NCBI RefSeq assembly: GCF_003987215.1
Contig: NZ_PIPW01000004.1
Coordinates: 124,001-188,000 of the forward strand
Direction of reading: 5' to 3'
From: Pseudidiomarina halophila
Lineage (GTDB): Bacteria > Pseudomonadota > Gammaproteobacteria > Enterobacterales > Alteromonadaceae
Length of the DNA: 64,000 bases
Part shown: piece after piece, positions 1 to 64,000 of the stretch
Numbering within the stretch: the stretch's first letter is position 1
How the letters are laid out: every line of letters begins with the position of its first letter
The notes under the pieces: model-generated
What the model was told of the DNA's origin: nothing
The model's input: only the letters and a program-made list of their open reading frames with translations
The model's database searches: none
Program-made: the position numbers and the translations under genes

Positions 1-733
1 TGGCTTCTCTGGTGCTGTGGTACAGAACTTTGGTACCCAGCAAGATGTGCTGATTCGTATCGAGCCGCAGGAAGGCGTTAAAGCGCAAGAGGTCGGTGAC
101 AATATTCTTAATTTGTTGCGTGCTGCTACAGATGAAGAAGTAACCATGCGACGTATCGAGTTTGTCGGTCCCAATGTGGGTGACCAGCTAACTCAGCAGG
201 GCGGTTTAGCCATGCTAACTGCCCTGATCTGTATCTTGATTTATATTGCCTTTCGCTTTGAGTGGCGTCTTGCGTTAGGTGCAGTTGGCGCCTTGGCGCA
301 CGATGTAATTCTGACGCTGGGTCTATTTTCTATCCTTGGGTTGGAATTTGATTTGACGGTGCTGGCAGCTTTACTCGCTGTTATTGGTTACTCCATTAAC
401 GATACCGTGGTGGTCAGCGATCGAATTCGCGAGAATTTCCGTAAATTCCGCAAGGGCAGCTCAGAAGAGATTATCAACGGTGCCCTGACGGATACTATGA
501 GCCGCACAGTGATTACCTCGTTAACGACCGTACTGGTATTGTTTGCGTTGTTTTTCCTTGGTGGTGCATTGATTCATGGCTTTGCGACAGCATTGTTGTT
601 TGGTGTATTTATCGGTACCTATTCGTCGGTTTATATTGCCAGCTCACTGGCCTTAGCATTAGGTGTAAGTCGCGAAGACTTGATGCCACCTGAAGTTGAG
701 AAGGAAGGTGAAGATTTGGATCCGATGCCGTAA
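1..733 (+). CDS. secF: Protein translocase subunit SecF (3' part, start outside window)
   Basis: Inner-membrane subunit of the SecDF complex, which uses the proton motive force to help move proteins through SecYEG. The reading frame is open from base 2, so the N-terminus lies upstream of the window. The visible part keeps the last periplasmic stretch and about five hydrophobic segments, with the family signatures GAVGALAHDV and IGYSINDTVVVSDRIREN followed by SRTVITSLTT. The charged C-terminal tail ends in DPMP. secD is expected just upstream. No terminator is visible before yaaA, 38 bp downstream, so read-through is possible. Confidence 0.97.
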   Translation, partial: GFSGAVVQNFGTQQDVLIRIEPQEGVKAQEVGDNILNLLRAATDEEVTMRRIEFVGPNVGDQLTQQGGLAMLTALICILIYIAFRFEWRLALGAVGALAHDVILTLGLFSILGLEFDLTVLAALLAVIGYSINDTVVVSDRIRENFRKFRKGSSEEIINGALTDTMSRTVITSLTTVLVLFALFFLGGALIHGFATALLFGVFIGTYSSVYIASSLALALGVSREDLMPPEVEKEGEDLDPMP

Positions 734-771
734 CGGTTGTCGATGATCAATAGGGAACAGGAGAACGGATG

Positions 772-1551
772 ATGTTAGTTGTGCTATCGCCAGCGAAGAA
801 CCTGGATTACGAGAGCCCGTTGCCAACGGAGGAGTACAGTCAACCACGCTTACTTGAGTACGCTCAGGAGCTGGTTGATCGGTGCGAGTCCCTGTCACCA
901 CAGGAGCTGGGCTCGCTGATGAAAATCAGCGATAAACTGGCAGGACTCAACGCAGCGCGTTTTGCTGACTGGCATCAACCCTTTACTCCCGATAATGCCC
1001 GCCCCGCATTATTTGCTTTCGATGGTGATGTTTATAGCGGTCTTCAGGCAGAAAAAATGTCTGATGAAACAATTGCCTTTGCGCAGGAACATTTGCGTAT
1101 ATTATCGGGTCTATATGGTGTACTACGGCCACTTGACCTGATGCAGCCCTACCGTCTGGAGATGGGAACCAAGCTGGATACTGCGCGTGGTAAGAACTTG
1201 TATGAGTTTTGGGGTAATGTCATTACCGATATGCTCAATGAAGATTTACGTGCCAGTGACAGCGATGTGCTAGTTAATCTTGCGTCACAAGAGTATTTTT
1301 CTAGTGTAGACCCGAAGCATTTGAAAGCAGAGATTATTACACCTGTTTTTAAAGACGAGAAAAATGGCGAATACAAGGTTATAAGTTTCTGGGCGAAGAA
1401 AGCCCGTGGGGCTATGGCTCGCTTCATCATGACCGAAGCGGTAAGTGACGTGGCTGAATTAAAGCAATTTAATGCCAATGGCTATCGTTTTAACGCCGAG
1501 CAATCAACTGACACTGAGTTGGTATTTCAGCGTGCTGAGCGAGACCAGTAA
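772..1551 (+). CDS. yaaA: YaaA family peroxide-stress protein (DUF328)
   Basis: Cytosolic YaaA/DUF328 family protein; in E. coli the homologue limits intracellular iron and DNA damage during peroxide stress. The whole length matches the family: [11 protein letters not shown] at the N-terminus, [45 protein letters not shown]-like VNLASQEYF and [13 protein letters not shown]. At 259 residues it is the usual size. Two adjacent ATGs (769 and 772) follow an AGGAG at 759-763; I chose the second because family members begin with M-L-hydrophobic-SPAK, but either could be used. Confidence 0.95.
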
Positions 1552-1569
1552 ACCAATTTAGGAGCTGAT

Positions 1570-2439
1570 ATGATTGATCGCGATCCCAATTACCAACCCC
1601 AGGCGGGCGGCAAAGGTAAACTTATTGCTGCATTAACTATTGTAATTGTGCTTGCCGTGGTGGTGATTTGGTACCTGATGCAGGACCAAAACCCGCGTCA
1701 GTCATCTCTGCCAGAACCCGTAGCGGTTGAACCACAGATCAATACCATTGACGAGCCAGCTGAAAACCTGGTTCCTGACCCTGCGGAAACTGTAGAACTG
1801 GGCGAGGAAGAGACAGCCGAGCCTGAAGCCGAGTCACCGGAGGTTACTGAGCCGGAACCGGAACTACCAGCACTCACCGAAAGTACAGATGAGATCCTTG
1901 CCCGCCTTGAAGCTCAGGAGCAACCTGTTGAGCCGATTCAGAGCGAGCAGTTAATACGTGATGCGGTTGTCTTTGTCGATAACATTCGTAATGGCGTAGT
2001 GGTGCGTGATGCAGCGCCTGTTGCCGGGCCAAAAGGCGATTTCCGGGTATTAGAACAAGACGACAAAATTTACATCGACCCGCGCTCCTATGACCGCTAC
2101 AACAGCTTGGTGGATTGGTTTGTCAGTCTTGACGTTGAGGTTTTGGAAAATTTACTGGAGCGTTACCAGCCACTGGTGGGAGAGGCTTTAGCAGAAATCG
2201 GCTATCCTGATACTGCGCCTGAAACAGTGCTATTGGATGCTATCGATGTATTAATGGCGACGCCTTCAGTGGGTACCGTCATTGAACTTAACGATCACAG
2301 CGTCATGTACCGTTTTGCAGACCCGGCTCTTGAAGCGCTTCCTGATGCCCAGAAGCAAATGTTGCGCCTTGGCCCGGACAATATGCGCCGCGTCAAACTG
2401 AAACTCGAAGCGTTGCGTACCGCGCTGCAAGATGGCTAA
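1570..2439 (+). CDS. DUF3014 domain protein, single-pass membrane
   Basis: Uncharacterised DUF3014 family protein of 289 residues. A short cytosolic N-terminus precedes one hydrophobic segment (about residues 17-36), then a Pro/Glu-rich linker (about 45-110), then a globular domain with VVFVDNIRNGVVVRD, YDRYNSLVDWFVSLD and LLERYQPLVGEALAEIGYP, which carry the DUF3014 signature. It is therefore probably anchored in the inner membrane with the domain in the periplasm. AGGAG at 1560-1564 supports the start. Its 3' end overlaps the next gene by 8 bp, so the two are probably co-translated. Function unknown. Confidence 0.85.
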   Translation: MIDRDPNYQPQAGGKGKLIAALTIVIVLAVVVIWYLMQDQNPRQSSLPEPVAVEPQINTIDEPAENLVPDPAETVELGEEETAEPEAESPEVTEPEPELPALTESTDEILARLEAQEQPVEPIQSEQLIRDAVVFVDNIRNGVVVRDAAPVAGPKGDFRVLEQDDKIYIDPRSYDRYNSLVDWFVSLDVEVLENLLERYQPLVGEALAEIGYPDTAPETVLLDAIDVLMATPSVGTVIELNDHSVMYRFADPALEALPDAQKQMLRLGPDNMRRVKLKLEALRTALQDG

Positions 2440-3037
2440 CGTTAATGAGATAATCCCGGAGCACCTTCGCGCTCCGTTACCGACCCGCGGCAACCGGTTC
2501 AGTCGTTGGGTTGGTCGGGTAGGGATGCGTGTACTCGGTGGCTGGCGTATCGAAGGTGAACTGCCAGCGACCCGCCAGGCTATCATTCCCGTTGCACCAC
2601 ATACGTCCAACTGGGATTTCTTTGTTGGTGTGTTTGTAATGCTGGCGCTGGGCCTGAAGTTATCCTTTCTTGGTAAACATACGATCTTCCGCTTCCCTAT
2701 TAACAGCGTGCTCCGCTGGTTAGGCGGTATTCCTGTTGACCGGCGTTCTGCGCAAGGTGTGGTCGGGCAAATGGTTGATGAGTTTGAGCAACGTCACGAG
2801 TTAATTTTGGCGTTAGCGCCCGAAGGTACGCGAAAAAAAGTCAGTGAGTGGAAAAGAGGCTTTCTGCACATTGCCCGGGCAACCCAGGTACCGGTGATTC
2901 CAGTGGGCTTTGATTTCTCGCGCAAAGTCATTGATATTCGCCCACCAATGATGATTACCGGCGATATTGAAAGTGAACTTCTGCGGGTAAAGCAGGCAGT
3001 TGCGCACGCAGTAGGTAAAAATCCACAACATGCCTGA
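2432..3037 (+). CDS. 1-acyl-sn-glycerol-3-phosphate acyltransferase family protein
   Basis: PlsC-superfamily acyltransferase of 201 residues. It carries the catalytic HX4D motif as H57-TSNW-D62, the substrate-binding motif [18 protein letters not shown], and EGTR at 131-134. Such enzymes transfer acyl groups to lysophospholipids or related acceptors at the inner membrane. There is no long transmembrane segment apart from a hydrophobic stretch after the HX4D motif. The start overlaps the 3' end of the DUF3014 gene. The exact acceptor cannot be told from sequence; this short soluble-type subgroup differs from the canonical PlsC (about 245 residues). Confidence 0.85.
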
Positions 3038-3087
3038 TAGCAAAATTTGTGCTATTATCGCGCCGATTTCTTTATAAGGATGCAATC

Positions 3088-3552
3088 ATGAACGTAATTG
3101 AAGCCGGCATCGCTGCACCAGGCAAAAAATTTGCTTTGGTGGTTTCAAGATTTAACCACTTTGTAGTCGATAGCCTCCTTGATGGGGCGGTGACTACTTT
3201 GAAGCATTACGGCCAGGTAGCCGCTGATGATATTACCGTGGTCAAAGCACCTGGTGCTTATGAATTACCACTTGTCGCACGGCGTTTGGCCGCGACCGGT
3301 AAATATGATGCGATCATCGCCATTGGTGCCGTGATCCGTGGTGGTACACCACATTTTGATTTTGTTGCTGGTGAATGTAATAGCGGGCTAAGCCGCGTTA
3401 TGCATGAATTTAACGTACCTGTTGCCAATGGTGTGATCACCACTGATACCATTGAACAAGCCATTGAGCGTAGCGGCACCAAAGCCGGCAATAAAGGTGC
3501 GGAAGCAGCTTTAAGCGCGCTTGAAATGGTTAATGTGCTCGAGCAGCTCTAA
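3088..3552 (+). CDS. ribH: 6,7-dimethyl-8-ribityllumazine synthase
   Basis: Penultimate enzyme of riboflavin synthesis; condenses 5-amino-6-ribitylaminouracil with dihydroxybutanone phosphate. The 154-residue product matches lumazine synthase throughout: [43 protein letters not shown] with the catalytic His, and the C-terminal [17 protein letters not shown]. The start at 3088 follows AAGGA (3077-3081) and gives the usual MNVIEA N-terminus; in-frame codons further upstream would add an unusual extension. ribD/ribE/ribBA are not next to it here; nusB follows after 11 bp, the common ribH-nusB order. Confidence 0.97.
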
Positions 3553-3563
3553 GAGGAACTACT

Positions 3564-3983
3564 ATGAAACCAGCTGCACGTCGTAAAGCGCGCAAGCTTG
3601 CAGTACAAGCCATTTATTCCTGGCAACTGAGTGAGAACAGTATGAGCGATATCGAAGCTCAGTTTCTCACTGACAATGACACCAGTAAAATTGACGTTGA
3701 TTACTTTCTGGCTTTGGTACGCGGTGTTGCGGGTCAGGTCAGAACCTTAGATGACGCGCTGTCGCCGTTTTTAGACCGGCCTCTGGCGGAGCTTGATCAT
3801 GTCGAGCGTGCAGTATTGCGTCTGGCCGCATTCGAACTCCGTGAACGGCTTGATGTGCCCTATAAAGTTGCGATTAACGAAGCCATTGAATTGGCGAAGT
3901 CATTCGGCGCTGACGAAAGTCATCGTTTCGTCAACGGGGTACTCGACAAAGCAATAGACAGTTTACGACCCACCCGCAGATAA
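3564..3983 (+). CDS. nusB: Transcription antitermination factor NusB
   Basis: RNA-binding factor that with NusE (S10) recognises boxA and supports antitermination of rRNA operons. The 139-residue product has the all-helical NusB pattern: the basic N-terminus [61 protein letters not shown] and the C-terminal [16 protein letters not shown] upstream supports the start. It lies between ribH and thiL, a very common gammaproteobacterial arrangement. Confidence 0.97.
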
Positions 3984-3994
3984 CGGCTCAATCC

Positions 3995-4969
3995 ATGGCC
4001 TTTGGCGAGTTTGATCTTATCGACACCTACTTTACCCGGCGTTGGCCTGAGCGCGACGACGTGGTGCTTGGAGTGGGTGACGATGCCGCAATTCTTAAAG
4101 TCCCAGAAGCTTCAGAGTTGATTATCGCCACAGATACCATGGTTGCCGGTGTACATTTTGATAAGCAAACACCAGCCCGTGCCGTAGGACACAAGGTCGC
4201 CGCAGTTAACCTCAGTGATCTCGCCGCAATGGGGGCGGAGCCTGCATGGCTGTCGCTCGCGCTAACCCTGCCGGAAATGGACCACGACTGGTTGACGGGG
4301 TTTAGCCATGGACTGCGCGAGATTTGCGCCTATTACGATTGTCAGTTGATTGGCGGTGATACCACTAAGGGGCCGCTGTCATTGACCGTTACCGCACATG
4401 GCTTCGTGCCTGTCGGCGCTGCATTGCGACGTGATGGTGCAAAACCGGGCGACTGGATCTATGTCAGTGGCAGCCTCGGCGATGCCGGTCTGGCACTTGC
4501 TGCGCAACAACAGCGGGTCGAGATCTCTGACAGCCATTACCGCCGCGTGCTGGAGCGACTTTATTTCCCATCGCCACGGGTCGCGTTAGGCCAGAATCTG
4601 CGTGATATCGCGTCCAGTGCCATTGATATTTCTGACGGCCTGGTAGCGGATTTACAGCACATACTGAAGTCTTCGAATGTTGGCGCGCGTATTGATGTTG
4701 ATGAAATACCGCTGAGTATGGCGCTGACCGGATCCGTTGATGCCGACCAGGCGATTTCTTACGCGCTATGTAGTGGCGATGATTACGAGCTTTGCTTTAC
4801 CGTGCCAGAGAGTCGCCGTGGGGTGTTCGATACTGCTATCGCACGTCATCCGGCGAAACCGACCTGCATCGGCAGAATTACCAGTAAGGCCAAAGATTTG
4901 CGGCTGGAACGTAATGGCGAGGTCTGGGAAGGCATGACTGGGAAAAACGGTTATGACCACTTCAGCTAA
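3995..4969 (+). CDS. thiL: Thiamine-monophosphate kinase
   Basis: Phosphorylates thiamine monophosphate to thiamine pyrophosphate, the last step of cofactor synthesis. The 324-residue product has the PurM-like kinase fold signatures: FDLIDTYF at the N-terminus, GVGDDAAIL for ATP/Mg binding, ATDTMVAGVHF, NLSDLAAMGAEP, GGDTTKGPLSLTVTA and AIDISDGLVADL, ending in GIGR-like CIGRI. The start codon has only a weak ribosome site. The 3' end overlaps pgpA by 17 bp, consistent with coupled translation. Confidence 0.96.
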   Translation: MAFGEFDLIDTYFTRRWPERDDVVLGVGDDAAILKVPEASELIIATDTMVAGVHFDKQTPARAVGHKVAAVNLSDLAAMGAEPAWLSLALTLPEMDHDWLTGFSHGLREICAYYDCQLIGGDTTKGPLSLTVTAHGFVPVGAALRRDGAKPGDWIYVSGSLGDAGLALAAQQQRVEISDSHYRRVLERLYFPSPRVALGQNLRDIASSAIDISDGLVADLQHILKSSNVGARIDVDEIPLSMALTGSVDADQAISYALCSGDDYELCFTVPESRRGVFDTAIARHPAKPTCIGRITSKAKDLRLERNGEVWEGMTGKNGYDHFS

Positions 4970-5468
4970 GCAGGATAAAACGCTACCAGCGGTGAGTGTG
5001 AAGCGATTGGCACACCCTGTGCACTTCTTTTCACTGGGATTTGGCAGTGGTCTTGCGCCTAAAGCTCCCGGCACCTTTGGTACCCTCGCGGCGGTTCCTA
5101 TTGTATGGTTGCTGCAAGGCGTAGATCCCTGGATTTATCTTAGCATTGCGGTGTTGGTCAGTCTGGTTGGTATTGCGATGTGCCGGGCAACAGCAAATGC
5201 CCTGGGTGTGCATGATCATCCGGCGATAGTGTTAGATGAAATTGCCGGTTATTTACTAGCTATGAGTTTCTTGCCGGCTACCTGGGTAAACCTGCTGCTG
5301 GCGTTTCTATTATTCCGCTTCTTCGACATTATCAAACCAGGACCTATAGGTTGGTGCGATAAGCGTCTGCACGGTGGTTTAGGCATTATGGCTGACGATA
5401 TCCTTGCTGGTATCGTCAGCGCGCTGCTGCTACATCTCGGCTATGCGTTGACGAATACGTTGTTCTAA
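4953..5468 (+). CDS. pgpA: Phosphatidylglycerophosphatase A
   Basis: Inner-membrane phosphatase that converts phosphatidylglycerophosphate to phosphatidylglycerol. The 171-residue product has the family signature [18 protein letters not shown], the [18 protein letters not shown] motif with acidic metal ligands, and [20 protein letters not shown], with about four hydrophobic segments. It begins inside thiL. Its last 39 bp overlap the convergent dxs gene, so the final 12 codons (ending TNTLF) are also antisense to the dxs C-terminus. Confidence 0.95.
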
Positions 5469-7316
5469 ACCATCGGCATCTAAGCCAAGTTCAGCACGAA
5501 TCTCCTGCTGGTCGCCGTGCTTGATGAACTGGTCAGGCAAACCTAACTGTAAGATTGCAGTTGTAAGCCCTGCACCGTGCAAAAACTCACCTACGGCACT
5601 TCCCGCTCCACCGGCAACGACGTTGTCTTCGACGGTGACGAGCAGATCATGACTGTCCGCAAGCTCACGGATCAACTGTTCGTCGATTGGCTTCACAAAA
5701 CGCATATCGGCAATGGTCGCGTCGAGGTTATCGGCGCAAGGTATAACATCGTTTAGAACTGTACCGAAGCTCAGGATGGCAACCTTGGTGGCACTTGCCT
5801 CATTGGCGCGGCGCAGAATGCGGCCTTTACCTATAGTGAGCTCCTGCAGCTCAGCATCGATGTCACATCCGGTGCCATTACCGCGCGGATAACGCACGGC
5901 TGCAGGCTGTTGTAGCTTGTGGCCAGTGTAAAGCATGTTGCGGCATTCGTTTTCATCAGACGGTGTCATAACCACCATGTTTGGCACGCAACGCAAATAG
6001 CTCAGATCAAATGCTCCCTGATGGGTAGGCCCGTCTGCACCGACGATGCCGGCGCGATCAATGGCAAACAATACGGGTAAGTTCTGCAGGGCTACATCGT
6101 GGATCAGTTGGTCGTAACCGCGTTGTAAAAAGGTCGAGTAGATTGCTACCACTGGGTGGAAGCCGCCAATTGCCAGGCCGGCGCCGAAGGTGACCGCGTG
6201 TTGCTCGGCGATCGCAACATCGAAATACTGCTGTGGGAAGCGCTGCGAAAACTCAACCATGCCGGAACCTTCACGCATGGCTGGCGTTACCGCCATTAAT
6301 TTTGGATCCTGAGCCGCCATTTCGCAGAGCCAGTCACCAAAAACCTTCGAGTAAGATGGCGTCGCCGCCTTTTTACTGGGTAATGATGTGGTGGCAGGAT
6401 CAAATTTGGGTACGCCATGGTAGCCAATAGGATCTTTTTCTGCAGGCTCGTAACCTTTACCTTTGCGGGTAACCACGTGCAGGAATTGCGGGCCTTTCAG
6501 GTGGCGCATGTTGCGCAAGGTTGACACCAGTAGATTAACATCGTGACCATCGATAGGACCGATATAGTTAAAGCCTAGCTCTTCAAAAATAGTACCAGGG
6601 GCAACCATGCCTTTCATGTGTTCTTCAGCACGGCTTGCCAGGTGATGAATGCCGGGCATGCCTTGCAGCAGTTTTTTGCTGCTCTCGCGCAAAGAGGTAT
6701 AAAACCTACCTGAAAGTACCCGCGCCAGGTGGTTGTTGAGGGCACCGACATTCTCCGAAATCGACATATCGTTGTCGTTTAAAATAACCAACATGTCGGG
6801 TTTGATATCACCGGCATGGTTCATTGCTTCAAAGGCCATACCTGCAGTCATGGCACCGTCGCCAATAATCGCGACAACTTTTTTCTCGGTGCGCTCGCGC
6901 TGGGCCGCGATGGCCATGCCTAAAGCGGCACTGATTGAGGTGCTCGAATGACCGACGCTAAGAGTGTCGTACTCGCTCTCCGGACGCCACGGAAACGGAT
7001 GCAAGCCATCTTTCTGTCGAATGGTATGCAGTTGGTGTTTGCGTCCGGTTAAAATTTTATGCGGGTAGGCCTGATGACCTACATCCCAGACGAACTGGTC
7101 ATAAGGTGTCGCATAGACATAGTGTAATGCTACCGTCAGTTCAACGGTGCCAAGCCCCGACGCAAGATGGCCGCTGCTGCGGCTGACTGAGCTGAGCAGG
7201 AATTCGCGTACTTCTGCGCATAGCTGCGGTAGCTGGCGTTCATGCAAGGTACGTAAATCCGCTGGATTATCGATACCGTCGAGTAACGGATAAGCGTCGT
7301 GAGACGAAGATGTCAT
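5430..7316 (-). CDS. dxs: 1-deoxy-D-xylulose-5-phosphate synthase
   Basis: Thiamine-diphosphate enzyme that condenses pyruvate and glyceraldehyde 3-phosphate, the first step of the MEP isoprenoid pathway; it also feeds thiamine synthesis. In the 628-residue product, His81 ([15 protein letters not shown]), GDG at 152-154 and NDN at about 180-182 form the cofactor site, and [15 protein letters not shown] marks the transketolase core. First gene downstream of ispA on the minus strand, only 4 bp after it, so xseB-ispA-dxs form one operon. The 3' end overlaps pgpA by 39 bp with no terminator in between. Confidence 0.98.
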
Positions 7317-7320
7317 GCGA

Positions 7321-8208
7321 TTAATGATCCCGGTTTAACAACTGTTCTGCAAAATTTTCTAGTAACTGTGTATTGTAGGGGATTCCGTGGAGGGCTTGAA
7401 GCGCTTTCTGGTGTAATTGCGTGAGCTTTACCCGGGCAGCATCCAGACCCAGTAACTGTACATAGGTGCTTTTATTGGCGGCTTCATCTTTACCGTTTGT
7501 TTTTCCTAAGGTTTCTGTTGAGCCGACGACATCGAGGATGTCATCCTGGACCTGGAACGCCAGTCCCAACCAGGTGGCGAACTGGCTGAAATCATTATAA
7601 TACTGTTGCGCCTCGTCGTTGCCTGCCAGTACTCCAAGCTGCACTGCCGCGGTGATAAGTGCGCCGGTCTTTAGCTGGTGAACCTGTTCGAGTTCTGGCT
7701 CACTCAAGTGCGCATCTGTGGCGGCCAGATCAAGTGCTTGTCCACCACACATGCCCCGACTTCCGCTAGCGTGCGCAAGTACCCGTAACATGGCAACTTG
7801 CCGCGCTGCTGGAAGCTCCGCGTTGTCGCTGCTCAATAACTCAAAAGCTAATGTTTGCAGGGCATCGCCAGCCAGTATCGCCGTCGCTTCATCAAAAGCA
7901 CGATGACAGGTAGGTTGACCACGTCGCAAGTCGTCATTATCCATTGCCGGCAGGTCATCATGAACAAGTGAATAGGCGTGGATGCATTCGACTGCTGCTG
8001 CAGCTGTATCGAGCGCGGCTTTTGGCGCGCCACAAATGCCGCCTACGCTGTAGGTTAGAAACGGCCGTACGCGTTTGCCGCCGAGCACCAAAGCATAGTG
8101 CATGGCAGCGTGTAACTTACTGGCAGGTGAAACACGGGCGTCGAGTTGCTGCTCAAGAACCGCGTTAATCTGTTGCCGTTGCTCGTGTAACAAGCTGTTC
8201 AATGTCAC
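7321..8208 (-). CDS. ispA: Farnesyl diphosphate synthase (polyprenyl synthetase)
   Basis: Builds farnesyl diphosphate from IPP and DMAPP for quinone, undecaprenyl and other isoprenoid synthesis. The 295-residue product has both aspartate-rich motifs: DDLPAMD at 84-90 (first) and DDILD at 222-226 (second), plus GGKRVRPFL near residue 43 and the central MCGGQALDL. Starts 4 bp inside xseB (ATGA overlap) and is followed by dxs, giving the usual xseB-ispA-dxs operon. Confidence 0.97.
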
Positions 8209-8447
8209 GAATCGGCCTCGTCGGTCACGTCATTCGCGAAGCCAGTGAGCTCTTCGCCGTTTTGCTGCTGTAATAGCTGGCTGACTTTCTGTTCAGCTTG
8301 TTGCAGTTTTTGCTGGCTTAACCGTGACAGGCGCACGGCTTTTTCAAACTGCTCAAGAGCCTGTTCAAGTGGCAGTTCGCCCTGCTCGAGCTTTACCACA
8401 ATTTGTTCTAATTCCTGAATGGCTTGTTCTAGCGATAAATCACTCAT
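8205..8447 (-). CDS. xseB: Exodeoxyribonuclease VII small subunit
   Basis: Small subunit of the single-strand exonuclease ExoVII; several copies bind each XseA. The 80-residue product has the helical signature [35 protein letters not shown] split over the first 40 residues, then a Gln-rich helix. First gene of the xseB-ispA-dxs operon and divergent from thiI, with 104 bp between the two starts. The large subunit xseA is separate, at 29771-31111. Confidence 0.96.
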
Positions 8448-8488
8448 AGCGGCACCTGTTGATATGCGTGGCGCACAAGTTACCCTGA

Positions 8489-8517
8489 TTCCGATGTACC
8501 GTCAAATCAGGTATACT
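8489..8517 (+). promoter_or_regulatory. Probable sigma70 promoter of thiI
   Basis: In the xseB-thiI divergent gap, TTCCGA (8489-8494) and TATACT (8512-8517) are 17 bp apart, 34 bp before the thiI ATG. The -10 matches consensus at five of six positions and the -35 at three, so the assignment rests mainly on the -10 and the spacing. No TPP riboswitch structure is apparent. Confidence 0.5.
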
Positions 8518-8551
8518 AGCGCGTTTTTAAAGTCAAAGAAGTCGTTCACCC

Positions 8552-10054
8552 ATGAAATTTGTAATCCGCTTACATGCCGAAATTACGATAAAGAGCAAAG
8601 GCGTTCGAAAACGTTACGGCAAAGTACTGGTTAGTAACCTGAAAAACATCCTTAAGCGCGTTGAAGTTGACGACGAGGCGCCAATTAAAGTGCTCTGGCT
8701 ATGGGATCGCATTGAAGTCAATGTCGCCAGCCAGGATCCGCTTGTCGCCGAACAAATCAGCGATGAACTACAACGTATTCCGGGAATTGCCTGGTTCAGT
8801 CGCTCCCACGAGTTACAACTTAATTCCACCAGTGAAGCTGATTTTACCCCGATTTTGCAGCAAGTACTAACAACCTGGTCAGCGCGTCTGCAGGACCGCA
8901 GTTTTGCGGTGAGGGTAAAGCGTAAGGGTAAACATGGCTTCCGTTCCATGGATCTCGAACATTATATCGGTGGCGGTGTATTACAAAATGTCGCTGGCAC
9001 GCGGGTCGAATTGCGGCGGCCGGATATTGAACTGCGAATTGAAGTTGATAACGAAACGGTACGGGTATTTGGCGATAAACAGCAAGGTCTCGGAGGTTTT
9101 CCGCTGCCGACCCAGGAAACTGTGTTGAGTTTGTTGTCCGGTGGTTTTGACTCGAGTGTCGCAAGCTTTCAGTTGTTGCGTCGCGGTGCCCGCACGCATT
9201 TTTGCTTTTTCAATCTTGGTGGCGACCGTCATGAAACAGGTGTGCGACAAACAGCCTATTATCTGTGGCAAACCTACGCCAGCTCACATCCACTGAAATT
9301 TATCAGTATCGACTTTGCGCCCGTGGTCGAGGAAATTCTCACCCATGTCGATAATGGCTTGATGGGTGTGGTGTTGAAGCGACAAATGTTACGTACGGCA
9401 CAAATTGTCGCACGACGTAGTAATGCCCAGGCATTAGTCACCGGTGAAGCGTTGGGGCAGGTCTCGAGCCAGACATTGAGTAATCTCAGTGTGATTGATG
9501 AAGCGATCGACACCTTAGTTCTACGTCCGCTGATTACCATGGATAAACAAGAAATCATTAATATTGCGGAACACATAGGCACCGCTGATATTGCCCGCAG
9601 TATGCCGGAATATTGTGGCGTGATTTCAATCAAACCGACGGTTAAAGCGCAGCGCGATGCGGTGCTAGAAGCCGAAGCTCGACTTGATCCTGAATTACTC
9701 GAGCGAGTCGTGCGCGCGGCAAACGTTGAAGACGTACGGCATATTGGTGAAAGCACCGATGCTCAGATTGAATCCGTAAGCTCGGTTGTCGATGCGGCGC
9801 AAAAAGATGATGTCATTATTGATATCCGCAGTCTGGATGAGCAGGAAGCCAAACCGTTAACTCAGTTGCCAGCAGGCATTACAGTGCAGAGCATTCCGTT
9901 TTTTAAGCTTGCGACAGCCTTTGCTGAGCTTGATTCAGCGCAGCGCTACCTGCTTTATTGTGAAAAAGGTGTAATGAGTAAGCTCCAGGCTCTTTACTTA
10001 CAAGAGCAAGGCTATAACAATGTAGGCGTTTATCAACCTCGTCGCGAGGCTTGA
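8552..10054 (+). CDS. thiI: tRNA 4-thiouridine synthase / thiazole sulfur carrier ThiI with rhodanese domain
   Basis: Inserts sulfur at U8 of tRNA and, in enterics, relays sulfur to ThiS for the thiamine thiazole ring. The 500-residue product has an N-terminal ferredoxin-like and THUMP region (to about 165), the PP-loop SGGFDSS at 196-202, Cys355 in MPEYCGVIS, and a C-terminal rhodanese domain with Cys470 in LLYCEKGVMS. The Cys355/Cys470 pair corresponds to the disulfide-forming pair of E. coli ThiI. The rhodanese domain marks the gammaproteobacterial long form. Divergent from xseB, as in enterics. Confidence 0.97.
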   Translation: MKFVIRLHAEITIKSKGVRKRYGKVLVSNLKNILKRVEVDDEAPIKVLWLWDRIEVNVASQDPLVAEQISDELQRIPGIAWFSRSHELQLNSTSEADFTPILQQVLTTWSARLQDRSFAVRVKRKGKHGFRSMDLEHYIGGGVLQNVAGTRVELRRPDIELRIEVDNETVRVFGDKQQGLGGFPLPTQETVLSLLSGGFDSSVASFQLLRRGARTHFCFFNLGGDRHETGVRQTAYYLWQTYASSHPLKFISIDFAPVVEEILTHVDNGLMGVVLKRQMLRTAQIVARRSNAQALVTGEALGQVSSQTLSNLSVIDEAIDTLVLRPLITMDKQEIINIAEHIGTADIARSMPEYCGVISIKPTVKAQRDAVLEAEARLDPELLERVVRAANVEDVRHIGESTDAQIESVSSVVDAAQKDDVIIDIRSLDEQEAKPLTQLPAGITVQSIPFFKLATAFAELDSAQRYLLYCEKGVMSKLQALYLQEQGYNNVGVYQPRREA

Positions 10055-10078
10055 TGTGGTAACGAACAAGGATCCTAA

Positions 10079-10462
10079 ATGAGTTCGAAAAATTGGGCGC
10101 GCGTACTTTTTATTGGGTTACTAATAGTGGTGACCGCCGCGTTTTTAATGCAAGTATCAACTGGTGAACTGCCGCGTTTTGAGCATTTAGATAAAGTTGT
10201 TCATTTTGCCGCGTTTTTTGTGCTTGCCTGGGCGTTTTATCATGCTTTCCCAATTCCAATCTGGGCAGCTTTGGTGGTGCTTACTGGCTATGGTCTGCTC
10301 ATTGAGTACATCCAGGATCTTTTGCCCTATCGGGATTCAAGTTGGGGCGACTTGCTGGCTGACGGCCTGGGTGCTGCGACCTTCTACTTAATTGCATGGT
10401 GGCGCTTTATGCGCCACCGCAGAAAACTAGCTAAGACTTCTTCTTCTTCTTCTTCGACTTAG
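10079..10462 (+). CDS. VanZ-like family membrane protein
   Basis: Small integral membrane protein of 127 residues with about four hydrophobic segments and the VanZ-like signature: DKVVHFAAFFVLAWAF, GLLIEYIQDLLPYRDSS and GDLLADGLGAATFYL. The family is named for teicoplanin resistance VanZ, but most members have no known role. The cytosolic tail runs KLAKTSSSSSST, encoded by a TTC triplet repeat that is also the antisense of the srmB C-terminus; the two genes overlap tail to tail by 32 bp. Follows thiI by 24 bp and may be co-transcribed with it. Confidence 0.85.
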   Translation: MSSKNWARVLFIGLLIVVTAAFLMQVSTGELPRFEHLDKVVHFAAFFVLAWAFYHAFPIPIWAALVVLTGYGLLIEYIQDLLPYRDSSWGDLLADGLGAATFYLIAWWRFMRHRRKLAKTSSSSSST

Positions 10463-11660
10463 CGTCAGTTTTCTTATTCTTTTTCTTTTTCGTGCGCTTA
10501 CGCGGATCAGGGAATTTATACTGTGGTTTGAGCTCAGCAAATACCCGGCGCTCGATTTTGCTTTCCTGGTAGCGCTCGATACGACCTAGTAAATCGGCAT
10601 CGTGCGCCTCGACCAGATTCACCGCAACACCACTTTTCCCGGCACGCGCTGTACGTCCGATACGATGCAAATAAACATCTGCCTGCCGTGGCAAGTCATA
10701 ATTAACCACTAACTCGACATCTTCAATATCCAGGCCGCGGGCGGCAACATCTGTGGCGATAAGCGTCGCATCGGCAAAGGTTTCCATCCGCGCGATAATT
10801 TTCTGCCGTTCGTCTTGCGGCATATCACCACGCAAGGTTAAGTTCTTAATCTCCGCGCTCCACAACTTCGCTGACAGCTCTTCTACCTTTTCCCTGGTGC
10901 GCACAAAGATCACGCGCCGTCCGGGGTAGTCCTGCAAAAGTCGCAACAACAGCTGCAATTTGTGATCAGCGGTGTCCGCCTGGTACCAACGTTGCAGGAT
11001 CTTGCCTTTTTCACGTTTTGGCGGCTGCACGACAACGTGCTCCGGCGACTTTTGAATTGCCGCAGAAAAACGCAGTACGCCCGGACTCTCCAGGGTCGCG
11101 GAAAACAACAGCGACTGGGTTAAATTAAGCGCGGATTCGGCAATCATTTTCACTGACTCAGTGAAGCCCATATCGAGCATCCGATCAGCTTCATCGATAA
11201 TCAGCCACTCAATCTGTTCAAGCTCGCACTGACCGGCATTAAGTAAGTCGATGAGGCGGCCGGGTGTGGCGACCAGAATATCGTGGGGTGCTTCAAGCAG
11301 CTGATGCTGACTGCCGTAATTGACACCACCGGTAATCAGTACCGAGCGTAACCCGGTGGATTCTTCAAAGGCATCTGCTTGCTCAGCAATCTGCTGCGCC
11401 AACTCGCGGGTCGGTGCTAGAATAAGGACGCGTGCACCACCGGGTTGCTGACGCGGGAAGTCAATCAGGTGCTGCAGCGCAGGCAGTAAGAATGCCAGAG
11501 TTTTACCTGTTCCCGTGGGCGAGTTGACGAGTAAATCTTGTCCTGCAAGCGCCAGTGGGATGACAGCTTGTTGTACTTTCGCTGGCTTATTCAGCTCAGC
11601 GCCTAGCAGTACGTCAATGAGTTCGTCGTCGAGTTCGAGTTGATCCCAATCGGGGGTCAT
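10431..11660 (-). CDS. srmB: DEAD-box ATP-dependent RNA helicase, SrmB-like
   Basis: RNA helicase of 409 residues; SrmB acts in early 50S ribosome assembly in E. coli. Motifs in order: SPTGTGKT (47-54), PTRELA, TPGRL, DEAD (156-159, context IIDEADRMLDMGF), FSATLE, VATDVAARG-like IATDVAARGLDI and HRIGRTARAGK. A Lys-rich tail follows residue 390. The SrmB assignment over other DEAD proteins rests on the ALQHLIDFPR and SLVEAHD-like NLVEAHDADLL segments and on the divergent trmN neighbour, the E. coli arrangement. The 3' end overlaps the VanZ-like gene through a TTC/GAA repeat. Confidence 0.9.
   Translation of the reverse strand: MTPDWDQLELDDELIDVLLGAELNKPAKVQQAVIPLALAGQDLLVNSPTGTGKTLAFLLPALQHLIDFPRQQPGGARVLILAPTRELAQQIAEQADAFEESTGLRSVLITGGVNYGSQHQLLEAPHDILVATPGRLIDLLNAGQCELEQIEWLIIDEADRMLDMGFTESVKMIAESALNLTQSLLFSATLESPGVLRFSAAIQKSPEHVVVQPPKREKGKILQRWYQADTADHKLQLLLRLLQDYPGRRVIFVRTREKVEELSAKLWSAEIKNLTLRGDMPQDERQKIIARMETFADATLIATDVAARGLDIEDVELVVNYDLPRQADVYLHRIGRTARAGKSGVAVNLVEAHDADLLGRIERYQESKIERRVFAELKPQYKFPDPRKRTKKKKNKKTDAKSKKKKKKS
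10440..10458. repeat. TTC triplet repeat in the VanZ/srmB tail-to-tail overlap
   Basis: Six uninterrupted TTC units read as TCT/TCG serine codons for the VanZ-like tail on the plus strand and as AAG lysine codons for the SrmB tail on the minus strand. Gain or loss of whole units would lengthen or shorten both proteins without shifting either frame. Confidence 0.85.
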
Positions 11661-11704
11661 GATGTGTTCCTTAGTTCCAAACGATTTGCTTCGTCGGGGT
11701 CAGC

Positions 11705-12421
11705 ATGGGCTTTCAATGCCAGCAATTTTATATCAAAGACGATCGATGTGCGATGAAAGTAAGCACAGATAGCCTTATTTTTGGTAGTTATGTGCCGATT
11801 AGTAAAGCCAAGCGCGCACTCGATCTCGGCACCGGCTCCGGCATACTGGCGCTCATGCTGGCACAACGGAGTGCTGAATTGCAGATCGACGCCATTGATT
11901 GCGAAGCTGAGGCGGTGGGGGAGGCTGCTGAAAACGCAGCTGTTTCGCCATGGCCTCAGCGAATTCAAACCTATCAGGCCGATGTGCGGGACTGGCAAAA
12001 TTCCTATCGTTACGAGCTTATTGTATGTAATCCGCCTTATTTTCCTGAACAACTGGTAAGTCCGCAGCTGACACGGCAATTAGCTCGGCAGGGTGACACT
12101 GAAATTAGTGATTGGCTAAGATGCGCGCGGCGTAACTTGTCAGCAGCCGGCCGTTTTTACTGGATCATTCCGCACAGTCAACGTGAATCACGCGCTGAAC
12201 ACGCGCAAGCTAATGGCTTTCATTTGCGCGATGAACTGTTGATTTTTAGCACTGCCAAGAAGCCAGCAAAGCTAGTGATTCAGGGGTGGCAGTTACAACC
12301 CGCAACGTCCGTGGCTGTTACCGGGTTAACGATTCATGCGGGCGCCGGTTATAGCGCGGAGTACCGTGAGCTTACCGGCGATTTTTATCTCGCCGGTAAG
12401 TCACAAGCGGAGCAAGGTTAA
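11705..12421 (+). CDS. trmN: tRNA1(Val) (adenine(37)-N6)-methyltransferase
   Basis: SAM-dependent enzyme (YfiC family) that methylates A37 of tRNA-Val. The 238-residue product has FYIKDDRCAMKVSTDS at the N-terminus, the SAM-binding LDLGTGSGILALMLAQR (about residues 40-56), and the catalytic NPPY in IVCNPPYFPEQL near residue 103. It is divergent from srmB with 44 bp between starts, as in E. coli, which supports both names. The last 4 bp overlap the convergent peptidase gene. Confidence 0.93.
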   Translation: MGFQCQQFYIKDDRCAMKVSTDSLIFGSYVPISKAKRALDLGTGSGILALMLAQRSAELQIDAIDCEAEAVGEAAENAAVSPWPQRIQTYQADVRDWQNSYRYELIVCNPPYFPEQLVSPQLTRQLARQGDTEISDWLRCARRNLSAAGRFYWIIPHSQRESRAEHAQANGFHLRDELLIFSTAKKPAKLVIQGWQLQPATSVAVTGLTIHAGAGYSAEYRELTGDFYLAGKSQAEQG

Positions 12422-14094
12422 AGACCAAGCACCTCTTTACCTTGCTTGAAGGTGATGTCGACAGGAATATTTGCCGCAGACAAACGGTCAAGATCCGCTT
12501 GCAGGGTGGAACCCACATTTCCCATTTCATCGAATAACTGACCAACACCTTGATAATCACCATCACCCTGGAGCGTTAAGATTTTCTCTGAAAGACTTGT
12601 CATGGCGGCTCGGGTGGCGTCCATATTGACAGCATAAAGCCCGTCTTCGTTACGGGTAAATGCCCCGGCATCAGCAAAGTAGTTAAAGCGGATCATGTTA
12701 GCTTTGCCATGCGCACTGGAAGCGCCGAAACGAACTGAGCGAAAGATACCTGCTAAAAAGGTCACGTAATAATCCTCGAGTTGACCCTCGGTAATCACGC
12801 CTTTTTCGAGTAACTGGGTGACCATATAAAGTCCCAGGATGTCAGCTTTGCCTTCTTCCAAAGCTGATGCATGCTCTTTCAAAGCTTCCCGTACAGTACT
12901 GCTACCATCAAGAGTGTTTTTAATACCTAAACCGTGGGCGACCTCATGGAACATGGTATTGGCAAAGAACGCATCAAAGGTAATATGTTGGCGTTGTTCT
13001 GGCACAATCAGCTCATCGGCGATTGGAATTAGAATCTGATCAAACTTCGCCCGCATGGCGTTCTTCAACTGCAACCGACGGGTACCTTTTTCTAACTGGA
13101 CTTCTTCATCATTAGGCAGGTTTATCGCAATGGTTTTGCTACCAGCATTGGAGTGGCCCGCATAGTAAACCACATCGTAAGCATTTAACTGAGCTTCAGA
13201 GCCTGGCATTTCAGCCTTATAGTCTTCAGCAACCGGCAGGCCGCGCTGAAGTTCAGGCAAATACTCAGCATACTTTTCCAGCCTTTCGCTCCAGGCGAGG
13301 TCCTTAATCAGCACATAAGATTCAAACCCGGCGCGATAGCCGAAGAGTTGATCTTCGTAGGTTTCAATGGGACCAATGACAACATCAATTTCATTATCTG
13401 TCATTTCCATCCAGGCCAGATCTGAGGCTTGGTAGCTATTGGTCTCAAATGCATAGGCGCGCAGGTTCAGATAATTCTCGAAACTTTTACTTTCCGCCAG
13501 GTAAGCGGCCTGACGCAGCAGTGACGCAGCTTCGTTAAGTTGTTCTTCGTAGGCTTCGTTATAGGGGATCGAATAGAGCTCACCGGCTTCATTGCGGCGA
13601 ACCAGCGTATAAAGATCGATTTTCCCTTCAAATTCGGCTTGTTCGAATTCTGCCTTACTCATGTCGACCGGATAAAAATTCGCGCCTGCAGGCTTAGGCC
13701 CAAAGCCGGTCAGAAAGGGTTGGTTATTATTAAGACGATCCCAGGGGCCGTAGTTAATTTCGACAAACTCACGGACTTCATCATCACTAACAGCATTAAG
13801 GAGCTCAGCTTTATCTCCAGGAAAAGCCTGCAGCCAGAACAGGTCGTCCATAATATCGGAGGCGTCGATTAAAAGTTCGATCAGTTGCTTCTGTTCGTCG
13901 CTGAGATGACTTAAATCGGTGGTCAAATCGACCGACTGATAAATATCCAGTCGTTGCTCGGCACCTTCAACAAGAACATGAGCCGGGGCTTCGGCCTCGT
14001 CGCTCATTGGCGTTGGGGTCGTTTGCTGTTGGCCGCAGGCACTGAGTGTGAGTAGTGCCAGTGCCGATAGGGTAAACATATGGGTAAGTTTCAT
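12418..14094 (-). CDS. Lipoprotein with M49-like (dipeptidyl-peptidase III family) zinc peptidase domain
   Basis: Probable zinc metallopeptidase of 558 residues. The N-terminus is a lipoprotein signal ending in lipobox LSAC (Cys20), so it is likely membrane-anchored outside the cytosol. The zinc site is H383-EVAH-387 (FHEVAHGLGIKNTLDG), followed about 30 residues later by ALEEGKADILGLYMV, whose Glu would be the third ligand. Classical DPP III has HEXXGH with six positions; this shorter HEXXH form also occurs in the M49-like branch found in bacteria and plants. Substrate unknown. Lies 39 bp downstream of rdgC on the same strand. Confidence 0.8.
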   Translation of the reverse strand: MKLTHMFTLSALALLTLSACGQQQTTPTPMSDEAEAPAHVLVEGAEQRLDIYQSVDLTTDLSHLSDEQKQLIELLIDASDIMDDLFWLQAFPGDKAELLNAVSDDEVREFVEINYGPWDRLNNNQPFLTGFGPKPAGANFYPVDMSKAEFEQAEFEGKIDLYTLVRRNEAGELYSIPYNEAYEEQLNEAASLLRQAAYLAESKSFENYLNLRAYAFETNSYQASDLAWMEMTDNEIDVVIGPIETYEDQLFGYRAGFESYVLIKDLAWSERLEKYAEYLPELQRGLPVAEDYKAEMPGSEAQLNAYDVVYYAGHSNAGSKTIAINLPNDEEVQLEKGTRRLQLKNAMRAKFDQILIPIADELIVPEQRQHITFDAFFANTMFHEVAHGLGIKNTLDGSSTVREALKEHASALEEGKADILGLYMVTQLLEKGVITEGQLEDYYVTFLAGIFRSVRFGASSAHGKANMIRFNYFADAGAFTRNEDGLYAVNMDATRAAMTSLSEKILTLQGDGDYQGVGQLFDEMGNVGSTLQADLDRLSAANIPVDITFKQGKEVLGL

Positions 14095-14133
14095 AGTGCA
14101 CCTGTAGTGTTGCTCTGAATGACCAAAGTGTAA

Positions 14134-15042
14134 TTAATCTACGCTGATTTGGTCATTAAATAAACTAACAAGTTGCGGAAACAATGCGCTGATTTCACCG
14201 CTTAATAATGCGAAATCGGCATCTATTTTCTGTTCCGGTGTTGCATCCACTAACTTGTCCTGATCATCCAGCAGCACGTCAGTTGCTTTGAAACGCTTAA
14301 TCGCCATGTCCTGCTCCAATACCATGGTAATGCGTTCCTGCCACTCAACTGCAAGCTTAGTGACCTGCTTACCATGCTCTAAATGGGCGGTGATCTGGGG
14401 ACTGGTCAGCTCGTGATTTTTACAGCGGATGATTCCACCTTCTTCATCGCTGTCGCGTAATTCAGCTTCATCGCCGAATTCAAATTCTCCGGGCAGCTGC
14501 CCCTGTTTCAACCATTGGGTGAAATAAAGTTCAGTCGGCTGTTCGCTGAACCAGGGTTTGACTGGCAATGAACCGAGACTGCTGCGCAATAAGCCGAGGA
14601 AGTCTTCTGCCTGATTACTGGCGGAGGCATCGACTACAACAATACGGTGTTGCATGTCGAGCATGCCCCAGGTGAGCTTAAAACGTGTAAACGCCTGAGG
14701 CAGCAGTTGATGCACCAGATCTTCTTTTAACGATTGTTTCTCCTTGCCAACCACGCGGCGGCCCTGATCGGCCTCAATAACTTCAATCTGTTCTTCCAGC
14801 TGGGCATTGACCACACTTGCTGGCAGCACTTTTTCCTCTTTGCGCGCACAGAACAAATAGTGTTTTCCTATCTGGTGAAACAACTCTTCGCTGCGCGCCC
14901 CAAACGGTGATGACCAGCCAAAACTAGCCAGCTCACTGCGGCCGCATGGCTTGAATTGATGTTCAGTAAGCGCTGGTGCTAAATCTTCCGGGAGTTGAAA
15001 ATCATCAGCTAAGGTATAAATACGCAAATTGCGAAACCACAT
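14134..15042 (-). CDS. rdgC: Recombination-associated protein RdgC
   Basis: DNA-binding ring protein that restrains RecA-dependent recombination. The 302-residue product matches the family in length and in MWFRNLRIYTL at the N-terminus, FGWSSPFG, FCARKEEKVLPASVVN, TWGMLDMQHRIVVVDASA, PVKPWFSEQPTELYFTQWL and LDDQDKLVDATPEQKIDADFAL (each shown in part). Sits 34 bp downstream of a histidine kinase gene and upstream of the M49-like peptidase on the minus strand; the spacing allows one transcript but the functions are unrelated. Confidence 0.96.
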   Translation of the reverse strand: MWFRNLRIYTLADDFQLPEDLAPALTEHQFKPCGRSELASFGWSSPFGARSEELFHQIGKHYLFCARKEEKVLPASVVNAQLEEQIEVIEADQGRRVVGKEKQSLKEDLVHQLLPQAFTRFKLTWGMLDMQHRIVVVDASASNQAEDFLGLLRSSLGSLPVKPWFSEQPTELYFTQWLKQGQLPGEFEFGDEAELRDSDEEGGIIRCKNHELTSPQITAHLEHGKQVTKLAVEWQERITMVLEQDMAIKRFKATDVLLDDQDKLVDATPEQKIDADFALLSGEISALFPQLVSLFNDQISVD

Positions 15043-15076
15043 AACTTCATTCCTTGGTGTTGGCTGTTAAATCAGA

Positions 15077-16819
15077 TTAGCTATCAATAAATTGAATCGG
15101 TAATTCAATGTGATAGGAGAGTCCTTCGCCCGGTGCCGATTGTACAGCTATGGTACCAGAGAAGGTTTGTTCGACGAGGTCGCGGACAATGTGTGTGCCC
15201 AATCCACTGCCACCGCGCTCTCTTCGCGTTGTGAAGAACGGGTCGAACAGATGTTGCTGCTGAGCTTCGGTGAGCCCTCTGCCGTTATCTTTATAGTCAA
15301 TATGCAAGACGTCGCCCTGCCGGCGAACCTCAATGTGCATTTTGCCTTGCTGGACATCGGTAAACGCGTGAATTAAAGAATTTAACACGAGGTTAGTAAT
15401 GATCTGTGCCAGTGCACCGGCATTGCAACGGGCATTAAGATCTTTCGGACAATCAAGCTGAATCTCATGATCGGTATTTTTGAAACGCGGTCGCAGCGCT
15501 TGCAACACACTCTGAAAATAATGGTTAAGATTAATCTCGCGAATCGCCGCGGAGGTCTGGTCAACGGCCACCTGTTTAAAACCGTCGAGTAGCTCAGACG
15601 CCCGCCCCAGATTACTCTCAGCTAAGTTCACCCCTTCCATACTGGCGCTTAGCAGCTCGCGTAGTTGGGCTTCGGTCAACTCTTTGTTTTCCAGCGCTTG
15701 CTGTATTGCCTCGAGTTTGTCGCGCAATAAACTGGTCGCGGTGATGCCGATACCGAGCGGAGTATTTACATCATGGGTAATGCCAGCAACTAAACGCCCC
15801 AGTGATGCCAGTTTTTCCGCTTCAATCAGCTGGTCCTGTACCCGCTCAAAGGCTGTTACCGACGACTGTAACTGGGTATTGGTTTCACGCAGATCGTCTT
15901 CGATAATTTTGCGCTGGCGAATTTCCCGCTCGAGTTTTTCCTGGCGCCGTTCCAGTTCATCTTTACGTCGTTCGAGATCCGTTAATACCTGGCTCAGACT
16001 TGAGGTTTTGCGCGCGACCTCCTGCTCTAACACAGCGTTTTGTTCATCCAGCTGGCGGTTAGCAAGCAGCAGTTGCTGTTGTGTGCGTTTCAGATCTTCC
16101 TGATAATCCTCGAGGTTATCCAGCAACTGGTTGTAGGCCTGCTCAACCATTTTAAATTCGGCATGACGATTGTGCTTTAAGTTGATACGTGAATTTTCCA
16201 GATCATCAAGACGGAAATTACGAATCTGTTGCGTCAACATATCCATGGGGCGGTTGAGCATGCGGTTGAAGGCCAGTGTAAACAACACAATCAGGAAGGT
16301 ACTTTTAATGATGGCGTTGCCGAATATGAAGTACAAACTGAACTTAATCCGCTCGAGGGCAATATCCCGGGTAGAAAATAAGGTCACATCACCAACCCGG
16401 TTCGAGTCGCCGGCAAATTCGAAAATAATCGACGAATAATAGCCGAACAAACCGTTGCGTTCCTCTATGACGAAATCTTCAACATCGTTGGTTAAGTTAA
16501 GCGCATTGATGTTGTCTGTCAGACCAAGTTTGACGATGGTGTCGCCGGACTCGTCACGAATAACGATACCAGCGATGGCTGGAATGTTGATGAGCCCTTC
16601 AGCGATGGCTTCAATTTGGCGGTTGTTGTATTCCCATAATGAACGCGCGAGGGAGTTGCTGAAGGTACTTTGCTGGTTTTGTAATTCCTGCACGAGCTGA
16701 CTTTTGGTATCGAAATACTCACCCATTACCTGCACACAAGTCACTATCAGTGTAAGTAGAAAATACACCGAGAGTACGTTGGTTAGCAGAGATTTAGAGA
16801 TACTGGTGGTGCCCGACAT
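15077..16819 (-). CDS. Sensor histidine kinase, no adjacent response regulator
   Basis: Membrane sensor kinase of 580 residues. Hydrophobic segments near residues 9-32 and 158-184 enclose a periplasmic domain of about 125 residues. A HAMP-like stretch and a long coiled coil (about 215-335) lead to the phospho-acceptor His349 in AGITHDVNTPLG and an ATPase domain with N480 (NLVLNSLIHAF), DNGRGL, a FDPFFTT F-box and GGSGLGTHIV. I chose the ATG at 16819 because the upstream GTG/ATG options add 28 residues unlike a sensor N-terminus. No receiver gene is adjacent. Divergent from the Pho-box lipoprotein operon. Confidence 0.88.
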   Translation of the reverse strand: MSGTTSISKSLLTNVLSVYFLLTLIVTCVQVMGEYFDTKSQLVQELQNQQSTFSNSLARSLWEYNNRQIEAIAEGLINIPAIAGIVIRDESGDTIVKLGLTDNINALNLTNDVEDFVIEERNGLFGYYSSIIFEFAGDSNRVGDVTLFSTRDIALERIKFSLYFIFGNAIIKSTFLIVLFTLAFNRMLNRPMDMLTQQIRNFRLDDLENSRINLKHNRHAEFKMVEQAYNQLLDNLEDYQEDLKRTQQQLLLANRQLDEQNAVLEQEVARKTSSLSQVLTDLERRKDELERRQEKLEREIRQRKIIEDDLRETNTQLQSSVTAFERVQDQLIEAEKLASLGRLVAGITHDVNTPLGIGITATSLLRDKLEAIQQALENKELTEAQLRELLSASMEGVNLAESNLGRASELLDGFKQVAVDQTSAAIREINLNHYFQSVLQALRPRFKNTDHEIQLDCPKDLNARCNAGALAQIITNLVLNSLIHAFTDVQQGKMHIEVRRQGDVLHIDYKDNGRGLTEAQQQHLFDPFFTTRRERGGSGLGTHIVRDLVEQTFSGTIAVQSAPGEGLSYHIELPIQFIDS

Positions 16820-16896
16820 CGAATCACTCGCTGGATTAGTTAAGTTCAGTTTATCCCAACTGCGGCGAAGCGCAACCGCAAGACAAGGTAAAGCCG

Positions 16897-16952
16897 CTGT
16901 CATGAAGTCTTCACAGTGGCGTCACTTAGCTGTCATAAAAAATCCCTAAAGT
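16897..16952 (+). promoter_or_regulatory. Pho-box array and -10 of the lipoprotein/TonB-receptor operon
   Basis: Four 7-bp half-sites start at 16897 (CTGTCAT), 16908 (TCTTCAC), 16919 (GCGTCAC) and 16930 (CTGTCAT), exactly 11 bp apart, the layout of two tandem PhoB boxes. Ten bp after the last half-site is TAAAGT (16947-16952), a plausible -10, with no sigma70 -35. This is the standard architecture of a PhoB-activated promoter. It lies between a histidine kinase gene and the lipoprotein gene and points at the latter. Confidence 0.85.
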
Positions 16953-16997
16953 GCCAGCACGAAAATAAATTTCGCCTTCAATCCAATGGAGAATTTC

Positions 16998-18470
16998 ATG
17001 AATCGCACTAAAGCTTTCGCTCTGTCCGCACTTACTGCTTCTTTTATGCTTGCTGGTTGTGGTGGTGATATTAACCTGACCCCAACTTCTATCGATAACT
17101 CAACCACCAATAACGGTGGTGGGGCAGCTCCCGATACCAACAACTGTGCATCTTATGAAGATGCCGGCGCTACGGTACGGGGTGAAAAAATTGGCGCGGA
17201 TTGTGTTTATCCACGTAGTTTCTCGACGCCAGAGAGTCCAGTCGTCACCGATATTCGTCTGGTCGAATTGCCAGGTGGCGCACATATTTTTCCAAATGGT
17301 TTGTACATTGGTGAAAATGTACAGGAAACTGCCAGCGTTGAGCGCGACGGTCCGACTCTGACCATCGATGCTGGTGCGACCCTGGCCTTTGAAGACGGCG
17401 ATTCATTTGTGCGTATCGCACGTGGCGCCGACATCATTGCGGAAGGTAATCGTAATGCGCCTATTACCTTTACTTCAGTACAAGAAGTGGAAAATGGTGT
17501 TAGCAATCCGAACGCACGTGGCTTGTGGGGCGGATTGGTAATTAATGGTTTTGGTATTTCAAACAAGTGTGATCAGGACGATCTGGCAAACTGCGTATTG
17601 CAGGGTGAAGGTGGTGCTGGTTTCTACGGTGGTGATGACAACGCTGATGATTCAGGCATCCTGCGTTATGTGTTGGTCAAATACGCTGGTTATGAAGTTT
17701 CTCTTGATAACGAATTGAACGGGATCACCTTCTACGGTGTGGGTTCAGGTACCACCGTTGAATACATTCAGGTTCACAACAACCTCGATGACGGCATCGA
17801 GTTTTTTGGCGGTGCTGCGAACGCGAAATACGTGGTGCTGACTGGCAACGACGATGACTCACTAGACTGGGCTGACGGCTGGCAGGGCAACATCCAGTAC
17901 ATCGTCACCAAACACGCAGATGACCGTGCCAACCGTGCTATCGAAGCTGACGGCAATAGCCGCAATAATGGCGCGACACCTTATTCAGACCCAATCATTG
18001 CTAACTTCACTTCAATTGGCTCGTTGACGGCTACTGACGGTTCTGATGAATCTGAAGGCGTGCTGCTACGTCAGGGTACGCGCGGTACCTTGTATAACTT
18101 CGTCATCACTGATGCGCGCGGCGAATGTCTGGAAATCGACAATGATGCCACCTTTGCGAACGCAGATGCAGGTAATTTGACCATCGCAAACTCGGTGATT
18201 GCATGTCATGAAAACTTCGCTGATGTCGCCACCCAAACCTGGTACGAGAACGAAGCCACCAACGTCACGCTCGACGAAATGGCTACAGTGTTGACCTCTG
18301 GCTATGTCACCGCAGCTGAAATGACTGATGCATCTGGCGCACCAGTTACCGTAACGCCGAAAACAGATTTAAGCAGCATCGACCCGTTCTTTGACGATGT
18401 TGATTTCATCGGTGCGGTAAGCGAAGACAATGATTGGACAAACGGCTGGACCGTAGGCCTGCGCGACTAG
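16998..18470 (+). CDS. Secreted lipoprotein with right-handed beta-helix-like repeats, Pho-box controlled
   Basis: Putative outer-membrane lipoprotein of 490 residues. Signal peptide with lipobox LAGC (Cys21), then a low-complexity Asn/Gly linker and a long repetitive region rich in short beta turns: TIDAGATLAFEDGDSFVRIA, APITFTSVQ, GLWGGLVINGFG, TVEYIQVHNNLDDGIEFFGG and LTGNDDDSLDWADGWQGNIQ, a pattern typical of parallel beta-helix proteins. It is very acidic. GGAG at 16986-16989 fixes the ATG at 16998; an ATG overlapping that site would have no ribosome site. The TonB receptor follows after 70 bp without a terminator, so it may present a ligand to that receptor. Ligand unknown. Confidence 0.8.
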   Translation: MNRTKAFALSALTASFMLAGCGGDINLTPTSIDNSTTNNGGGAAPDTNNCASYEDAGATVRGEKIGADCVYPRSFSTPESPVVTDIRLVELPGGAHIFPNGLYIGENVQETASVERDGPTLTIDAGATLAFEDGDSFVRIARGADIIAEGNRNAPITFTSVQEVENGVSNPNARGLWGGLVINGFGISNKCDQDDLANCVLQGEGGAGFYGGDDNADDSGILRYVLVKYAGYEVSLDNELNGITFYGVGSGTTVEYIQVHNNLDDGIEFFGGAANAKYVVLTGNDDDSLDWADGWQGNIQYIVTKHADDRANRAIEADGNSRNNGATPYSDPIIANFTSIGSLTATDGSDESEGVLLRQGTRGTLYNFVITDARGECLEIDNDATFANADAGNLTIANSVIACHENFADVATQTWYENEATNVTLDEMATVLTSGYVTAAEMTDASGAPVTVTPKTDLSSIDPFFDDVDFIGAVSEDNDWTNGWTVGLRD

Positions 18471-18540
18471 TTAAGGAACTGGAGCACAAGGACGTGCAGC
18501 TTTTCCCGCTAATTATCATGTCACGCATACGGAGTTTCCT

Positions 18541-21177
18541 ATGAAAAAGCAGGCTGTATTAACGCAAAGTAAACTGGGCCTCGCGATCGCTCTCGCGTTG
18601 TCTGGACCCATTGCTTACGCTCAGGAATCTGATGCGCAAGCGACGAGCGATACGACCATTGAAGAAGTTGTCACCACAGGAACACGTTTGCAGGGCTCAG
18701 CCGCGGCCGTTGTCGAAGAGCGCAAAGCTCAGGCGTTTGTAGCTGATATCCTTGGAGCTGAACAAATTTCCCGAACGGGCGATAGCGATGCTGCGGCGGC
18801 GTTGCGACGGGTCACTGGTTTGACGCTGGTTGACGGTAAGTTTATCTATGTCCGCGGTCTTGGTGAGCGCTATTCAAGCACGCAACTTAACGGCGCCTCG
18901 GTTCCCTCGCCGGATCCAACGCGTAATGTCATCCCGTTGGATATGTTCCCGGCAAGCATTATCGAAAGTATGTCGGTGCAGAAGTCCTATTCACCGGACA
19001 TGCCCGCCAACTTTGGTGGTGGTAACGTCGATATCCGTACGGTTTCAATTCCGACTGACCAAGTCTTTGATGTTTCGGTGGGTACCGGCTGGAATACCAA
19101 CTTTTCCGACGACGGTCTGAGCTACCAGGGGGGCGGCGATGATTGGTTGGGTAAGGATGACGGAACCCGGGCCTTATCACCTGAGATGGTAACTGCGTTG
19201 GCGCGTTATCAGGAAACAATCAACACCGCTAATATCGCTGCTAGCGAAGGAATTTCCACAGCGGAAGCGGCTGCAATCAATCGCCAGTTAGCGGCATCAC
19301 TTAACACCGAAAATGAAGTTTACTCAAAATCTCTGAGTCCTGATATTGATGGTTCGGTGACCTACGGTAATGCTTATGATATTGGCCATGATCTGACTTT
19401 TGGTTTTCTCGCTGGTGTGGATTATGGCAACAGCTGGTCAAATAGCGAAGAATCGGAATTGGTATTAGGCATTGCTGACGGTGAAGCAGCTGTTGATCAG
19501 GCAAGCGAGAGTCGGGTAACCACGCAGAATGTGGAACTAAGCAGCTTGCTCAACTTTGGCCTGAAGCTGGGTGACTACCACCGGGTAGAAACCTCGACCA
19601 TTTTCTTACGCAATACTTCTGATCGGGTTGAACAGGGTGTGGTTGAAACGCCTAACTCGATTGATGAAGAAGGTTTGAGTTATTTTGATACGGATATCCG
19701 TTATGAACAACGCGAATTGCTGACCAACCAGATACGTGGGTCTCATTACTTTCCACAATTCTGGGGTTTTGCACTGGACTGGCAATACGCCGATTCACGC
19801 GCAAGTCGTGATGCGCCGGGCGAAGTTTTCTATCGGCAAATTAACGATCGTGATCTAGGTGAGGGCTTGGGGAATCTGGCGTTCCAGCAAACGCGTACAG
19901 CAACCACCTTGCAGTATCAAATATTGGAAGATGACGCACAAGACTGGCGCGTCGACGGTGAATTACCCCTTTATCTGGCAGAAATGGACATTCTCCTGAA
20001 AGGTGGCGGCCAGGTCTCGAAAAAAGCCCGGTCATCCTTTTCACGACGCTTTGCGATAAGCGCCGAACAAGTTGCCAATGATGCCCTGCAGAATGTCGGC
20101 TACAACGATTTGTTTAGTGACGCCAACCTTACCGACCAAGATTTTGGATTTGCTCTGTTCGGTGCGCCTACGGCTACAGATCCCAATTACTTAGCTGCGC
20201 AACAAGTTGAAGCCGGGTACGGTCTTGCCGATATACAGGTCAATGACGACTGGCGCGTCAGTGGTGGTTTGCGCTGGGAGCAGTACACTCAGGTAGCAGC
20301 GCAATTAGACCTTCGCAACATGACGGTTATCGGCGATCCTGCCGAAGCTGGACGCGTTGAAGATGATGTCTATGGCTCTTTAGCGTTAACCTATCAACTT
20401 AACGATGAGATGCAGTTAAGGGTTGGTTACGGCAGCACCGTAGTGCGTCCGGACTTGCGCGAATTAACCGAAGTGATTTTCGTCGATCCGCTGACCGACT
20501 TTAAAGTACGCGGTAACAGTGAGTTGATGACCACTGATATCGATAACTTTGATGTGCGTTGGGAATGGTATTTGCCGGCCGGAGAAAACTACTCGGTGGC
20601 AATGTTTTACAAAGACTTAGCCAACCCGATTGAAGCTGTTGAGGCAAAAGGTACCGACTCAGATCGGGTCATCACTTTCCTCAATGGTCAATCAGGCGAA
20701 GTCTACGGTTTGGAATTTGAATTTCTGAAAGACCTGACATTCTTATCCGACGGCTTGTTTTTATCAGGCAACCTGACGTTATCTGATTCAGAAATCAGTA
20801 TTGCCAATACCGGTAACGTTGAACTGACCAACAATACCCGGCGGATGACCGGTCACTCCAAATACGTGACAAATCTTCAGCTGGGTTATGATTCATTGAA
20901 TGGTGAACACAGTGCATCATTGATTTATAACGTCGCCGGTGAGCGCATTGCGTTTGCAGGGGTAAAAGAAGGTGCGGTAGGTATCGGTGATGCCGTCGAG
21001 CAACCTTTCCACAGCCTTGACCTGGTTTATACCTACTACCCGGACTTCAGTTCGAAAGTGAAGTTGAAGGTACAAAACATGCTTGGTGAGGATGTTGAAA
21101 TCCAGCAAAATGGGCGTTTGATCCAAAGTCGTAGTGTCGGCACTGGAATTAGTCTTGAATACAGCTACTCTTTTTAG
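18541..21177 (+). CDS. TonB-dependent outer-membrane receptor, Pho-box operon
   Basis: Outer-membrane active transporter of 878 residues. A signal peptide ends near residue 28 (IAYAQES), a TonB-box-like IEEVVTTGTR follows, then the plug domain (about 60-190: AAAALRRVTGLTLVDGKFIYVRGLGERYS, quoted in part, and VDIRT), then a beta-barrel ending in LEYSYSF with C-terminal Phe. GGAG seven bases before the ATG supports the start. It is the second gene of the operon behind the Pho-box array at 16897, followed by a strong terminator. The same region encodes a complete TonB complex, so uptake of a phosphorus compound is a reasonable inference; the substrate is not shown by sequence. Confidence 0.92.
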   Translation: MKKQAVLTQSKLGLAIALALSGPIAYAQESDAQATSDTTIEEVVTTGTRLQGSAAAVVEERKAQAFVADILGAEQISRTGDSDAAAALRRVTGLTLVDGKFIYVRGLGERYSSTQLNGASVPSPDPTRNVIPLDMFPASIIESMSVQKSYSPDMPANFGGGNVDIRTVSIPTDQVFDVSVGTGWNTNFSDDGLSYQGGGDDWLGKDDGTRALSPEMVTALARYQETINTANIAASEGISTAEAAAINRQLAASLNTENEVYSKSLSPDIDGSVTYGNAYDIGHDLTFGFLAGVDYGNSWSNSEESELVLGIADGEAAVDQASESRVTTQNVELSSLLNFGLKLGDYHRVETSTIFLRNTSDRVEQGVVETPNSIDEEGLSYFDTDIRYEQRELLTNQIRGSHYFPQFWGFALDWQYADSRASRDAPGEVFYRQINDRDLGEGLGNLAFQQTRTATTLQYQILEDDAQDWRVDGELPLYLAEMDILLKGGGQVSKKARSSFSRRFAISAEQVANDALQNVGYNDLFSDANLTDQDFGFALFGAPTATDPNYLAAQQVEAGYGLADIQVNDDWRVSGGLRWEQYTQVAAQLDLRNMTVIGDPAEAGRVEDDVYGSLALTYQLNDEMQLRVGYGSTVVRPDLRELTEVIFVDPLTDFKVRGNSELMTTDIDNFDVRWEWYLPAGENYSVAMFYKDLANPIEAVEAKGTDSDRVITFLNGQSGEVYGLEFEFLKDLTFLSDGLFLSGNLTLSDSEISIANTGNVELTNNTRRMTGHSKYVTNLQLGYDSLNGEHSASLIYNVAGERIAFAGVKEGAVGIGDAVEQPFHSLDLVYTYYPDFSSKVKLKVQNMLGEDVEIQQNGRLIQSRSVGTGISLEYSYSF

Positions 21178-21196
21178 CAAAGCTGGTAGTGATGAT

Positions 21197-21225
21197 AAAA
21201 CGGGAGCTTCGGCTCCCGTTTTTTG
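21197..21225 (+). terminator. Rho-independent terminator after the TonB receptor
   Basis: An 8-bp perfect stem ACGGGAGC / GCTCCCGT (21200-21207 and 21212-21219) closes a TTCG tetraloop and is followed by TTTTTT. Upstream A residues extend the pairing. It ends the lipoprotein-receptor operon 20 bp after the receptor stop. Confidence 0.92.
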
Positions 21226-21250
21226 TTATACAATAGGGAAACAAAAGCGT

Positions 21251-21311
21251 TGTTGGTTATTGGATATTAGTTATTGGTTTAAACCAACAGCGAACAGCCA
21301 ACAGCGAATAG
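21251..21311. repeat. Short palindromic and tandem repeats upstream of the MscS gene
   Basis: This gap holds GGTTATTGGATATTAGTTATTGG (21255-21277, quoted as a motif of 23 overlapping the next units; core TTATTGGATATTAG), an inverted relative of the 21-bp repeats at 53242-53313. It overlaps a perfect palindrome TTGGTTTAAACCAA (21274-21287). Two 14-bp tandem units follow, CCAACAGCGAACAG (21284-21297) and CCAACAGCGAATAG (21298-21311). No coding sense or known mobile element is seen. Confidence 0.75.
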
Positions 21312-21342
21312 CAAAAAATCAGATAGCGGGTAACTACTTTTT

Positions 21343-22617
21343 ATGCAGGAAGTGCAGGAAACATTAGAACAGGCCGAAAGTTGGCTGGCAGAGCGACCCG
21401 ATGTAGACACCTTAACAAAGTTAGCGCTGCTGTTAGCCGGTGCCTGGGTGGCAAATTTTATCGTGAAAAAAATCCTGCTGCGTGGCTTATTGCGGATTTT
21501 AAGCTATACGCCAGCAGGTAAAGACCGCCAGGCGATTGAACGAAATATTGTGGCGCGCATTGCGAATGTCGTTCCCGCACTGGTTATTGCCTTTGGTATT
21601 ACTTCGGTACCAAATTTATCTGACGAAGTGACAATTATTGTAACCAACGTCTGCTATGCGTTTATTGTCATTACCATCGCCCGGGCGATCAGCGGCACCC
21701 TGACAATTGTTAACACCCTCTATGAGCGCCAGCCGGAAGCACAGACACGGCCAATCAAAGGCTATATTCAGGTCGCCAAAATAGTGATTTACGCGGTGGC
21801 GACGATTTTGATGATTGCCGTGCTAATCGACAAGTCACCGGTTATCTTGCTGTCCGGCTTAGGTGCCATGGCAGCAGTATTGATGTTGGTGTTCCAGGAT
21901 ACCTTGCTAAGTCTCGTTGCCAGCGTCCAGATAACCTCTAATGACATTATTCGTGTCGGAGACTGGGTTGAGATGCCCAACTTGAACGCCGATGGTGACG
22001 TGATCGATATTGCCTTACACCAGGTCAAAGTACAGAACTGGGATAAGACCATTACCTTTATCCCTACGCGGCGCTTTATTTCCGACCCGTTTAAGAACTG
22101 GCGCGGCATGCAGGAGTCGGGTGGACGGCGGATTAAACGCAGCCTGCTGGTGGATCAGCAAAGCATTCACTTTTTGACTGACGATGAACTTAAAGCGGTG
22201 AAACGCTTTCGCTTGTTGAAAAGCTACCTGCAAAGCAAGCAGCAGGAAATCGACGACTGGAACCAACAACTTAAAGACGAAGGGAAAGAACCAGTCAATA
22301 CCCGGCGTATTACCAATATAGGTACTTTCCGCGCGTACATTTTGCAGTACCTGGAAAACCATCCCAAGGTCCATCAGGAAATGACCCTGATGGCGCGGCA
22401 ACTGAATCCAACCTCGGACGGTTTGCCCATCGAAGTCTATTGTTTTACCAATACGATTGCCTGGGCCGAATACGAAGGGATCCAGTCGGACATCTTTGAC
22501 CATTTGTTATCTATTCTGCCGGAGTTTGGTCTACGTGTATTCCAGCACCCAAGTGGTATAGATATGCGGGAAATGACACGAAACCTACATGAAAGTGGCA
22601 CAAAAAGTTCATCCTGA
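21343..22617 (+). CDS. Mechanosensitive ion channel, MscS family (YbdG-like)
   Basis: Inner-membrane channel of 424 residues. Several N-terminal hydrophobic segments (about 25-190) lead to the pore helix and MscS beta domain: LLSGLGAMAAVLMLVFQDTLLSLVASVQ, quoted in part, then NDIIRVGDWVEMP, ADGDVIDIALHQVKVQNWDKTI and FIPTRRFISDPFKNWRGM. These match the YbdG/MscM branch more closely than MscS itself, including the long C-terminal domain after residue 260. The ribosome site is weak. It sits alone between the receptor terminator and the next Pho-box array, whose first half-site overlaps its stop codon. A link to phosphate stress is only positional. Confidence 0.9.
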   Translation: MQEVQETLEQAESWLAERPDVDTLTKLALLLAGAWVANFIVKKILLRGLLRILSYTPAGKDRQAIERNIVARIANVVPALVIAFGITSVPNLSDEVTIIVTNVCYAFIVITIARAISGTLTIVNTLYERQPEAQTRPIKGYIQVAKIVIYAVATILMIAVLIDKSPVILLSGLGAMAAVLMLVFQDTLLSLVASVQITSNDIIRVGDWVEMPNLNADGDVIDIALHQVKVQNWDKTITFIPTRRFISDPFKNWRGMQESGGRRIKRSLLVDQQSIHFLTDDELKAVKRFRLLKSYLQSKQQEIDDWNQQLKDEGKEPVNTRRITNIGTFRAYILQYLENHPKVHQEMTLMARQLNPTSDGLPIEVYCFTNTIAWAEYEGIQSDIFDHLLSILPEFGLRVFQHPSGIDMREMTRNLHESGTKSSS

Positions 22618-22669
22618 CATAAAACTGACATAAGCCGGTCACCAAGCTGTCATACAACTGACGTATCTT
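22614..22669 (+). promoter_or_regulatory. Five-unit Pho-box array of the DUF3450-TonB operon
   Basis: Half-sites start at 22614 (CTGACAT), 22625 (CTGACAT), 22636 (CGGTCAC), 22647 (CTGTCAT) and 22658 (CTGACGT), all exactly 11 bp apart. TATCTT (22664-22669) lies 10 bp after the fourth unit and can serve as -10. The fifth unit may be a downstream extension that overlaps the -10. The first unit overlaps the stop codon of the MscS gene. Confidence 0.85.
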
Positions 22670-22705
22670 GCACATCATCATTCACAACGTGTGCAAGGTG
22701 TTTCC

Positions 22706-23482
22706 ATGAAACAATGTTTCGCTCGCACGCTGGTGCTTGCCAGCCTCCTGGCGAGTACCAGTGCAGTTGCTCAAGACCAGACGCTTGAGCCGGTGGTTGA
22801 TGCCGCCAATGAAATCAATCAAGCCGCCCGCTCCTCACAATTAACCGTCGATCAAATCGCCGATACCACCCAAGAGCGACTTCAGCAGTTCAAGCAAATC
22901 AACCGCCAAATCGAGGGTCTGGAAGTTTATGTCCAGCAACTGCAGCGGCAGATTGACTTCCAGCAGCAGGAAAAGTCGGAGTTAAACACTGCGATTGATG
23001 AAGTCAGTGTGGTCGAACGCCAAATCACCCCCCTCATGCTGCGCATGATTGATAGCCTTGAAACCTTTGTAAATCTCGATGTTCCTTTCTTACCCAATGA
23101 GCGTGAAAACCGCATCATCAACCTCAAAGATCTGATGGATCGGGCAGACGTGGATGTTTCTGAGAAGTTCCGCCGGGTGATGGAAGCCTACCAGATTGAG
23201 GCCGACTACGGTCGCTCGATCGAAGCTTACAACGGTGAAATGCAAGTTGGTGGGCAACTGCAGGATGTCGAATTCCTGCGCATCGGCCGTACGGTGTTGA
23301 TTTACAAGACCCGCGATGGAGAAGCCATGGGGGTATGGAACCAGAATCAACGGCAATGGCAGGAGTTAGATTCAGGCTATCGCAGCAGTGTTCAGGAAGC
23401 ATTGCGCATCGCCCGTAAACAGCTTGCTCCTGACTTATTGATGTTACCGGTATTCACTCCATCTTCGCAGGCAGGAGAATAA
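22706..23482 (+). CDS. DUF3450 periplasmic coiled-coil protein of the TonB system
   Basis: Exported 258-residue protein: signal peptide to about residue 22 (SAVAQ), then a long helical coiled coil (about 30-110, rich in Gln/Glu/Leu) and a globular DUF3450 domain with FLPNERENRI, VMEAYQIEADYGRSIEAY, FLRIGRTVLIYKT and LDSGYRSSVQEALRIARKQ. DUF3450 genes regularly precede TtpC-ExbB-ExbD-TonB operons in Vibrio and related genera. The ATG at 22706 starts a clean signal peptide; an upstream in-frame GTG adds five residues. It heads the Pho-box operon, with ttpC 3 bp downstream. Molecular role unknown. Confidence 0.88.
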   Translation: MKQCFARTLVLASLLASTSAVAQDQTLEPVVDAANEINQAARSSQLTVDQIADTTQERLQQFKQINRQIEGLEVYVQQLQRQIDFQQQEKSELNTAIDEVSVVERQITPLMLRMIDSLETFVNLDVPFLPNERENRIINLKDLMDRADVDVSEKFRRVMEAYQIEADYGRSIEAYNGEMQVGGQLQDVEFLRIGRTVLIYKTRDGEAMGVWNQNQRQWQELDSGYRSSVQEALRIARKQLAPDLLMLPVFTPSSQAGE

Positions 23483-23485
23483 TTC

Positions 23486-24841
23486 ATGTTGAAACTTAAA
23501 CATTGCATTGCTGCTTTAGCGTTAGTGGTTGCGGCACCGGGCATGAGTCAGGAACCGGTGAACCTTGATCAACTGCTACAACAATTAAAAGCAGGCAAGT
23601 TTGCTCAGTCGCAAGCCAATGAAGAACGCGAAGCACGCTTCCGCGCTGAAGCGGCGCAGCAGCAACAGATTTTGCGCGAAGCCATTGCCAAGCGGGATCA
23701 ACTGGAACAAACCAGTGCCCGACTGGAAAGCCAGTTTGAAGGCAATGAGCGTGATCTGGCTGCGTTAGAAGACGCACTCACCCAGCGAATGGGCTCATTA
23801 AAAGAGCTTTTCGGTGTGCTCCAGCAGGTGGCCGGTGATACCGCCAGCAATCTGCGCAACTCCTACGTATCAGTAGAGTTTCCAGGTCGCAGTGATGCGC
23901 TGAATGAGTTGGCCGAGAAAATGGGCTCCAGCTCGAAACTGGCGACCATCGAAGAAATTGAGTCAGTGTGGTTTGCGCTGCAACAGGAAATGACCGAATC
24001 AGGTAAGGTGAGTGAGTTTTCCACCGAAGTAACTTTAGCCAACGGCGAGAAAACAACTAAGCCGGTGATTCGTGTGGGCACCTTTAATATGGTCGCTGAC
24101 GGCAAGTACTTAGAACTTATTCCAGGTACAGATGCGGTAGCCGAACTGGTTCGCCAGCCCGGCAGCCGATACCTCGACACGGCGGAGGCGCTGGAGCAGA
24201 GTAACGACAACCCGGTACGTTTTGGTCTTGACCCGACCGGCGGTTCAATTCTCGGCTTATTAGTACAAGCGCCAGGCTTAAAAGAGCGCATCGATCAGGG
24301 CTCCACGGTCGGCTATATCATTCTTGCTTTGGGCGTTATCGGTCTGCTTATCGCGCTGGAACGCTTCGTTACCCTGACCCTGATGGGCGGTAAAGTAAAA
24401 CGCCAGCTGAAAAACGATAAAGCCCAGCAGGATAATCCCCTGGGGCGCGTCATGGCGGTGAAAGATAAGTATCCGGACGTCGACACCGAAACCCTGGAAT
24501 TAAAACTCAGTGAAGCGATTCTGCGTGAGGTGCCACGTATTACCCGTAACCTGACCTTTATTAAAATCATCTCTGTGGTTGCCCCGTTACTGGGTTTGCT
24601 CGGAACGGTTACCGGCATGATCAATACCTTCCAGGCGATAACTCTGTTTGGCACCGGCGACCCGAAACTGATGGCGGGCGGTATTTCGCAGGCATTGGTA
24701 ACCACAGTACTTGGACTGGTGGTTGCGATTCCGATGACGCTTCTATTCGCCACCTTGAATACGCGTAGCAAAAATCTGGTTCACGTATTGCAGGAGCAGG
24801 CGTCGGGCATCATTGCGGAGCGCTCTGAGCGGGGGCACTAA
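23486..24841 (+). CDS. TtpC-type MotA/TolQ/ExbB proton channel protein
   Basis: Fourth component of TonB2-type systems, required in Vibrio for TonB2 function. The 451-residue product has a signal peptide, a periplasmic coiled coil (about 25-115), a beta-rich periplasmic domain (to about 265) and a C-terminal MotA/TolQ/ExbB domain: STVGYIILALGVIGLLIALER, quoted in part, LGRVMAV, and VAPLLGLLGTVTGMINTF with the family motif. GGAG precedes the ATG. Directly between DUF3450 and ExbB genes. It differs from the next gene, the short ExbB, by about 270 extra N-terminal residues. Confidence 0.92.
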   Translation: MLKLKHCIAALALVVAAPGMSQEPVNLDQLLQQLKAGKFAQSQANEEREARFRAEAAQQQQILREAIAKRDQLEQTSARLESQFEGNERDLAALEDALTQRMGSLKELFGVLQQVAGDTASNLRNSYVSVEFPGRSDALNELAEKMGSSSKLATIEEIESVWFALQQEMTESGKVSEFSTEVTLANGEKTTKPVIRVGTFNMVADGKYLELIPGTDAVAELVRQPGSRYLDTAEALEQSNDNPVRFGLDPTGGSILGLLVQAPGLKERIDQGSTVGYIILALGVIGLLIALERFVTLTLMGGKVKRQLKNDKAQQDNPLGRVMAVKDKYPDVDTETLELKLSEAILREVPRITRNLTFIKIISVVAPLLGLLGTVTGMINTFQAITLFGTGDPKLMAGGISQALVTTVLGLVVAIPMTLLFATLNTRSKNLVHVLQEQASGIIAERSERGH

Positions 24842-24843
24842 TC

Positions 24844-25374
24844 ATGGTGTTCTTTATCGACTTTTATAGTGCGATTCAGGACTTTGTCGAAACCGGCGGT
24901 CAGGTACTCCTGATTATCGGCATCCTGATTTTCATCATGTGGTTGATGATCCTGGAGCGCATCTTTTATTACACCCGCAAGCACCAGCAGGAGAAAAAGC
25001 GGGTATTGCAGAAGTGGAAGGATAGGGACGATAAATCCTCATGGAATGCGGAACAAATCCGCCAGGCCATGATTTCGCGGGTTTCTATCGCCCTGGGCGG
25101 ACCACTTCCGATTCTGCAGGCATTGGTCGCACTGTGTCCGTTACTGGGTTTGATGGGCACAGTCACCGGCATGATTGAAGTGTTTGACGTCATGGCGGTG
25201 GCGGGTACAGGCAATGCGCGCTCAATGGCGGCTGGTGTTTCAAAGGCCACCATTCCAACCATGGCTGGCATGGTCGGCGCGCTGTCCGGGGTGTTTGCCA
25301 CCACCTGGTTACAACGGACAGCCAAACGTGAACGCCTTAAACTTGAAGATCGCATGCTAATGGAACACCACTAG
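24844..25374 (+). CDS. exbB: ExbB-type biopolymer transport protein
   Basis: Inner-membrane proton-channel subunit that with ExbD energises TonB. The 176-residue product has three hydrophobic segments: about residues 18-38 (GQVLLIIGILIFIMWLMILER, in part), LQALVALCPLLGLMGTVTGMIEVF in part, and IPTMAGMVGALSGVFATTWLQ in part, with the conserved TVTGMI motif. Spacing to ttpC is 2 bp and to exbD 11 bp, so all are one transcript. Short form typical of ExbB2. Confidence 0.94.
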   Translation: MVFFIDFYSAIQDFVETGGQVLLIIGILIFIMWLMILERIFYYTRKHQQEKKRVLQKWKDRDDKSSWNAEQIRQAMISRVSIALGGPLPILQALVALCPLLGLMGTVTGMIEVFDVMAVAGTGNARSMAAGVSKATIPTMAGMVGALSGVFATTWLQRTAKRERLKLEDRMLMEHH

Positions 25375-25385
25375 AGGGCATTTAG

Positions 25386-25793
25386 ATGAAACAGCATTTT
25401 GCAAATTTGATTGACGAAGAAGAAACTCAAATTGATATGACGCCCATGCTCGACGTGGTGTTCATTATGTTGATCTTCTTCATTGTTACGGCGAGCTTCG
25501 TGAAAGAATCTGGTATTGATGTCAATCGCCCTGAGGCGGCCACGGCAGTGCAAAAGGATCGCGCGAACATTCTGGTGGCCATCAGTGATACGGGTGAGAT
25601 CTGGATCAACAAACGACAGGTCGATGTACGCGCAGTACAGGCAAACATCGAACGTTTGTATGCTGAGAATCCGCAGGGGTCAGTGGTGATTCAGGCAGAT
25701 AAAAAATCAACTACTGAAACACTGATAAAAGTTATGGACGCCGCGCGAGCCGCGGGTGTCTTTGATGTCTCGATCGCCGCGCAGGAAGAGTAA
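25386..25793 (+). CDS. exbD: ExbD-type biopolymer transport protein
   Basis: TonB-complex subunit of 135 residues with one transmembrane helix and a periplasmic domain. The helix begins DMTPMLDVVFIMLIFFIV and holds the conserved proton-pathway Asp23. The periplasmic part has ILVAISDTGEIWINKRQV and VVIQADKKSTTETLIKVMDAAR, in part, the ExbD/TolR fold. GAGG upstream supports the start. Lies between exbB and tonB. Confidence 0.95.
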   Translation: MKQHFANLIDEEETQIDMTPMLDVVFIMLIFFIVTASFVKESGIDVNRPEAATAVQKDRANILVAISDTGEIWINKRQVDVRAVQANIERLYAENPQGSVVIQADKKSTTETLIKVMDAARAAGVFDVSIAAQEE

Positions 25794-25798
25794 AGTCT

Positions 25799-26404
25799 AT
25801 GCGTTTTTTAGCAGCACTCGCCGTTGCCGCCATAGTGACACTGGGTTTGTTTTACCTGATGCAGTCGCTTATTACTGGCGGACAAGGCGCAATGACTGAA
25901 CCACCAAAAGGTAGCGTGTTGGATTTTGTCCGCGTAAAGCCCGAAGAAGTGGTTCAGGAAAAAGATCGCAAGCCCGAGCGTCCACCGGAGCCGGAAGCGC
26001 CGCCACCGGACATGCCAGCGCCGCAAATGGACAGCAGTGATCTGGTGCCGGATGCCCGTGGTTATGATTTTTCCGCGACCGCACAAGCGGACACCGGGCT
26101 TGGCGGAGGTATGAATCTGGATGCCAGTGACGGCGAGTACCTGCCCATCGTTAAGGTTCAGGCCGCCTACCCACGCCGTGCCTTGCAACGTGGTATTGAA
26201 GGTTACGTAGTAGTGGAATTTACCGTAACCCGTCAGGGTACCGTGCGTGAGCCGCGGGTGGTTGCAGCACAGCCCGAACAGATTTTCGATCAGGCTGCCA
26301 TGGAGGCCGTCCTGAAGTTTAAATACAAACCTCGCGTAGTTAATGGTGAAGCTGTCGAAGTAGAAGGCGTGCAAAACCGGATTACGTTCGAGATTGATGG
26401 CTAG
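25799..26404 (+). CDS. tonB: TonB family energy transducer (TonB2-like)
   Basis: Periplasm-spanning protein that carries energy from ExbBD to outer-membrane receptors. The 201-residue product has an N-terminal membrane anchor (about residues 3-26), a Pro/Glu-rich spacer (ERPPEPEAPPPDMPAPQ) and a TonB C-terminal domain with AAYPRRALQRGIEGYVVVEF and the VLKFKYKPRVVNG end. The spacer is short, as in TonB2 of Vibrio. Because it is encoded behind a Pho-box array near a Pho-box TonB receptor, it may be dedicated to that receptor; other receptors could also use it. Confidence 0.93.
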   Translation: MRFLAALAVAAIVTLGLFYLMQSLITGGQGAMTEPPKGSVLDFVRVKPEEVVQEKDRKPERPPEPEAPPPDMPAPQMDSSDLVPDARGYDFSATAQADTGLGGGMNLDASDGEYLPIVKVQAAYPRRALQRGIEGYVVVEFTVTRQGTVREPRVVAAQPEQIFDQAAMEAVLKFKYKPRVVNGEAVEVEGVQNRITFEIDG

Positions 26405-26414
26405 GAGAAGCGCT

Positions 26415-27677
26415 ATGCGTAAATTCATCGTACTTATAGGCTGGGTTCTGTTCAGTCAGTTTCTTCATGACGCAGCAATCGCTCAGGACAGTAAGCGGGT
26501 GCCCGCCTTACGTGAACAGGTTTATAGCCAATTGGCGCGGGCGCAGGAACTCGCTGATGGCGGCGATGTCGATGCCGGTCTGGAAGCCTTAAAGAATATC
26601 GAAACGAAGCTCGGGAGTATGAACAGCTACGAACGCGCCATGCTATGGAATTTTTACGGTTACATGCATTATGGCAAAGATCGGGTGACCGAGGCGTTGC
26701 ACTATTTTGATAAAGTCGTGCAAGAAGAGCCGATTCCTGATGCGCTAAAGCAAAACACGTTATTTAGCTTAGCGCAGCTGGCATTAGGTCAGGGTGATTA
26801 TGCGGAAACACTTGATTATCTGTCCCGCTGGGAACAGGTAGCAGGGGATGAGCAGGCAAGCAAAGCCGATGTGCTGCGTGCTCAGGCGCTGTACCAAAAA
26901 GGCGATTACCAGCAAGCCTTAGCGCCAATAAAACGGGCGATAAAAGCTGCCCAGAGCCAGGGTGAATCAGGCGATGAGAACTGGTATGTGCTGCAGCGCG
27001 CGATTCACTACGAGTTAGGGCAAACCGCAGCGGTTGCCGACGTTCTCGAGCAGATGATCAAGTACTTCAATAAGCCTGACTACTGGATTCAGTTGGCCGG
27101 GGTTTACGGTCAACTTGGCCAAGATGAGCAGCAGTTAGCAATGCTTGAAGCAGCCTACCAGCAAGGCTTTCTCAGCGAAGGTCAGGATCTGCAAATGCTG
27201 GTGCAAAGCTACTTCTTTGGTGGCGTGCCCTATAAAGCGGGTCGGGTAATGGAACAAGCCATTGAACAAGGTAAGCTGGAAGCCGACCTGCGTAATTTAA
27301 AATTGCTGGCGCAGAGCTGGATTGCCGCAAAAGAAACGGACAAGGCCGTTGCTGCATTGCAACGCGCAGCTGAGCTGAGCAACGATGGCGAGCTGGATGC
27401 GCAACGTGCGCAAGTTTTGCTAAATTCTGAACGATACGCTGACGCCATAACCGCCGCCAAGACCGCACTGGCAAAAGGTAATCTGGAAAAACCAGGCACC
27501 ATGCACTTAGTCATTGGCATGGCTGAGCTTGAACAAGAGAACTATAATCCTGCGCTACAGGCTTTTGCCAAAGCCAAAGCCTTCGAAGAAGCGCGTAAAG
27601 CAGCTGCTCAGTGGGAACGTTTCGCTACCTCTGAAAAGGAGCAGGCAGAACGGCTAAAACAACTGCAGTCGTCATAA
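26415..27677 (+). CDS. Exported TPR-repeat protein of the TonB operon
   Basis: Last gene of the operon; 420 residues with a signal peptide (to about residue 22, AIAQD) and TPR-like helical repeats throughout: MLWNFYGYMHYGKDRVTEALHYFDKV, in part, LFSLAQLALGQGDYAETLDYLSR in part, AQALYQKGDYQQALAPIKRA, and GMAELEQENYNPALQAFAKAK in part. TPR genes close TonB2 operons in Vibrio and relatives. AGGAG at 26403-26407 fixes the ATG at 26415; an in-frame upstream codon lacks a ribosome site. A scaffold role in the periplasm is likely but not shown. Confidence 0.88.
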   Translation: MRKFIVLIGWVLFSQFLHDAAIAQDSKRVPALREQVYSQLARAQELADGGDVDAGLEALKNIETKLGSMNSYERAMLWNFYGYMHYGKDRVTEALHYFDKVVQEEPIPDALKQNTLFSLAQLALGQGDYAETLDYLSRWEQVAGDEQASKADVLRAQALYQKGDYQQALAPIKRAIKAAQSQGESGDENWYVLQRAIHYELGQTAAVADVLEQMIKYFNKPDYWIQLAGVYGQLGQDEQQLAMLEAAYQQGFLSEGQDLQMLVQSYFFGGVPYKAGRVMEQAIEQGKLEADLRNLKLLAQSWIAAKETDKAVAALQRAAELSNDGELDAQRAQVLLNSERYADAITAAKTALAKGNLEKPGTMHLVIGMAELEQENYNPALQAFAKAKAFEEARKAAAQWERFATSEKEQAERLKQLQSS

Positions 27678-27734
27678 AAACGACACGCAACGGCAATGAG
27701 AACGACATAAAAAGTTTATTGGATCGACAAAAAA

Positions 27735-27776
27735 CTGTCATACAGTCATGAAACTGTCATAAAGTTGCAATATGCT
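27735..27776 (+). promoter_or_regulatory. Pho boxes and -10 of the porin gene
   Basis: CAGTCAT (27743-27749) and CTGTCAT (27754-27760) form an 11-bp-phased pair, with TATGCT (27771-27776) exactly 10 bp downstream as -10. A further perfect CTGTCAT at 27735 is out of phase with this pair but in phase with weaker upstream half-sites at 27669, 27680 and 27702 (TCGTCAT, ACGACAC, ACGACAT), so a second array may lie upstream, starting in the TPR gene end. Confidence 0.83.
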
Positions 27777-27837
27777 AGGCGCGTTTGAGTGGTAATCGAC
27801 CGCTCGATCCCAAATTTAGCTAGTGTAGGTGACCGTT

Positions 27838-28785
27838 ATGACTTTTAAACATGTGGCTTTGATGATGCTTCCGTTGGCTGTGCTCAGTGCACCGGTAGTT
27901 GCTCAGGACGACAACCAGGCTCCTAAAATCAGTTTTGATTTTTATGGTAAAGCAAATGTTTCATTGCAAAGCAATGATGATGGCTCAGGTAGTGAAACTG
28001 AATTAGAAAGCAACTCGTCACGTATTGGGGTGAAGGGCGGCAGCAAAATCAGTGACGATCTGGAAGTTATTTATCAGCTCGAGTGGCAGGTTGATCTTGC
28101 TGATTTAGGTGGTGACGATAACCTTAAATCACGTAACCAGTTTGTCGGTTTGCGCGGCAACTTTGGTGAAGTGACAGTGGGGCGTCGCGACACGGTATTG
28201 AAAACTGTTCAGGGCGATATCGACCAGTTCAGTGACTACGTCGCCGACGTGAAAGGCCTGTTTGAAGGTGAAAACCGGACCAGTAACACTGTTTCGTATT
28301 ACTCGCCCAGTTTGAACCATTTCCGGGTTGCCGGTAGCTGGGTGTTGAGTGAAGATGATGCTCAGGACGATGGCTACTCATTAGCGTTAACCTACGGTGA
28401 CGACGGGCTGGACGATACGGGTTATTATTTTGGTGCGGCAATGGATCGCGATGTGGACGGTTATGATATCGAGCGTCTGGTCGGTTACACCAAAGTAGCA
28501 AACACCATGTTTGGTCTGATGTGGCAACAGCAGGAACGCGTTGACGGCACCGCCGAAGCTGATGGCTTCGTTGCCAGCGTCAAACAACCCTGGGGCAACT
28601 TCAGCTTCAAAGCCCAGTATCAGATCATGGACTTTATCGATGGTGAAGACGACGCCTTTTCATTTGGTGTCGACTATAAACTTGCGAAAAGCACCAAACT
28701 GTTCACCTGGTACACTGGCCGCGACCGCGAAACCATTGAAGCGGAACAACGCTATATTGCTGTGGGTATCGAACATAAGTTTTAA
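27838..28785 (+). CDS. Outer-membrane porin (Gram-negative porin family), Pho-box controlled
   Basis: General-porin-type beta-barrel of 315 residues. Signal peptide to about residue 23 (APVVAQ), then the porin_4 pattern: SFDFYGKANVSLQS, SNSSRIGVKGG, LEVIYQLEWQVD, SRNQFVGLRGNFGEVTVGRRDT and the C-terminal YIAVGIEHKF ending in Phe. The ribosome site GTAGGTG at 27825-27831 fits the ATG at 27838; a GTG inside that site is the alternative. With a Pho-type promoter it is the likely counterpart of PhoE-type anion porins, but anion preference cannot be read from sequence. Confidence 0.88.
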   Translation: MTFKHVALMMLPLAVLSAPVVAQDDNQAPKISFDFYGKANVSLQSNDDGSGSETELESNSSRIGVKGGSKISDDLEVIYQLEWQVDLADLGGDDNLKSRNQFVGLRGNFGEVTVGRRDTVLKTVQGDIDQFSDYVADVKGLFEGENRTSNTVSYYSPSLNHFRVAGSWVLSEDDAQDDGYSLALTYGDDGLDDTGYYFGAAMDRDVDGYDIERLVGYTKVANTMFGLMWQQQERVDGTAEADGFVASVKQPWGNFSFKAQYQIMDFIDGEDDAFSFGVDYKLAKSTKLFTWYTGRDRETIEAEQRYIAVGIEHKF

Positions 28786-28869
28786 GGCTTTGCACAGGAC
28801 CAAAGTGTGAGTGTTATCCAAAGCCAAAGCTAGGTAAACTATCGCCATCACTCAATAGGCAAGAAGCTG

Positions 28870-29802
28870 ATGGCGAACTTTCTTTTTATTGCTGGCTACG
28901 TCGTAATAGGTCTGTTACTGCGACGTAGTCCGCAATTCCCACATAACACCGGGCAAATTCTCAACGCGTACGTGATTTATGTAGCACTGCCGGCGGTGGT
29001 ACTGCAAAAGATCCCGATGCTCACCTTTGGCAAAGAATTGCTCTATCCAGCATTAATGCCCTGGCTGTTACTGGTTTTGACGGTGCCTCTGGTGCTTGCG
29101 CTGGCGCGCTGGCGTGGCTGGTCCCGGGCGACCACCGGCGCGATGTTGATTGTGATCCCACTCGGCAATACTTCATTTGTTGGTTTTCCAATGATTGAAG
29201 CCTTTTTTGGGCCTGAAGGCATTCCTTATGCCTTGCTTTATGACCAGCTTGGTTCGTTCTTCATACTTTCCATTTATGCCACCATTATCGCGGCGCTCTA
29301 CAGTCACCAGGAAGGGGAATCCGCGCAGCGGCCATCAGCCGGAACTATTGCGTGGAAGATTGTGCGGTTTCCGCCTTTTGTCGCTCTCATTGCGGCGTTT
29401 GCGCTGCGTGAATTTAGTTATCCTGATGTGCTGCAGCAATTCATTGACTCCCTCGCGATTACCCTGGTGCCGGTGATCATGGTTGCGGTCGGTTTTCAGT
29501 TGCGCTTTCGCTTGCCGCAGGAAGATCGTGGTCCACTTGGCTGGGCGCTGTTCATTAAGTTGGGCTTAACGCCCCTGGTGGCGTTGCTGGTGTTGATGGG
29601 GTTCGGCTTAGATCAACTGGCGGTGCAGGTGACCATTATGGAGGCCGCGATGCCTGCAATGATCTCTGCCGGGGCGCTGGCTATTATGGCGGGCCTGGCC
29701 CCGACACTGTCCGCCGCAGTAGTCGGTTACGGCGTTTTATTTTGTTTTGTGACCTTACCTGTCTGGTATTTTATTCTGCAGCGTCTGGCGGCAATTTTTT
29801 AG
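28870..29802 (+). CDS. AEC (auxin efflux carrier) family transporter
   Basis: Inner-membrane carrier of 310 residues with about ten hydrophobic segments and the family patterns [44 protein letters not shown] and [18 protein letters not shown] proteins move organic anions; the substrate here is unknown. Starts 84 bp after the porin and shows no Pho site, so it is probably a separate unit. Its last 32 bp overlap the convergent xseA gene. Confidence 0.88.
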
Positions 29803-31111
29803 CACGGAACTCGCCTTCGGCCACTTTCACGCTAAAGCTTTCGTCAGCAGATAGTTGGTCAGGATGACGAATAAGTTCGCCCTGGGTGTTGCGTACCACC
29901 GCGTAGCCGCGGGCGATGGTTTGCAGCGGACTGACAATTTGCAAATTTTGCAGGGTCGCGGCGTGTTTTTGTTGCCATGTTTTCAGAGTTTGGCGCATCG
30001 CCTGGGCATTACGCGCCTGCAGTTGTGCCAGTTGTTGCTTTAACGGTGCCAGTTGGCGCTGCGGATGCAGGGCCTGCAAACGTTGTGCTGTGCCAATCAG
30101 GCGCTGTTGCGTCTGACGTTGGGTGCGCTGCAGTGCTGCGGCCGCGCGTGCGGATAGCTCGTCAACCCGCTGGCTATTTTGTTGCAGGCGGCGTTGCGGA
30201 TGTTGCTGTTGTAGGCGGTTTTGCCAGTGTTGCAGTGTCTGCTGCAAAAAGCCGCGTTGACGTTGCCAGTGTTGGCGCAAACGGTGCTCCAACTGTAACA
30301 GCCGTTGTAACACCTCGCGTTGATCGCGACTCACCAGTTCCGCTGCGGCAGATGGTGTAGGTGCGCGCACATCAGCAACGTAATCTGCAATGGTAAAATC
30401 GACTTCGTGACCGACGGCACTGATCAACGGAAGGGGACAGCTGTGCAGGGCATGGGCCAGCTGTTCATCGTTAAAGCACCACAAATCTTCCAACGAGCCG
30501 CCACCACGGGTAATAATGAGTACATCTACCTCATTGCGGGCACAGGCGCGCTGCAACGCAAATAATAAATCATTTACAGCACTCTGCCCCTGCACAGCAC
30601 TCGGGTAGATGATGACTTCAACACTGGGGTCACGGCGCCTTAATACTGCCAGTATGTCGCGGATTGCGGCACCAGTTGGCGAAGTAATAACCCCGACCCG
30701 GCGGATTTCTGTTGGTAATGACTGCTTATGCTCCGCGGCAAATAATCCTTCCGCCTGTAATTTGCGCTTGAGCTGTTCGTAGCGTTGTTGCAACAAACCC
30801 GCGCCGGCATCTTCCATGTGTTCGATTATCAACTGATAATCGCCGCGTGGTTCATACACTGTGAGTTTGGCGCGAACCAATACCTGCATGCCATGCTGGG
30901 GCCGCACTTTGGCGCGCTGATTGGCGTTACGGAACATTGCGGCCTTGATTTGCGCACGCTCATCTTTAAGGGTGAAGTACCAGTGGCCGGAGCCTGGAGC
31001 AGCAAAGTTTGAAATTTCGCCAATCAACCAAATTGAGCCAAAGCCACGCTCAAGTACTTGACGCACTTCGGCATTTAATTGGGTAACGGTGAATATTGCG
31101 GCTTCGGTCAT
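29771..31111 (-). CDS. xseA: Exodeoxyribonuclease VII large subunit
   Basis: Catalytic subunit of ExoVII, which degrades single-stranded DNA. The 446-residue product has the N-terminal OB fold ([22 protein letters not shown], in part), the catalytic region [41 protein letters not shown] and [17 protein letters not shown], in part, then a Gln/Arg-rich coiled coil (about 270-400). Divergent from guaB as in E. coli. Its 3' end overlaps the AEC gene by 32 bp. Confidence 0.97.
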
Positions 31112-31142
31112 GTTATAAACCCATCAGAAGTGAAAAAATCAG

Positions 31143-31171
31143 TTTACTGAAAAGCCCTTTACGAGTAAAAT
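31143..31171 (+). promoter_or_regulatory. Sigma70 promoter of guaBA
   Basis: TTTACT (31143-31148) and TAAAAT (31166-31171) are separated by 17 bp and lie 38 bp before the guaB ATG in the xseA-guaB gap. They match consensus at four and five of six positions. Confidence 0.65.
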
Positions 31172-31208
31172 CTGCCCGCAACATAAACTAAGCTAGTGGG
31201 ATGTTGCC

Positions 31209-32678
31209 ATGCTACGAATCGCTCAAGAAGCTCTTACCTTCGACGATGTTTTACTCGTCCCCGGTCACTCGACTGTTTTACCTCATACTGCTGACCTGCG
31301 CACGCGTCTTACGCGTGGTATCGAACTTAATATTCCGATGATTTCAGCAGCCATGGATACGGTCACTGAAGCAGCCCTGGCCATTGCGCTCGCGCAAGAA
31401 GGCGGGCTTGGCTTCGTGCATAAAAACATGACCATCGCTGAGCAAGCTGCCCATGTACGCAAAGTTAAGAAGTACGAAAGCGGCATGGTTTCTGATCCCG
31501 TCACCGTAACGCCAGATACTACCCTTGGTGAAATTCGCGCGCTGAATGTCGAACACGGCTTTCATGGCTTCCCAGTGGTGGAAAGCTCCGGCGAGCTGGT
31601 GGGTATCATCACCGGTCGTGACGCCCGTGCAGAAAGTGACAACAGCAAGCGTGTTGCCACTATTATGACGCCGAAAGAGCGACTCATCACCGTAAAAGAA
31701 AGCGCAGAAAGTGCTGAGATTCTGGATCTGATGCACAAGCATCGGATTGAGAAAATTCTTGTGGTCGATGACGCTTTCCATTTGCGTGGCATGATTACCC
31801 TGAAAGACTTTACCAAAGCCGAAAACAAACCCAACGCCTGTAAAGATGAGCTTGGCCGCTTACGAGTCGGTGCTGCTGTGGGTGTTGGTCCGGGCACGGA
31901 AGAGCGTATCGCTGCTTTGGTTGAGGCGGGCGTCGACGTGCTTTTGATCGACACTTCCCATGGTCATTCGCAGGGTGTTATCGACCGCGTTGCCTATGTG
32001 CGCAAGGAATATCCTAATCTGCAGCTTATCGCAGGCAACGTCGCTACCGGTGCGGGGGCAAAAGCCCTGGCGGATGCCGGCGTCGATGCAGTTAAAGTCG
32101 GTATCGGTCCTGGTTCAATCTGTACCACGCGTATCGTAACCGGTTGTGGTGTGCCACAAATTACCGCTATCAGTGACGCTGTTGATGCCCTTAAAGGTAC
32201 CGGAATTCCAGTCATTGCCGATGGCGGGATTCGCTTCTCCGGTGATATCGCTAAAGCTATTGCAGCTGGCGCTGACTGTGTGATGGTAGGCAGTATGCTG
32301 GCTGGTACTGAAGAATCACCGGGTGAGGTTGAGCTGTACCAGGGACGTTACTACAAATCCTATCGCGGTATGGGCAGCCTGGGCGCAATGGATCAGCGTA
32401 ACGGTTCTTCGGATCGCTATTTCCAGGCCTCTAACGAAGCTGAAAAGCTGGTACCAGAAGGTATCGAAGGGCGAGTGGCCTACAAAGGACCAATGGCGAC
32501 CATTATCCATCAACAGATGGGCGGTCTGCGTTCAGCAATGGGCCTTACCGGTTCGGCCAATATTAAAGAAATGCGCACCAAGCCGCAGTTTGTCCGCGTG
32601 ACCTCTGCCGGCATGGGCGAATCACATGTGCACGATGTGCAGATCACGAAAGAAGCTCCTAACTACCGAATGGGTTAA
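31209..32678 (+). CDS. guaB: Inosine-5'-monophosphate dehydrogenase
   Basis: Oxidises IMP to XMP, the committed step of GMP synthesis. The 489-residue product has the TIM-barrel start [11 protein letters not shown], a CBS pair (about 95-205), [13 protein letters not shown], the catalytic loop GPGSICTTR with Cys305, [20 protein letters not shown] (in part) and the flap [10 protein letters not shown]. guaA follows after 6 bp; the guaBA operon is as in enterics. No Pur-type operator was recognised with confidence. Confidence 0.98.
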
Positions 32679-32684
32679 GACATA

Positions 32685-34259
32685 ATGCAAGATATTCATG
32701 CACATCGAATTTTAATTTTAGATTTTGGCTCGCAGTACACGCAGTTGATTGCTCGCCGTATCCGTGAAATTGGCGTTTATTGTGAGTTGTGGGCGTGGGA
32801 CGTTGATGCCGAAGACATCAAGAATTTCAATCCAAATGGCATTATCTTGTCAGGCGGACCAGAATCGGTGACCGAAGTCGACTCACCGCGGGCCCCGGAT
32901 TATGTATTTGAAGCGGGTGTTCCGGTACTGGGTGTATGTTACGGCATGCAGACGATGGCTGCGCAGCTCGGCGGTAAAGTACAGGGTTCGCTTGAACGTG
33001 AGTTCGGTTATGCGTTGGTAGAGCGCATTGCTCCCAGCCCACTGTTTCACCATATCGAAGACAGCATCCATGAAAATGGCAATCCAATGTTAGATGTCTG
33101 GATGAGCCATGGCGACAAAGTTATTGAACTGCCGGAAGGCTTTACTGTTGTTGCGCAAACACCAACGTGTCCAATTGCCTCAATGGCTGACGATAAACGT
33201 GATTTTTATGGTGTACAGTTTCACCCGGAAGTCACTCATACGCGTCAGGGTATGCGTATGCTGGAACATTTCGTGGTAGAAATCTGTGAATGCGAAACCA
33301 ACTGGACAGCCGCACACATTATTGATGATGCTGTGGCGCGCATTCGTGAGCAGGTGGGGAACGGTAAAGTCGTACTAGGTTTATCTGGGGGTGTAGACAG
33401 CTCAGTCACCGCAATGTTGTTGCACCGCGCGATTGGCGACCAGTTAACCTGTGTGTTCGTAGACAATGGCTTGTTACGCTGGAAAGAAGCTGAGCAAGTC
33501 ATGGAAATGTTTGGCGACCACTACGGCCTGAATATTATCCATGTTGATGCCGAAGACCGTTTCTTAGATGCTCTGGCAGGGGAGCACGACCCTGAAGCCA
33601 AGCGTAAAATTATCGGCGGCGTGTTTATTGATATTTTCGATGAGCAAGCGACCAGTATCAAAGATGTGTCGTACTTAGCTCAGGGTACCATCTACCCGGA
33701 CGTCATCGAATCGGCCGGCTCTAAAACCGGTAAAGCACATGTGATCAAGTCTCATCACAATGTCGGTGGTTTACCGGCTGATATGAAACTGAGCCTGGTT
33801 GAACCATTGCGCGAGCTATTCAAAGATGAGGTGCGGAAGATCGGTCTGGAACTTGGTCTGCCATACGATATGTTGTATCGCCATCCGTTCCCGGGACCAG
33901 GCTTAGGGGTTCGGGTACTGGCTGAAGTTAAGAAAGAATACTGTGAGCTGTTACGCCGCGCCGACCATATCTTTATTACCGAACTGCGCAAAGCAGGTCT
34001 GTACCACGAAGTGAGTCAGGCATTTGCAGTCTTTCTGCCGGTACGCTCGGTCGGGGTAATGGGTGATGCCCGCAAATACGATTGGGTTATTGCGATTCGC
34101 GCCGTCGAAACGATTGATTTCATGACCGCACGTTGGGCTCATTTACCTTATGAGCTGCTTGAAACGGTTTCCAACCGTATCATCAATGAAATCGATGGCA
34201 TTTCGCGCGTGGTTTACGATATATCAGGAAAACCGCCGGCAACCATTGAATGGGAGTAA
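32685..34259 (+). CDS. guaA: GMP synthase (glutamine-hydrolysing)
   Basis: Converts XMP to GMP using glutamine. The 524-residue product has a class I amidotransferase domain with Cys85 in LGVCYGMQT and FHPEVTHT, an ATP pyrophosphatase P-loop [13 protein letters not shown] near residue 228, and the dimerisation domain ending [16 protein letters not shown]. The gene is intact. A decayed second copy of codons 467-498 lies 1.5 kb downstream (35703-35799), beyond ndh; the end of guaA is a known integration site for genomic islands. Confidence 0.98.
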
Positions 34260-34298
34260 GGTCGTCCTGTTCTGCATAATCGCGGATTAGTTATCGGA

Positions 34299-34332
34299 AG
34301 CCACTGGCGTTAGTATCGTCAGTGGCTTTTTT
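34299..34332 (+). terminator. Rho-independent terminator after guaA
   Basis: AGCCACTG (34299-34306) pairs with CAGTGGCT (34320-34327), with further GCG/CGT pairing toward the loop, and runs into six T residues. It separates guaBA from ndh. Confidence 0.88.
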
Positions 34333-34356
34333 ATATCTTCAATGGGTGAAACTCAC

Positions 34357-35652
34357 ATGCAGGAACGAATTGTCATTGTTGGAGGGGGTGCCGGCGGGCT
34401 TGAACTGGCAACGATGCTGGGGCGTAAGCTTGGGCGCAGTAAACAGGCGCGAGTTACGCTGATTGATCGCAACAGTACCCATTTGTGGAAGCCTTTGTTG
34501 CATGAGGTAGCTTCGGGAGCGCTGGATTCACGTATGGCGGAGCTGGATTATCGGGGACAAAGTGCGCGTTATGGGTTTGAGTTTTTGCTGGGAACACTGG
34601 AGTCGGTCGATAAAGCTAAAAAAACGATTCAGTTAGCTGCAATACGCGATGACCGTGGCAAAGAAGTCCTCGCGGCACGAAACCTTTCATACGATCGACT
34701 GATTCTGGCCATCGGCGGGGTAACCGCAGATTTTGGCACGCCGGGCGTTAAAGAGCATAGCCATTTTCTGGATTCATTGCGCCAGGCCGATCAATTCCAT
34801 CATTATTTACTTAATGAGTTTTTACGGGTCAATCAGTCCATTGAAGATGGCAATCAGACAAAACTTTCCCTGGCCATTGTCGGTGGTGGCGCAACCGGCG
34901 TTGAGTTAGCCGCCGAGTTGATACATTCAGTGTCGCTGCTATCGATTTACGGTTTGCCTTATCTCGATCAAAAACATCTTAAAGTTTGCTTAGTCGAAGC
35001 GGATAAGCGGCTGTTACCTGCATTACCCGAGCGTTTGTCGAAATCAGTGGCGAAAAAACTCAAGTCGCTGGGAGTCGAAGTCATACTGAATAATCCAGTT
35101 AGTGAGGTTACGGAAAATACGCTGGTATTGGCTGAGGGCGAACCTATTCAGGCCGATTTGATCGTCTGGGCTGCTGGGGTGAGAGCCCCCGACGTGGTCA
35201 AAGAATGGGGGTTGCAGCTGCGTAAAAATAACCAAATCTTAGTTAACCCGTACCTGCAAACTGTATCCGATGAATCTATTTACGCGATAGGCGACTGTGC
35301 GGCGTGCCGTATCGATGATGAACGCTGGGTTCCGCCGCGGGCACAATCGGCGCACCAAATGGCGAAATCTCTGTATCGAAACATTGTGCGCGATTACCGC
35401 TTGAAAGCGCCAAAGCCGTTTGTCTATAAAGACCGCGGTTCCTTGGTTTCGTTGAGTCGTTTCACTGCAGTGGGTAACTTCATGCAAAGTAAGAGTTTGT
35501 CGATGTCGCTTGAAGGGACTGCGGCGCGGTGGGCCTATGCGAGCTTATATCGCATGCATCAACGCGTCTTGCATGGCTGGTGGAAAATGTTCCTGTTGCT
35601 GATGGTGGATAAACTGAATCGTGTGGTAAAACCGCGACTGAAATTACACTGA
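34357..35652 (+). CDS. ndh: Type II NADH:quinone dehydrogenase
   Basis: Membrane-peripheral, non-proton-pumping NADH dehydrogenase. The 431-residue product matches E. coli Ndh throughout: FAD site IVIVGGGAGGLELATMLGRK (in part), RNSTHLWKPLLHEVASG, NADH site IVGGGATGVELAAEL, IVWAAGVRAPD, YAIGDCAACR, VPPRAQSAHQMA and the end NRVVKPRLKLH. The ATG at 34357 has GGGTGA seven bases upstream; an ATG at 34342 lacks one. It lies between intact guaA and a guaA remnant, so it may have entered with an old insertion; its sequence does not look foreign by eye. Confidence 0.96.
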   Translation: MQERIVIVGGGAGGLELATMLGRKLGRSKQARVTLIDRNSTHLWKPLLHEVASGALDSRMAELDYRGQSARYGFEFLLGTLESVDKAKKTIQLAAIRDDRGKEVLAARNLSYDRLILAIGGVTADFGTPGVKEHSHFLDSLRQADQFHHYLLNEFLRVNQSIEDGNQTKLSLAIVGGGATGVELAAELIHSVSLLSIYGLPYLDQKHLKVCLVEADKRLLPALPERLSKSVAKKLKSLGVEVILNNPVSEVTENTLVLAEGEPIQADLIVWAAGVRAPDVVKEWGLQLRKNNQILVNPYLQTVSDESIYAIGDCAACRIDDERWVPPRAQSAHQMAKSLYRNIVRDYRLKAPKPFVYKDRGSLVSLSRFTAVGNFMQSKSLSMSLEGTAARWAYASLYRMHQRVLHGWWKMFLLLMVDKLNRVVKPRLKLH

Positions 35653-35702
35653 CGATATACATCTGCAGGGGCTTAAGGCACAATGCGAAACATAACTTTT
35701 GT

Positions 35703-35799
35703 AGGTATATCGCAAGGCGATCTGTCGTAACTATTTGACTTTATAGCTGCACGTTGGGCACATTGATCTTATGAATTATTGCAAAGGGTTTCTAACCCT
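35703..35799 (+). pseudogene. Decayed guaA 3' fragment (possible attachment-site scar)
   Basis: Read in the guaA frame with one extra T at 35736, this gap encodes I-A-x-R-x-V-x-T-I, DFIAARWAH, a stop, then SYELLQRVSNP. Codons 467-498 of the intact guaA (34083-34178) encode [30 protein letters not shown]; about 20 of 32 residues agree. From 35749 to 35799 about 40 of 51 bases agree without a gap, and many differences are synonymous (GAG/GAA, CTG/TTA, CTT/TTG, TCC/TCT), as expected of a diverged coding copy. RVSN matches other GuaA proteins better than the resident TVSN. It is non-functional as guaA, and overlaps the mltF start. Confidence 0.8.
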
Positions 35800-37180
35800 G
35801 TTGGCATTAGTGCTACTCGCCGGCTGCGCGCCGCAGCCACAGCCTGACCACCTTGCTGAAATTCAGCAACGGGGTGTCTTGCGTGTCGGTACCCTGTTGG
35901 GGCCGACAACCTACTACCATGAATTTGAAAATGAAGGTGGGCTTGAATACGCCCTTGCTGCGACGTTTGCTGAGCAGCTTGATGTTGAGTTGGAAATTGT
36001 CTCACGTTACAACGTCAACGATTTATTTGGCTTAATCGACAATCGTCAGGTCGATCTGGTCGCGGCCGGGCTTGACCGCACTCCCAGACGTGACCGGAGT
36101 TACCGCTTTGGTCCGCCCTACCAGGAAGTTGACCAGCGTTTAGTGTATCGCCAGGGCTCACGCGATCGACCGCGGGACTGGAGTCAGGTCGATGATGAAG
36201 TGGTGGTGGTTGCCGGTAGTAGTCATCACGAATGGCTGCGTCGCAATACGCAAAGCTTTCCCAATCTACGCTGGCGCGCAACCAACGAGCACGATGCTAC
36301 CGAGTTGCTGCGTTCAGTGATCGACGGCGAAATTGCCTTTACCATTGCTGATAGCAACATCCTGGATATGCAGCGCCGCTACTTCCCCAACATCAGTGTG
36401 GCTTTTACGGTTCGCGATAACCTTGACGTAAGCTGGATGTTGGCCCCGGGACGCGACGCCTCACTGTATGCAGAAGTTATCCGCTTCTTTGGCGAGCTAC
36501 GCCAATCCGGAGAGCTGGATCGTCTGATCGATCAGCATTTTGGCCATGTTTCCCAATTTAATTATGTCGACACCAGCTTGTTTATTGACGCCGTGCAGAG
36601 CACCTTACCTAAGTACCGCGATTTCTTTGTTGAGCATTCCGGGCGTCTTGACTGGCGCTTGCTAGCAGCAATTTCCTATCAGGAAAGTCTGTGGAACCCG
36701 CGGGCGGTTTCGGCAACCGGAGTGCGGGGCCTGATGATGCTGACGTTGCCTACGGCTGAAGCCATGGGGGTCAGCAGCCGTCTTAATCCGGAAGAAAGTA
36801 TCCGCGGTGGGGCACGTTATTTTGAGCGGATGTTAGATACGATTCCGGCGCGCATCCCGGAACCAGACCGCACCTGGTTCGCTCTTGCTGCCTACAACAT
36901 TGGTTACGGCCACCTGGAAGACGCGCGGGTGATGACCGAGCGGCAAGGTGGCGATCCGGATCGCTGGATAGATGTGCGGAAACGACTACCCTTATTAAGG
37001 CAAAAGAAATATTACCGACAAACGCGCTTTGGTTTTGCGCGTGGTGATGAACCCGTGCGATATGTAGGAAACATTCGTCGCTATTACGACACCCTGGTGT
37101 GGCTGGATGAACGTGGACGCATTCCAGCGCAACCCTTAGAAATCTCGCTGCCGGTTGGCAGTGGCGATGAGGCAAACTAA
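35771..37180 (+). CDS. mltF: Membrane-bound lytic murein transglycosylase F
   Basis: Outer-membrane lipoprotein that cleaves peptidoglycan glycan strands. The 469-residue product has lipobox LAGC (Cys19), a periplasmic solute-binding-like domain (about 30-265: LRVGTLLGPTTYYH, VDLVAAGLDRT) and an SLT domain with catalytic Glu305 in LLAAISYQESLWNP, then GVRGLMMLTLPTAEAMGV and FALAAYNIGYGHLEDAR. The start has no good ribosome site, and the first nine codons lie in the guaA remnant in another frame, so this 5' end seems newly formed. Stop codon overlaps a 39-codon ORF (TAATG). purL is downstream, its usual partner. Confidence 0.94.
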   Translation: MNYCKGFLTLLALVLLAGCAPQPQPDHLAEIQQRGVLRVGTLLGPTTYYHEFENEGGLEYALAATFAEQLDVELEIVSRYNVNDLFGLIDNRQVDLVAAGLDRTPRRDRSYRFGPPYQEVDQRLVYRQGSRDRPRDWSQVDDEVVVVAGSSHHEWLRRNTQSFPNLRWRATNEHDATELLRSVIDGEIAFTIADSNILDMQRRYFPNISVAFTVRDNLDVSWMLAPGRDASLYAEVIRFFGELRQSGELDRLIDQHFGHVSQFNYVDTSLFIDAVQSTLPKYRDFFVEHSGRLDWRLLAAISYQESLWNPRAVSATGVRGLMMLTLPTAEAMGVSSRLNPEESIRGGARYFERMLDTIPARIPEPDRTWFALAAYNIGYGHLEDARVMTERQGGDPDRWIDVRKRLPLLRQKKYYRQTRFGFARGDEPVRYVGNIRRYYDTLVWLDERGRIPAQPLEISLPVGSGDEAN

Positions 37181-37299
37181 TGCGCACAAAGAAACGTCTG
37201 GTCCCTCAAGCTCGACGCCGGGCATGGTTACGCAAGCAAAGTCATCTTAAAAATGAACGGCGGCAAAAATGGTTCCGGTTATGTCAGAAACACGACTGA
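37180..37299 (+). CDS. Short basic ORF coupled to mltF (39 residues)
   Basis: An ATG overlapping the mltF stop (TAATG) opens a 39-codon frame: [20 protein letters not shown], then SHLKNERRQKWFRLCQKHD. About 18 of 39 residues are Lys, Arg or His. The overlap would permit translational coupling with mltF. No family is recognised. A small basic protein is possible, but a frame of this length could arise by chance; conservation in relatives would decide. Confidence 0.4.
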   Translation: MRTKKRLVPQARRRAWLRKQSHLKNERRQKWFRLCQKHD

Positions 37300-37339
37300 C
37301 CAAGTGCCGAACGCGGTAGTTTAGCGCGTAAAAAAAGAC

Positions 37340-37345
37340 TATAAT
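37340..37345 (+). promoter_or_regulatory. Putative -10 element upstream of purL
   Basis: A perfect TATAAT lies 55 bp before the purL GTG, after a run of seven A residues. No convincing -35 is visible at 15-18 bp upstream, so an activator, or an upstream A-tract contribution, would be needed. No PurR-type palindrome was recognised. Confidence 0.4.
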
Positions 37346-37400
37346 ACGCGGCTTCAAATGTCGGTGAAAGCCATCCTCTGCCAACCCTGGAGAATGATCT

Positions 37401-40400
37401 GTGGAGATAGTACGCGGCGCCCCAGCCCTATCTGAGTTTCGAACGGAAAAATTAATGCAACGGTTACGTCAGGCGGATGTTGCCGTACAGGACGTGTATG
37501 CCGAATACATACACTTCGTTGATGTTACCGCTTCATTATCAGAGGACGAACAACAGGTCTTAAAAAAGCTGCTGACCTACGGGCCAGCATTGGCTCAACA
37601 TCTCCCTGAGGGCAAATTGCTTGCCGTGGTGCCGCGGGCAGGAACAATTTCGCCATGGTCATCAAAGGCCACTGATATTGCCCACAACTGCGGACTGGAT
37701 AAAATCCGTCGCATTGAGCGCGGTATTATTTATTACCTCGAAGGCGAACTCAACGAAGAGCAACTCGCACGTGCCAGTGCGGTACTGCATGACCGTATGA
37801 CCGAAATGGTGCTGCGCGATGTCGAGCACGCTGATCGGCTGTTTGCAGCAGCACAGCCTGAACCTTTGACTTCAGTCGATATTATGAGCGGTGGCCGGGC
37901 AGCGCTGGAGCGTGCGAACAACGACATGGGGCTGGCCCTTGCTGACGATGAAATTGATTATTTATTCGACAGTTTTACTGGGTTAGGCCGCAACCCGAAT
38001 GATATCGAGCTGTATATGTTTGCGCAGGCGAATTCTGAGCATTGCCGGCATAAAATTTTCAACGCGGACTGGACTATTGATGGCAAAGAGCAGCTGAAAT
38101 CGCTGTTCAAAATGATTAAAAACACCTATGAAGTGACGCCGGATCACGTCTTGTCTGCCTATAAAGACAATGCTGCGGTTATGGTCGGCTCTGAGGCAGG
38201 TCGGTTTTTCCCTTACCCGGCAGGCTCCCAGGCCGAGGGCGAGTACAGCTACTTCCACGAGCCAGTGCATATTTTGATGAAAGTGGAAACGCACAACCAT
38301 CCGACCGCGATTTCTCCGTTTCCGGGCGCTGCTACGGGTTCTGGTGGTGAAATTCGTGACGAAGGTGCTACCGGTCGTGGCGCCAAGCCGAAAGCAGGCT
38401 TGGTTGGCTTTAGTGTTTCTAACTTACGAATTCCAGGCTTTGAACAGCCGTGGGAAGAAGACTTTGGCAAGCCGGACCGTATCGTTACTGCACTGGAAAT
38501 TATGCTTGAAGGTCCACTCGGTGGTGCGGCATTTAACAATGAGTTCGGACGCCCGGCGTTAACCGGTTATTTCCGTACCTATGAAGAACGCGTGGAAAGC
38601 CACAATGGCGAGGAAATACGCGGCTACCATAAGCCCATCATGATTGCCGGCGGTATGGGTAACATCCGCGAGAATCATGTTGAAAAAGGCGAAATTAAAG
38701 TTGGCGCCAAGCTGGTTGTTTTAGGTGGACCGGCGATGAATATCGGGCTGGGTGGCGGCGCTGCGTCATCAATGGCCTCAGGCAGCTCCAGTGAGGATCT
38801 GGATTTCGCCTCGGTTCAGCGTGATAACCCTGAGATGGAGCGTCGCTGTCAGGAAGTCATCGATCGTTGCTGGCAGTTGGGTGAGAAAAACCCTATCGCG
38901 TTTATTCATGATGTTGGTGCCGGCGGCCTTTCCAACGCCATGCCAGAGTTGGTCAGTGATGGCGGACGTGGCGGCAAGTTCGAATTGCGCAAAGTGCCGA
39001 ACGATGAGCCAGGCATGTCGCCTTTAGCGATTTGGTGTAACGAATCACAAGAACGTTATGTGATGGCGATTGATGCCGACCGCATGGACGTATTTGAAGA
39101 TATTTGCCGCCGTGAGCGGGCACCTTTTGCGGTTATTGGTGAAGCTACAGAAGCAGAGCATCTCACTTTAACCGATAGCCATTTTGACAACACACCGATT
39201 GATTTGCCGCTAAATGTGTTGCTTGGCAAAGCGCCGAAGATGCACCGTGATGTGCAGCGCAAGCAAGCGTCGGGGCAGGCATTGCAAACCAACTCTATTG
39301 ATTTAGCTGAGGCTGCAGAACGACTGTTGCGACTGCCGGCCATCGCCGAGAAAACCTTCCTGATCACCATTGGTGACCGCAGTGTGACCGGACTCGTGGC
39401 GCGTGACCAGATGGTCGGGCCATGGCAAATCCCGGTTGCCGATGTCGCGGTAACGGCTGCGAGTTACGATAGTTATGCCGGTGAAGCCATGGCGATGGGC
39501 GAACGTACGCCTTTAGCCTTGCTGAATTATGGCGCCTCGGCGCGAATTGCTGTTGGTGAAGCACTGACCAATATTGCTGCGGCAGATATTGGTGACTTAA
39601 AGCACATTAAACTCTCAGCAAACTGGATGGCTGCAGCAGGCCATCCGGGTGAAGATGCGGGGTTATACGAAGCCGTGAAAGCCGTGGGCGAGGAACTTTG
39701 TCCGGCGCTGGGCATCACCATTCCTGTCGGTAAAGACTCCATGTCGATGAAGACCCAATGGCAGGACGCCGGCGAGACTAAAGCCGTGACGTCGCCCATG
39801 AGTCTGGTTATTACCGCCTTTGGCCGGGTGCGTGATGTACGCCGTACGGTGACCCCGCAACTGCGTACCGATAAAGGTGAGAGCAAGTTAATTTTGGTTG
39901 ATTTAGGATTGGGCAAGAGCCGTCTGGGTGGTTCGGCGCTGGCTCAGGTCTATCGTCAGCTGGGGGATGTAACGCCTGATGTTGATAGCCCGGAGCTGTT
40001 AAAAGGCTTTTTTAATGCGACCCAGCAGTTGGTTCGCGAGAAAAAATTACTGGCCTATCATGACCGTTCAGACGGTGGTCTTTTTGTTACTGTCGCGGAG
40101 ATGGCTTTTGCCGGAAATTGTGCCGTAAGTGTCGCACTTGATGAGGTGCATACAGATAATCTGGTGGCGCTTTACGGTGAAGAATTAGGTGCGGTTCTGC
40201 AGGTACGCAAGGACGATGTTGATAAAGTCGTTGCAGCTTACGCCGAAGCCGGCCTGCAAGACGCTGTTAAAGTGATCGGCGAGGTGAGCACGGGCGATCA
40301 GCTGACATTCAGCCGTAATGGTGCTGAGGTGTTAAGTGGCGCGCGCAGTCATTATCGCAAAGTATGGGCGGAGACCACCCATAAAATGCAGCGTTTGCGC

Positions 40401-41297
40401 GATAACCCGGCCTGCGCAGATGAAGAATTTGCGGCAAAACAAGTCGCAGATGATACGGGCTTATTTGCTGATCTTTCATTTGATACAAGTGAAGATGTTG
40501 CGGCGCCTTATATCAATACCGGACGCGATCCCGTGGTGGCTATCCTGCGTGAGCAAGGGGTGAATTCCCATGTCGAGATGGCCGCAGCATTCGACCGTGC
40601 CGGCTTTGCCGCAATCGATGTGCATATGAGCGATATCTTATCCGGTCGCATCAGCCTTGATAAATTTAACGGTCTGGTGGCCTGTGGTGGCTTTTCCTAC
40701 GGTGACGTACTTGGTGCCGGTGAAGGCTGGGCCAAATCGGTGTTATTTAATAGCCGCGCCCGCGACGAGTTCGCTGCTTTCTTTGAAAAGCAAAAAACCT
40801 TCGCCCTGGGAATTTGTAACGGCTGCCAGATGCTGTCGAATTTACGCGAGTTGATTCCTGGCGCAGAGGCCTGGCCACACTTTGTCACTAACCGCTCAGA
40901 GCGCTTTGAAGCTCGGGTCAGCATGGTTGAAGTGCAGGACAGTCCATCGTTGTTCTTCAATGGTATGCAAGGTTCGAAGATGCCGATTGCGGTGTCGCAT
41001 GGTGAAGGCCGGGCCGAGTTTAAAGGTAACAACCTGGCGACCGTAACCGAGCAAGGTTTGGTAGCGCTGCGCTATATCACCAATAAAGGTTCGGTGGCTA
41101 CGGATTATCCGGCTAACCCGAATGGTTCGCCTGAGGGTATTACCGGTTTAACCACACCGGATGGTCGTGTCTCGATCATGATGCCGCACCCGGAACGGGT
41201 GTTCCGTACCGTTGCAAATAGCTGGCATCCGGACGAATGGGGCGAAGACAGCCCATGGATGCGGATGTTCCGTAACGCCCGTGTTTACCTTGGCTAA
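37401..41297 (+). CDS. purL: Phosphoribosylformylglycinamidine synthase
   Basis: Fourth step of de novo purine synthesis: FGAR to FGAM with glutamine and ATP. The 1298-residue product is the large single-chain form: N-terminal domain from [20 protein letters not shown] domains ([20 protein letters not shown] in part, [27 protein letters not shown] in part, [16 protein letters not shown]), and a C-terminal glutaminase with Cys1139 in [11 protein letters not shown] and a final [10 protein letters not shown]. The start is GTG, eight bases after GGAGA, and gives the family N-terminus; a nearby ATG is out of frame. Confidence 0.98.
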
Positions 41298-41320
41298 GTT
41301 AATCAGGTGAACGGGAAAAG

Positions 41321-41348
41321 AAAAACCCTCGCCAAGGCGAGGGTTTTT
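41321..41348. terminator. Bidirectional terminator between purL and the Oar-like receptor
   Basis: A perfect stem AAACCCTCGCC / GGCGAGGGTTT with a two-base loop is flanked by A residues on one side and T residues on the other, so it can act on both converging genes (purL, plus; receptor at 41394-44576, minus). Confidence 0.92.
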
Positions 41349-41393
41349 TTATTGCGCTAACACCAGTTATCTGTGTTTCGCGCAAGCTACGAC

Positions 41394-44300
41394 TTAGAAG
41401 TCGTAGCTGATACCAATGCGAATACTCCACAATGATGGGTCACCGACACGCGACTGGACGTTTTCTGGCGCGCGGAACGAATTGTACTGGTAGGCCCCAT
41501 CACTTGAGCCATCTTCGATGTACTCAACGTTACCAATGTTAACCATGCGTGGGAAGCTACGCTCATAAAGTACGCCCCAGTCATCATTAATCAGGTTCGT
41601 TAAGTTATCAATAACGAAGAATGCACTTGCCTTATGGCCATCCAGGAAGCCTGGGAATTCCTGCTCAAAGCGGAAGTCCAGCTTTTGCCACCAGTCACTG
41701 TAAAACCCGTTACGTGGTGAGATGCCCCCGGCGTATTCGGACAAGCCGGTTTCCTCTAAGTAAGCAAAAAACGCAGCTGAATCGAAGTTCGGGCCCGCGA
41801 CAAAGTCAGGGTCATCAGCGCCTGTTGGAATGTAGAACAATTGCCGGCCACCCGTGATATCGCCCGAAGGACCTGACATTACGAAGCTGTAAGGACGACC
41901 TTTGTTGGCTTGACCGAACAGGCTAAAGGTAGATTCATAGCCATCGAAAAACTCGGTGCGATATTGTGCAGTAAGAGTGAAACGATGAGGGATCTCATAG
42001 TTTGAAGTTGCCACACCAGGATCCTGGAAGTCAGCAACCGCGACGCTGGTGTAGTTTGAGTATGCTACTGAGCTGGTCATCGGATTCACGTCCTCAGCAT
42101 CAGTATAGGCATAGGCCAGAGACCAATTTAAACCCCATTCGTGTTGCTTACTCAGTGCTAAAGAAAGGCTGGTACTCTTACCTGCATCACCATCGACATT
42201 GGTCAGCATAAAGGCATCAACCGGACCGCCCTGGAAGGTGCGTGGGATGCTTGGATAGATAGGACGACCATCTGGGCCTGTCGCAATCGGACCATAACCG
42301 CCGGTAGGCGTTCTGCGTAAATCGCTGATAATTGCCGCATCATTCTTCTCGGAATGCAGTAAGTCGGCGATAAGCACATAACCGCTATCGAAGGTGTATG
42401 TCGCACCTAAGGCGTACTTCCATTCGTTAGGCAGCTCAAAATCCGGATCCAGAACGTTAATTGGACCACCACCGTCGGCGGCAGCAACCTCATCTACCAT
42501 CTCTTGCGGTATATCGTAAAGCGGACGGCCTGAACCATTGTGTGGAATGTCGAACAATGACTCACCCGCGCTGTTACGCCAGAAGACCTCGTATAACTTG
42601 GTGCCATTGTTCGAGTAGTTATTAGACAACCAGACGTTTGGGTTACCGCCAGAATAAAGGCCGATGCCACCGCGTACCTCAAGATTGTCGTCAACCACCC
42701 AGTTCACGCCGACTCGCGGTTGTAACAGACCTTCACCATCAAAGGTACTATCATTACGGAATCCGTAGGTATCGGCAAAATCTGCATTGAATGCTGGTGC
42801 GTCATCCGTGGTGTACCAGTCGTAACGCAGACCAAACGTTAAGGTTAGGTCGTAATCGATGAAGTAGTACTCATCTTGTAGGTAGGCAGTATTGATTGCG
42901 TAGGCAAATTCCCCGGCGCCATCAATCGGATTATTGGTTCCCGCCGCATTTTCGTAGGTGATTGAGTAGGGTACAGCATTCTCAAAATCATCGATGGAAC
43001 GGAAGATAAACTCGCCTTCAGTCTCTTGCACGAACAAGTTGTAGACATCGTAGCGTTCTTTTTCGACACCAAATGACAAGGTATGGTCGTCAATTAAGTA
43101 GGTACCGGCAAGTTTAACGAAACTGGTGTCGTACTTAAGTTTGTTGGAATGACGTGAGTCATCCGCACCAAGGTAAACTGTTGGTACGTCGTTGTTGCCT
43201 GACGGACCTAATTCTAACTGGATTTCACCTACTTCAGTACCGCCTAGTGGCAGCACGCGGGCGTCGAGTTCAGAGTAACCCACACGAACTTCCGTTGAGA
43301 AGTTGTAGGTCCAGTCAGAATAAAGGTGCGCTACATAACTGGTAAATTCTGAGCCGCGCTGGTAGTAGTGATTGGAAAACTCAAGTTCAGTTGAGTCGCC
43401 ATCAGACTGCGCAATTGAATAACCATCGTTGTAGTTATAGGTAAATGCGGCACGGTGCGATTCGTTGATGTACCAGTCGAGTTTCACAAGAAGTTTTTCG
43501 TCTTCAACCGGCAAGCTGGCGGGGAAACCACCTGGTTCGAAGCCGTATACATCCCGCGCAATTGCAGCAATACGCTCGACGTCAGCCTGGCTCACGCCCT
43601 CAATGATGGTTGCTGCATTGGTGCCTTCGGGACCGCGGTCAAAGGTATCAGCACCTTCAAGTTTTTCGTATGCAGCAAACCAGAACAGTTTGTCCTGCAC
43701 AATTGCGCCACCGGCGTTAATGCCGTAGCGCTTTTCAGTAAAGTCGCCGATATTGATGTCGTCGCCTTCAAGGGTGTCACCTTGCATAGAGTCATTGGTG
43801 TAATCGAAGAAAAGGCTACCAAACAACTCGTTTTCACCGGATTTAGTTACCGCGTTAATGTTACAGGCGGTGAAACCACCGTACTGCACATCAAAAGGTG
43901 CAAGTTCCACAGCAACCTGCTCAATGGCATCGTATGAGAAAGGCATACGCTCAGTCGGGTAACCACTGGAGTTTAAACCGAAGTTATCGTTAGTACGCAC
44001 ACCATCGACAGTCAAACTGTTAAAGCGAGGGTTGGCACCAGCACACTGAATGCCGCGGGAGAAACTTTCGTCGATGTATACCCGCGGATCGATACGCAGC
44101 ACGTCTTTGATGTCGCGGTTTACAGTCGGAGCATCCTGCAGATCACGCAGACCGAAGGTGGCGCCGGGGCTGTTAGAGCCTGATGTCATGTTCAGAACCC
44201 GACCAGTAACTTCGATCCGCTCTACCGATTGTTGCTCAACGAAAATGTTAAGGTTTTCGGTTTCGCCAAGGGTCAGGAAAATATCTTCAAGACGTTCAAC

Positions 44301-44576
44301 GTTGCCCTGATTGTCAGTGACCTCAAGAGTATATGGACCGCCAACCGCTAAACCGCGGGCGGAAAACAAGCCGTTGGCATTGGACGTCAATGTACTTGAA
44401 GTGCCGGTGCGTTCATCAGTAAGGACAATTGAAGCGTTGCTTATGGCTTCGCCAGTCTGCTCGCTGACGACGACACCACGCACGCTGGACGAGGTTTCTT
44501 GCGCAGTTGCTGTTGCGGACAAGCCAATAGCTAAAGCTATCGCAGCAGCCATACGGCTAGGTTTATTTTTCAGCAT
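41394..44576 (-). CDS. Oar-like TonB-dependent receptor with carboxypeptidase-regulatory domain (copy 1)
   Basis: Outer-membrane protein of 1060 residues. Signal peptide to about residue 25 (ATATAQE), a CarboxypepD-regulatory-like beta-sandwich (about 30-115: SVRGVVVSEQTGEAISNASI in part), a plug-like domain (VERIEVTGR, NPRFNSLTVDGVRTNDNFGLNSSGYPT in part, INAVTKSGENE) and a large barrel ending IRIGISYDF. This is the OmpA-related/Oar family of TonB receptors. AGGAAA lies about nine bases before the ATG. Paralogous to the receptor at 45278-48529, with tadA between them. A weak Pho-like pair lies upstream. Substrate unknown. Confidence 0.88.
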   Translation of the reverse strand: MLKNKPSRMAAAIALAIGLSATATAQETSSSVRGVVVSEQTGEAISNASIVLTDERTGTSSTLTSNANGLFSARGLAVGGPYTLEVTDNQGNVERLEDIFLTLGETENLNIFVEQQSVERIEVTGRVLNMTSGSNSPGATFGLRDLQDAPTVNRDIKDVLRIDPRVYIDESFSRGIQCAGANPRFNSLTVDGVRTNDNFGLNSSGYPTERMPFSYDAIEQVAVELAPFDVQYGGFTACNINAVTKSGENELFGSLFFDYTNDSMQGDTLEGDDINIGDFTEKRYGINAGGAIVQDKLFWFAAYEKLEGADTFDRGPEGTNAATIIEGVSQADVERIAAIARDVYGFEPGGFPASLPVEDEKLLVKLDWYINESHRAAFTYNYNDGYSIAQSDGDSTELEFSNHYYQRGSEFTSYVAHLYSDWTYNFSTEVRVGYSELDARVLPLGGTEVGEIQLELGPSGNNDVPTVYLGADDSRHSNKLKYDTSFVKLAGTYLIDDHTLSFGVEKERYDVYNLFVQETEGEFIFRSIDDFENAVPYSITYENAAGTNNPIDGAGEFAYAINTAYLQDEYYFIDYDLTLTFGLRYDWYTTDDAPAFNADFADTYGFRNDSTFDGEGLLQPRVGVNWVVDDNLEVRGGIGLYSGGNPNVWLSNNYSNNGTKLYEVFWRNSAGESLFDIPHNGSGRPLYDIPQEMVDEVAAADGGGPINVLDPDFELPNEWKYALGATYTFDSGYVLIADLLHSEKNDAAIISDLRRTPTGGYGPIATGPDGRPIYPSIPRTFQGGPVDAFMLTNVDGDAGKSTSLSLALSKQHEWGLNWSLAYAYTDAEDVNPMTSSVAYSNYTSVAVADFQDPGVATSNYEIPHRFTLTAQYRTEFFDGYESTFSLFGQANKGRPYSFVMSGPSGDITGGRQLFYIPTGADDPDFVAGPNFDSAAFFAYLEETGLSEYAGGISPRNGFYSDWWQKLDFRFEQEFPGFLDGHKASAFFVIDNLTNLINDDWGVLYERSFPRMVNIGNVEYIEDGSSDGAYQYNSFRAPENVQSRVGDPSLWSIRIGISYDF

Positions 44577-44629
44577 GATGTTGCTTTCCTGGGTTATGGG
44601 TGGAACAGTTGGTCATTATTATGTCGAGC

Positions 44630-44663
44630 AGCTTAGTAAGCTTGTGTGACATTTTGATGAAAT
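44630..44663 (-). promoter_or_regulatory. Weak Pho-like box upstream of Oar-like receptor 1
   Basis: On the minus strand, ATTTCAT and ATGTCAC start 11 bp apart (44663-44657 and 44652-44646), each matching the CTGTCAT half-site at five of seven positions. Ten bp further is TAAGCT, which matches a -10 at only three of six. The geometry fits the other Pho promoters in the window but the -10 is poor, so this is tentative. Confidence 0.4.
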
Positions 44664-44707
44664 AGTAGTCAAAAAATAACCAATTCACACCATTTTTTCC
44701 GATCTTG

Positions 44708-45169
44708 CTATTTCGCTAAATTTTTCCGTCGCTTACGAAAAAAATCCTGCAAAATCGAAGCAGATTCCTGCTCCAGAACACCACCGATCACTGCAACTTT
44801 ATGATTCATCGAGATGTGATTGAGTACTTCAATTGCGGTTCCTGCGGCGCCGGTTCTCGGATCATGTGCACCGTAGACCAGGGTTTTAATGCGCGCGTGT
44901 GTAATGAGTCCAGCGCACATAGCACAAGGCTCAAGTGAGACATAAAGCGTGGTACCGACCAGGCGGTAATTATTTAAGTAGTGGCCGGCGGCGCGGATGG
45001 CCTGAGCCTCGGCGTGCGCTGAAGGGTCGTGCCGACGAATGACTTCATTGAAACCTTCACCGATGATCTCGTTATCGAGGACCACCACCGCGCCGACCGG
45101 CACTTCACCGAATTGCTCGGCTTGTTGTGCGAGTTCAAGGGCGCGTCGCATAAAGCGTTCGTGTTCCAT
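44708..45169 (-). CDS. tadA: tRNA-specific adenosine deaminase
   Basis: Deaminates A34 to inosine in tRNA-Arg(ACG). The 153-residue product has the zinc deaminase site H52-A-E54 (SAHAEAQAIRAAG) and P81-C-x-x-C85 (LEPCAMCAGLI), with EVPVGAVVV near the N-terminus and DFFRKRR at the C-terminus. It lies between two Oar-like receptor genes on the same strand; a terminator ends 35 bp before its start, leaving little room for a promoter, though TAGAAT directly after the T-run could be a -10. Confidence 0.97.
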   Translation of the reverse strand: MEHERFMRRALELAQQAEQFGEVPVGAVVVLDNEIIGEGFNEVIRRHDPSAHAEAQAIRAAGHYLNNYRLVGTTLYVSLEPCAMCAGLITHARIKTLVYGAHDPRTGAAGTAIEVLNHISMNHKVAVIGGVLEQESASILQDFFRKRRKNLAK

Positions 45170-45204
45170 TCGCGATCTCGTTGGCAGACAATGGTGCGCA
45201 TTCT

Positions 45205-45237
45205 AAAAAAAAGCCCCCGCAAATGCGAGGGCTTTTT
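45205..45237 (-). terminator. Terminator after Oar-like receptor 2
   Basis: On the minus strand, AAAAAGCCCTCGC pairs with GCGGGGGCTTTTT across an ATTT loop, with one U-G pair, and ends in eight T residues. It follows the receptor stop by 40 bp and precedes tadA closely. Confidence 0.88.
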
Positions 45238-45277
45238 GTACATTACCTGTACTTTTTACAGCTAACCTAAGGTTAGC

Positions 45278-48200
45278 TTAGAAACGGTAACGGATACCGA
45301 TCTTCGCTTGCCAGGTAGAACGCTCTGGCAGGTAACGCGTTGGTGCCTGAGTCACGAGATCAAATGCACGGCTGTTATAAGGAACGCCGTAGACGTATTG
45401 ACCGTCATCATTGATATAAGCACTTACGAGCTCGCGAACGTTATCACCATAAGGTAGTACGTGCTTCTGACCTGCATCTTTATCAAAGATAGCAACGAGG
45501 TTACGTACGTTGATGTACAGCTCACCTTTATGGCCTTCAACAAAACCTGGTAACTCCTGAGTAAATTTGAAATCCAGGTTAGTTGTCCAAGGACCACGTT
45601 CGGTGTTGCGTGGTACATAGCCGCCTTCGTAACCAGTTAACCCGGCACGTTGCAGGTAGTCCATGAATTGCTCGTAACTAAAGTTGTTTTCATAAGCGAC
45701 TGCTGGATCGTTTGGTCCAGTTGGGATATACGGCAGATACACTGACGATTGACCTAAGGTACCAAATGGTTGGTTACCAAAGCTTACGTCGCCGTAGCTG
45801 TCATACACGTAGCCCCATGGACGACCAGAGTAACGCTCCCAGAACAGACCGAAGGTTGACTCGTAGCCACCAACGAATTCTGTTTTGTAGGTTAAGTCAG
45901 CCATCACGCGGTGCTCGACCTGGTAAGAAGCCGTACCTGGACGGACGTTCTGACGGTCAATGGCAACCGGGAAGCGGTAGTTCGAGATAGCTGTACTTGA
46001 GCTTCCCGCTACAGCTTCTTCAATATCCTGGTTGGTGTAGCTGGCACGCAGGCTGAAACCGTTATCCCATGCTTTACCTAAGGTAGTAGTAAAGATCTGG
46101 CTCTTACCACCGTCACCATTAGTTAATAACAGGTCATAACGCTGTACGTTACCGTGATCGCCAACACTTGTTGGAGTGTGATCATCAAGTGGATCGTCCA
46201 CTACGTAGATGATACGACCGCCATCGACAGTGCGACGAACATTGCCTTCCTCGTCAAGCAGAGGTACGCGGGTTAAGTCTTTCCATTGCACGTCGTCTTT
46301 ACGACGGGTGTAGATGTACTCAACGCTCGCGAACCAGTCATCGCCTAACGCTGGAATGCTGAAGTTGTTGAAGTCAACACCTAAGCTGCCACGCCAATCT
46401 GAAGGTAAGTCAAAGTCAGGGTCAATTGCATTGACGTAACCGTCAGCAATCAAACCGTCTTTAACTGCCTGAGGTACTTGTGTCGGATCTACGTTGTCGA
46501 AGAATACAGACCATGGCACGTCAGACAAGAAACGGTCGAATTGTGAGAATGTCAGACCATTGTTCGTGTACGAGTTCGATACCCACACATTTGGACGGCC
46601 ACCTGCGTAGCGGCCGAAACCACCACGTACGCGGATATCGTCAGTGATCTGGTATTTAAAACCAACACGCGGTAAGAAGAGGTCTTTGCCGTTAAGGTTT
46701 TCAGTATTTGCAAAACCGTAACGTGCTGCGAATTTCTCGTTATAAACTGGCTTGTCTTCAGCATGCATGCGCTCATAGCGCAGACCGAACATCAACTCTA
46801 AGTCCCAAGTTGGCTGCCAGGTATCCTGGATATAAACCGCTTGGGTGCCCTGAGTAAAGTTCGCCGCTGCATCATTGATGTCGCCGGTTAAGCTACCTGA
46901 GTAGTAGAACGCACCTGCTTCACGATTAGCAAAGTCTTCGATGCTATCAAATTCCCATGAACCTAAAGCGTTTTGTACGAACAGGTTATAGATATCAGTT
47001 TCTGAGAATGCATAACCAAAACCGATAGCATGGTCACCTAACAGGTATTCACCGTTGGCCTGGAATTCCAAAGTGGAGTTCTCGCCTTCGTTGGCGTGGC
47101 GTGAATAGTCAGGACCAAATTCAATGGCGTTACGACCACCAACTTCTACGGTCACCATGCCAAGAGTACGCCCGGCAAGTGGATCCTGGATAGCTGTAAC
47201 ATCTTTGTACGACAACTTAACGTCGCTGGAGAAGTTTGAGTTCCAGTTTGAGTAGACCTGCAACGCATAAGCGTCAAGGATTTGTTCGTTGTTGTACCAG
47301 CTTGAAGAAAGCGTAAGAGTACCGTCACCGCCGTATTGGTTACGGATCGAGTTACCATCAGTGCGCTGGTAAGTAAAAGCTGCACGGTGCTCGTTACTGA
47401 CGTTCCAGTCAAGTTTCACCAACAACTTGTTGTCTTCTTCTTCAGCAGGAATGTCCCAGCCGCCAATTTGCGCGTCGGTTAAACCGTAAACGTCGCGAGC
47501 GATGGTTAATACCTGGTTCAGTTCTTCAGTGGTGATGTTGGCAATGTTCGCAGCATCTGAGCCAATTGGACCACGGTAAGGTGCGTTGGTCTCGTTCTGG
47601 GTTTCATAGTTCACATAGAAGAACAATTTGTCTTTAATGACCGGTCCGCCAAGGCTGATACCAAAAGTTTTCTCTTCGTAGTCAACGTTCGGTGGCAGTG
47701 CATCTTCATCATATTTAGATGCTTCAGCGTCGCCTGCAAGGCTGTCGCTGGTGTATTGATAAAACAACGAGCCTTTGAGTTCGTTAGTACCAGATTTTGT
47801 TACTGCGTTAACTTTCGCACCGGTAAAGTTGGTGTCTTTCGCGTTGAAAGGCACAACATCAACAGTGATCTGTTCAATAGCGTCGATAGAAATAGGTGAA
47901 CCCTGAGTCGGGTAACCATTAGAGTTCAGGCCGAAATCGTCATTTTGCGCGATGCCATCAACAGTAATTGAGTTGTAGCGTGGGTTGTTACCAGCAACAA
48001 CTAACTGGTCACCGTCGCCTAGCTGTGTTGCCAGTGGATTCAGACGAACAATTTCTTTCAGGTCGCGGCTGTAAGTTGGTAATGCTTCAATCTGCTCTTC
48101 GCCGAATGAGCTGCTCGAACCATTGTTTAGTTGTGCGTAGTTGATCGCCTGGCCGGTTACGGTGATACGCTCAACATCATTTGCTTCAAGCTGCGCATTT

Positions 48201-48529
48201 AAACGGAAGGTTTCGCCAAGCTTCAGGAATACTTCTGAGTATTGTGCATCCTGGTATACGTCCGAGTCTAAGGTGATGCGGTAAGGACCGCCAACACGAA
48301 GACCGCTCGCAATAAAAGTACCTGTGTCATCGGTAGTGACTTCAGTGGTTGAACCTGAAGGTATATGCTCAATAACAACTTTAGTACTGGCAGCTCCATT
48401 ACCTTGTGGACCTAAGATTTCACCTCGTAATGACGCTGAGGTATCTTGTGCCACTGCAGTTGCTGAGGCCAAGCCTAAGGCAACTGCGATTGCACTTGCG
48501 GTGCGGGAAAATCGCATAGATGTTGTCAT
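45278..48529 (-). CDS. Oar-like TonB-dependent receptor with carboxypeptidase-regulatory domain (copy 2), Pho-type promoter
   Basis: Outer-membrane protein of 1083 residues from the ATG at 48529. Signal peptide (SATAVAQD), CarboxypepD-regulatory domain (SLRGEILGPQGNGAASTKVV in part), plug-like region (VERITVTGQ, NPRYNSITVDGIAQNDDFGLNSNGYPT in part, VNAVTKSGTNE) and a barrel ending KIGIRYRF. AACCCAGGAAA lies nine bases before this ATG, the same leader as in copy 1, which decides the start over an in-frame codon 78 bp upstream. A well-formed Pho-type promoter lies at 48617-48650. Substrate unknown. Confidence 0.88.
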   Translation of the reverse strand: MTTSMRFSRTASAIAVALGLASATAVAQDTSASLRGEILGPQGNGAASTKVVIEHIPSGSTTEVTTDDTGTFIASGLRVGGPYRITLDSDVYQDAQYSEVFLKLGETFRLNAQLEANDVERITVTGQAINYAQLNNGSSSSFGEEQIEALPTYSRDLKEIVRLNPLATQLGDGDQLVVAGNNPRYNSITVDGIAQNDDFGLNSNGYPTQGSPISIDAIEQITVDVVPFNAKDTNFTGAKVNAVTKSGTNELKGSLFYQYTSDSLAGDAEASKYDEDALPPNVDYEEKTFGISLGGPVIKDKLFFYVNYETQNETNAPYRGPIGSDAANIANITTEELNQVLTIARDVYGLTDAQIGGWDIPAEEEDNKLLVKLDWNVSNEHRAAFTYQRTDGNSIRNQYGGDGTLTLSSSWYNNEQILDAYALQVYSNWNSNFSSDVKLSYKDVTAIQDPLAGRTLGMVTVEVGGRNAIEFGPDYSRHANEGENSTLEFQANGEYLLGDHAIGFGYAFSETDIYNLFVQNALGSWEFDSIEDFANREAGAFYYSGSLTGDINDAAANFTQGTQAVYIQDTWQPTWDLELMFGLRYERMHAEDKPVYNEKFAARYGFANTENLNGKDLFLPRVGFKYQITDDIRVRGGFGRYAGGRPNVWVSNSYTNNGLTFSQFDRFLSDVPWSVFFDNVDPTQVPQAVKDGLIADGYVNAIDPDFDLPSDWRGSLGVDFNNFSIPALGDDWFASVEYIYTRRKDDVQWKDLTRVPLLDEEGNVRRTVDGGRIIYVVDDPLDDHTPTSVGDHGNVQRYDLLLTNGDGGKSQIFTTTLGKAWDNGFSLRASYTNQDIEEAVAGSSSTAISNYRFPVAIDRQNVRPGTASYQVEHRVMADLTYKTEFVGGYESTFGLFWERYSGRPWGYVYDSYGDVSFGNQPFGTLGQSSVYLPYIPTGPNDPAVAYENNFSYEQFMDYLQRAGLTGYEGGYVPRNTERGPWTTNLDFKFTQELPGFVEGHKGELYINVRNLVAIFDKDAGQKHVLPYGDNVRELVSAYINDDGQYVYGVPYNSRAFDLVTQAPTRYLPERSTWQAKIGIRYRF

Positions 48530-48616
48530 CTTTCTAAATTTCCTGGGTTGTGGTTTGAAAAAATTTTTGAAAGGCAATACTGCTTGATGTTGAGCCTTGT
48601 ATTTCATGTCGACGCT

Positions 48617-48650
48617 TTTATAACACGTATATGTGTCAAATTTGTGACGG
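48617..48650 (-). promoter_or_regulatory. Pho-type promoter of Oar-like receptor 2
   Basis: On the minus strand, CCGTCAC (48650-48644) and TTGACAC (48639-48633) are 11 bp apart. Exactly 10 bp further is TATAAA (48622-48617), a strong -10. There is no sigma70 -35 at 17 bp, so activator dependence is expected. The same half-sites read on the plus strand face the divergent lipoprotein gene, for which no -10 at the matching distance is visible. Confidence 0.65.
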
Positions 48651-48737
48651 CATTTTAATCAAAACAGATTAGAATTGCACCGATTTTCTGGAACTAATAA
48701 AGTAAGATTTTGTCGTAGCGCACTCGCCAAAAGGACA

Positions 48738-49943
48738 ATGAAATTGATGAAGCCAGTCATTCTCGGAGTTGCAGCTTTATTTGTAAGTTTCTTAACTGGA
48801 TGTGATATGCCACAAAAAGAGCCAACAGCACCTGTCACCCTTCGTATCGCGACTTTTAATGTGAGCATGGATGCGTCAAATTACATAGCTGCTGAGCAGT
48901 GGCAGGAGGCTGGTGCCGACGCGCTTCCTCAGGCGTTGCGGGATGGCCATCCGCAGATCAAAGCGATTGCCGAAATTATCCAGCATGTACGCCCGGATAT
49001 TTTAATTTTAAATGAGTTTGACTACCTTCCTGAGGCTGATGTGCTGGCTAAGTTTCAGCAGGACTATTTAGAAGTGAGTCAAAATGGAGAGGCGCCCATC
49101 GCTTTTCCATATAGCTATACCGGGCCGGTCAATACTGGCCGCTCAAGCCCATTTGATCTCAATCGTGATGGAAAGAAAACCGGCGTAGGAGAGGATGCCT
49201 GGGCGTACGGAAACTATCTGGGCCAGTACGGTATGGCGATACTCTCACGTTACCCGCTAAACCAGCAAACCAGCCGAACTTTCCAGTATTTTCGCTGGGG
49301 CGACTTACCCGGTGCTTTGCAACCGCTGGTACCCAATTCATACGAGCCCTGGTACAGCCCGGCGGCCTGGGCTGAGATGCCACTGAGTTCGAAGTCACAT
49401 TGGGATATCGTGGCTGAGGTGGGCGGCTTTGATTTACATTTGCTGGTCAGCCACCCGACACCACCGGTATTTGATGGTGAAGAAAATCGCAATGGTCGTC
49501 GTAATTTTGACGAGATCCGCTTTTGGAAGGAATACATAGGTCGTGCTCCGACAGATTTTATTTATGATGATCAGGGTCGCCGGGGCGGCTTGAGTGAGAA
49601 CAAACGGTTTGTTATTGCGGGCGACCTTAACGCCTCGATCGAAAGTGAAGACAACCTGCCGGGAGCAATTGAGCAGTTACTTGAACACCCCTTGGTGCAA
49701 GGCGACTTTGTGCCGACCAGTAAAGGTGGCGCGGCACACACCCCGGATAATCCGTTAGCCGGACAGCACACCGCGAGCTGGCGCAAGCGTGCTGATTACG
49801 TATTACCATCAAGCTATGGCATCAAAATTATTGATGGTGGTGTATTCTGGCCGCTCGCTGAGGAAGATAAGGCCGAGCTGGTAAGCGAAAGAGAGCGGTC
49901 ATCGGATCATCGACTGGTGTGGCTTGACATACAATTGCAGTAA
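48738..49943 (+). CDS. Endonuclease/exonuclease/phosphatase family lipoprotein
   Basis: Probable exported hydrolase of 401 residues. A lipoprotein signal ends in LTGC (Cys22), followed by an EEP-fold domain: LRIATFNVSM at its start, HVRPDILILNEFDYLP with the metal-binding Glu, HLLVSHPTPP, IAGDLNAS with the Asp/Asn pair, and SDHRLVWLDIQ with the catalytic His. AAGGA lies close to the ATG at 48738; an ATG at 48747 has longer spacing and is equally possible. It precedes phoB by 86 bp and may release phosphate from nucleic acids or phosphoesters, but the substrate is not evident. Confidence 0.85.
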   Translation: MKLMKPVILGVAALFVSFLTGCDMPQKEPTAPVTLRIATFNVSMDASNYIAAEQWQEAGADALPQALRDGHPQIKAIAEIIQHVRPDILILNEFDYLPEADVLAKFQQDYLEVSQNGEAPIAFPYSYTGPVNTGRSSPFDLNRDGKKTGVGEDAWAYGNYLGQYGMAILSRYPLNQQTSRTFQYFRWGDLPGALQPLVPNSYEPWYSPAAWAEMPLSSKSHWDIVAEVGGFDLHLLVSHPTPPVFDGEENRNGRRNFDEIRFWKEYIGRAPTDFIYDDQGRRGGLSENKRFVIAGDLNASIESEDNLPGAIEQLLEHPLVQGDFVPTSKGGAAHTPDNPLAGQHTASWRKRADYVLPSSYGIKIIDGGVFWPLAEEDKAELVSERERSSDHRLVWLDIQLQ

Positions 49944-49962
49944 TTTTCACAAAAATGTCGTA

Positions 49963-49996
49963 GATTCATAAAAGTGTCACATAGAACAGTAATAAT
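49963..49996 (+). promoter_or_regulatory. Pho box and -10 of phoBR
   Basis: GATTCAT (49963-49969) and GTGTCAC (49974-49980) start 11 bp apart; AATAAT (49991-49996) is exactly 10 bp downstream and 33 bp before the phoB ATG. Half-site matches are four and five of seven. Autoregulation of phoBR by PhoB is the norm in enterics. Confidence 0.7.
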
Positions 49997-50029
49997 CGAC
50001 GCAGCTTGAATACGACTAGGTGAAACAAG

Positions 50030-50716
50030 ATGTCCAGAAAAATACTGATCGTTGAAGATGAAGCGCCCATTCGTGAGATGTTGAGCTTTGTCATGGAACA
50101 GCACGGCTATCAAGCAGTTGAGGCGGGTGATTATCAACTGGCGTTAGAGAAAATCGTGGAACCCTTTCCCGATATGATTCTACTCGACTGGATGTTGCCA
50201 GGCGGCTCTGGCATTCAGTTGGCGAAAAAATTAAAAACTGATGATTTCACCCGCGGCATCCCCATCATTATGCTTACCGCACGCGGTGAGGAAGAAGATA
50301 AAATCCGCGGCTTAGAAGTCGGCGCTGACGATTACATTACCAAGCCTTTTTCACCGAAAGAACTGATGGCGCGTATGCGGGCCGTGTTCCGCCGCGTGTC
50401 GCCTACTGTATTAGACGAGCCATTAGAGATTGAAGGGCTCAAGCTTGACCCAGTCTCGCATCGTGTCAGCGCATATAATGACCGTCTGGATATGGGCCCC
50501 ACCGAATTTAAATTGCTACACTTCTTTATGACACACCCTGAACGCGTGTATAGTCGGGAGCAACTCTTAGATCATGTTTGGGGAACCAACGTTTATGTCG
50601 AAGACCGCACTGTTGACGTGCATATTCGCCGTTTACGCAAAGCTATCGAAATGCATGGCCACGACCGTTTGGTGCAAACCGTACGCGGTGTCGGCTATCG
50701 CTTCTCCAGTCGCTAA
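50030..50716 (+). CDS. phoB: Phosphate regulon response regulator PhoB
   Basis: DNA-binding response regulator that activates Pho-box promoters when phosphorylated. The 228-residue product has a receiver domain with acidic pocket (VEDEAPIRE), phospho-acceptor Asp53 ([11 protein letters not shown]), Thr in MLTARGEE and Lys105 ([13 protein letters not shown]), then an OmpR-type winged helix with [20 protein letters not shown] (in part), [13 protein letters not shown] and VRGVGYRFS. phoR follows after 19 bp. It is the likely regulator of all the Pho-box promoters in this window. Confidence 0.97.
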
Positions 50717-50735
50717 ACCACAAGGTTAGCGGAGC

Positions 50736-52043
50736 ATGGATAAAAAGTACTCAGTTTTCTTTATCCTGCGAGGCTTTTTGTGGTACCTCGCGCCACTTGC
50801 CCTGCTGGGATGGTTGGTCGGTTCTTTTTGGCAGACCCTGACCATTGGTTTGTTTGCTCTTCTGGTCTGGCATTATTACTTTCATTACAAGCTTGTCGAC
50901 TGGCTCTGGAACCGCCGCGCTCTGCTCCCGCCCAGTGCGCCCGGAAGCTGGAGTTATATTTACGATGGTATCTATCGAACCCAGCGTCGCAGCCAGCAAC
51001 GCCGGCGCGCTCTGGCGCGGATTTTACGGCGTTTTCGTGAAGCCTCTGAAGCGATCCCCGATGCGGCAATCGTGTTCCGTCGTGATGGTGGTTTGATTTG
51101 GTGTAACCGGTTGGGGCAGTTTTACTTTGGCTTAAAGTGGCCGGGGGATACGGGTATTCGGTTGTCGAGCCTGATTCGGCATCCGGCGTTTATTAGTTAC
51201 CTGCAGAAGGGCGATTTCACCGATGAGATCTATTTGCCTTCACCGGTCCGTGAAGACATCGAATTAGAGATTCGCATCATGCCTTATAGTGATGACCAAT
51301 TCCTGTTGATGGCGCGTGATGTCACCCAGTTACGGCAACTTGAACAAATGCGCAAAGAATTCGTAGCCAATGTGTCGCACGAATTGAAAACCCCGCTGAC
51401 GGTAATTCAGGGCTATCTGGAAATGTTCGATGATGATCCTGCCGCAATGCCGCCGGCAATGTTGCAAAAAGCAGTAAAAGACATGAGCGGGCAAAGTACC
51501 AGAATGCGTAATCTGGTTGATCAACTGCTCTCCTTGTCGCGCATTGACTCAGCCCGGGGCGATATCTTCGAACGTGTAGTCAATGTGCCTGATGTATTAA
51601 AACGACTGCAGCATGATGCCGAACGACTCAACAAAAATAAACAGCATCAGCTGGTTTTCGAGATTGCCGGGCAATCAATGTACGGCCATGAAGATGAGTT
51701 ACGTAGCATATTTTCAAATCTCATCACCAATGCGATTCACTATACCCAGCCGGCAGGTAAAATTACCGTGCGCTGGCGCCCGGTGGGCGATCAAATGGAA
51801 TTCAGCGTCAGCGACAATGGCCCTGGCATTCCGGCTGAGCATATGCCCAGAATTACCGAACGTTTTTACCGGATTGATAAAGACAGAAATAGTAGCAAGG
51901 GTGGCTCAGGTTTGGGTCTGGCGATTGTCAAACAGGCGGTTGATCATCATCACGGTAAGCTGACCATCGACTCAGTTGTCGGGCGCGGTTCAACCTTTAG
52001 CGTCCGTATTCCCCAGGAACTGGTAGTGACTGAACAGTCTTAA
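50736..52043 (+). CDS. phoR: Phosphate regulon sensor kinase PhoR
   Basis: Inner-membrane kinase/phosphatase partner of PhoB. The 435-residue product has two close N-terminal hydrophobic segments (about 9-50) with almost no periplasmic loop, a basic cytosolic linker, a PAS domain (about 100-200), His215 in FVANVSHELKTPLTVI, and an ATPase domain with NLITNAIHYT, DNGPGIP, RFYRID and GSGLGLAIVKQ. The lack of a periplasmic sensor fits the known model in which PhoR reads the state of Pst and PhoU. AGCGGAG supports the start. Confidence 0.96.
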   Translation: MDKKYSVFFILRGFLWYLAPLALLGWLVGSFWQTLTIGLFALLVWHYYFHYKLVDWLWNRRALLPPSAPGSWSYIYDGIYRTQRRSQQRRRALARILRRFREASEAIPDAAIVFRRDGGLIWCNRLGQFYFGLKWPGDTGIRLSSLIRHPAFISYLQKGDFTDEIYLPSPVREDIELEIRIMPYSDDQFLLMARDVTQLRQLEQMRKEFVANVSHELKTPLTVIQGYLEMFDDDPAAMPPAMLQKAVKDMSGQSTRMRNLVDQLLSLSRIDSARGDIFERVVNVPDVLKRLQHDAERLNKNKQHQLVFEIAGQSMYGHEDELRSIFSNLITNAIHYTQPAGKITVRWRPVGDQMEFSVSDNGPGIPAEHMPRITERFYRIDKDRNSSKGGSGLGLAIVKQAVDHHHGKLTIDSVVGRGSTFSVRIPQELVVTEQS

Positions 52044-52116
52044 TGACATTAAATTGGCAGAAATATGACACTAATTTAGAATTTGTCATTAAAGTGTCAC
52101 ATTGACAGCTTAAACT
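52043..52116 (+). promoter_or_regulatory. Pho boxes and -10 of pstS
   Basis: TTGTCAT (52083-52089) and GTGTCAC (52094-52100) form an 11-bp-phased pair with TAAACT (52111-52116) exactly 10 bp downstream. Further upstream, ATGACAT, TTGGCAG and ATGACAC begin at 52043, 52054 and 52065, again 11 bp apart, forming a second array on a different phase. Confidence 0.85.
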
Positions 52117-52170
52117 CCGCAGTGTCATTTGAACAAAAGCTGCACGGCAGCATTGACGATTGGAGTCATT

Positions 52171-53142
52171 ATGAAAGTTAAAACAGTTCTTCTTGCTTTA
52201 GGCTTAGCTGGCGTTGTTGCTACATCTGCACACGCTCAAAAACCGACCGATAACCTTCCTGAATACGAAAAAGTAAGTGGCCTTTCAGGCAACTTGTCAT
52301 CAGTAGGTTCTGACACTCTGGCCAACATGATGACCTTCTGGGCCGAAGAGTTTAAGCGTCTTTATCCAAACGTTAACATGCAAATTCAAGCTGCTGGTTC
52401 ATCAACTGCGCCGCCAGCACTTACCGAAGGTACTTCAAACTTTGGCCCAATGAGCCGCAATATGAAGTCGAAAGAAATCGAATCGTTCGAGAAGCGTCAC
52501 GGTTATAAGCCGACACCAGTGCGTGTTGCTATTGATGCGTTGGCTGTATTTGTGCATAAAGATAACCCGATTAAGGGCATGACCATTGCAGAAGTTGATG
52601 CGGTATTCAGCTCAACCCGTCTGTGTGGCGCGACCAGCCAGGTACAGCGCTGGGGTGATCTGGGCCTTGAAGGCAGCTGGGCAGGCCGCGACTTACAGCT
52701 TTATGGTCGGAACTCAGTGTCTGGCACCTATGGTTTCTTCAAAGAAGAAGCATTATGTGACGGCGATTTCCGCGCTAACGTCAATGAGCAGCCGGGTTCT
52801 GCGTCAGTAGTGCAGTCAGTATCAACCTCGCTGAATGCCATTGGTTATTCAGGTATTGGTTATATGACCTCAGGCGTTAAAACGGTGCCTCTAGCGGTAG
52901 TCGAAGGTGGAGAATACGTAGACGCGACGACTGAGAGCGCTCTGGCTGGTAAGTACCCACTTGCGCGCTTCCTGGTGGTTTACGTGAACAAGCACCCGAA
53001 CAAGCCGTTAGATCCTGCAACAGCAGAATTCCTGAAAATGGTACTGTCAAAAACCGGTCAGGAAATTGTCGATAAAGACGGCTATATTCCGTTACCAAAA
53101 GTTGTAGTAGAGCAAGAGTTAGAAAAACTCGGCTTAAACTAA
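52171..53142 (+). CDS. pstS: Phosphate ABC transporter substrate-binding protein PstS
   Basis: Periplasmic phosphate-binding protein of 323 residues. Signal peptide ends near residue 22 (ATSAHAQ); binding-site segments are [19 protein letters not shown] (in part), [20 protein letters not shown] and [19 protein letters not shown] seven bases before ATG 52171 fixes the start; an upstream in-frame codon would disrupt the signal peptide. Followed by its own strong terminator, so it is expressed separately from pstCAB-phoU, each with a Pho promoter. Confidence 0.96.
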
Positions 53143-53154
53143 GAGCTACATCAG

Positions 53155-53182
53155 AAAAAACCCGGCTCTCGCCGGGTTTTTT
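53155..53182 (+). terminator. Rho-independent terminator after pstS
   Basis: AAAAAACCCGGC (53155-53166) pairs perfectly with GCCGGGTTTTTT (53171-53182) around a TCTC loop. It separates pstS from the downstream repeats and from pstC. Confidence 0.93.
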
Positions 53183-53183
53183 C

Positions 53184-53271
53184 GTTACTGGATATCGGTT
53201 ATTAGTTATTGGAGGCAGCTTCCAGCAAGCCTCAGTTTCCCTCCAATAACTAATATCTGATATCCAATAAC
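53184..53271. repeat. Long imperfect inverted repeat between pstS and pstC
   Basis: A 32-nt arm (53184-53215) is the reverse complement of 53240-53271 at 29 of 32 positions, around a 24-nt loop. Transcribed, it would form a long stable hairpin just after the pstS terminator. The right arm is part of the 21-bp tandem array that follows. No ORF or mobile-element gene is present. Confidence 0.8.
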
Positions 53272-53313
53272 TAATATCTAATATCCAACAACTAATATCT
53301 GATATCCAATAAC
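53242..53313. repeat. Tandem 21-bp repeats (3.4 copies) upstream of pstC
   Basis: Three full units at 53242-53262, 53263-53283 and 53284-53304 share TCCAAYAACTAATATCTRATA-type sequence (one 21-bp unit, differing at one to two positions) and a partial unit runs to 53313. The same motif in opposite orientation occurs at 53184-53215 and at 21255-21277. The array ends 20 bp before the first pstC Pho half-site. Confidence 0.85.
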
Positions 53314-53333
53314 GCTCTTGTTTTTTTTGAATA

Positions 53334-53387
53334 ATGTCACTTTTATGACGATGCTGTAACAATACTGTCATACTACTTGGCTATACT
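53334..53387 (+). promoter_or_regulatory. Pho boxes and -10 of pstCAB-phoU
   Basis: ATGTCAC (53334) and ATGACGA (53345) form one pair; CTGTAAC (53354) and CTGTCAT (53365) form a second, each pair 11 bp apart. TATACT (53382-53387) lies exactly 10 bp after the last half-site and 43 bp before the pstC ATG. Confidence 0.87.
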
Positions 53388-53430
53388 CTCGGCCAATCGA
53401 ATTAAACTTGCGAAACCACTCGAGGTAATA

Positions 53431-55674
53431 ATGGCGGCAACAAAACCCGCATTGGGAGCCAGCAATTATCGACTCTTTAAAGACCGTGCGGCTCGTTGGG
53501 GCGTTAGCTTCGGCGGCGTCATGGTACTGGTCGCGTTATTGCTGATTTTCTTTTATCTATTGTACGTAATAGAACCGATATTCCGTGGTGTTGAAATCAA
53601 CCATGAACGCAGTTTTGCTAGTCCTGCTTCTGGTGAAATTGTCGCTATGGGCGTGGAAGAACAGTCGGAAATTGGCTATCAGTTTAGTGCTGACGGCGAG
53701 CTTGTGTTCTTCGCGCTAAAAGCGAAAAAGGGTACGGACTGGGAACCGGGTAAACCGCTGTTACGCCAACAGGTTACCGAGTCGACGCCAACGGCGTTTG
53801 CGCAAACCCAACCACAGAACAATCGCTATGCTTATGCGGTTGAAGGTGGTGCGGTGCGTTTGGTGGAGCCGAAGTTTAGCAGTCAGTTTCGCGATGGTGA
53901 ATTATTTATCACGCCAAAAGTTGGCGAAGTGAACGCTGGCGAGTTGATTCAGGTCGATAACGAAGGTAAAAACCTTACCAAGCTCGCCTACGAGTACGAC
54001 GGCGAATCCATGCTGTTTGCCGCGCAAACAGCGGATGACCGGGTGATTGTGAACTCAATTCAGGCGTCACGTAACTTCCTCTCTGGCGCCGTGGAGATGG
54101 ACTCCAGGTTTACCGAGCTGCCTATCACTGGTGCCATCAGCGAGCTGACGGTGACACCAGATTTACGCCAGGTTTTGATCCGTCAGAATAATCGTTTTTG
54201 GGTGTATGACGTGTCGCGCACCGGCGTCGTGAAAGAGCGTCAGTTGATCACCGTTGATGCGCGCAAGTTTGGTGAAATCACTAGTATGCAGCTGCTGGCG
54301 GGAGCCAGTTCAATTCTATTTGGTCACGCCAATGGCAAAGTTACCCAGTGGTTTGAGGTTTCGGGTGATGACGGTCGCCGTTACCAGTTTATCCGCGATT
54401 TTCAGGCCGCAGAGACAGCGATCACTGACATTGTCGCCGAATACTATCGACGCACGTTTTATACCATTTCGGCGAGCGGCGAACTGGGTGTTTTTCACAC
54501 CACATCAGAAGCTGAGCTTTACCGCGGACAGCCGCATGACTTTGCCGCTGAGCGTGTAGTCATTGATCCAAGAGCAAATACCTTGATGCTTTTGAATGAT
54601 CAGGGCTTACATGTATTCGATTTGGTCAACGAACATCCGGAAGTAACCTGGAGTGGTTTATGGCAGGAAGTCTGGTACGAAGGCTACCCTGAGCCTGATT
54701 ATGTCTGGCAGTCGACTTCTGGTTCCGATGACTTCGAGCCTAAATTCAGTTTGGTCCCCATCTCATTCGGTACCATTAAGGCAGCGGCCTATGCCATGCT
54801 GTTTGCTGTGCCTATTGGCCTGGCAGCGGCAGTGTACACCGCCTACTTCATGTCGCCGGGGGTGCGCAAAGTTGTGAAACCTACGGTTGAGATCATGGAG
54901 GCGTTACCTACGGTTATTCTCGGTTTCCTAGCCGGGTTATGGCTGGCGCCTATTGTGGAGCATTATCTTCCCGGCATCATTGCGGTGATTCTGCTGGTGC
55001 CGCTGGCTATAGTGCTGTTCGCATTTTTAACCAGCCACTTACCGAAAAGCATACGTAATAGCTTTACCGATGGTCGCGCAGCCTTGATTTTATTGCCGTT
55101 GGTTGCTTTTGTCGGTTGGTTCTCGTTCCAGATGTCGCCGCTGATTGAAAACTGGCTGTTCGATGGCAACGTGCGTCGTTACCTGACCAACGAACTCGGT
55201 ATTACTTTCGATCAGCGTAATGCCTTGGTTGTTGGTATTGCGATGGGCTTTGCCGTGATACCCACAATTTTCTCGATTGCCGAAGATGCCGTATTCAGTG
55301 TGCCTAAGCACCTGTCCAATGGCTCGCTGGCGCTCGGTGCTACCACCTGGCAAACCTTAACCAAAGTTGTGTTGTTGACTGCGAGTCCGGGCATTTTCTC
55401 TGCCGTAATGATGGGCCTCGGACGTGCCGTGGGTGAGACCATGATTGTCTTGATGGCGACCGGTAACACACCAATTATGGACTGGAATATTTTTGAGGGG
55501 ATGCGCACCTTGTCGGCGAATATCGCGGTCGAGATGCCGGAATCAGAGGTAGGTAGTTCGCACTATCGAATTCTGTTCTTAGCGGCGTTTGTGCTCTTTG
55601 TTTTCACTTTCGCGTTTAACACCGTGGCGGAGCTTGTGCGCCAGCGGTTACGTGAAAAATATAGCTCGATGTAA
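53431..55674 (+). CDS. pstC: Phosphate ABC transporter permease PstC, long form with periplasmic insert
   Basis: Inner-membrane permease of 747 residues, more than twice the E. coli length. One transmembrane segment (about 25-47) is followed by about 400 non-membrane residues with repeated beta-strand patterns (ITSMQLLAGASSILFGHANG and FYTISASGELGVFHTTSEAE) resembling WD40/propeller blades, then the BPD permease domain (about 455-740: IMEALPTVILGFLAGLWLAP in part, LGATTWQTL, GLGRAVGETMIVLM). GAGG seven bases before ATG 53431 sets the start. This long form occurs in several marine gammaproteobacteria; the role of the insert is unknown. Confidence 0.92.
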   Translation: MAATKPALGASNYRLFKDRAARWGVSFGGVMVLVALLLIFFYLLYVIEPIFRGVEINHERSFASPASGEIVAMGVEEQSEIGYQFSADGELVFFALKAKKGTDWEPGKPLLRQQVTESTPTAFAQTQPQNNRYAYAVEGGAVRLVEPKFSSQFRDGELFITPKVGEVNAGELIQVDNEGKNLTKLAYEYDGESMLFAAQTADDRVIVNSIQASRNFLSGAVEMDSRFTELPITGAISELTVTPDLRQVLIRQNNRFWVYDVSRTGVVKERQLITVDARKFGEITSMQLLAGASSILFGHANGKVTQWFEVSGDDGRRYQFIRDFQAAETAITDIVAEYYRRTFYTISASGELGVFHTTSEAELYRGQPHDFAAERVVIDPRANTLMLLNDQGLHVFDLVNEHPEVTWSGLWQEVWYEGYPEPDYVWQSTSGSDDFEPKFSLVPISFGTIKAAAYAMLFAVPIGLAAAVYTAYFMSPGVRKVVKPTVEIMEALPTVILGFLAGLWLAPIVEHYLPGIIAVILLVPLAIVLFAFLTSHLPKSIRNSFTDGRAALILLPLVAFVGWFSFQMSPLIENWLFDGNVRRYLTNELGITFDQRNALVVGIAMGFAVIPTIFSIAEDAVFSVPKHLSNGSLALGATTWQTLTKVVLLTASPGIFSAVMMGLGRAVGETMIVLMATGNTPIMDWNIFEGMRTLSANIAVEMPESEVGSSHYRILFLAAFVLFVFTFAFNTVAELVRQRLREKYSSM

Positions 55675-55688
55675 GCGAGAGGATTTCC

Positions 55689-57344
55689 ATGAAGCAATGG
55701 TTTAACTCAGGAAAACCCTGGATTTGGCTAACTGCAGGTTCCGTTAGCATCAGTTTGATCGCTGTTCTCGGGCTGTTGATATTAATTGGCTGGCGTGGCT
55801 TGTCATTTTTCTGGCCGGCACAAATTCACGAAATGGATGTGCGAGCCAACGATGGCTCTATTTCAACTATCATTGGCGAAGTGTACGAGACGGAAACCAT
55901 TCCAATCGAACGTTTAAGGGAGTCAGGCGTAGCCCTGGACGACTTCAACGAGCCGACGCTGGAGCGTTGGCTGATTAAGGTTGGTAATCGTGAGTATGTA
56001 CCTTTGGACTTTTCCTGGGTGCTGCAACCACAGATCGTCAGTGATGAAACACCTGCTGATTTAGCGGTATTTGAACGCAGTAAAGATGGCAACTTTTACG
56101 GCTACGTTGTTGATGTTTTAGAAGACGGCGTATCCGTAGCCAATCAGGGCAATATCCGCGACGTACTGCAACAGCGTATTGAGCGTGCAGTAGAATTAAA
56201 TGAACAAGCCAGCGATCTTCAGGACAGCGAGATTGGTGCGATTAACTACCAGCTCAACCAGCTGCGCTTGGAACGTAGAGCACTTGAGCTGGCGGGTAAT
56301 TTAACGCCAGCTGAAGAAGATCGAATTGCGGCCGCAGAAGAGCAGCTGCGCGAAGACTACCAGGTGCTCGAAGAACAGTTGTTTGCGTTGCGTGAAAAAG
56401 CCAGCCGGGATCAGGTGCAGGTGCGCGACATGCGGGGCGAAATCGTAACCCTGCCGATGTACCGCATGCTGGCGGTGCACTTCCCCAATGACATGGGCTT
56501 TTTCGCCAAACTGGGTCACTTTTTCGTGCAAATTGGCAAATTTGTCAGCGACGATCCGCGTGAAGCTAATACCGAAGGCGGAGTCTTCCCGGCGATTTTC
56601 GGTACCGTGTTTATGGTCTTGTTGATGTCGGTCATTGTGACGCCTTTTGGTGTTGTGGCAGCGATTTACCTGCATGAGTATGCGGGCAAGAATACTGTTA
56701 CGCGGTTGATTCGTATCGCCGTTATCAACCTGGCAGGGGTGCCGTCCATCGTTTATGGTGTATTTGGCCTTGGCTTCTTTGTTTACATGGTAGGTGGCTC
56801 ATTAGACCAAATCTTCTACCCGGAAGCGCTGCCAAGTCCGACCTTCGGTACTCCGGGCGTGATGTGGGCAGCGATTACCCTGGCGATTCTGACGCTACCG
56901 GTTGTGATTGTTTCAACCGAGGAAGGCTTGTCGCGGATCCCCAGCACACTGCGTGAAGGTAGCCTGGCGTTAGGTGCCACGAAAGCGGAAACCTTATGGC
57001 GGATTATTATCCCCATGGCGTCACCAGCAATTATGACCGGCCTGATTCTGGCGGTTGCACGTGCGGCTGGAGAGGTAGCACCACTGATGTTGGTGGGTGT
57101 GGTGAAGTCAGCACCGATGTTGCCGGTTGATGGGAACTTCCCGTACTTCCATTTGGATCGCAAATTTATGCACCTTGGTTTCCACATCTATGATGTCGGC
57201 TTCCAGAGTCCAAATGTCGAAGCGGCACGGCCGTTGGTCTACGCAACCTCATTTTTACTGGTTACCATCATTGTCGGTCTCAACCTGACCGCGATTGGCG
57301 TACGTAACCATTTACGTGAAAAATATCGCTCACTTGAGCATTAA
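55689..57344 (+). CDS. pstA: Phosphate ABC transporter permease PstA, long form
   Basis: Partner permease of 551 residues. A first membrane segment (about 13-35) is followed by about 250 extra-membrane residues including a helical coiled coil (about 160-245, rich in Glu/Gln/Arg/Leu), then the permease domain (about 300-550) with [54 protein letters not shown] in part and [21 protein letters not shown] precedes the ATG; 14 bp after pstC. Both permeases carry inserts on the same side, suggesting the inserts interact. Confidence 0.93.
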
Positions 57345-57373
57345 TTAACGAAGCAGAAGCGAAAGGTCTTACT

Positions 57374-58192
57374 ATGATTTCGGTAACTCCGACAGAAAAT
57401 CAGGCAGAACGTCTCGATTTAGAAAACTTATCAGCGGAACAAACCGCACTGGAAATTCGCAATCTGAATCTGCACTATGGCGATGCTCAGGCGCTCTATG
57501 ATATTTCCATGGCGATTCCAAAAAATCGTGTCACTGCGTTTATCGGTCCATCAGGCTGTGGTAAATCCACCTTGTTGCGCTGTATTAACCGCATGAATGA
57601 CTTGGTTGAGATTTGCCGGATAAATGGCGAAATCCGCTTAAACGAAAAGAATATCTACGACAAAGATGTTGATGCAGCAGCATTGCGGCGTAAGGTTGGT
57701 ATGGTGTTTCAGCGTCCAAACCCATTCCCTAAGTCGATTTATGAAAACGTGGTTTATGGCATGCGCCTGCAAGGCGTCAATGATCGTCGCACCCTGGATG
57801 AGGTGGTGGAGCGTTCCTTGAAAGGTGCCGCACTCTGGGAAGAAGTTAAAGATCGCTTAAACGCAAGTGCGTTCAGCTTATCTGGTGGTCAGCAACAGCG
57901 TCTGGTAATTGCGCGGGCGATCGCCATTGAGCCAGAGGTATTGTTGCTGGATGAACCAACATCGGCACTTGACCCAATTTCGACCCTAACCATTGAAGAG
58001 CTCATCACTGAGCTGAAAGAAAAATATACCGTGGTGATTGTGACGCATAACATGCAACAAGCAGCGCGGGTTTCTGATCAAACAGCATTTATGTACATGG
58101 GTAAATTGATTGAATATGCAGATACCAACTCGCTGTTCACCACGCCCAGTCAGAAACAAACTGAAGATTATATTACCGGCCGTTACGGCTAA
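57374..58192 (+). CDS. pstB: Phosphate ABC transporter ATP-binding protein PstB
   Basis: ATPase of the Pst importer, 272 residues. Walker [16 protein letters not shown]-loop [17 protein letters not shown], signature [14 protein letters not shown], Walker [14 protein letters not shown] and the switch His in [13 protein letters not shown] are all intact. Ends TGRYG as PstB proteins do. Lies 29 bp after pstA and 12 bp before phoU. Confidence 0.98.
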
Positions 58193-58204
58193 CAGGAGTC
58201 AGGC

Positions 58205-58933
58205 ATGGACAAGTTGAATATGAGCCGGCATATCTCCGGAAAATTTAATGAAGAGCTTGATGCAGTTCGCACTCAGGTGATGAATATGGGCGGTCTGGTT
58301 GAGCAGCAGTTGCGCGATGCGTTGGTTGCGATTGAAAAATCTGACCAGGAGCTTGCACAAGAAGTGCTGCAGCGTGATTACAAAATCAACGCGCTGGAAG
58401 TTCAGATTGACGAAGCTTGTGTGCAGATTATTGCCAAACGGCAACCTGCTGCAAGTGACTTGCGCCTGGTAATTGCGATCTTTAAAACCATCGCTGACTT
58501 AGAGCGTATTGGTGATGAAGCAGAGCGTATCGCTCGGGTTGCAATGGAAAGCTTCAATAACGATCAGCAGGAATTTTTGGTGAGCCTGGAAAATCTGGGA
58601 CAGCAAGTGTTAGCCATGTTGCGTGGCGTTCTGGATGCCTTTGCCCGCATGGATCTAGACAGCGCCTTTGAAGTCCACCAGATGGATGCGCAGGCTGACC
58701 GGCAGTACGAAGGTCTGACCCGCCAGCTGATGACCTACATGATGGAAGACCCACGTGGCATTCCTAAAGTTATGAATGTACTTTGGTCTGCGCGCTCACT
58801 TGAGCGTATCGGTGACCGTTGCCAGAACATCGCCGAGTACATTATCTTTTTCGTTAAAGGTAAAGATGTACGGCATGTGTCGCCAGAATCGATGGCCCGC
58901 ACCGTCGGTCGTGCAGCGCCAGACACTGAATAA
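58205..58933 (+). CDS. phoU: Phosphate signalling protein PhoU
   Basis: Peripheral protein that links Pst activity to PhoR and represses the Pho regulon in high phosphate. The 242-residue, all-helical product has the two PhoU repeats, with metal-binding motifs RIGDEAERIARV near residue 100 and RSLERIGDRCQNIAEYIIF near residue 200. CAGGAG precedes the ATG. Last gene of pstCAB-phoU, followed by a bidirectional terminator. Confidence 0.97.
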   Translation: MDKLNMSRHISGKFNEELDAVRTQVMNMGGLVEQQLRDALVAIEKSDQELAQEVLQRDYKINALEVQIDEACVQIIAKRQPAASDLRLVIAIFKTIADLERIGDEAERIARVAMESFNNDQQEFLVSLENLGQQVLAMLRGVLDAFARMDLDSAFEVHQMDAQADRQYEGLTRQLMTYMMEDPRGIPKVMNVLWSARSLERIGDRCQNIAEYIIFFVKGKDVRHVSPESMARTVGRAAPDTE

Positions 58934-58948
58934 CTCTGATTGTTGACG

Positions 58949-58991
58949 AAAAAAGCCGACCTCTGGGGGACACTTCTGGGTCGGCTTTTTT
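58949..58991. terminator. Bidirectional terminator between phoU and the EAL gene
   Basis: AAAAAAGCCGACC (58949-58961) pairs with GGTCGGCTTTTTT (58979-58991) around a 17-nt loop. With A- and T-runs on both flanks it can end phoU and the convergent EAL-protein gene. Confidence 0.9.
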
Positions 58992-59007
58992 GTCCGAAAA
59001 AATTAAC

Positions 59008-61281
59008 TTAGGCTAAGTAGTTGTCAATAAACTTTAAGAACTCAGCCTCGGGTAGTGGTTTGGAAATAAAATAGCCTTGTGCGACGCTGCAGCCGAGTTC
59101 ATCTAATAATGTCAGCGTTTTTTCGTCCTCGACACCTTCTGCCACGGTTTTTAACTTGAGATGGTCAGCCAGCACCAGAGTAGCGCGAATGATGTTGCAG
59201 TTTTTCTCATGCTCGACCATGCCTGTGACGAACGCGCGGTCAATTTTTAGCTCCTGTATAGGAAATGCGCTCAGGTAAGCCAGGGACGAATAGCCAGTGC
59301 CGAAATCATCGATAGATACTTTGATGCCCAGTTCATTTAACCGCACTAACGTATCACTGATATGACCAATTTCGCTGGAGAAGCTGGTTTCCGTCAGTTC
59401 CAGCTTCAAGTCGCAGAATTCACCTTTAAAATGTTCAACTGCGCTTTTAATTGTCTCAAAAAAGTTCGGATCGGCAAGATCATGAACAGATACGTTTACG
59501 CTTGTCACTAACGGACGGTTTTGCTTGCGTAACAGGGCGGAGACCCGGATCGCTTCATTTAACATCAGCTTGGTGATCTGGGAAATGTAACCGAGTTTTT
59601 CCACCAGCGGCACAAACTCGTCGGGAGTTAGTGCGCCCAGTGTGGGGTGCTGCCACCTGACCAGCGCTTCAGCACCAATGAGCTGACCCGTTTTAATATC
59701 AATCTGTGGCTGGAAAACTGCATACATGCCCTTGAGCGAGTGCGTTCTGAATGCGGTTACCACGGCCTGATCGGTCGTGCTTGGATCCATCGATGAATCA
59801 TAAACCAGCCGGTGTTTATTCCGGTAAACAGCCATCGACAGCGCAGCGTCAGCATGGTCAAGTAGTACTCCACAGGCGCTGCCATGCTCGGGAAAACAGG
59901 CTGACCCAGCAACGTACTGGGCGTAGGGCATTGCTTCGATTTGCTTGGTTGATAAGGATTCGAAGAAAAGCTCTATCTCTGAAGGATCTGAAAACACAGC
60001 AAAAATACCGCGGCCAAAATAACACGAAGGCCCGGTTATCTGATCCTTTAACAGCATGGTGATATGTTTAATCAGTTCTGATGAATAGGCCTGTCCTAAG
60101 GTTCCTCGTACTTCACTCAAATGCACCAGTTTAAAAATCATGAGCTCACAGCTTGCCGGCTTCTGCTTAAGCGTTTTATCGACCATTTCGGCAAAATAAT
60201 GCGGTCTGCACAGACCTGTCTCGGTTTCATAATCGGCGATATGCTGGGCGTTATTCTCAGAGCGATCTGCCCGCTCCATTGCTGTTCCAAGGTCGAAGCT
60301 TTTGCTTATAACTCGGAGGCGCAGGGTCCATGAGGTCAGGAAAAAAATCACCGTAAGTGCAATCGCTGCTAAAGCTGTGTAACCGACGTAAAAAGGAACC
60401 TGGATATAGGAATCTCGACCCGGGCGGATCTCTGATTCCCATTTTTCATAAACAGCCTGATATTGGTCAGATGCTATGGTCTGCGACAGTGCGCCCTCCA
60501 GCCAGGCGTAAAGGTCTTTGCGTTCGAATTGCACCGCAAAGGCGTAATTACGCGGCCAGAATGGCGGACTCAACGACTCAAGTGGCAACTCTGAGTCTGC
60601 GATAAGATTTTCCGCAACGCTTTCGGTAAGAATGGCGTAATCGGCCTCGCCAAGGAGCACCGCATTCAACGCTCCCTCAGTGCTGTCTGTAAGGACAAGC
60701 TCTACATTGAATTTTTTTGCGAGTAATTCTTCATGGGCGTAGGAACGCGTTTCAACTGCAACACGTTGTCCGGTAAAATCAACAGGCTGAGGTATCGGCA
60801 GCTGAGTTGGTGCGCCATAAATCGCGTGATTAACAACGTAAAAGGGGGTGCTGAAGCGAAACAGGCGCGCGCGCTCGTCGGATACGTACATAGCCAGCAC
60901 ATCAACCTCGCCTTGCTCGAAAGCCTCCAGGATTTCTGCCCAGTTGCCCAGCTTGAATTCCGCAGGTATATCCCCGGCCTTACTCACTGCTTTCGCCAGA
61001 TCGATATTAAACCCTAGCGGCATGCCCTGGTCTTCCCATTCAAACGGCTGATAGCCTGAATTGCCGCCGAAAGTGATTCGCCGTTCAGGGGTTCCGGTTA
61101 GCGGATCGATTGCTGTGATAGCTGCTGTTGGGGTTTCCGCTGTCGTAGGCGTTGCGGTGGCACTTCCTGTGGCATCAGGGATTGTTACGATAAGCAGTGT
61201 GAGAAATGACCAAAAAATAAAGAAGATAGCTCGTTTCATTCTCCAGGGGTTATCCGAAATCGCCTCTGAAATGCGGAGCAT
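59008..61281 (-). CDS. Membrane protein with periplasmic SBP domain, degenerate GGDEF and intact EAL domain
   Basis: Probable c-di-GMP phosphodiesterase of 757 residues. An N-terminal signal anchor (about 17-34) precedes a family-3 solute-binding-like domain (about 65-285: ITFGGNSGYQPFEWEDQG, IDLAKAV, VDVLAMYVSDERARLFRFS in part), a membrane segment (about 300-322), a GGDEF-like domain whose active motif is replaced by GRGIFAVF, and an EAL domain with EALVRW, NVSVHDL, LELTETS, DDFGTGYSS, KIDRAFV and AEGVEDE all kept. So c-di-GMP breakdown is expected, synthesis is not. AGAGG fits ATG 61281; ATG 61239 is an alternative. Ligand unknown. Confidence 0.87.
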   Translation of the reverse strand: MLRISEAISDNPWRMKRAIFFIFWSFLTLLIVTIPDATGSATATPTTAETPTAAITAIDPLTGTPERRITFGGNSGYQPFEWEDQGMPLGFNIDLAKAVSKAGDIPAEFKLGNWAEILEAFEQGEVDVLAMYVSDERARLFRFSTPFYVVNHAIYGAPTQLPIPQPVDFTGQRVAVETRSYAHEELLAKKFNVELVLTDSTEGALNAVLLGEADYAILTESVAENLIADSELPLESLSPPFWPRNYAFAVQFERKDLYAWLEGALSQTIASDQYQAVYEKWESEIRPGRDSYIQVPFYVGYTALAAIALTVIFFLTSWTLRLRVISKSFDLGTAMERADRSENNAQHIADYETETGLCRPHYFAEMVDKTLKQKPASCELMIFKLVHLSEVRGTLGQAYSSELIKHITMLLKDQITGPSCYFGRGIFAVFSDPSEIELFFESLSTKQIEAMPYAQYVAGSACFPEHGSACGVLLDHADAALSMAVYRNKHRLVYDSSMDPSTTDQAVVTAFRTHSLKGMYAVFQPQIDIKTGQLIGAEALVRWQHPTLGALTPDEFVPLVEKLGYISQITKLMLNEAIRVSALLRKQNRPLVTSVNVSVHDLADPNFFETIKSAVEHFKGEFCDLKLELTETSFSSEIGHISDTLVRLNELGIKVSIDDFGTGYSSLAYLSAFPIQELKIDRAFVTGMVEHEKNCNIIRATLVLADHLKLKTVAEGVEDEKTLTLLDELGCSVAQGYFISKPLPEAEFLKFIDNYLA

Positions 61282-61303
61282 AGTGCCTCTTTTTAATATT
61301 GAT

Positions 61304-61324
61304 GTGTTAAATAAATTTTAACAC
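61304..61324. promoter_or_regulatory. Perfect palindrome upstream of the EAL gene
   Basis: GTGTTAAA (61304-61311) and TTTAACAC (61317-61324) are perfect inverted arms around TAAAT, 23 bp before the EAL-protein start. On the minus strand the arm contains TAAAAT, a possible -10. The shape suggests a dimeric repressor operator; no known regulator is assigned. Confidence 0.45.
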
Positions 61325-61412
61325 TAGACTGATAAAGGTAACGTATAACAAAAAACAATTCAAAAATTTACTTAAAAATGATCTTTGCGTACCTTTTTGA
61401 ATGATGCGAGTG

Positions 61413-61505
61413 TTACTGATGCTCAAGCCGAACCACTGAATCTCTACTCAGCAGTTCCTGAAACTGACGCGGTGGAATAGCGTGGTTATCAAAGCGGATG
61501 TGCAC
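61413..61505 (-). CDS. Short ORF or gene fragment downstream of serA (30 residues)
   Basis: A GTG-started frame of 30 codons reads MHIRFDNHAIPPRQFQELL then SRDSVVRLEHQ before TAA. Composition is protein-like, with mixed polar and hydrophobic residues, but there is no clear ribosome site and an in-frame stop sits two codons before the GTG. It may be the 3' remnant of a lost gene or a chance frame. No family is recognised. The rest of the 61282-61546 gap is AT-rich with the palindrome at 61304. Confidence 0.3.
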   Translation of the reverse strand: MHIRFDNHAIPPRQFQELLSRDSVVRLEHQ

Positions 61506-61546
61506 ACAAATGCGCTAGCAATGCTAGGACACGCGTTCAGTATTCG

Positions 61547-62788
61547 CTAGTACAAAACGCGTGCGCGTATGGTGCCCTCAATGGCTCGCATAGAGTCGAG
61601 CAGGGTGTCGGCGATATCACTCTCGGCTGGTGTGTCGATGTCGATGACCACGTAGCCAAGTTCGGCATCGGTCTGCAAGTACTGTCCTGAGACGTTGATA
61701 CTTTGCTCTGCCAGCAATTGGTTGATACGGGTGAGCATGCCCGGGCGGTTTTCGTGAATGTGCAATAAGCGCCGTGCGCCATGATGCGCCGGTAACGAAA
61801 CCTCAGGGAAGTTCACGGCGGAAAGGGTCGAGCCATTATCCGAGTAGTGCGCCAACTTACCGGCCACTTCAACCCCAATGTTCTCTTGTGCTTCCTGGGT
61901 CGAACCGCCTACATGCGGGGTCAGAATACAGTTATCGAGTTGACGTAACGGAGACTCAAAGACTTCGTTGTTACTGCCCGGTTCAACGGGGAACACATCG
62001 ATGGCAGCACCGGCCAGGTGGCCAGTTCGCAGCGCTTCAGCCAGCGCGTCAATGACTACCACAGTGCCGCGCGAAGCGTTGATCAGCAGCGCGCCTTTTT
62101 TCATTTTGGCCAGTTGTGGCGCCGCTATCATCCACTGGGTTTGTGCAGTCTCAGGCACATGCAGGGTGACCACATCAGCTTGCTGCAGCAGTTCATCAAG
62201 GGAACCAACCGCATGTGCATTACCCAGCGGCAGCTTGCTTTCGATGTCGTAAAAACGCACTTGCATGCCTAATTGCTCGGCCAGAATACTTAATTGACTG
62301 CCAATGTGGCCGTAACCGACGATGCCGAGTACTTTGCCGCGCGCTTCATAACTGCCGGCCGCGGATTTGTCCCAATCACCACGGTGGGCCGCAGCGTTCT
62401 TCTCAGGTACACGGCGTAACAGCATAATGATCTCCGCCAGTACTAACTCGGCAACGCTGCGGGTATTGGAAAAGGGGGCGTTGAATACCACCACGCCGTG
62501 GCGGCGGGCAGCTTGCAGATCGACCTGATTAGTGCCAATACAAAAACAACCGACGCCAATGAGCTTTTCGGCAGCGGCAAACACCCGGTCACTTAGTTCG
62601 GTACGCGAGCGAATACCAACAAAGTGGGCGTCACTTATTTTGCTGCATAACTCTTCTTCAGTTAGCGCGGTTTTGATGTACTCAACATTGTGGTAACCGC
62701 GCTGCTTGAGTATGTTAACGGCGCTTTCATGCACCCCTTCAAGCAGTAAAAATTTGATTCTGTCTTTGGCCAGGGAAACTTGGGTCAT
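61547..62788 (-). CDS. serA: D-3-phosphoglycerate dehydrogenase
   Basis: First step of serine synthesis from 3-phosphoglycerate. The 413-residue product has substrate-binding IGVGCFCIGTNQVDL and NAPFSNTRSVAELVLAEI (in part), NAD-binding GIVGYGHIGSQL, LINASRGTVV, the catalytic His region LTPHVGGSTQEAQENIG, and a C-terminal ACT domain (about 340-413, HENRPGMLTRIN) for serine feedback. ATG 62788 is preceded by GAAGTGA and gives the usual TQVSLAKDRIKFLLLEG N-terminus; a GTG at 62797 would overlap the rpiA stop. Downstream of rpiA with 5 bp between. Confidence 0.97.
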   Translation of the reverse strand: MTQVSLAKDRIKFLLLEGVHESAVNILKQRGYHNVEYIKTALTEEELCSKISDAHFVGIRSRTELSDRVFAAAEKLIGVGCFCIGTNQVDLQAARRHGVVVFNAPFSNTRSVAELVLAEIIMLLRRVPEKNAAAHRGDWDKSAAGSYEARGKVLGIVGYGHIGSQLSILAEQLGMQVRFYDIESKLPLGNAHAVGSLDELLQQADVVTLHVPETAQTQWMIAAPQLAKMKKGALLINASRGTVVVIDALAEALRTGHLAGAAIDVFPVEPGSNNEVFESPLRQLDNCILTPHVGGSTQEAQENIGVEVAGKLAHYSDNGSTLSAVNFPEVSLPAHHGARRLLHIHENRPGMLTRINQLLAEQSINVSGQYLQTDAELGYVVIDIDTPAESDIADTLLDSMRAIEGTIRARVLY

Positions 62789-62793
62789 GGGCG

Positions 62794-63468
62794 TCACTTC
62801 AGGGTTTGAATGCCATCTGCACTGGCAATGAGGGCAAGATCTGCGCCACGCTGGGCGAACAGGCCATTGGTGACAACGCCAACAATATTATTGAGCTGTT
62901 GCTCAAGATGAATCGGGTCGAGAATATCGAAGTTATGCACGTCGAGTATCCAGTTGCCGTTGTCGGTAACAACCCCTTCGCGCCAGACGGGATCACCGCC
63001 GAGCCTGACAATTTGCCGTCCGACATATGAGCGTGCCATAGGGATAACTTCTACCGGCACCGGGAAATTACCCAACCGGCCGACCTGCTTCGATTTATCA
63101 ACGATACAAACAAAGGTTTGAGCGACCGCGGCAATGATCTTTTCGCGCGTCAGTGCTGCACCACCGCCTTTGACCATGCGCATGTGGCTGTCGATTTCAT
63201 CAGCACCATCAATATACAACGGCAACTCGCTCACTGAATTGAGGTCAACCACGCGGATACCGTGTGATTTAAGCCGTTCAGTTGAAGCTTCAGAGCTGGA
63301 AACTGCTGCTTCAATGTCATGCTTCATTTCGGCGAGTAAATCGATGAAAAAGTTTACCGTGGAACCGGTGCCAACACCGATCACTGAGCCGGGTTTGAAG
63401 TGCTCTTTGACGTAGTCGAATGCTGCTTGCGCTGCTTGCTGCTTGAGTTGTTCTTGAGAGGTTGCCAT
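62794..63468 (-). CDS. rpiA: Ribose-5-phosphate isomerase A
   Basis: Interconverts ribose 5-phosphate and ribulose 5-phosphate in the pentose phosphate pathway. The 224-residue product has [28 protein letters not shown], the active-site IDGADEID and [14 protein letters not shown], and the C-terminal [16 protein letters not shown] (in part). Between fau and serA on the minus strand; the three are close enough to form one transcript, and rpiA-serA adjacency is common in gammaproteobacteria. Confidence 0.97.
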
Positions 63469-63513
63469 GCCTGCGTCCTGAATCAGTGGGCTATGGCTTT
63501 TGAGTATACAGTT

Positions 63514-64000
63514 TTAGTTGCGAAAGTCCCATAGTTTCGCTGGTGTGATCACCCGCGGCAGTGGCACATCCCAGGCAGCATGAGGCAGCACCTCGACCTG
63601 TTGGCAATCAAAGGCTAAACCAATGGGCTGCAGGTGGGGCAACCGACCCGCATGCCAGGCCGCGAGGGTACGATCATAAAAACCGCCACCCATACCCAAA
63701 CGATTCCCCTCCAGATCGAAGCCAACTAAAGGGACCAGCAGGATTTGCAGTTGTGCGAGGGGAAGGATATCAGTGCAGGCCAGCACAGGCTCCGGAATAC
63801 CATAAATATTAGGCCGCCAAACCGTCGTCTCACTGACCCGCAGAAATAACAGATGGTTAGGTCTGACCGGATGCAGGACGGGCAGTGCCAGTTGGTGTCC
63901 CTGTGCCTGCAACGCCTTATTCAATTGTGCGGTCGGTAGTTCGGCCCGCACACTATGATAACTGCCGATATTGCAGGCATGCTCAAGCTCAGGTAACTGC
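63514..64000 (-). CDS. fau: 5-formyltetrahydrofolate cyclo-ligase (5' part outside window)
   Basis: Converts 5-formyl-THF to 5,10-methenyl-THF with ATP (YgfA family). The frame is open to the window edge, so the N-terminus lies beyond 64000. The visible part includes ALPVLHPVRPNHLLFLRV, YGIPEP, ILLVPLVGFDLEGNRLGMGGGFYDRTL (in part) with the ATP-binding GMGGGFYDR, and DVPLPRVITPAKLW near the end. In enterics 6S RNA and zapA lie upstream of this gene; here that region is outside the window. Confidence 0.94.
   Translation of the reverse strand, partial: QLPELEHACNIGSYHSVRAELPTAQLNKALQAQGHQLALPVLHPVRPNHLLFLRVSETTVWRPNIYGIPEPVLACTDILPLAQLQILLVPLVGFDLEGNRLGMGGGFYDRTLAAWHAGRLPHLQPIGLAFDCQQVEVLPHAAWDVPLPRVITPAKLWDFRN

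What the first reader, a model, noticed from the sequence alone, without database searches (positions are those of the whole stretch)
16897..28785. Candidate phosphate-starvation TonB uptake system with its own energising complex
Within 12 kb, three Pho-box promoters control a beta-helix lipoprotein plus TonB receptor, a full DUF3450-TtpC-ExbB-ExbD-TonB-TPR operon, and a porin. TtpC/TonB2-type operons are known mainly from iron uptake in Vibrio (established). Here the sequence links the whole machine to phosphate control, suggesting active outer-membrane import of a phosphorus source too large or too scarce for porins, with the lipoprotein as a surface or periplasmic binding partner. The inference goes beyond named systems I recognise and is the best candidate for an undescribed system here.
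Basis: partly seen in the sequence, partly recalled or inferred. Interest (0 to 1): 0.8.

Follow-up and report, generated by a model that had tools for sequence, protein, structure and literature searches.

The report
Phosphate-starvation uptake module with own motor
A marine bacterium carries, under what look like phosphate-starvation switches, a surface lipoprotein, its outer-membrane gate and a private energy-supplying motor, suggesting that it actively pulls in some larger phosphorus source when phosphate runs out.

Summary
In detail: tandem 11-bp Pho boxes precede three units in 16897-28785: lipoprotein + TonB-dependent receptor (TBDT), a six-gene TonB2-type motor (ttpB/DUF3450, ttpC, exbB, exbD, tonB, ttpD/TPR), and a porin. 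phoBR-pstSCAB-phoU lies 21 kb away. What I saw in no paper is the motor. Its TtpC forms one clade; 55 of 61 rows carry a Pho box, against 4 of 48 other TtpC. In 247 genomes of the order, all 20 with this motor also have ElpS, against 21 of the other 227. Full motors also sit near ElpS and a TBDT in distant proteobacterial records, diverged and in other gene orders. Most likely it is a PhoB-controlled two-part outer-membrane importer of organic phosphorus with a dedicated motor; substrate, binding and transport are untested. P. aeruginosa has a PhoB-dependent exbB2-exbD2-tonB4 set, so this is a new variant, not a new kind.

The parts
16897..16940 (+). Pho box array, four 11-bp half-sites, upstream of the lipoprotein gene
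   Evidence: (four-half-site score 28.2, 0 of 300 shuffles)
16998..18470 (+). ElpS-family lipoprotein (lipobox LAGC, parallel beta-helix model)
   Evidence: family by synteny in L225; no Pfam or NCBIfam family matched
18541..21177 (+). neighbouring TonB-dependent receptor; conserved IEEVV stretch ahead of the plug is a probable TonB box (recalled reading)
   Evidence: (TIGR01782, 205 bits, below its cut-off of 310)
21205..21228 (+). terminator-like hairpin and T-run after the receptor gene
   Evidence: read by eye; no terminator scan was run
21343..22617 (+). MscS-type channel gene between receptor and motor; no Pho box; probably not part of the system
   Evidence: stays next to ttpB in congeners where the ElpS pair lies elsewhere
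22614..22668 (+). Pho box array, five 11-bp half-sites, upstream of ttpB
   Evidence: (four-half-site score 38.0, 0 of 300 shuffles)
22706..23482 (+). ttpB (DUF3450, PF11932)
   Evidence: E 3.2e-89; name after PMC6957404
23486..24841 (+). ttpC (DUF3450-like N-terminus + MotA_ExbB)
24844..25374 (+). exbB
25386..25793 (+). exbD
25799..26404 (+). tonB
   Evidence: TonB_C
26415..27677 (+). ttpD (TPR protein; ATG 26415 taken as start, the longest ORF begins at 26394)
   Evidence: name after PMC6957404
27743..27764 (+). Pho box upstream of the porin gene (further imperfect half-sites from 27702)
27838..28785 (+). porin (Porin_4); PhoE-like role by regulation only
   Evidence: Pho-box match also in congeners
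50030..58933 (+). phoB, phoR, pstS, pstC, pstA, pstB, phoU: the likely regulator and the positive controls for the Pho-box matrix
   Evidence: (named by reading the translations)

Best explanation
A PhoB-controlled, TonB-dependent outer-membrane import module for organic phosphorus. When phosphate falls, PhoB turns on three units: (1) an ElpS-family beta-helix lipoprotein and its TBDT, (2) a dedicated TonB2-type motor TtpB-TtpC-ExbB-ExbD-TonB-TtpD, (3) a porin for small phosphate compounds. The lipoprotein, at the cell surface, binds or presents a phosphorus-containing polymer or oligomer; the TBDT takes it through the outer membrane on energy passed by its own motor; periplasmic phosphatases and PstSCAB finish the job. 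Shown here: gene content, Pho boxes and their conservation, the motor clade, co-occurrence and linkage, predicted folds of both outer-membrane parts. Inferred: PhoB binding, surface location (from Caulobacter ElpS), physical pairing of lipoprotein and TBDT, motor-receptor pairing, import and its substrate.
For: Pho boxes above shuffles at the three unit starts. A TBDT gene lies within 2 kb of the lipoprotein gene in 69 of 80 named loci, 2-7 kb away in 8 (in most of these the motor lies between), and is not in the stretch held in 3. Lipoprotein promoters scoring above 95% of random stretches of the same loci: 45 of 78, about 4 expected; 32 of 64 in loci without this motor clade (2 of 80 too short). 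Motor: TtpC at 59% identity or more to the window's has a Pho box before ttpB (shuffle p<=0.05) in 55 of 61 rows, other TtpC (48% or less) in 4 of 48; with identical proteins counted once 52 of 58 against 4 of 46; Fisher p 3e-19 for the first count, but the rows are related, so not independent. One clade, SH-aLRT 100. In 247 genomes of the order the clade is in 20, all with ElpS; ElpS is in 21 of the other 227; from these coordinates the two lie within 10 kb in 14 of 20, within 25 kb in 17, on different contigs in 3. Of 35 genomes of genus and family, the 3 without the lipoprotein (G003, G028, G033) have one DUF3450 gene each, of the other clade. In the window's genome 1 of 20 PF00593 matches lies within 12 kb of a TtpC operon. 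Six-gene motors stand near ElpS and a TBDT in Nitrosomonas L211 (Pfam-checked), deltaproteobacterial L180 (three motor genes Pfam-checked), Wenzhouxiangella L167, Marinicella L215 and unnamed L200, L204; five of six genes in L192. Literature: Caulobacter ElpS is surface-exposed and induced by phosphate, not iron or ammonium, shortage, beside TBDT cc0171 (PMC2996285).
Against: No transport or expression data for these organisms. In Caulobacter cc0171 was reported as expressed in rich and poor media alike, its deletion did not stop ElpS production, no change in intracellular phosphate was seen, and ElpS overproduction raised alkaline phosphatase activity in the medium (PMC2996285), which points at mobilisation outside the cell. 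21 ElpS genomes of the order do without this motor. 6 of 61 motor promoters in the clade show no Pho box, three of them from Pseudoalteromonas (L166, L177, L203). 33 of 78 lipoprotein promoters show none by this matrix, L180 and L225 among them. The window genome has PhoA, with a moderate promoter match (10.5), and no PhoX; no phosphatase adjoins the module. No complex of lipoprotein and receptor was modelled.
Confidence: 0.58

Rival explanations
1. ElpS works outside the cell as an activator or anchor of secreted phosphatase activity, and its TBDT serves its display, release or signalling, not nutrient import; the motor powers that.
For: In Caulobacter ElpS overproduction raises alkaline phosphatase activity in the medium, ElpS is released from the surface, and a type II secretion system follows the pair (PMC2996285; same gene order in Phenylobacterium L225).
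Against: 16 or more loci carry a Ton motor next to the pair (secretion genes were not searched for there); the receptor model is a plugged barrel like importers (mean pLDDT 74.7, first 112 residues poor).
Confidence: 0.2
2. The motor is a general phosphate-starvation spare that energises any PhoB-induced TBDT (such as the two Oar-like receptors at 41394-48607) and is not tied to ElpS.
For: One Oar-like TBDT has a good Pho-box match (14.5, 0 of 500 shuffles), the second a weaker one (11.5, p 0.022); in part of the genus the motor lies apart from the ElpS pair.
Against: All 20 motor genomes in the order sample have ElpS; distant lineages join ElpS, TBDT and a motor in one locus.
Confidence: 0.15
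3. Ordinary iron-type TonB2 system; the Pho boxes are incidental.
For: The Vibrio TonB2 system of the same six genes serves siderophore uptake and is iron-controlled (PMC6957404).
Against: Pho boxes in 55 of 61 rows across several genera; Fur-like 19-mers better than shuffles (p<=0.05) in only 1 of 61 (weak test).
Confidence: 0.04

Closest known systems
ElpS (CC0170) with TBDT CC0171 of Caulobacter crescentus (PMC2996285)
   Same: Phosphate-starvation lipoprotein with an adjacent TBDT; lipobox LAGC; same gene order lipoprotein-TBDT.
   Different: The Caulobacter pair is followed by a type II secretion system; here by a Ton motor. No Ton motor is described for it in the passages read.
PUSIII/PUSIV loci of Flavobacterium johnsoniae (FI/FII lipoprotein + TBDT, PMC8115612)
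   Same: Low-phosphate-induced lipoproteins near TBDTs, reported there to share 31-36% identity with the Caulobacter protein.
   Different: Different phylum; no motor described in the text read.
Vibrio TonB2/TonB3 systems (TtpB-TtpC-ExbB-ExbD-TonB-TtpD; PMC6957404)
   Same: The same six kinds of gene, ttpB first and ttpD last.
   Different: TonB2 is iron-induced with a likely Fur site; this clade carries Pho boxes. No Vibrio sequence was placed in the tree by name, so kinship to TonB2 or TonB3 is open.
exbB2-exbD2-tonB4 of the P. aeruginosa PUMA3 regulon (PMC7035377, PMC4971064)
   Same: A putative TonB system expressed in phosphate starvation under PhoB.
   Different: Needs sigma-VreI too; no TtpB/C/D in the gene list read; neighbours lapA, hxc and pdtAB; no ElpS in the passages read.
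SusCD/PusCD importers (SusCD recalled; PusCD in PMC8115612)
   Same: Surface lipoprotein + TBDT logic; PusCD is induced by low phosphate.
   Different: The lipoprotein here is a beta-helix, not a SusD fold.

Membership tests
ElpS family of phosphate-starvation lipoproteins | Homology to Caulobacter ElpS | tested here: inconclusive
   The ElpS sequence was not at hand. A 39%-identical homologue in a Phenylobacterium MAG (family of Caulobacter, recalled) has the reported order lipoprotein-TBDT-gspC-D-E-F-G-H (gsp genes named by reading translations). Strong but indirect.
ElpS family of phosphate-starvation lipoproteins | Lipobox and adjacent TBDT | tested here: met
   LAGC near the N-terminus; TBDT 70 bp downstream; TBDT within 2 kb in 69 of 80 named loci
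ElpS family of phosphate-starvation lipoproteins | Expression under phosphate starvation | not testable with these tools
   Only the Pho box was tested
TonB2-type (TtpC) motor | Six genes ttpB-ttpC-exbB-exbD-tonB-ttpD | tested here: met
TonB2-type (TtpC) motor | Iron/Fur control (Vibrio TonB2) | tested here: inconclusive
   19-mer scan: p<=0.05 in 1 of 61 of this clade and 3 of 48 of the other; it finds few Fur sites in either, so it has little power
Pho regulon member | Pho box (11-bp direct repeats) upstream | tested here: met
Pho regulon member | PhoB binding and PhoB-dependent transcription | not testable with these tools
   needs gel shift and a phoB mutant
SusCD-like importer | SusD-fold surface lipoprotein (recalled as TPR-rich) | tested here: not met

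The most novel reading that the evidence does not exclude
ElpS-family lipoproteins, their TBDTs and TtpBCD-type Ton motors form a widespread two-part importer for phosphorus polymers or oligomers (phytate-like, nucleic acid, lipid or teichoic-type phosphates), put together repeatedly or kept since early proteobacteria, and in Alteromonadales run by a motor lineage that became PhoB-controlled and specialised for it: outer-membrane transport with its own nutrient-specific motor.
Probability: 0.35. Interest if true: 0.78.

Novelty: new variant of a known kind. Interest (0 to 1): 0.6.

Why it matters
Phosphorus limits growth in parts of the ocean, and many TBDTs of marine bacteria have no known substrate (both recalled). 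If a TonB motor is specialised for phosphorus, it ties a lipoprotein family found from Proteobacteria to Bacteroidetes and Poribacteria to active import, gives ElpS a testable role more than a decade after its description, and shows that Ton motors can be dedicated to a nutrient other than iron through their own regulation.

Tried and rejected
Whole-genome count of loose Pho boxes: control nearly as high as signal, not used. PDB sequence searches with lipoprotein and receptor: no hit. Pfam and NCBIfam for the lipoprotein: no family at E 0.001. Foldseek on the lipoprotein model gave no match under E 0.001; the second look by VIA-align gave beta-helix matches, which show fold, not function. Fur-box contrast between the two TtpC clades: no contrast. 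Alteromonas macleodii transport paper (PMC7190382): term search found no phosphate, PhoB or TtpC. Virocell phosphate paper (PMC12282109): no TonB. Idea that the module carries its own phosphatase: none recognised beside it; PhoX absent, PhoA elsewhere in the genome. Idea that the mscS gene belongs to the system: no Pho box. Placing the motor clade against Vibrio TonB2/TonB3: no named Vibrio sequence was at hand.

Literature searches behind 'saw in no paper': (open-licence PMC only; listings and starts of abstracts). Passages were read in PMC2996285, PMC6957404, PMC8115612 (also one whole section), PMC7035377, PMC4971064, PMC11208175, PMC7190382 and PMC12282109; no paper was read whole.
Full report
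What is there. The window lies in a 2.6 Mb genome of the genus that holds Pseudidiomarina aquimaris: the TtpC row of the named P. aquimaris contig L147 is identical to that of same-genus genome G016. Between 16897 and 28785 run a lipoprotein gene, a TBDT gene, an mscS gene, the six genes ttpB (DUF3450), ttpC, exbB, exbD, tonB, ttpD (TPR), and a porin gene, all on the + strand. A hairpin with a T-run follows the receptor gene (read by eye), so lipoprotein + receptor look like one transcription unit and the motor like another.

Pho boxes. A half-site matrix typed from the recalled E. coli consensus was scanned over 42 promoters of the window (500 shuffles each). No shuffle was as high for porin, ttpB, pstC, lipoprotein and oar1; pstS and phoB follow at p 0.002 and 0.004. 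Receptor, mscS, ttpC, exbB, exbD, tonB and ttpD have none. One promoter outside the expected set, guaB, reaches 11.8 (p 0.008). The matrix thus finds known Pho genes and the three units of the finding. phoB-phoR-pstS-pstC-pstA-pstB-phoU lie at 50030-58933 (named by reading).

The lipoprotein-receptor pair. The lipoprotein gene is in 34 of 59 genomes (own included), 25 of 26 in the genus. In the 29 fetched stretches with the lipoprotein scored (the thirtieth locus there is the second motor of the window genome) the TBDT follows it. Of nine such stretches from other genera of the family and order, eight have a lipoprotein of double length; one (G032) is single. The Phenylobacterium locus L225 shows lipoprotein-TBDT-gspC-D-E-F-G-H, the order described for elpS (cc0170), cc0171 and gspC-N in Caulobacter (PMC2996285). 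That paper reports surface exposure, phosphate-dependent induction, the neighbouring TBDT, and conservation in Shewanella and Bacteroides, and suggests a functional interaction. PMC8115612 reports low-phosphate lipoproteins FI-FIII with 31-36% identity to the Caulobacter protein; FI and FII have TBDT neighbours. PMC11208175 puts various TBDTs and the type II secretion system in the Caulobacter PhoB regulon. So phosphate-starvation ElpS-TBDT pairs are known; uptake through them is not shown.

The motor. The genome has two DUF3450/TtpC operons. TtpC identities to the window's fall in two sets, 59% or more and 48% or less. In the upper set 55 of 61 promoters of ttpB carry a Pho box at shuffle p<=0.05, in the lower 4 of 48; with identical proteins counted once 52 of 58 and 4 of 46. 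The upper set is one clade with SH-aLRT 100 (quick method; the tool warns that long branch L143 joins near it). The six misses are L166, L177, L203 (Pseudoalteromonas), L241, L244, L246. Rows are related, so not independent. In 247 genomes of the order the upper set occurs in 20 (18 of 19 of the own family, 2 others), each with the lipoprotein; the lipoprotein occurs in 21 more. From the coordinates of both calls the two are within 10 kb in 14 of 20. In the genus, 11 fetched relatives keep lipoprotein, TBDT and motor together as in the window (L073 without porin match, L074 without mscS match), and in 10 the pair lies without the motor in the 17-18 kb read; there lipoprotein and motor promoters still match the Pho box (10 of 10 each). 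The three family members without the lipoprotein also lack this motor.

Beyond the order. Profile searches of the 80 named loci found ExbD or TonB in the stretch of 24: 13 are Alteromonadales of the clade above; the others are L167, L180, L192, L198, L200, L204, L211, L212, L215, and L179 and L209 with a weak TonB hit only. L211 (Nitrosomonas MAG) has ttpB-ttpC-exbB-exbD-tonB-ttpD-TBDT, Pfam-checked, then the lipoprotein, whose promoter has the best Pho-box score (21.8). L180 (deltaproteobacterial MAG) has lipoprotein-motor-TBDT, with regulator and kinase genes 41% and 35% identical to PhoB and PhoR in matched segments on the other side, but no Pho box by this matrix (p 0.85). In L215 motor and TBDT point away from the lipoprotein. 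L212 has tonB-ttpD-TBDT-lipoprotein and, 1.7 kb further, pstC-pstA-pstB. The profiles were built from the window, L211, L180 and, for the receptor, L225, so L211 and L180 match by construction; the Pfam check is independent. No background rate for motors near other TBDTs was measured except in the window's genome (1 of 20).

Reading. The steady company of surface lipoprotein, TBDT and a full Ton motor, under Pho boxes, is best explained by energy-driven passage of something across the outer membrane in phosphate starvation, and import of a phosphorus compound is the simplest such thing. The substrate is unknown. The view that ElpS acts outside the cell and the TBDT does not import has published support in Caulobacter and stays open.

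Known or new. The six-gene motor is of the TonB2 type (PMC6957404). A phosphate-starvation TonB set under PhoB and sigma-VreI, exbB2-exbD2-tonB4, is known and called uncharacterised in P. aeruginosa. I saw no paper that joins a TtpC motor with phosphate control or with ElpS, in a library without most subscription journals. Verdict: a new variant of a known kind, well supported as a conserved module with Pho boxes, unproven as an importer.

Noticed in passing
window 41394-44576 (-) and 45278-48607 (-): Two Oar-like TBDTs near phoB; the first has a good Pho-box match (14.5 at -87), the second a weaker one (11.5), so the Pho regulon here may hold three TBDTs.
   Followed up: partly
window 48675-49943: Endonuclease/exonuclease/phosphatase-like lipoprotein (by reading) between an Oar-like TBDT and phoB; no Pho box of its own.
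   Followed up: no
L085-L092, L164, L166, L201 and others: ElpS-family proteins occur as tandem double and, in some Alteromonas and Pseudoalteromonas loci, triple beta-helix units.
   Followed up: partly
L212 5976-11143: pstC-pstA-pstB matches 1.7 kb downstream of the lipoprotein of a tonB-ttpD-TBDT-ElpS cluster.
   Followed up: no
L035 (G000:C3:222022): A strong Pho-box-like site (18.7) with no long frame over it; what it controls was not found.
   Followed up: partly
window 21343-22617 and congeners: An mscS gene stays beside ttpB even where the ElpS pair lies elsewhere, yet has no Pho box.
   Followed up: partly
window upstream of 31209 (guaB): Weak Pho-box-like match (11.8, p 0.008) before guaB; may be chance among 42 promoters.
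   Followed up: no
L185, L195, L199, L205-L207, L209, L210, L211-L213, L222, L224, L226: In these records the TBDT stands upstream of the lipoprotein, the reverse of the order here.
   Followed up: no
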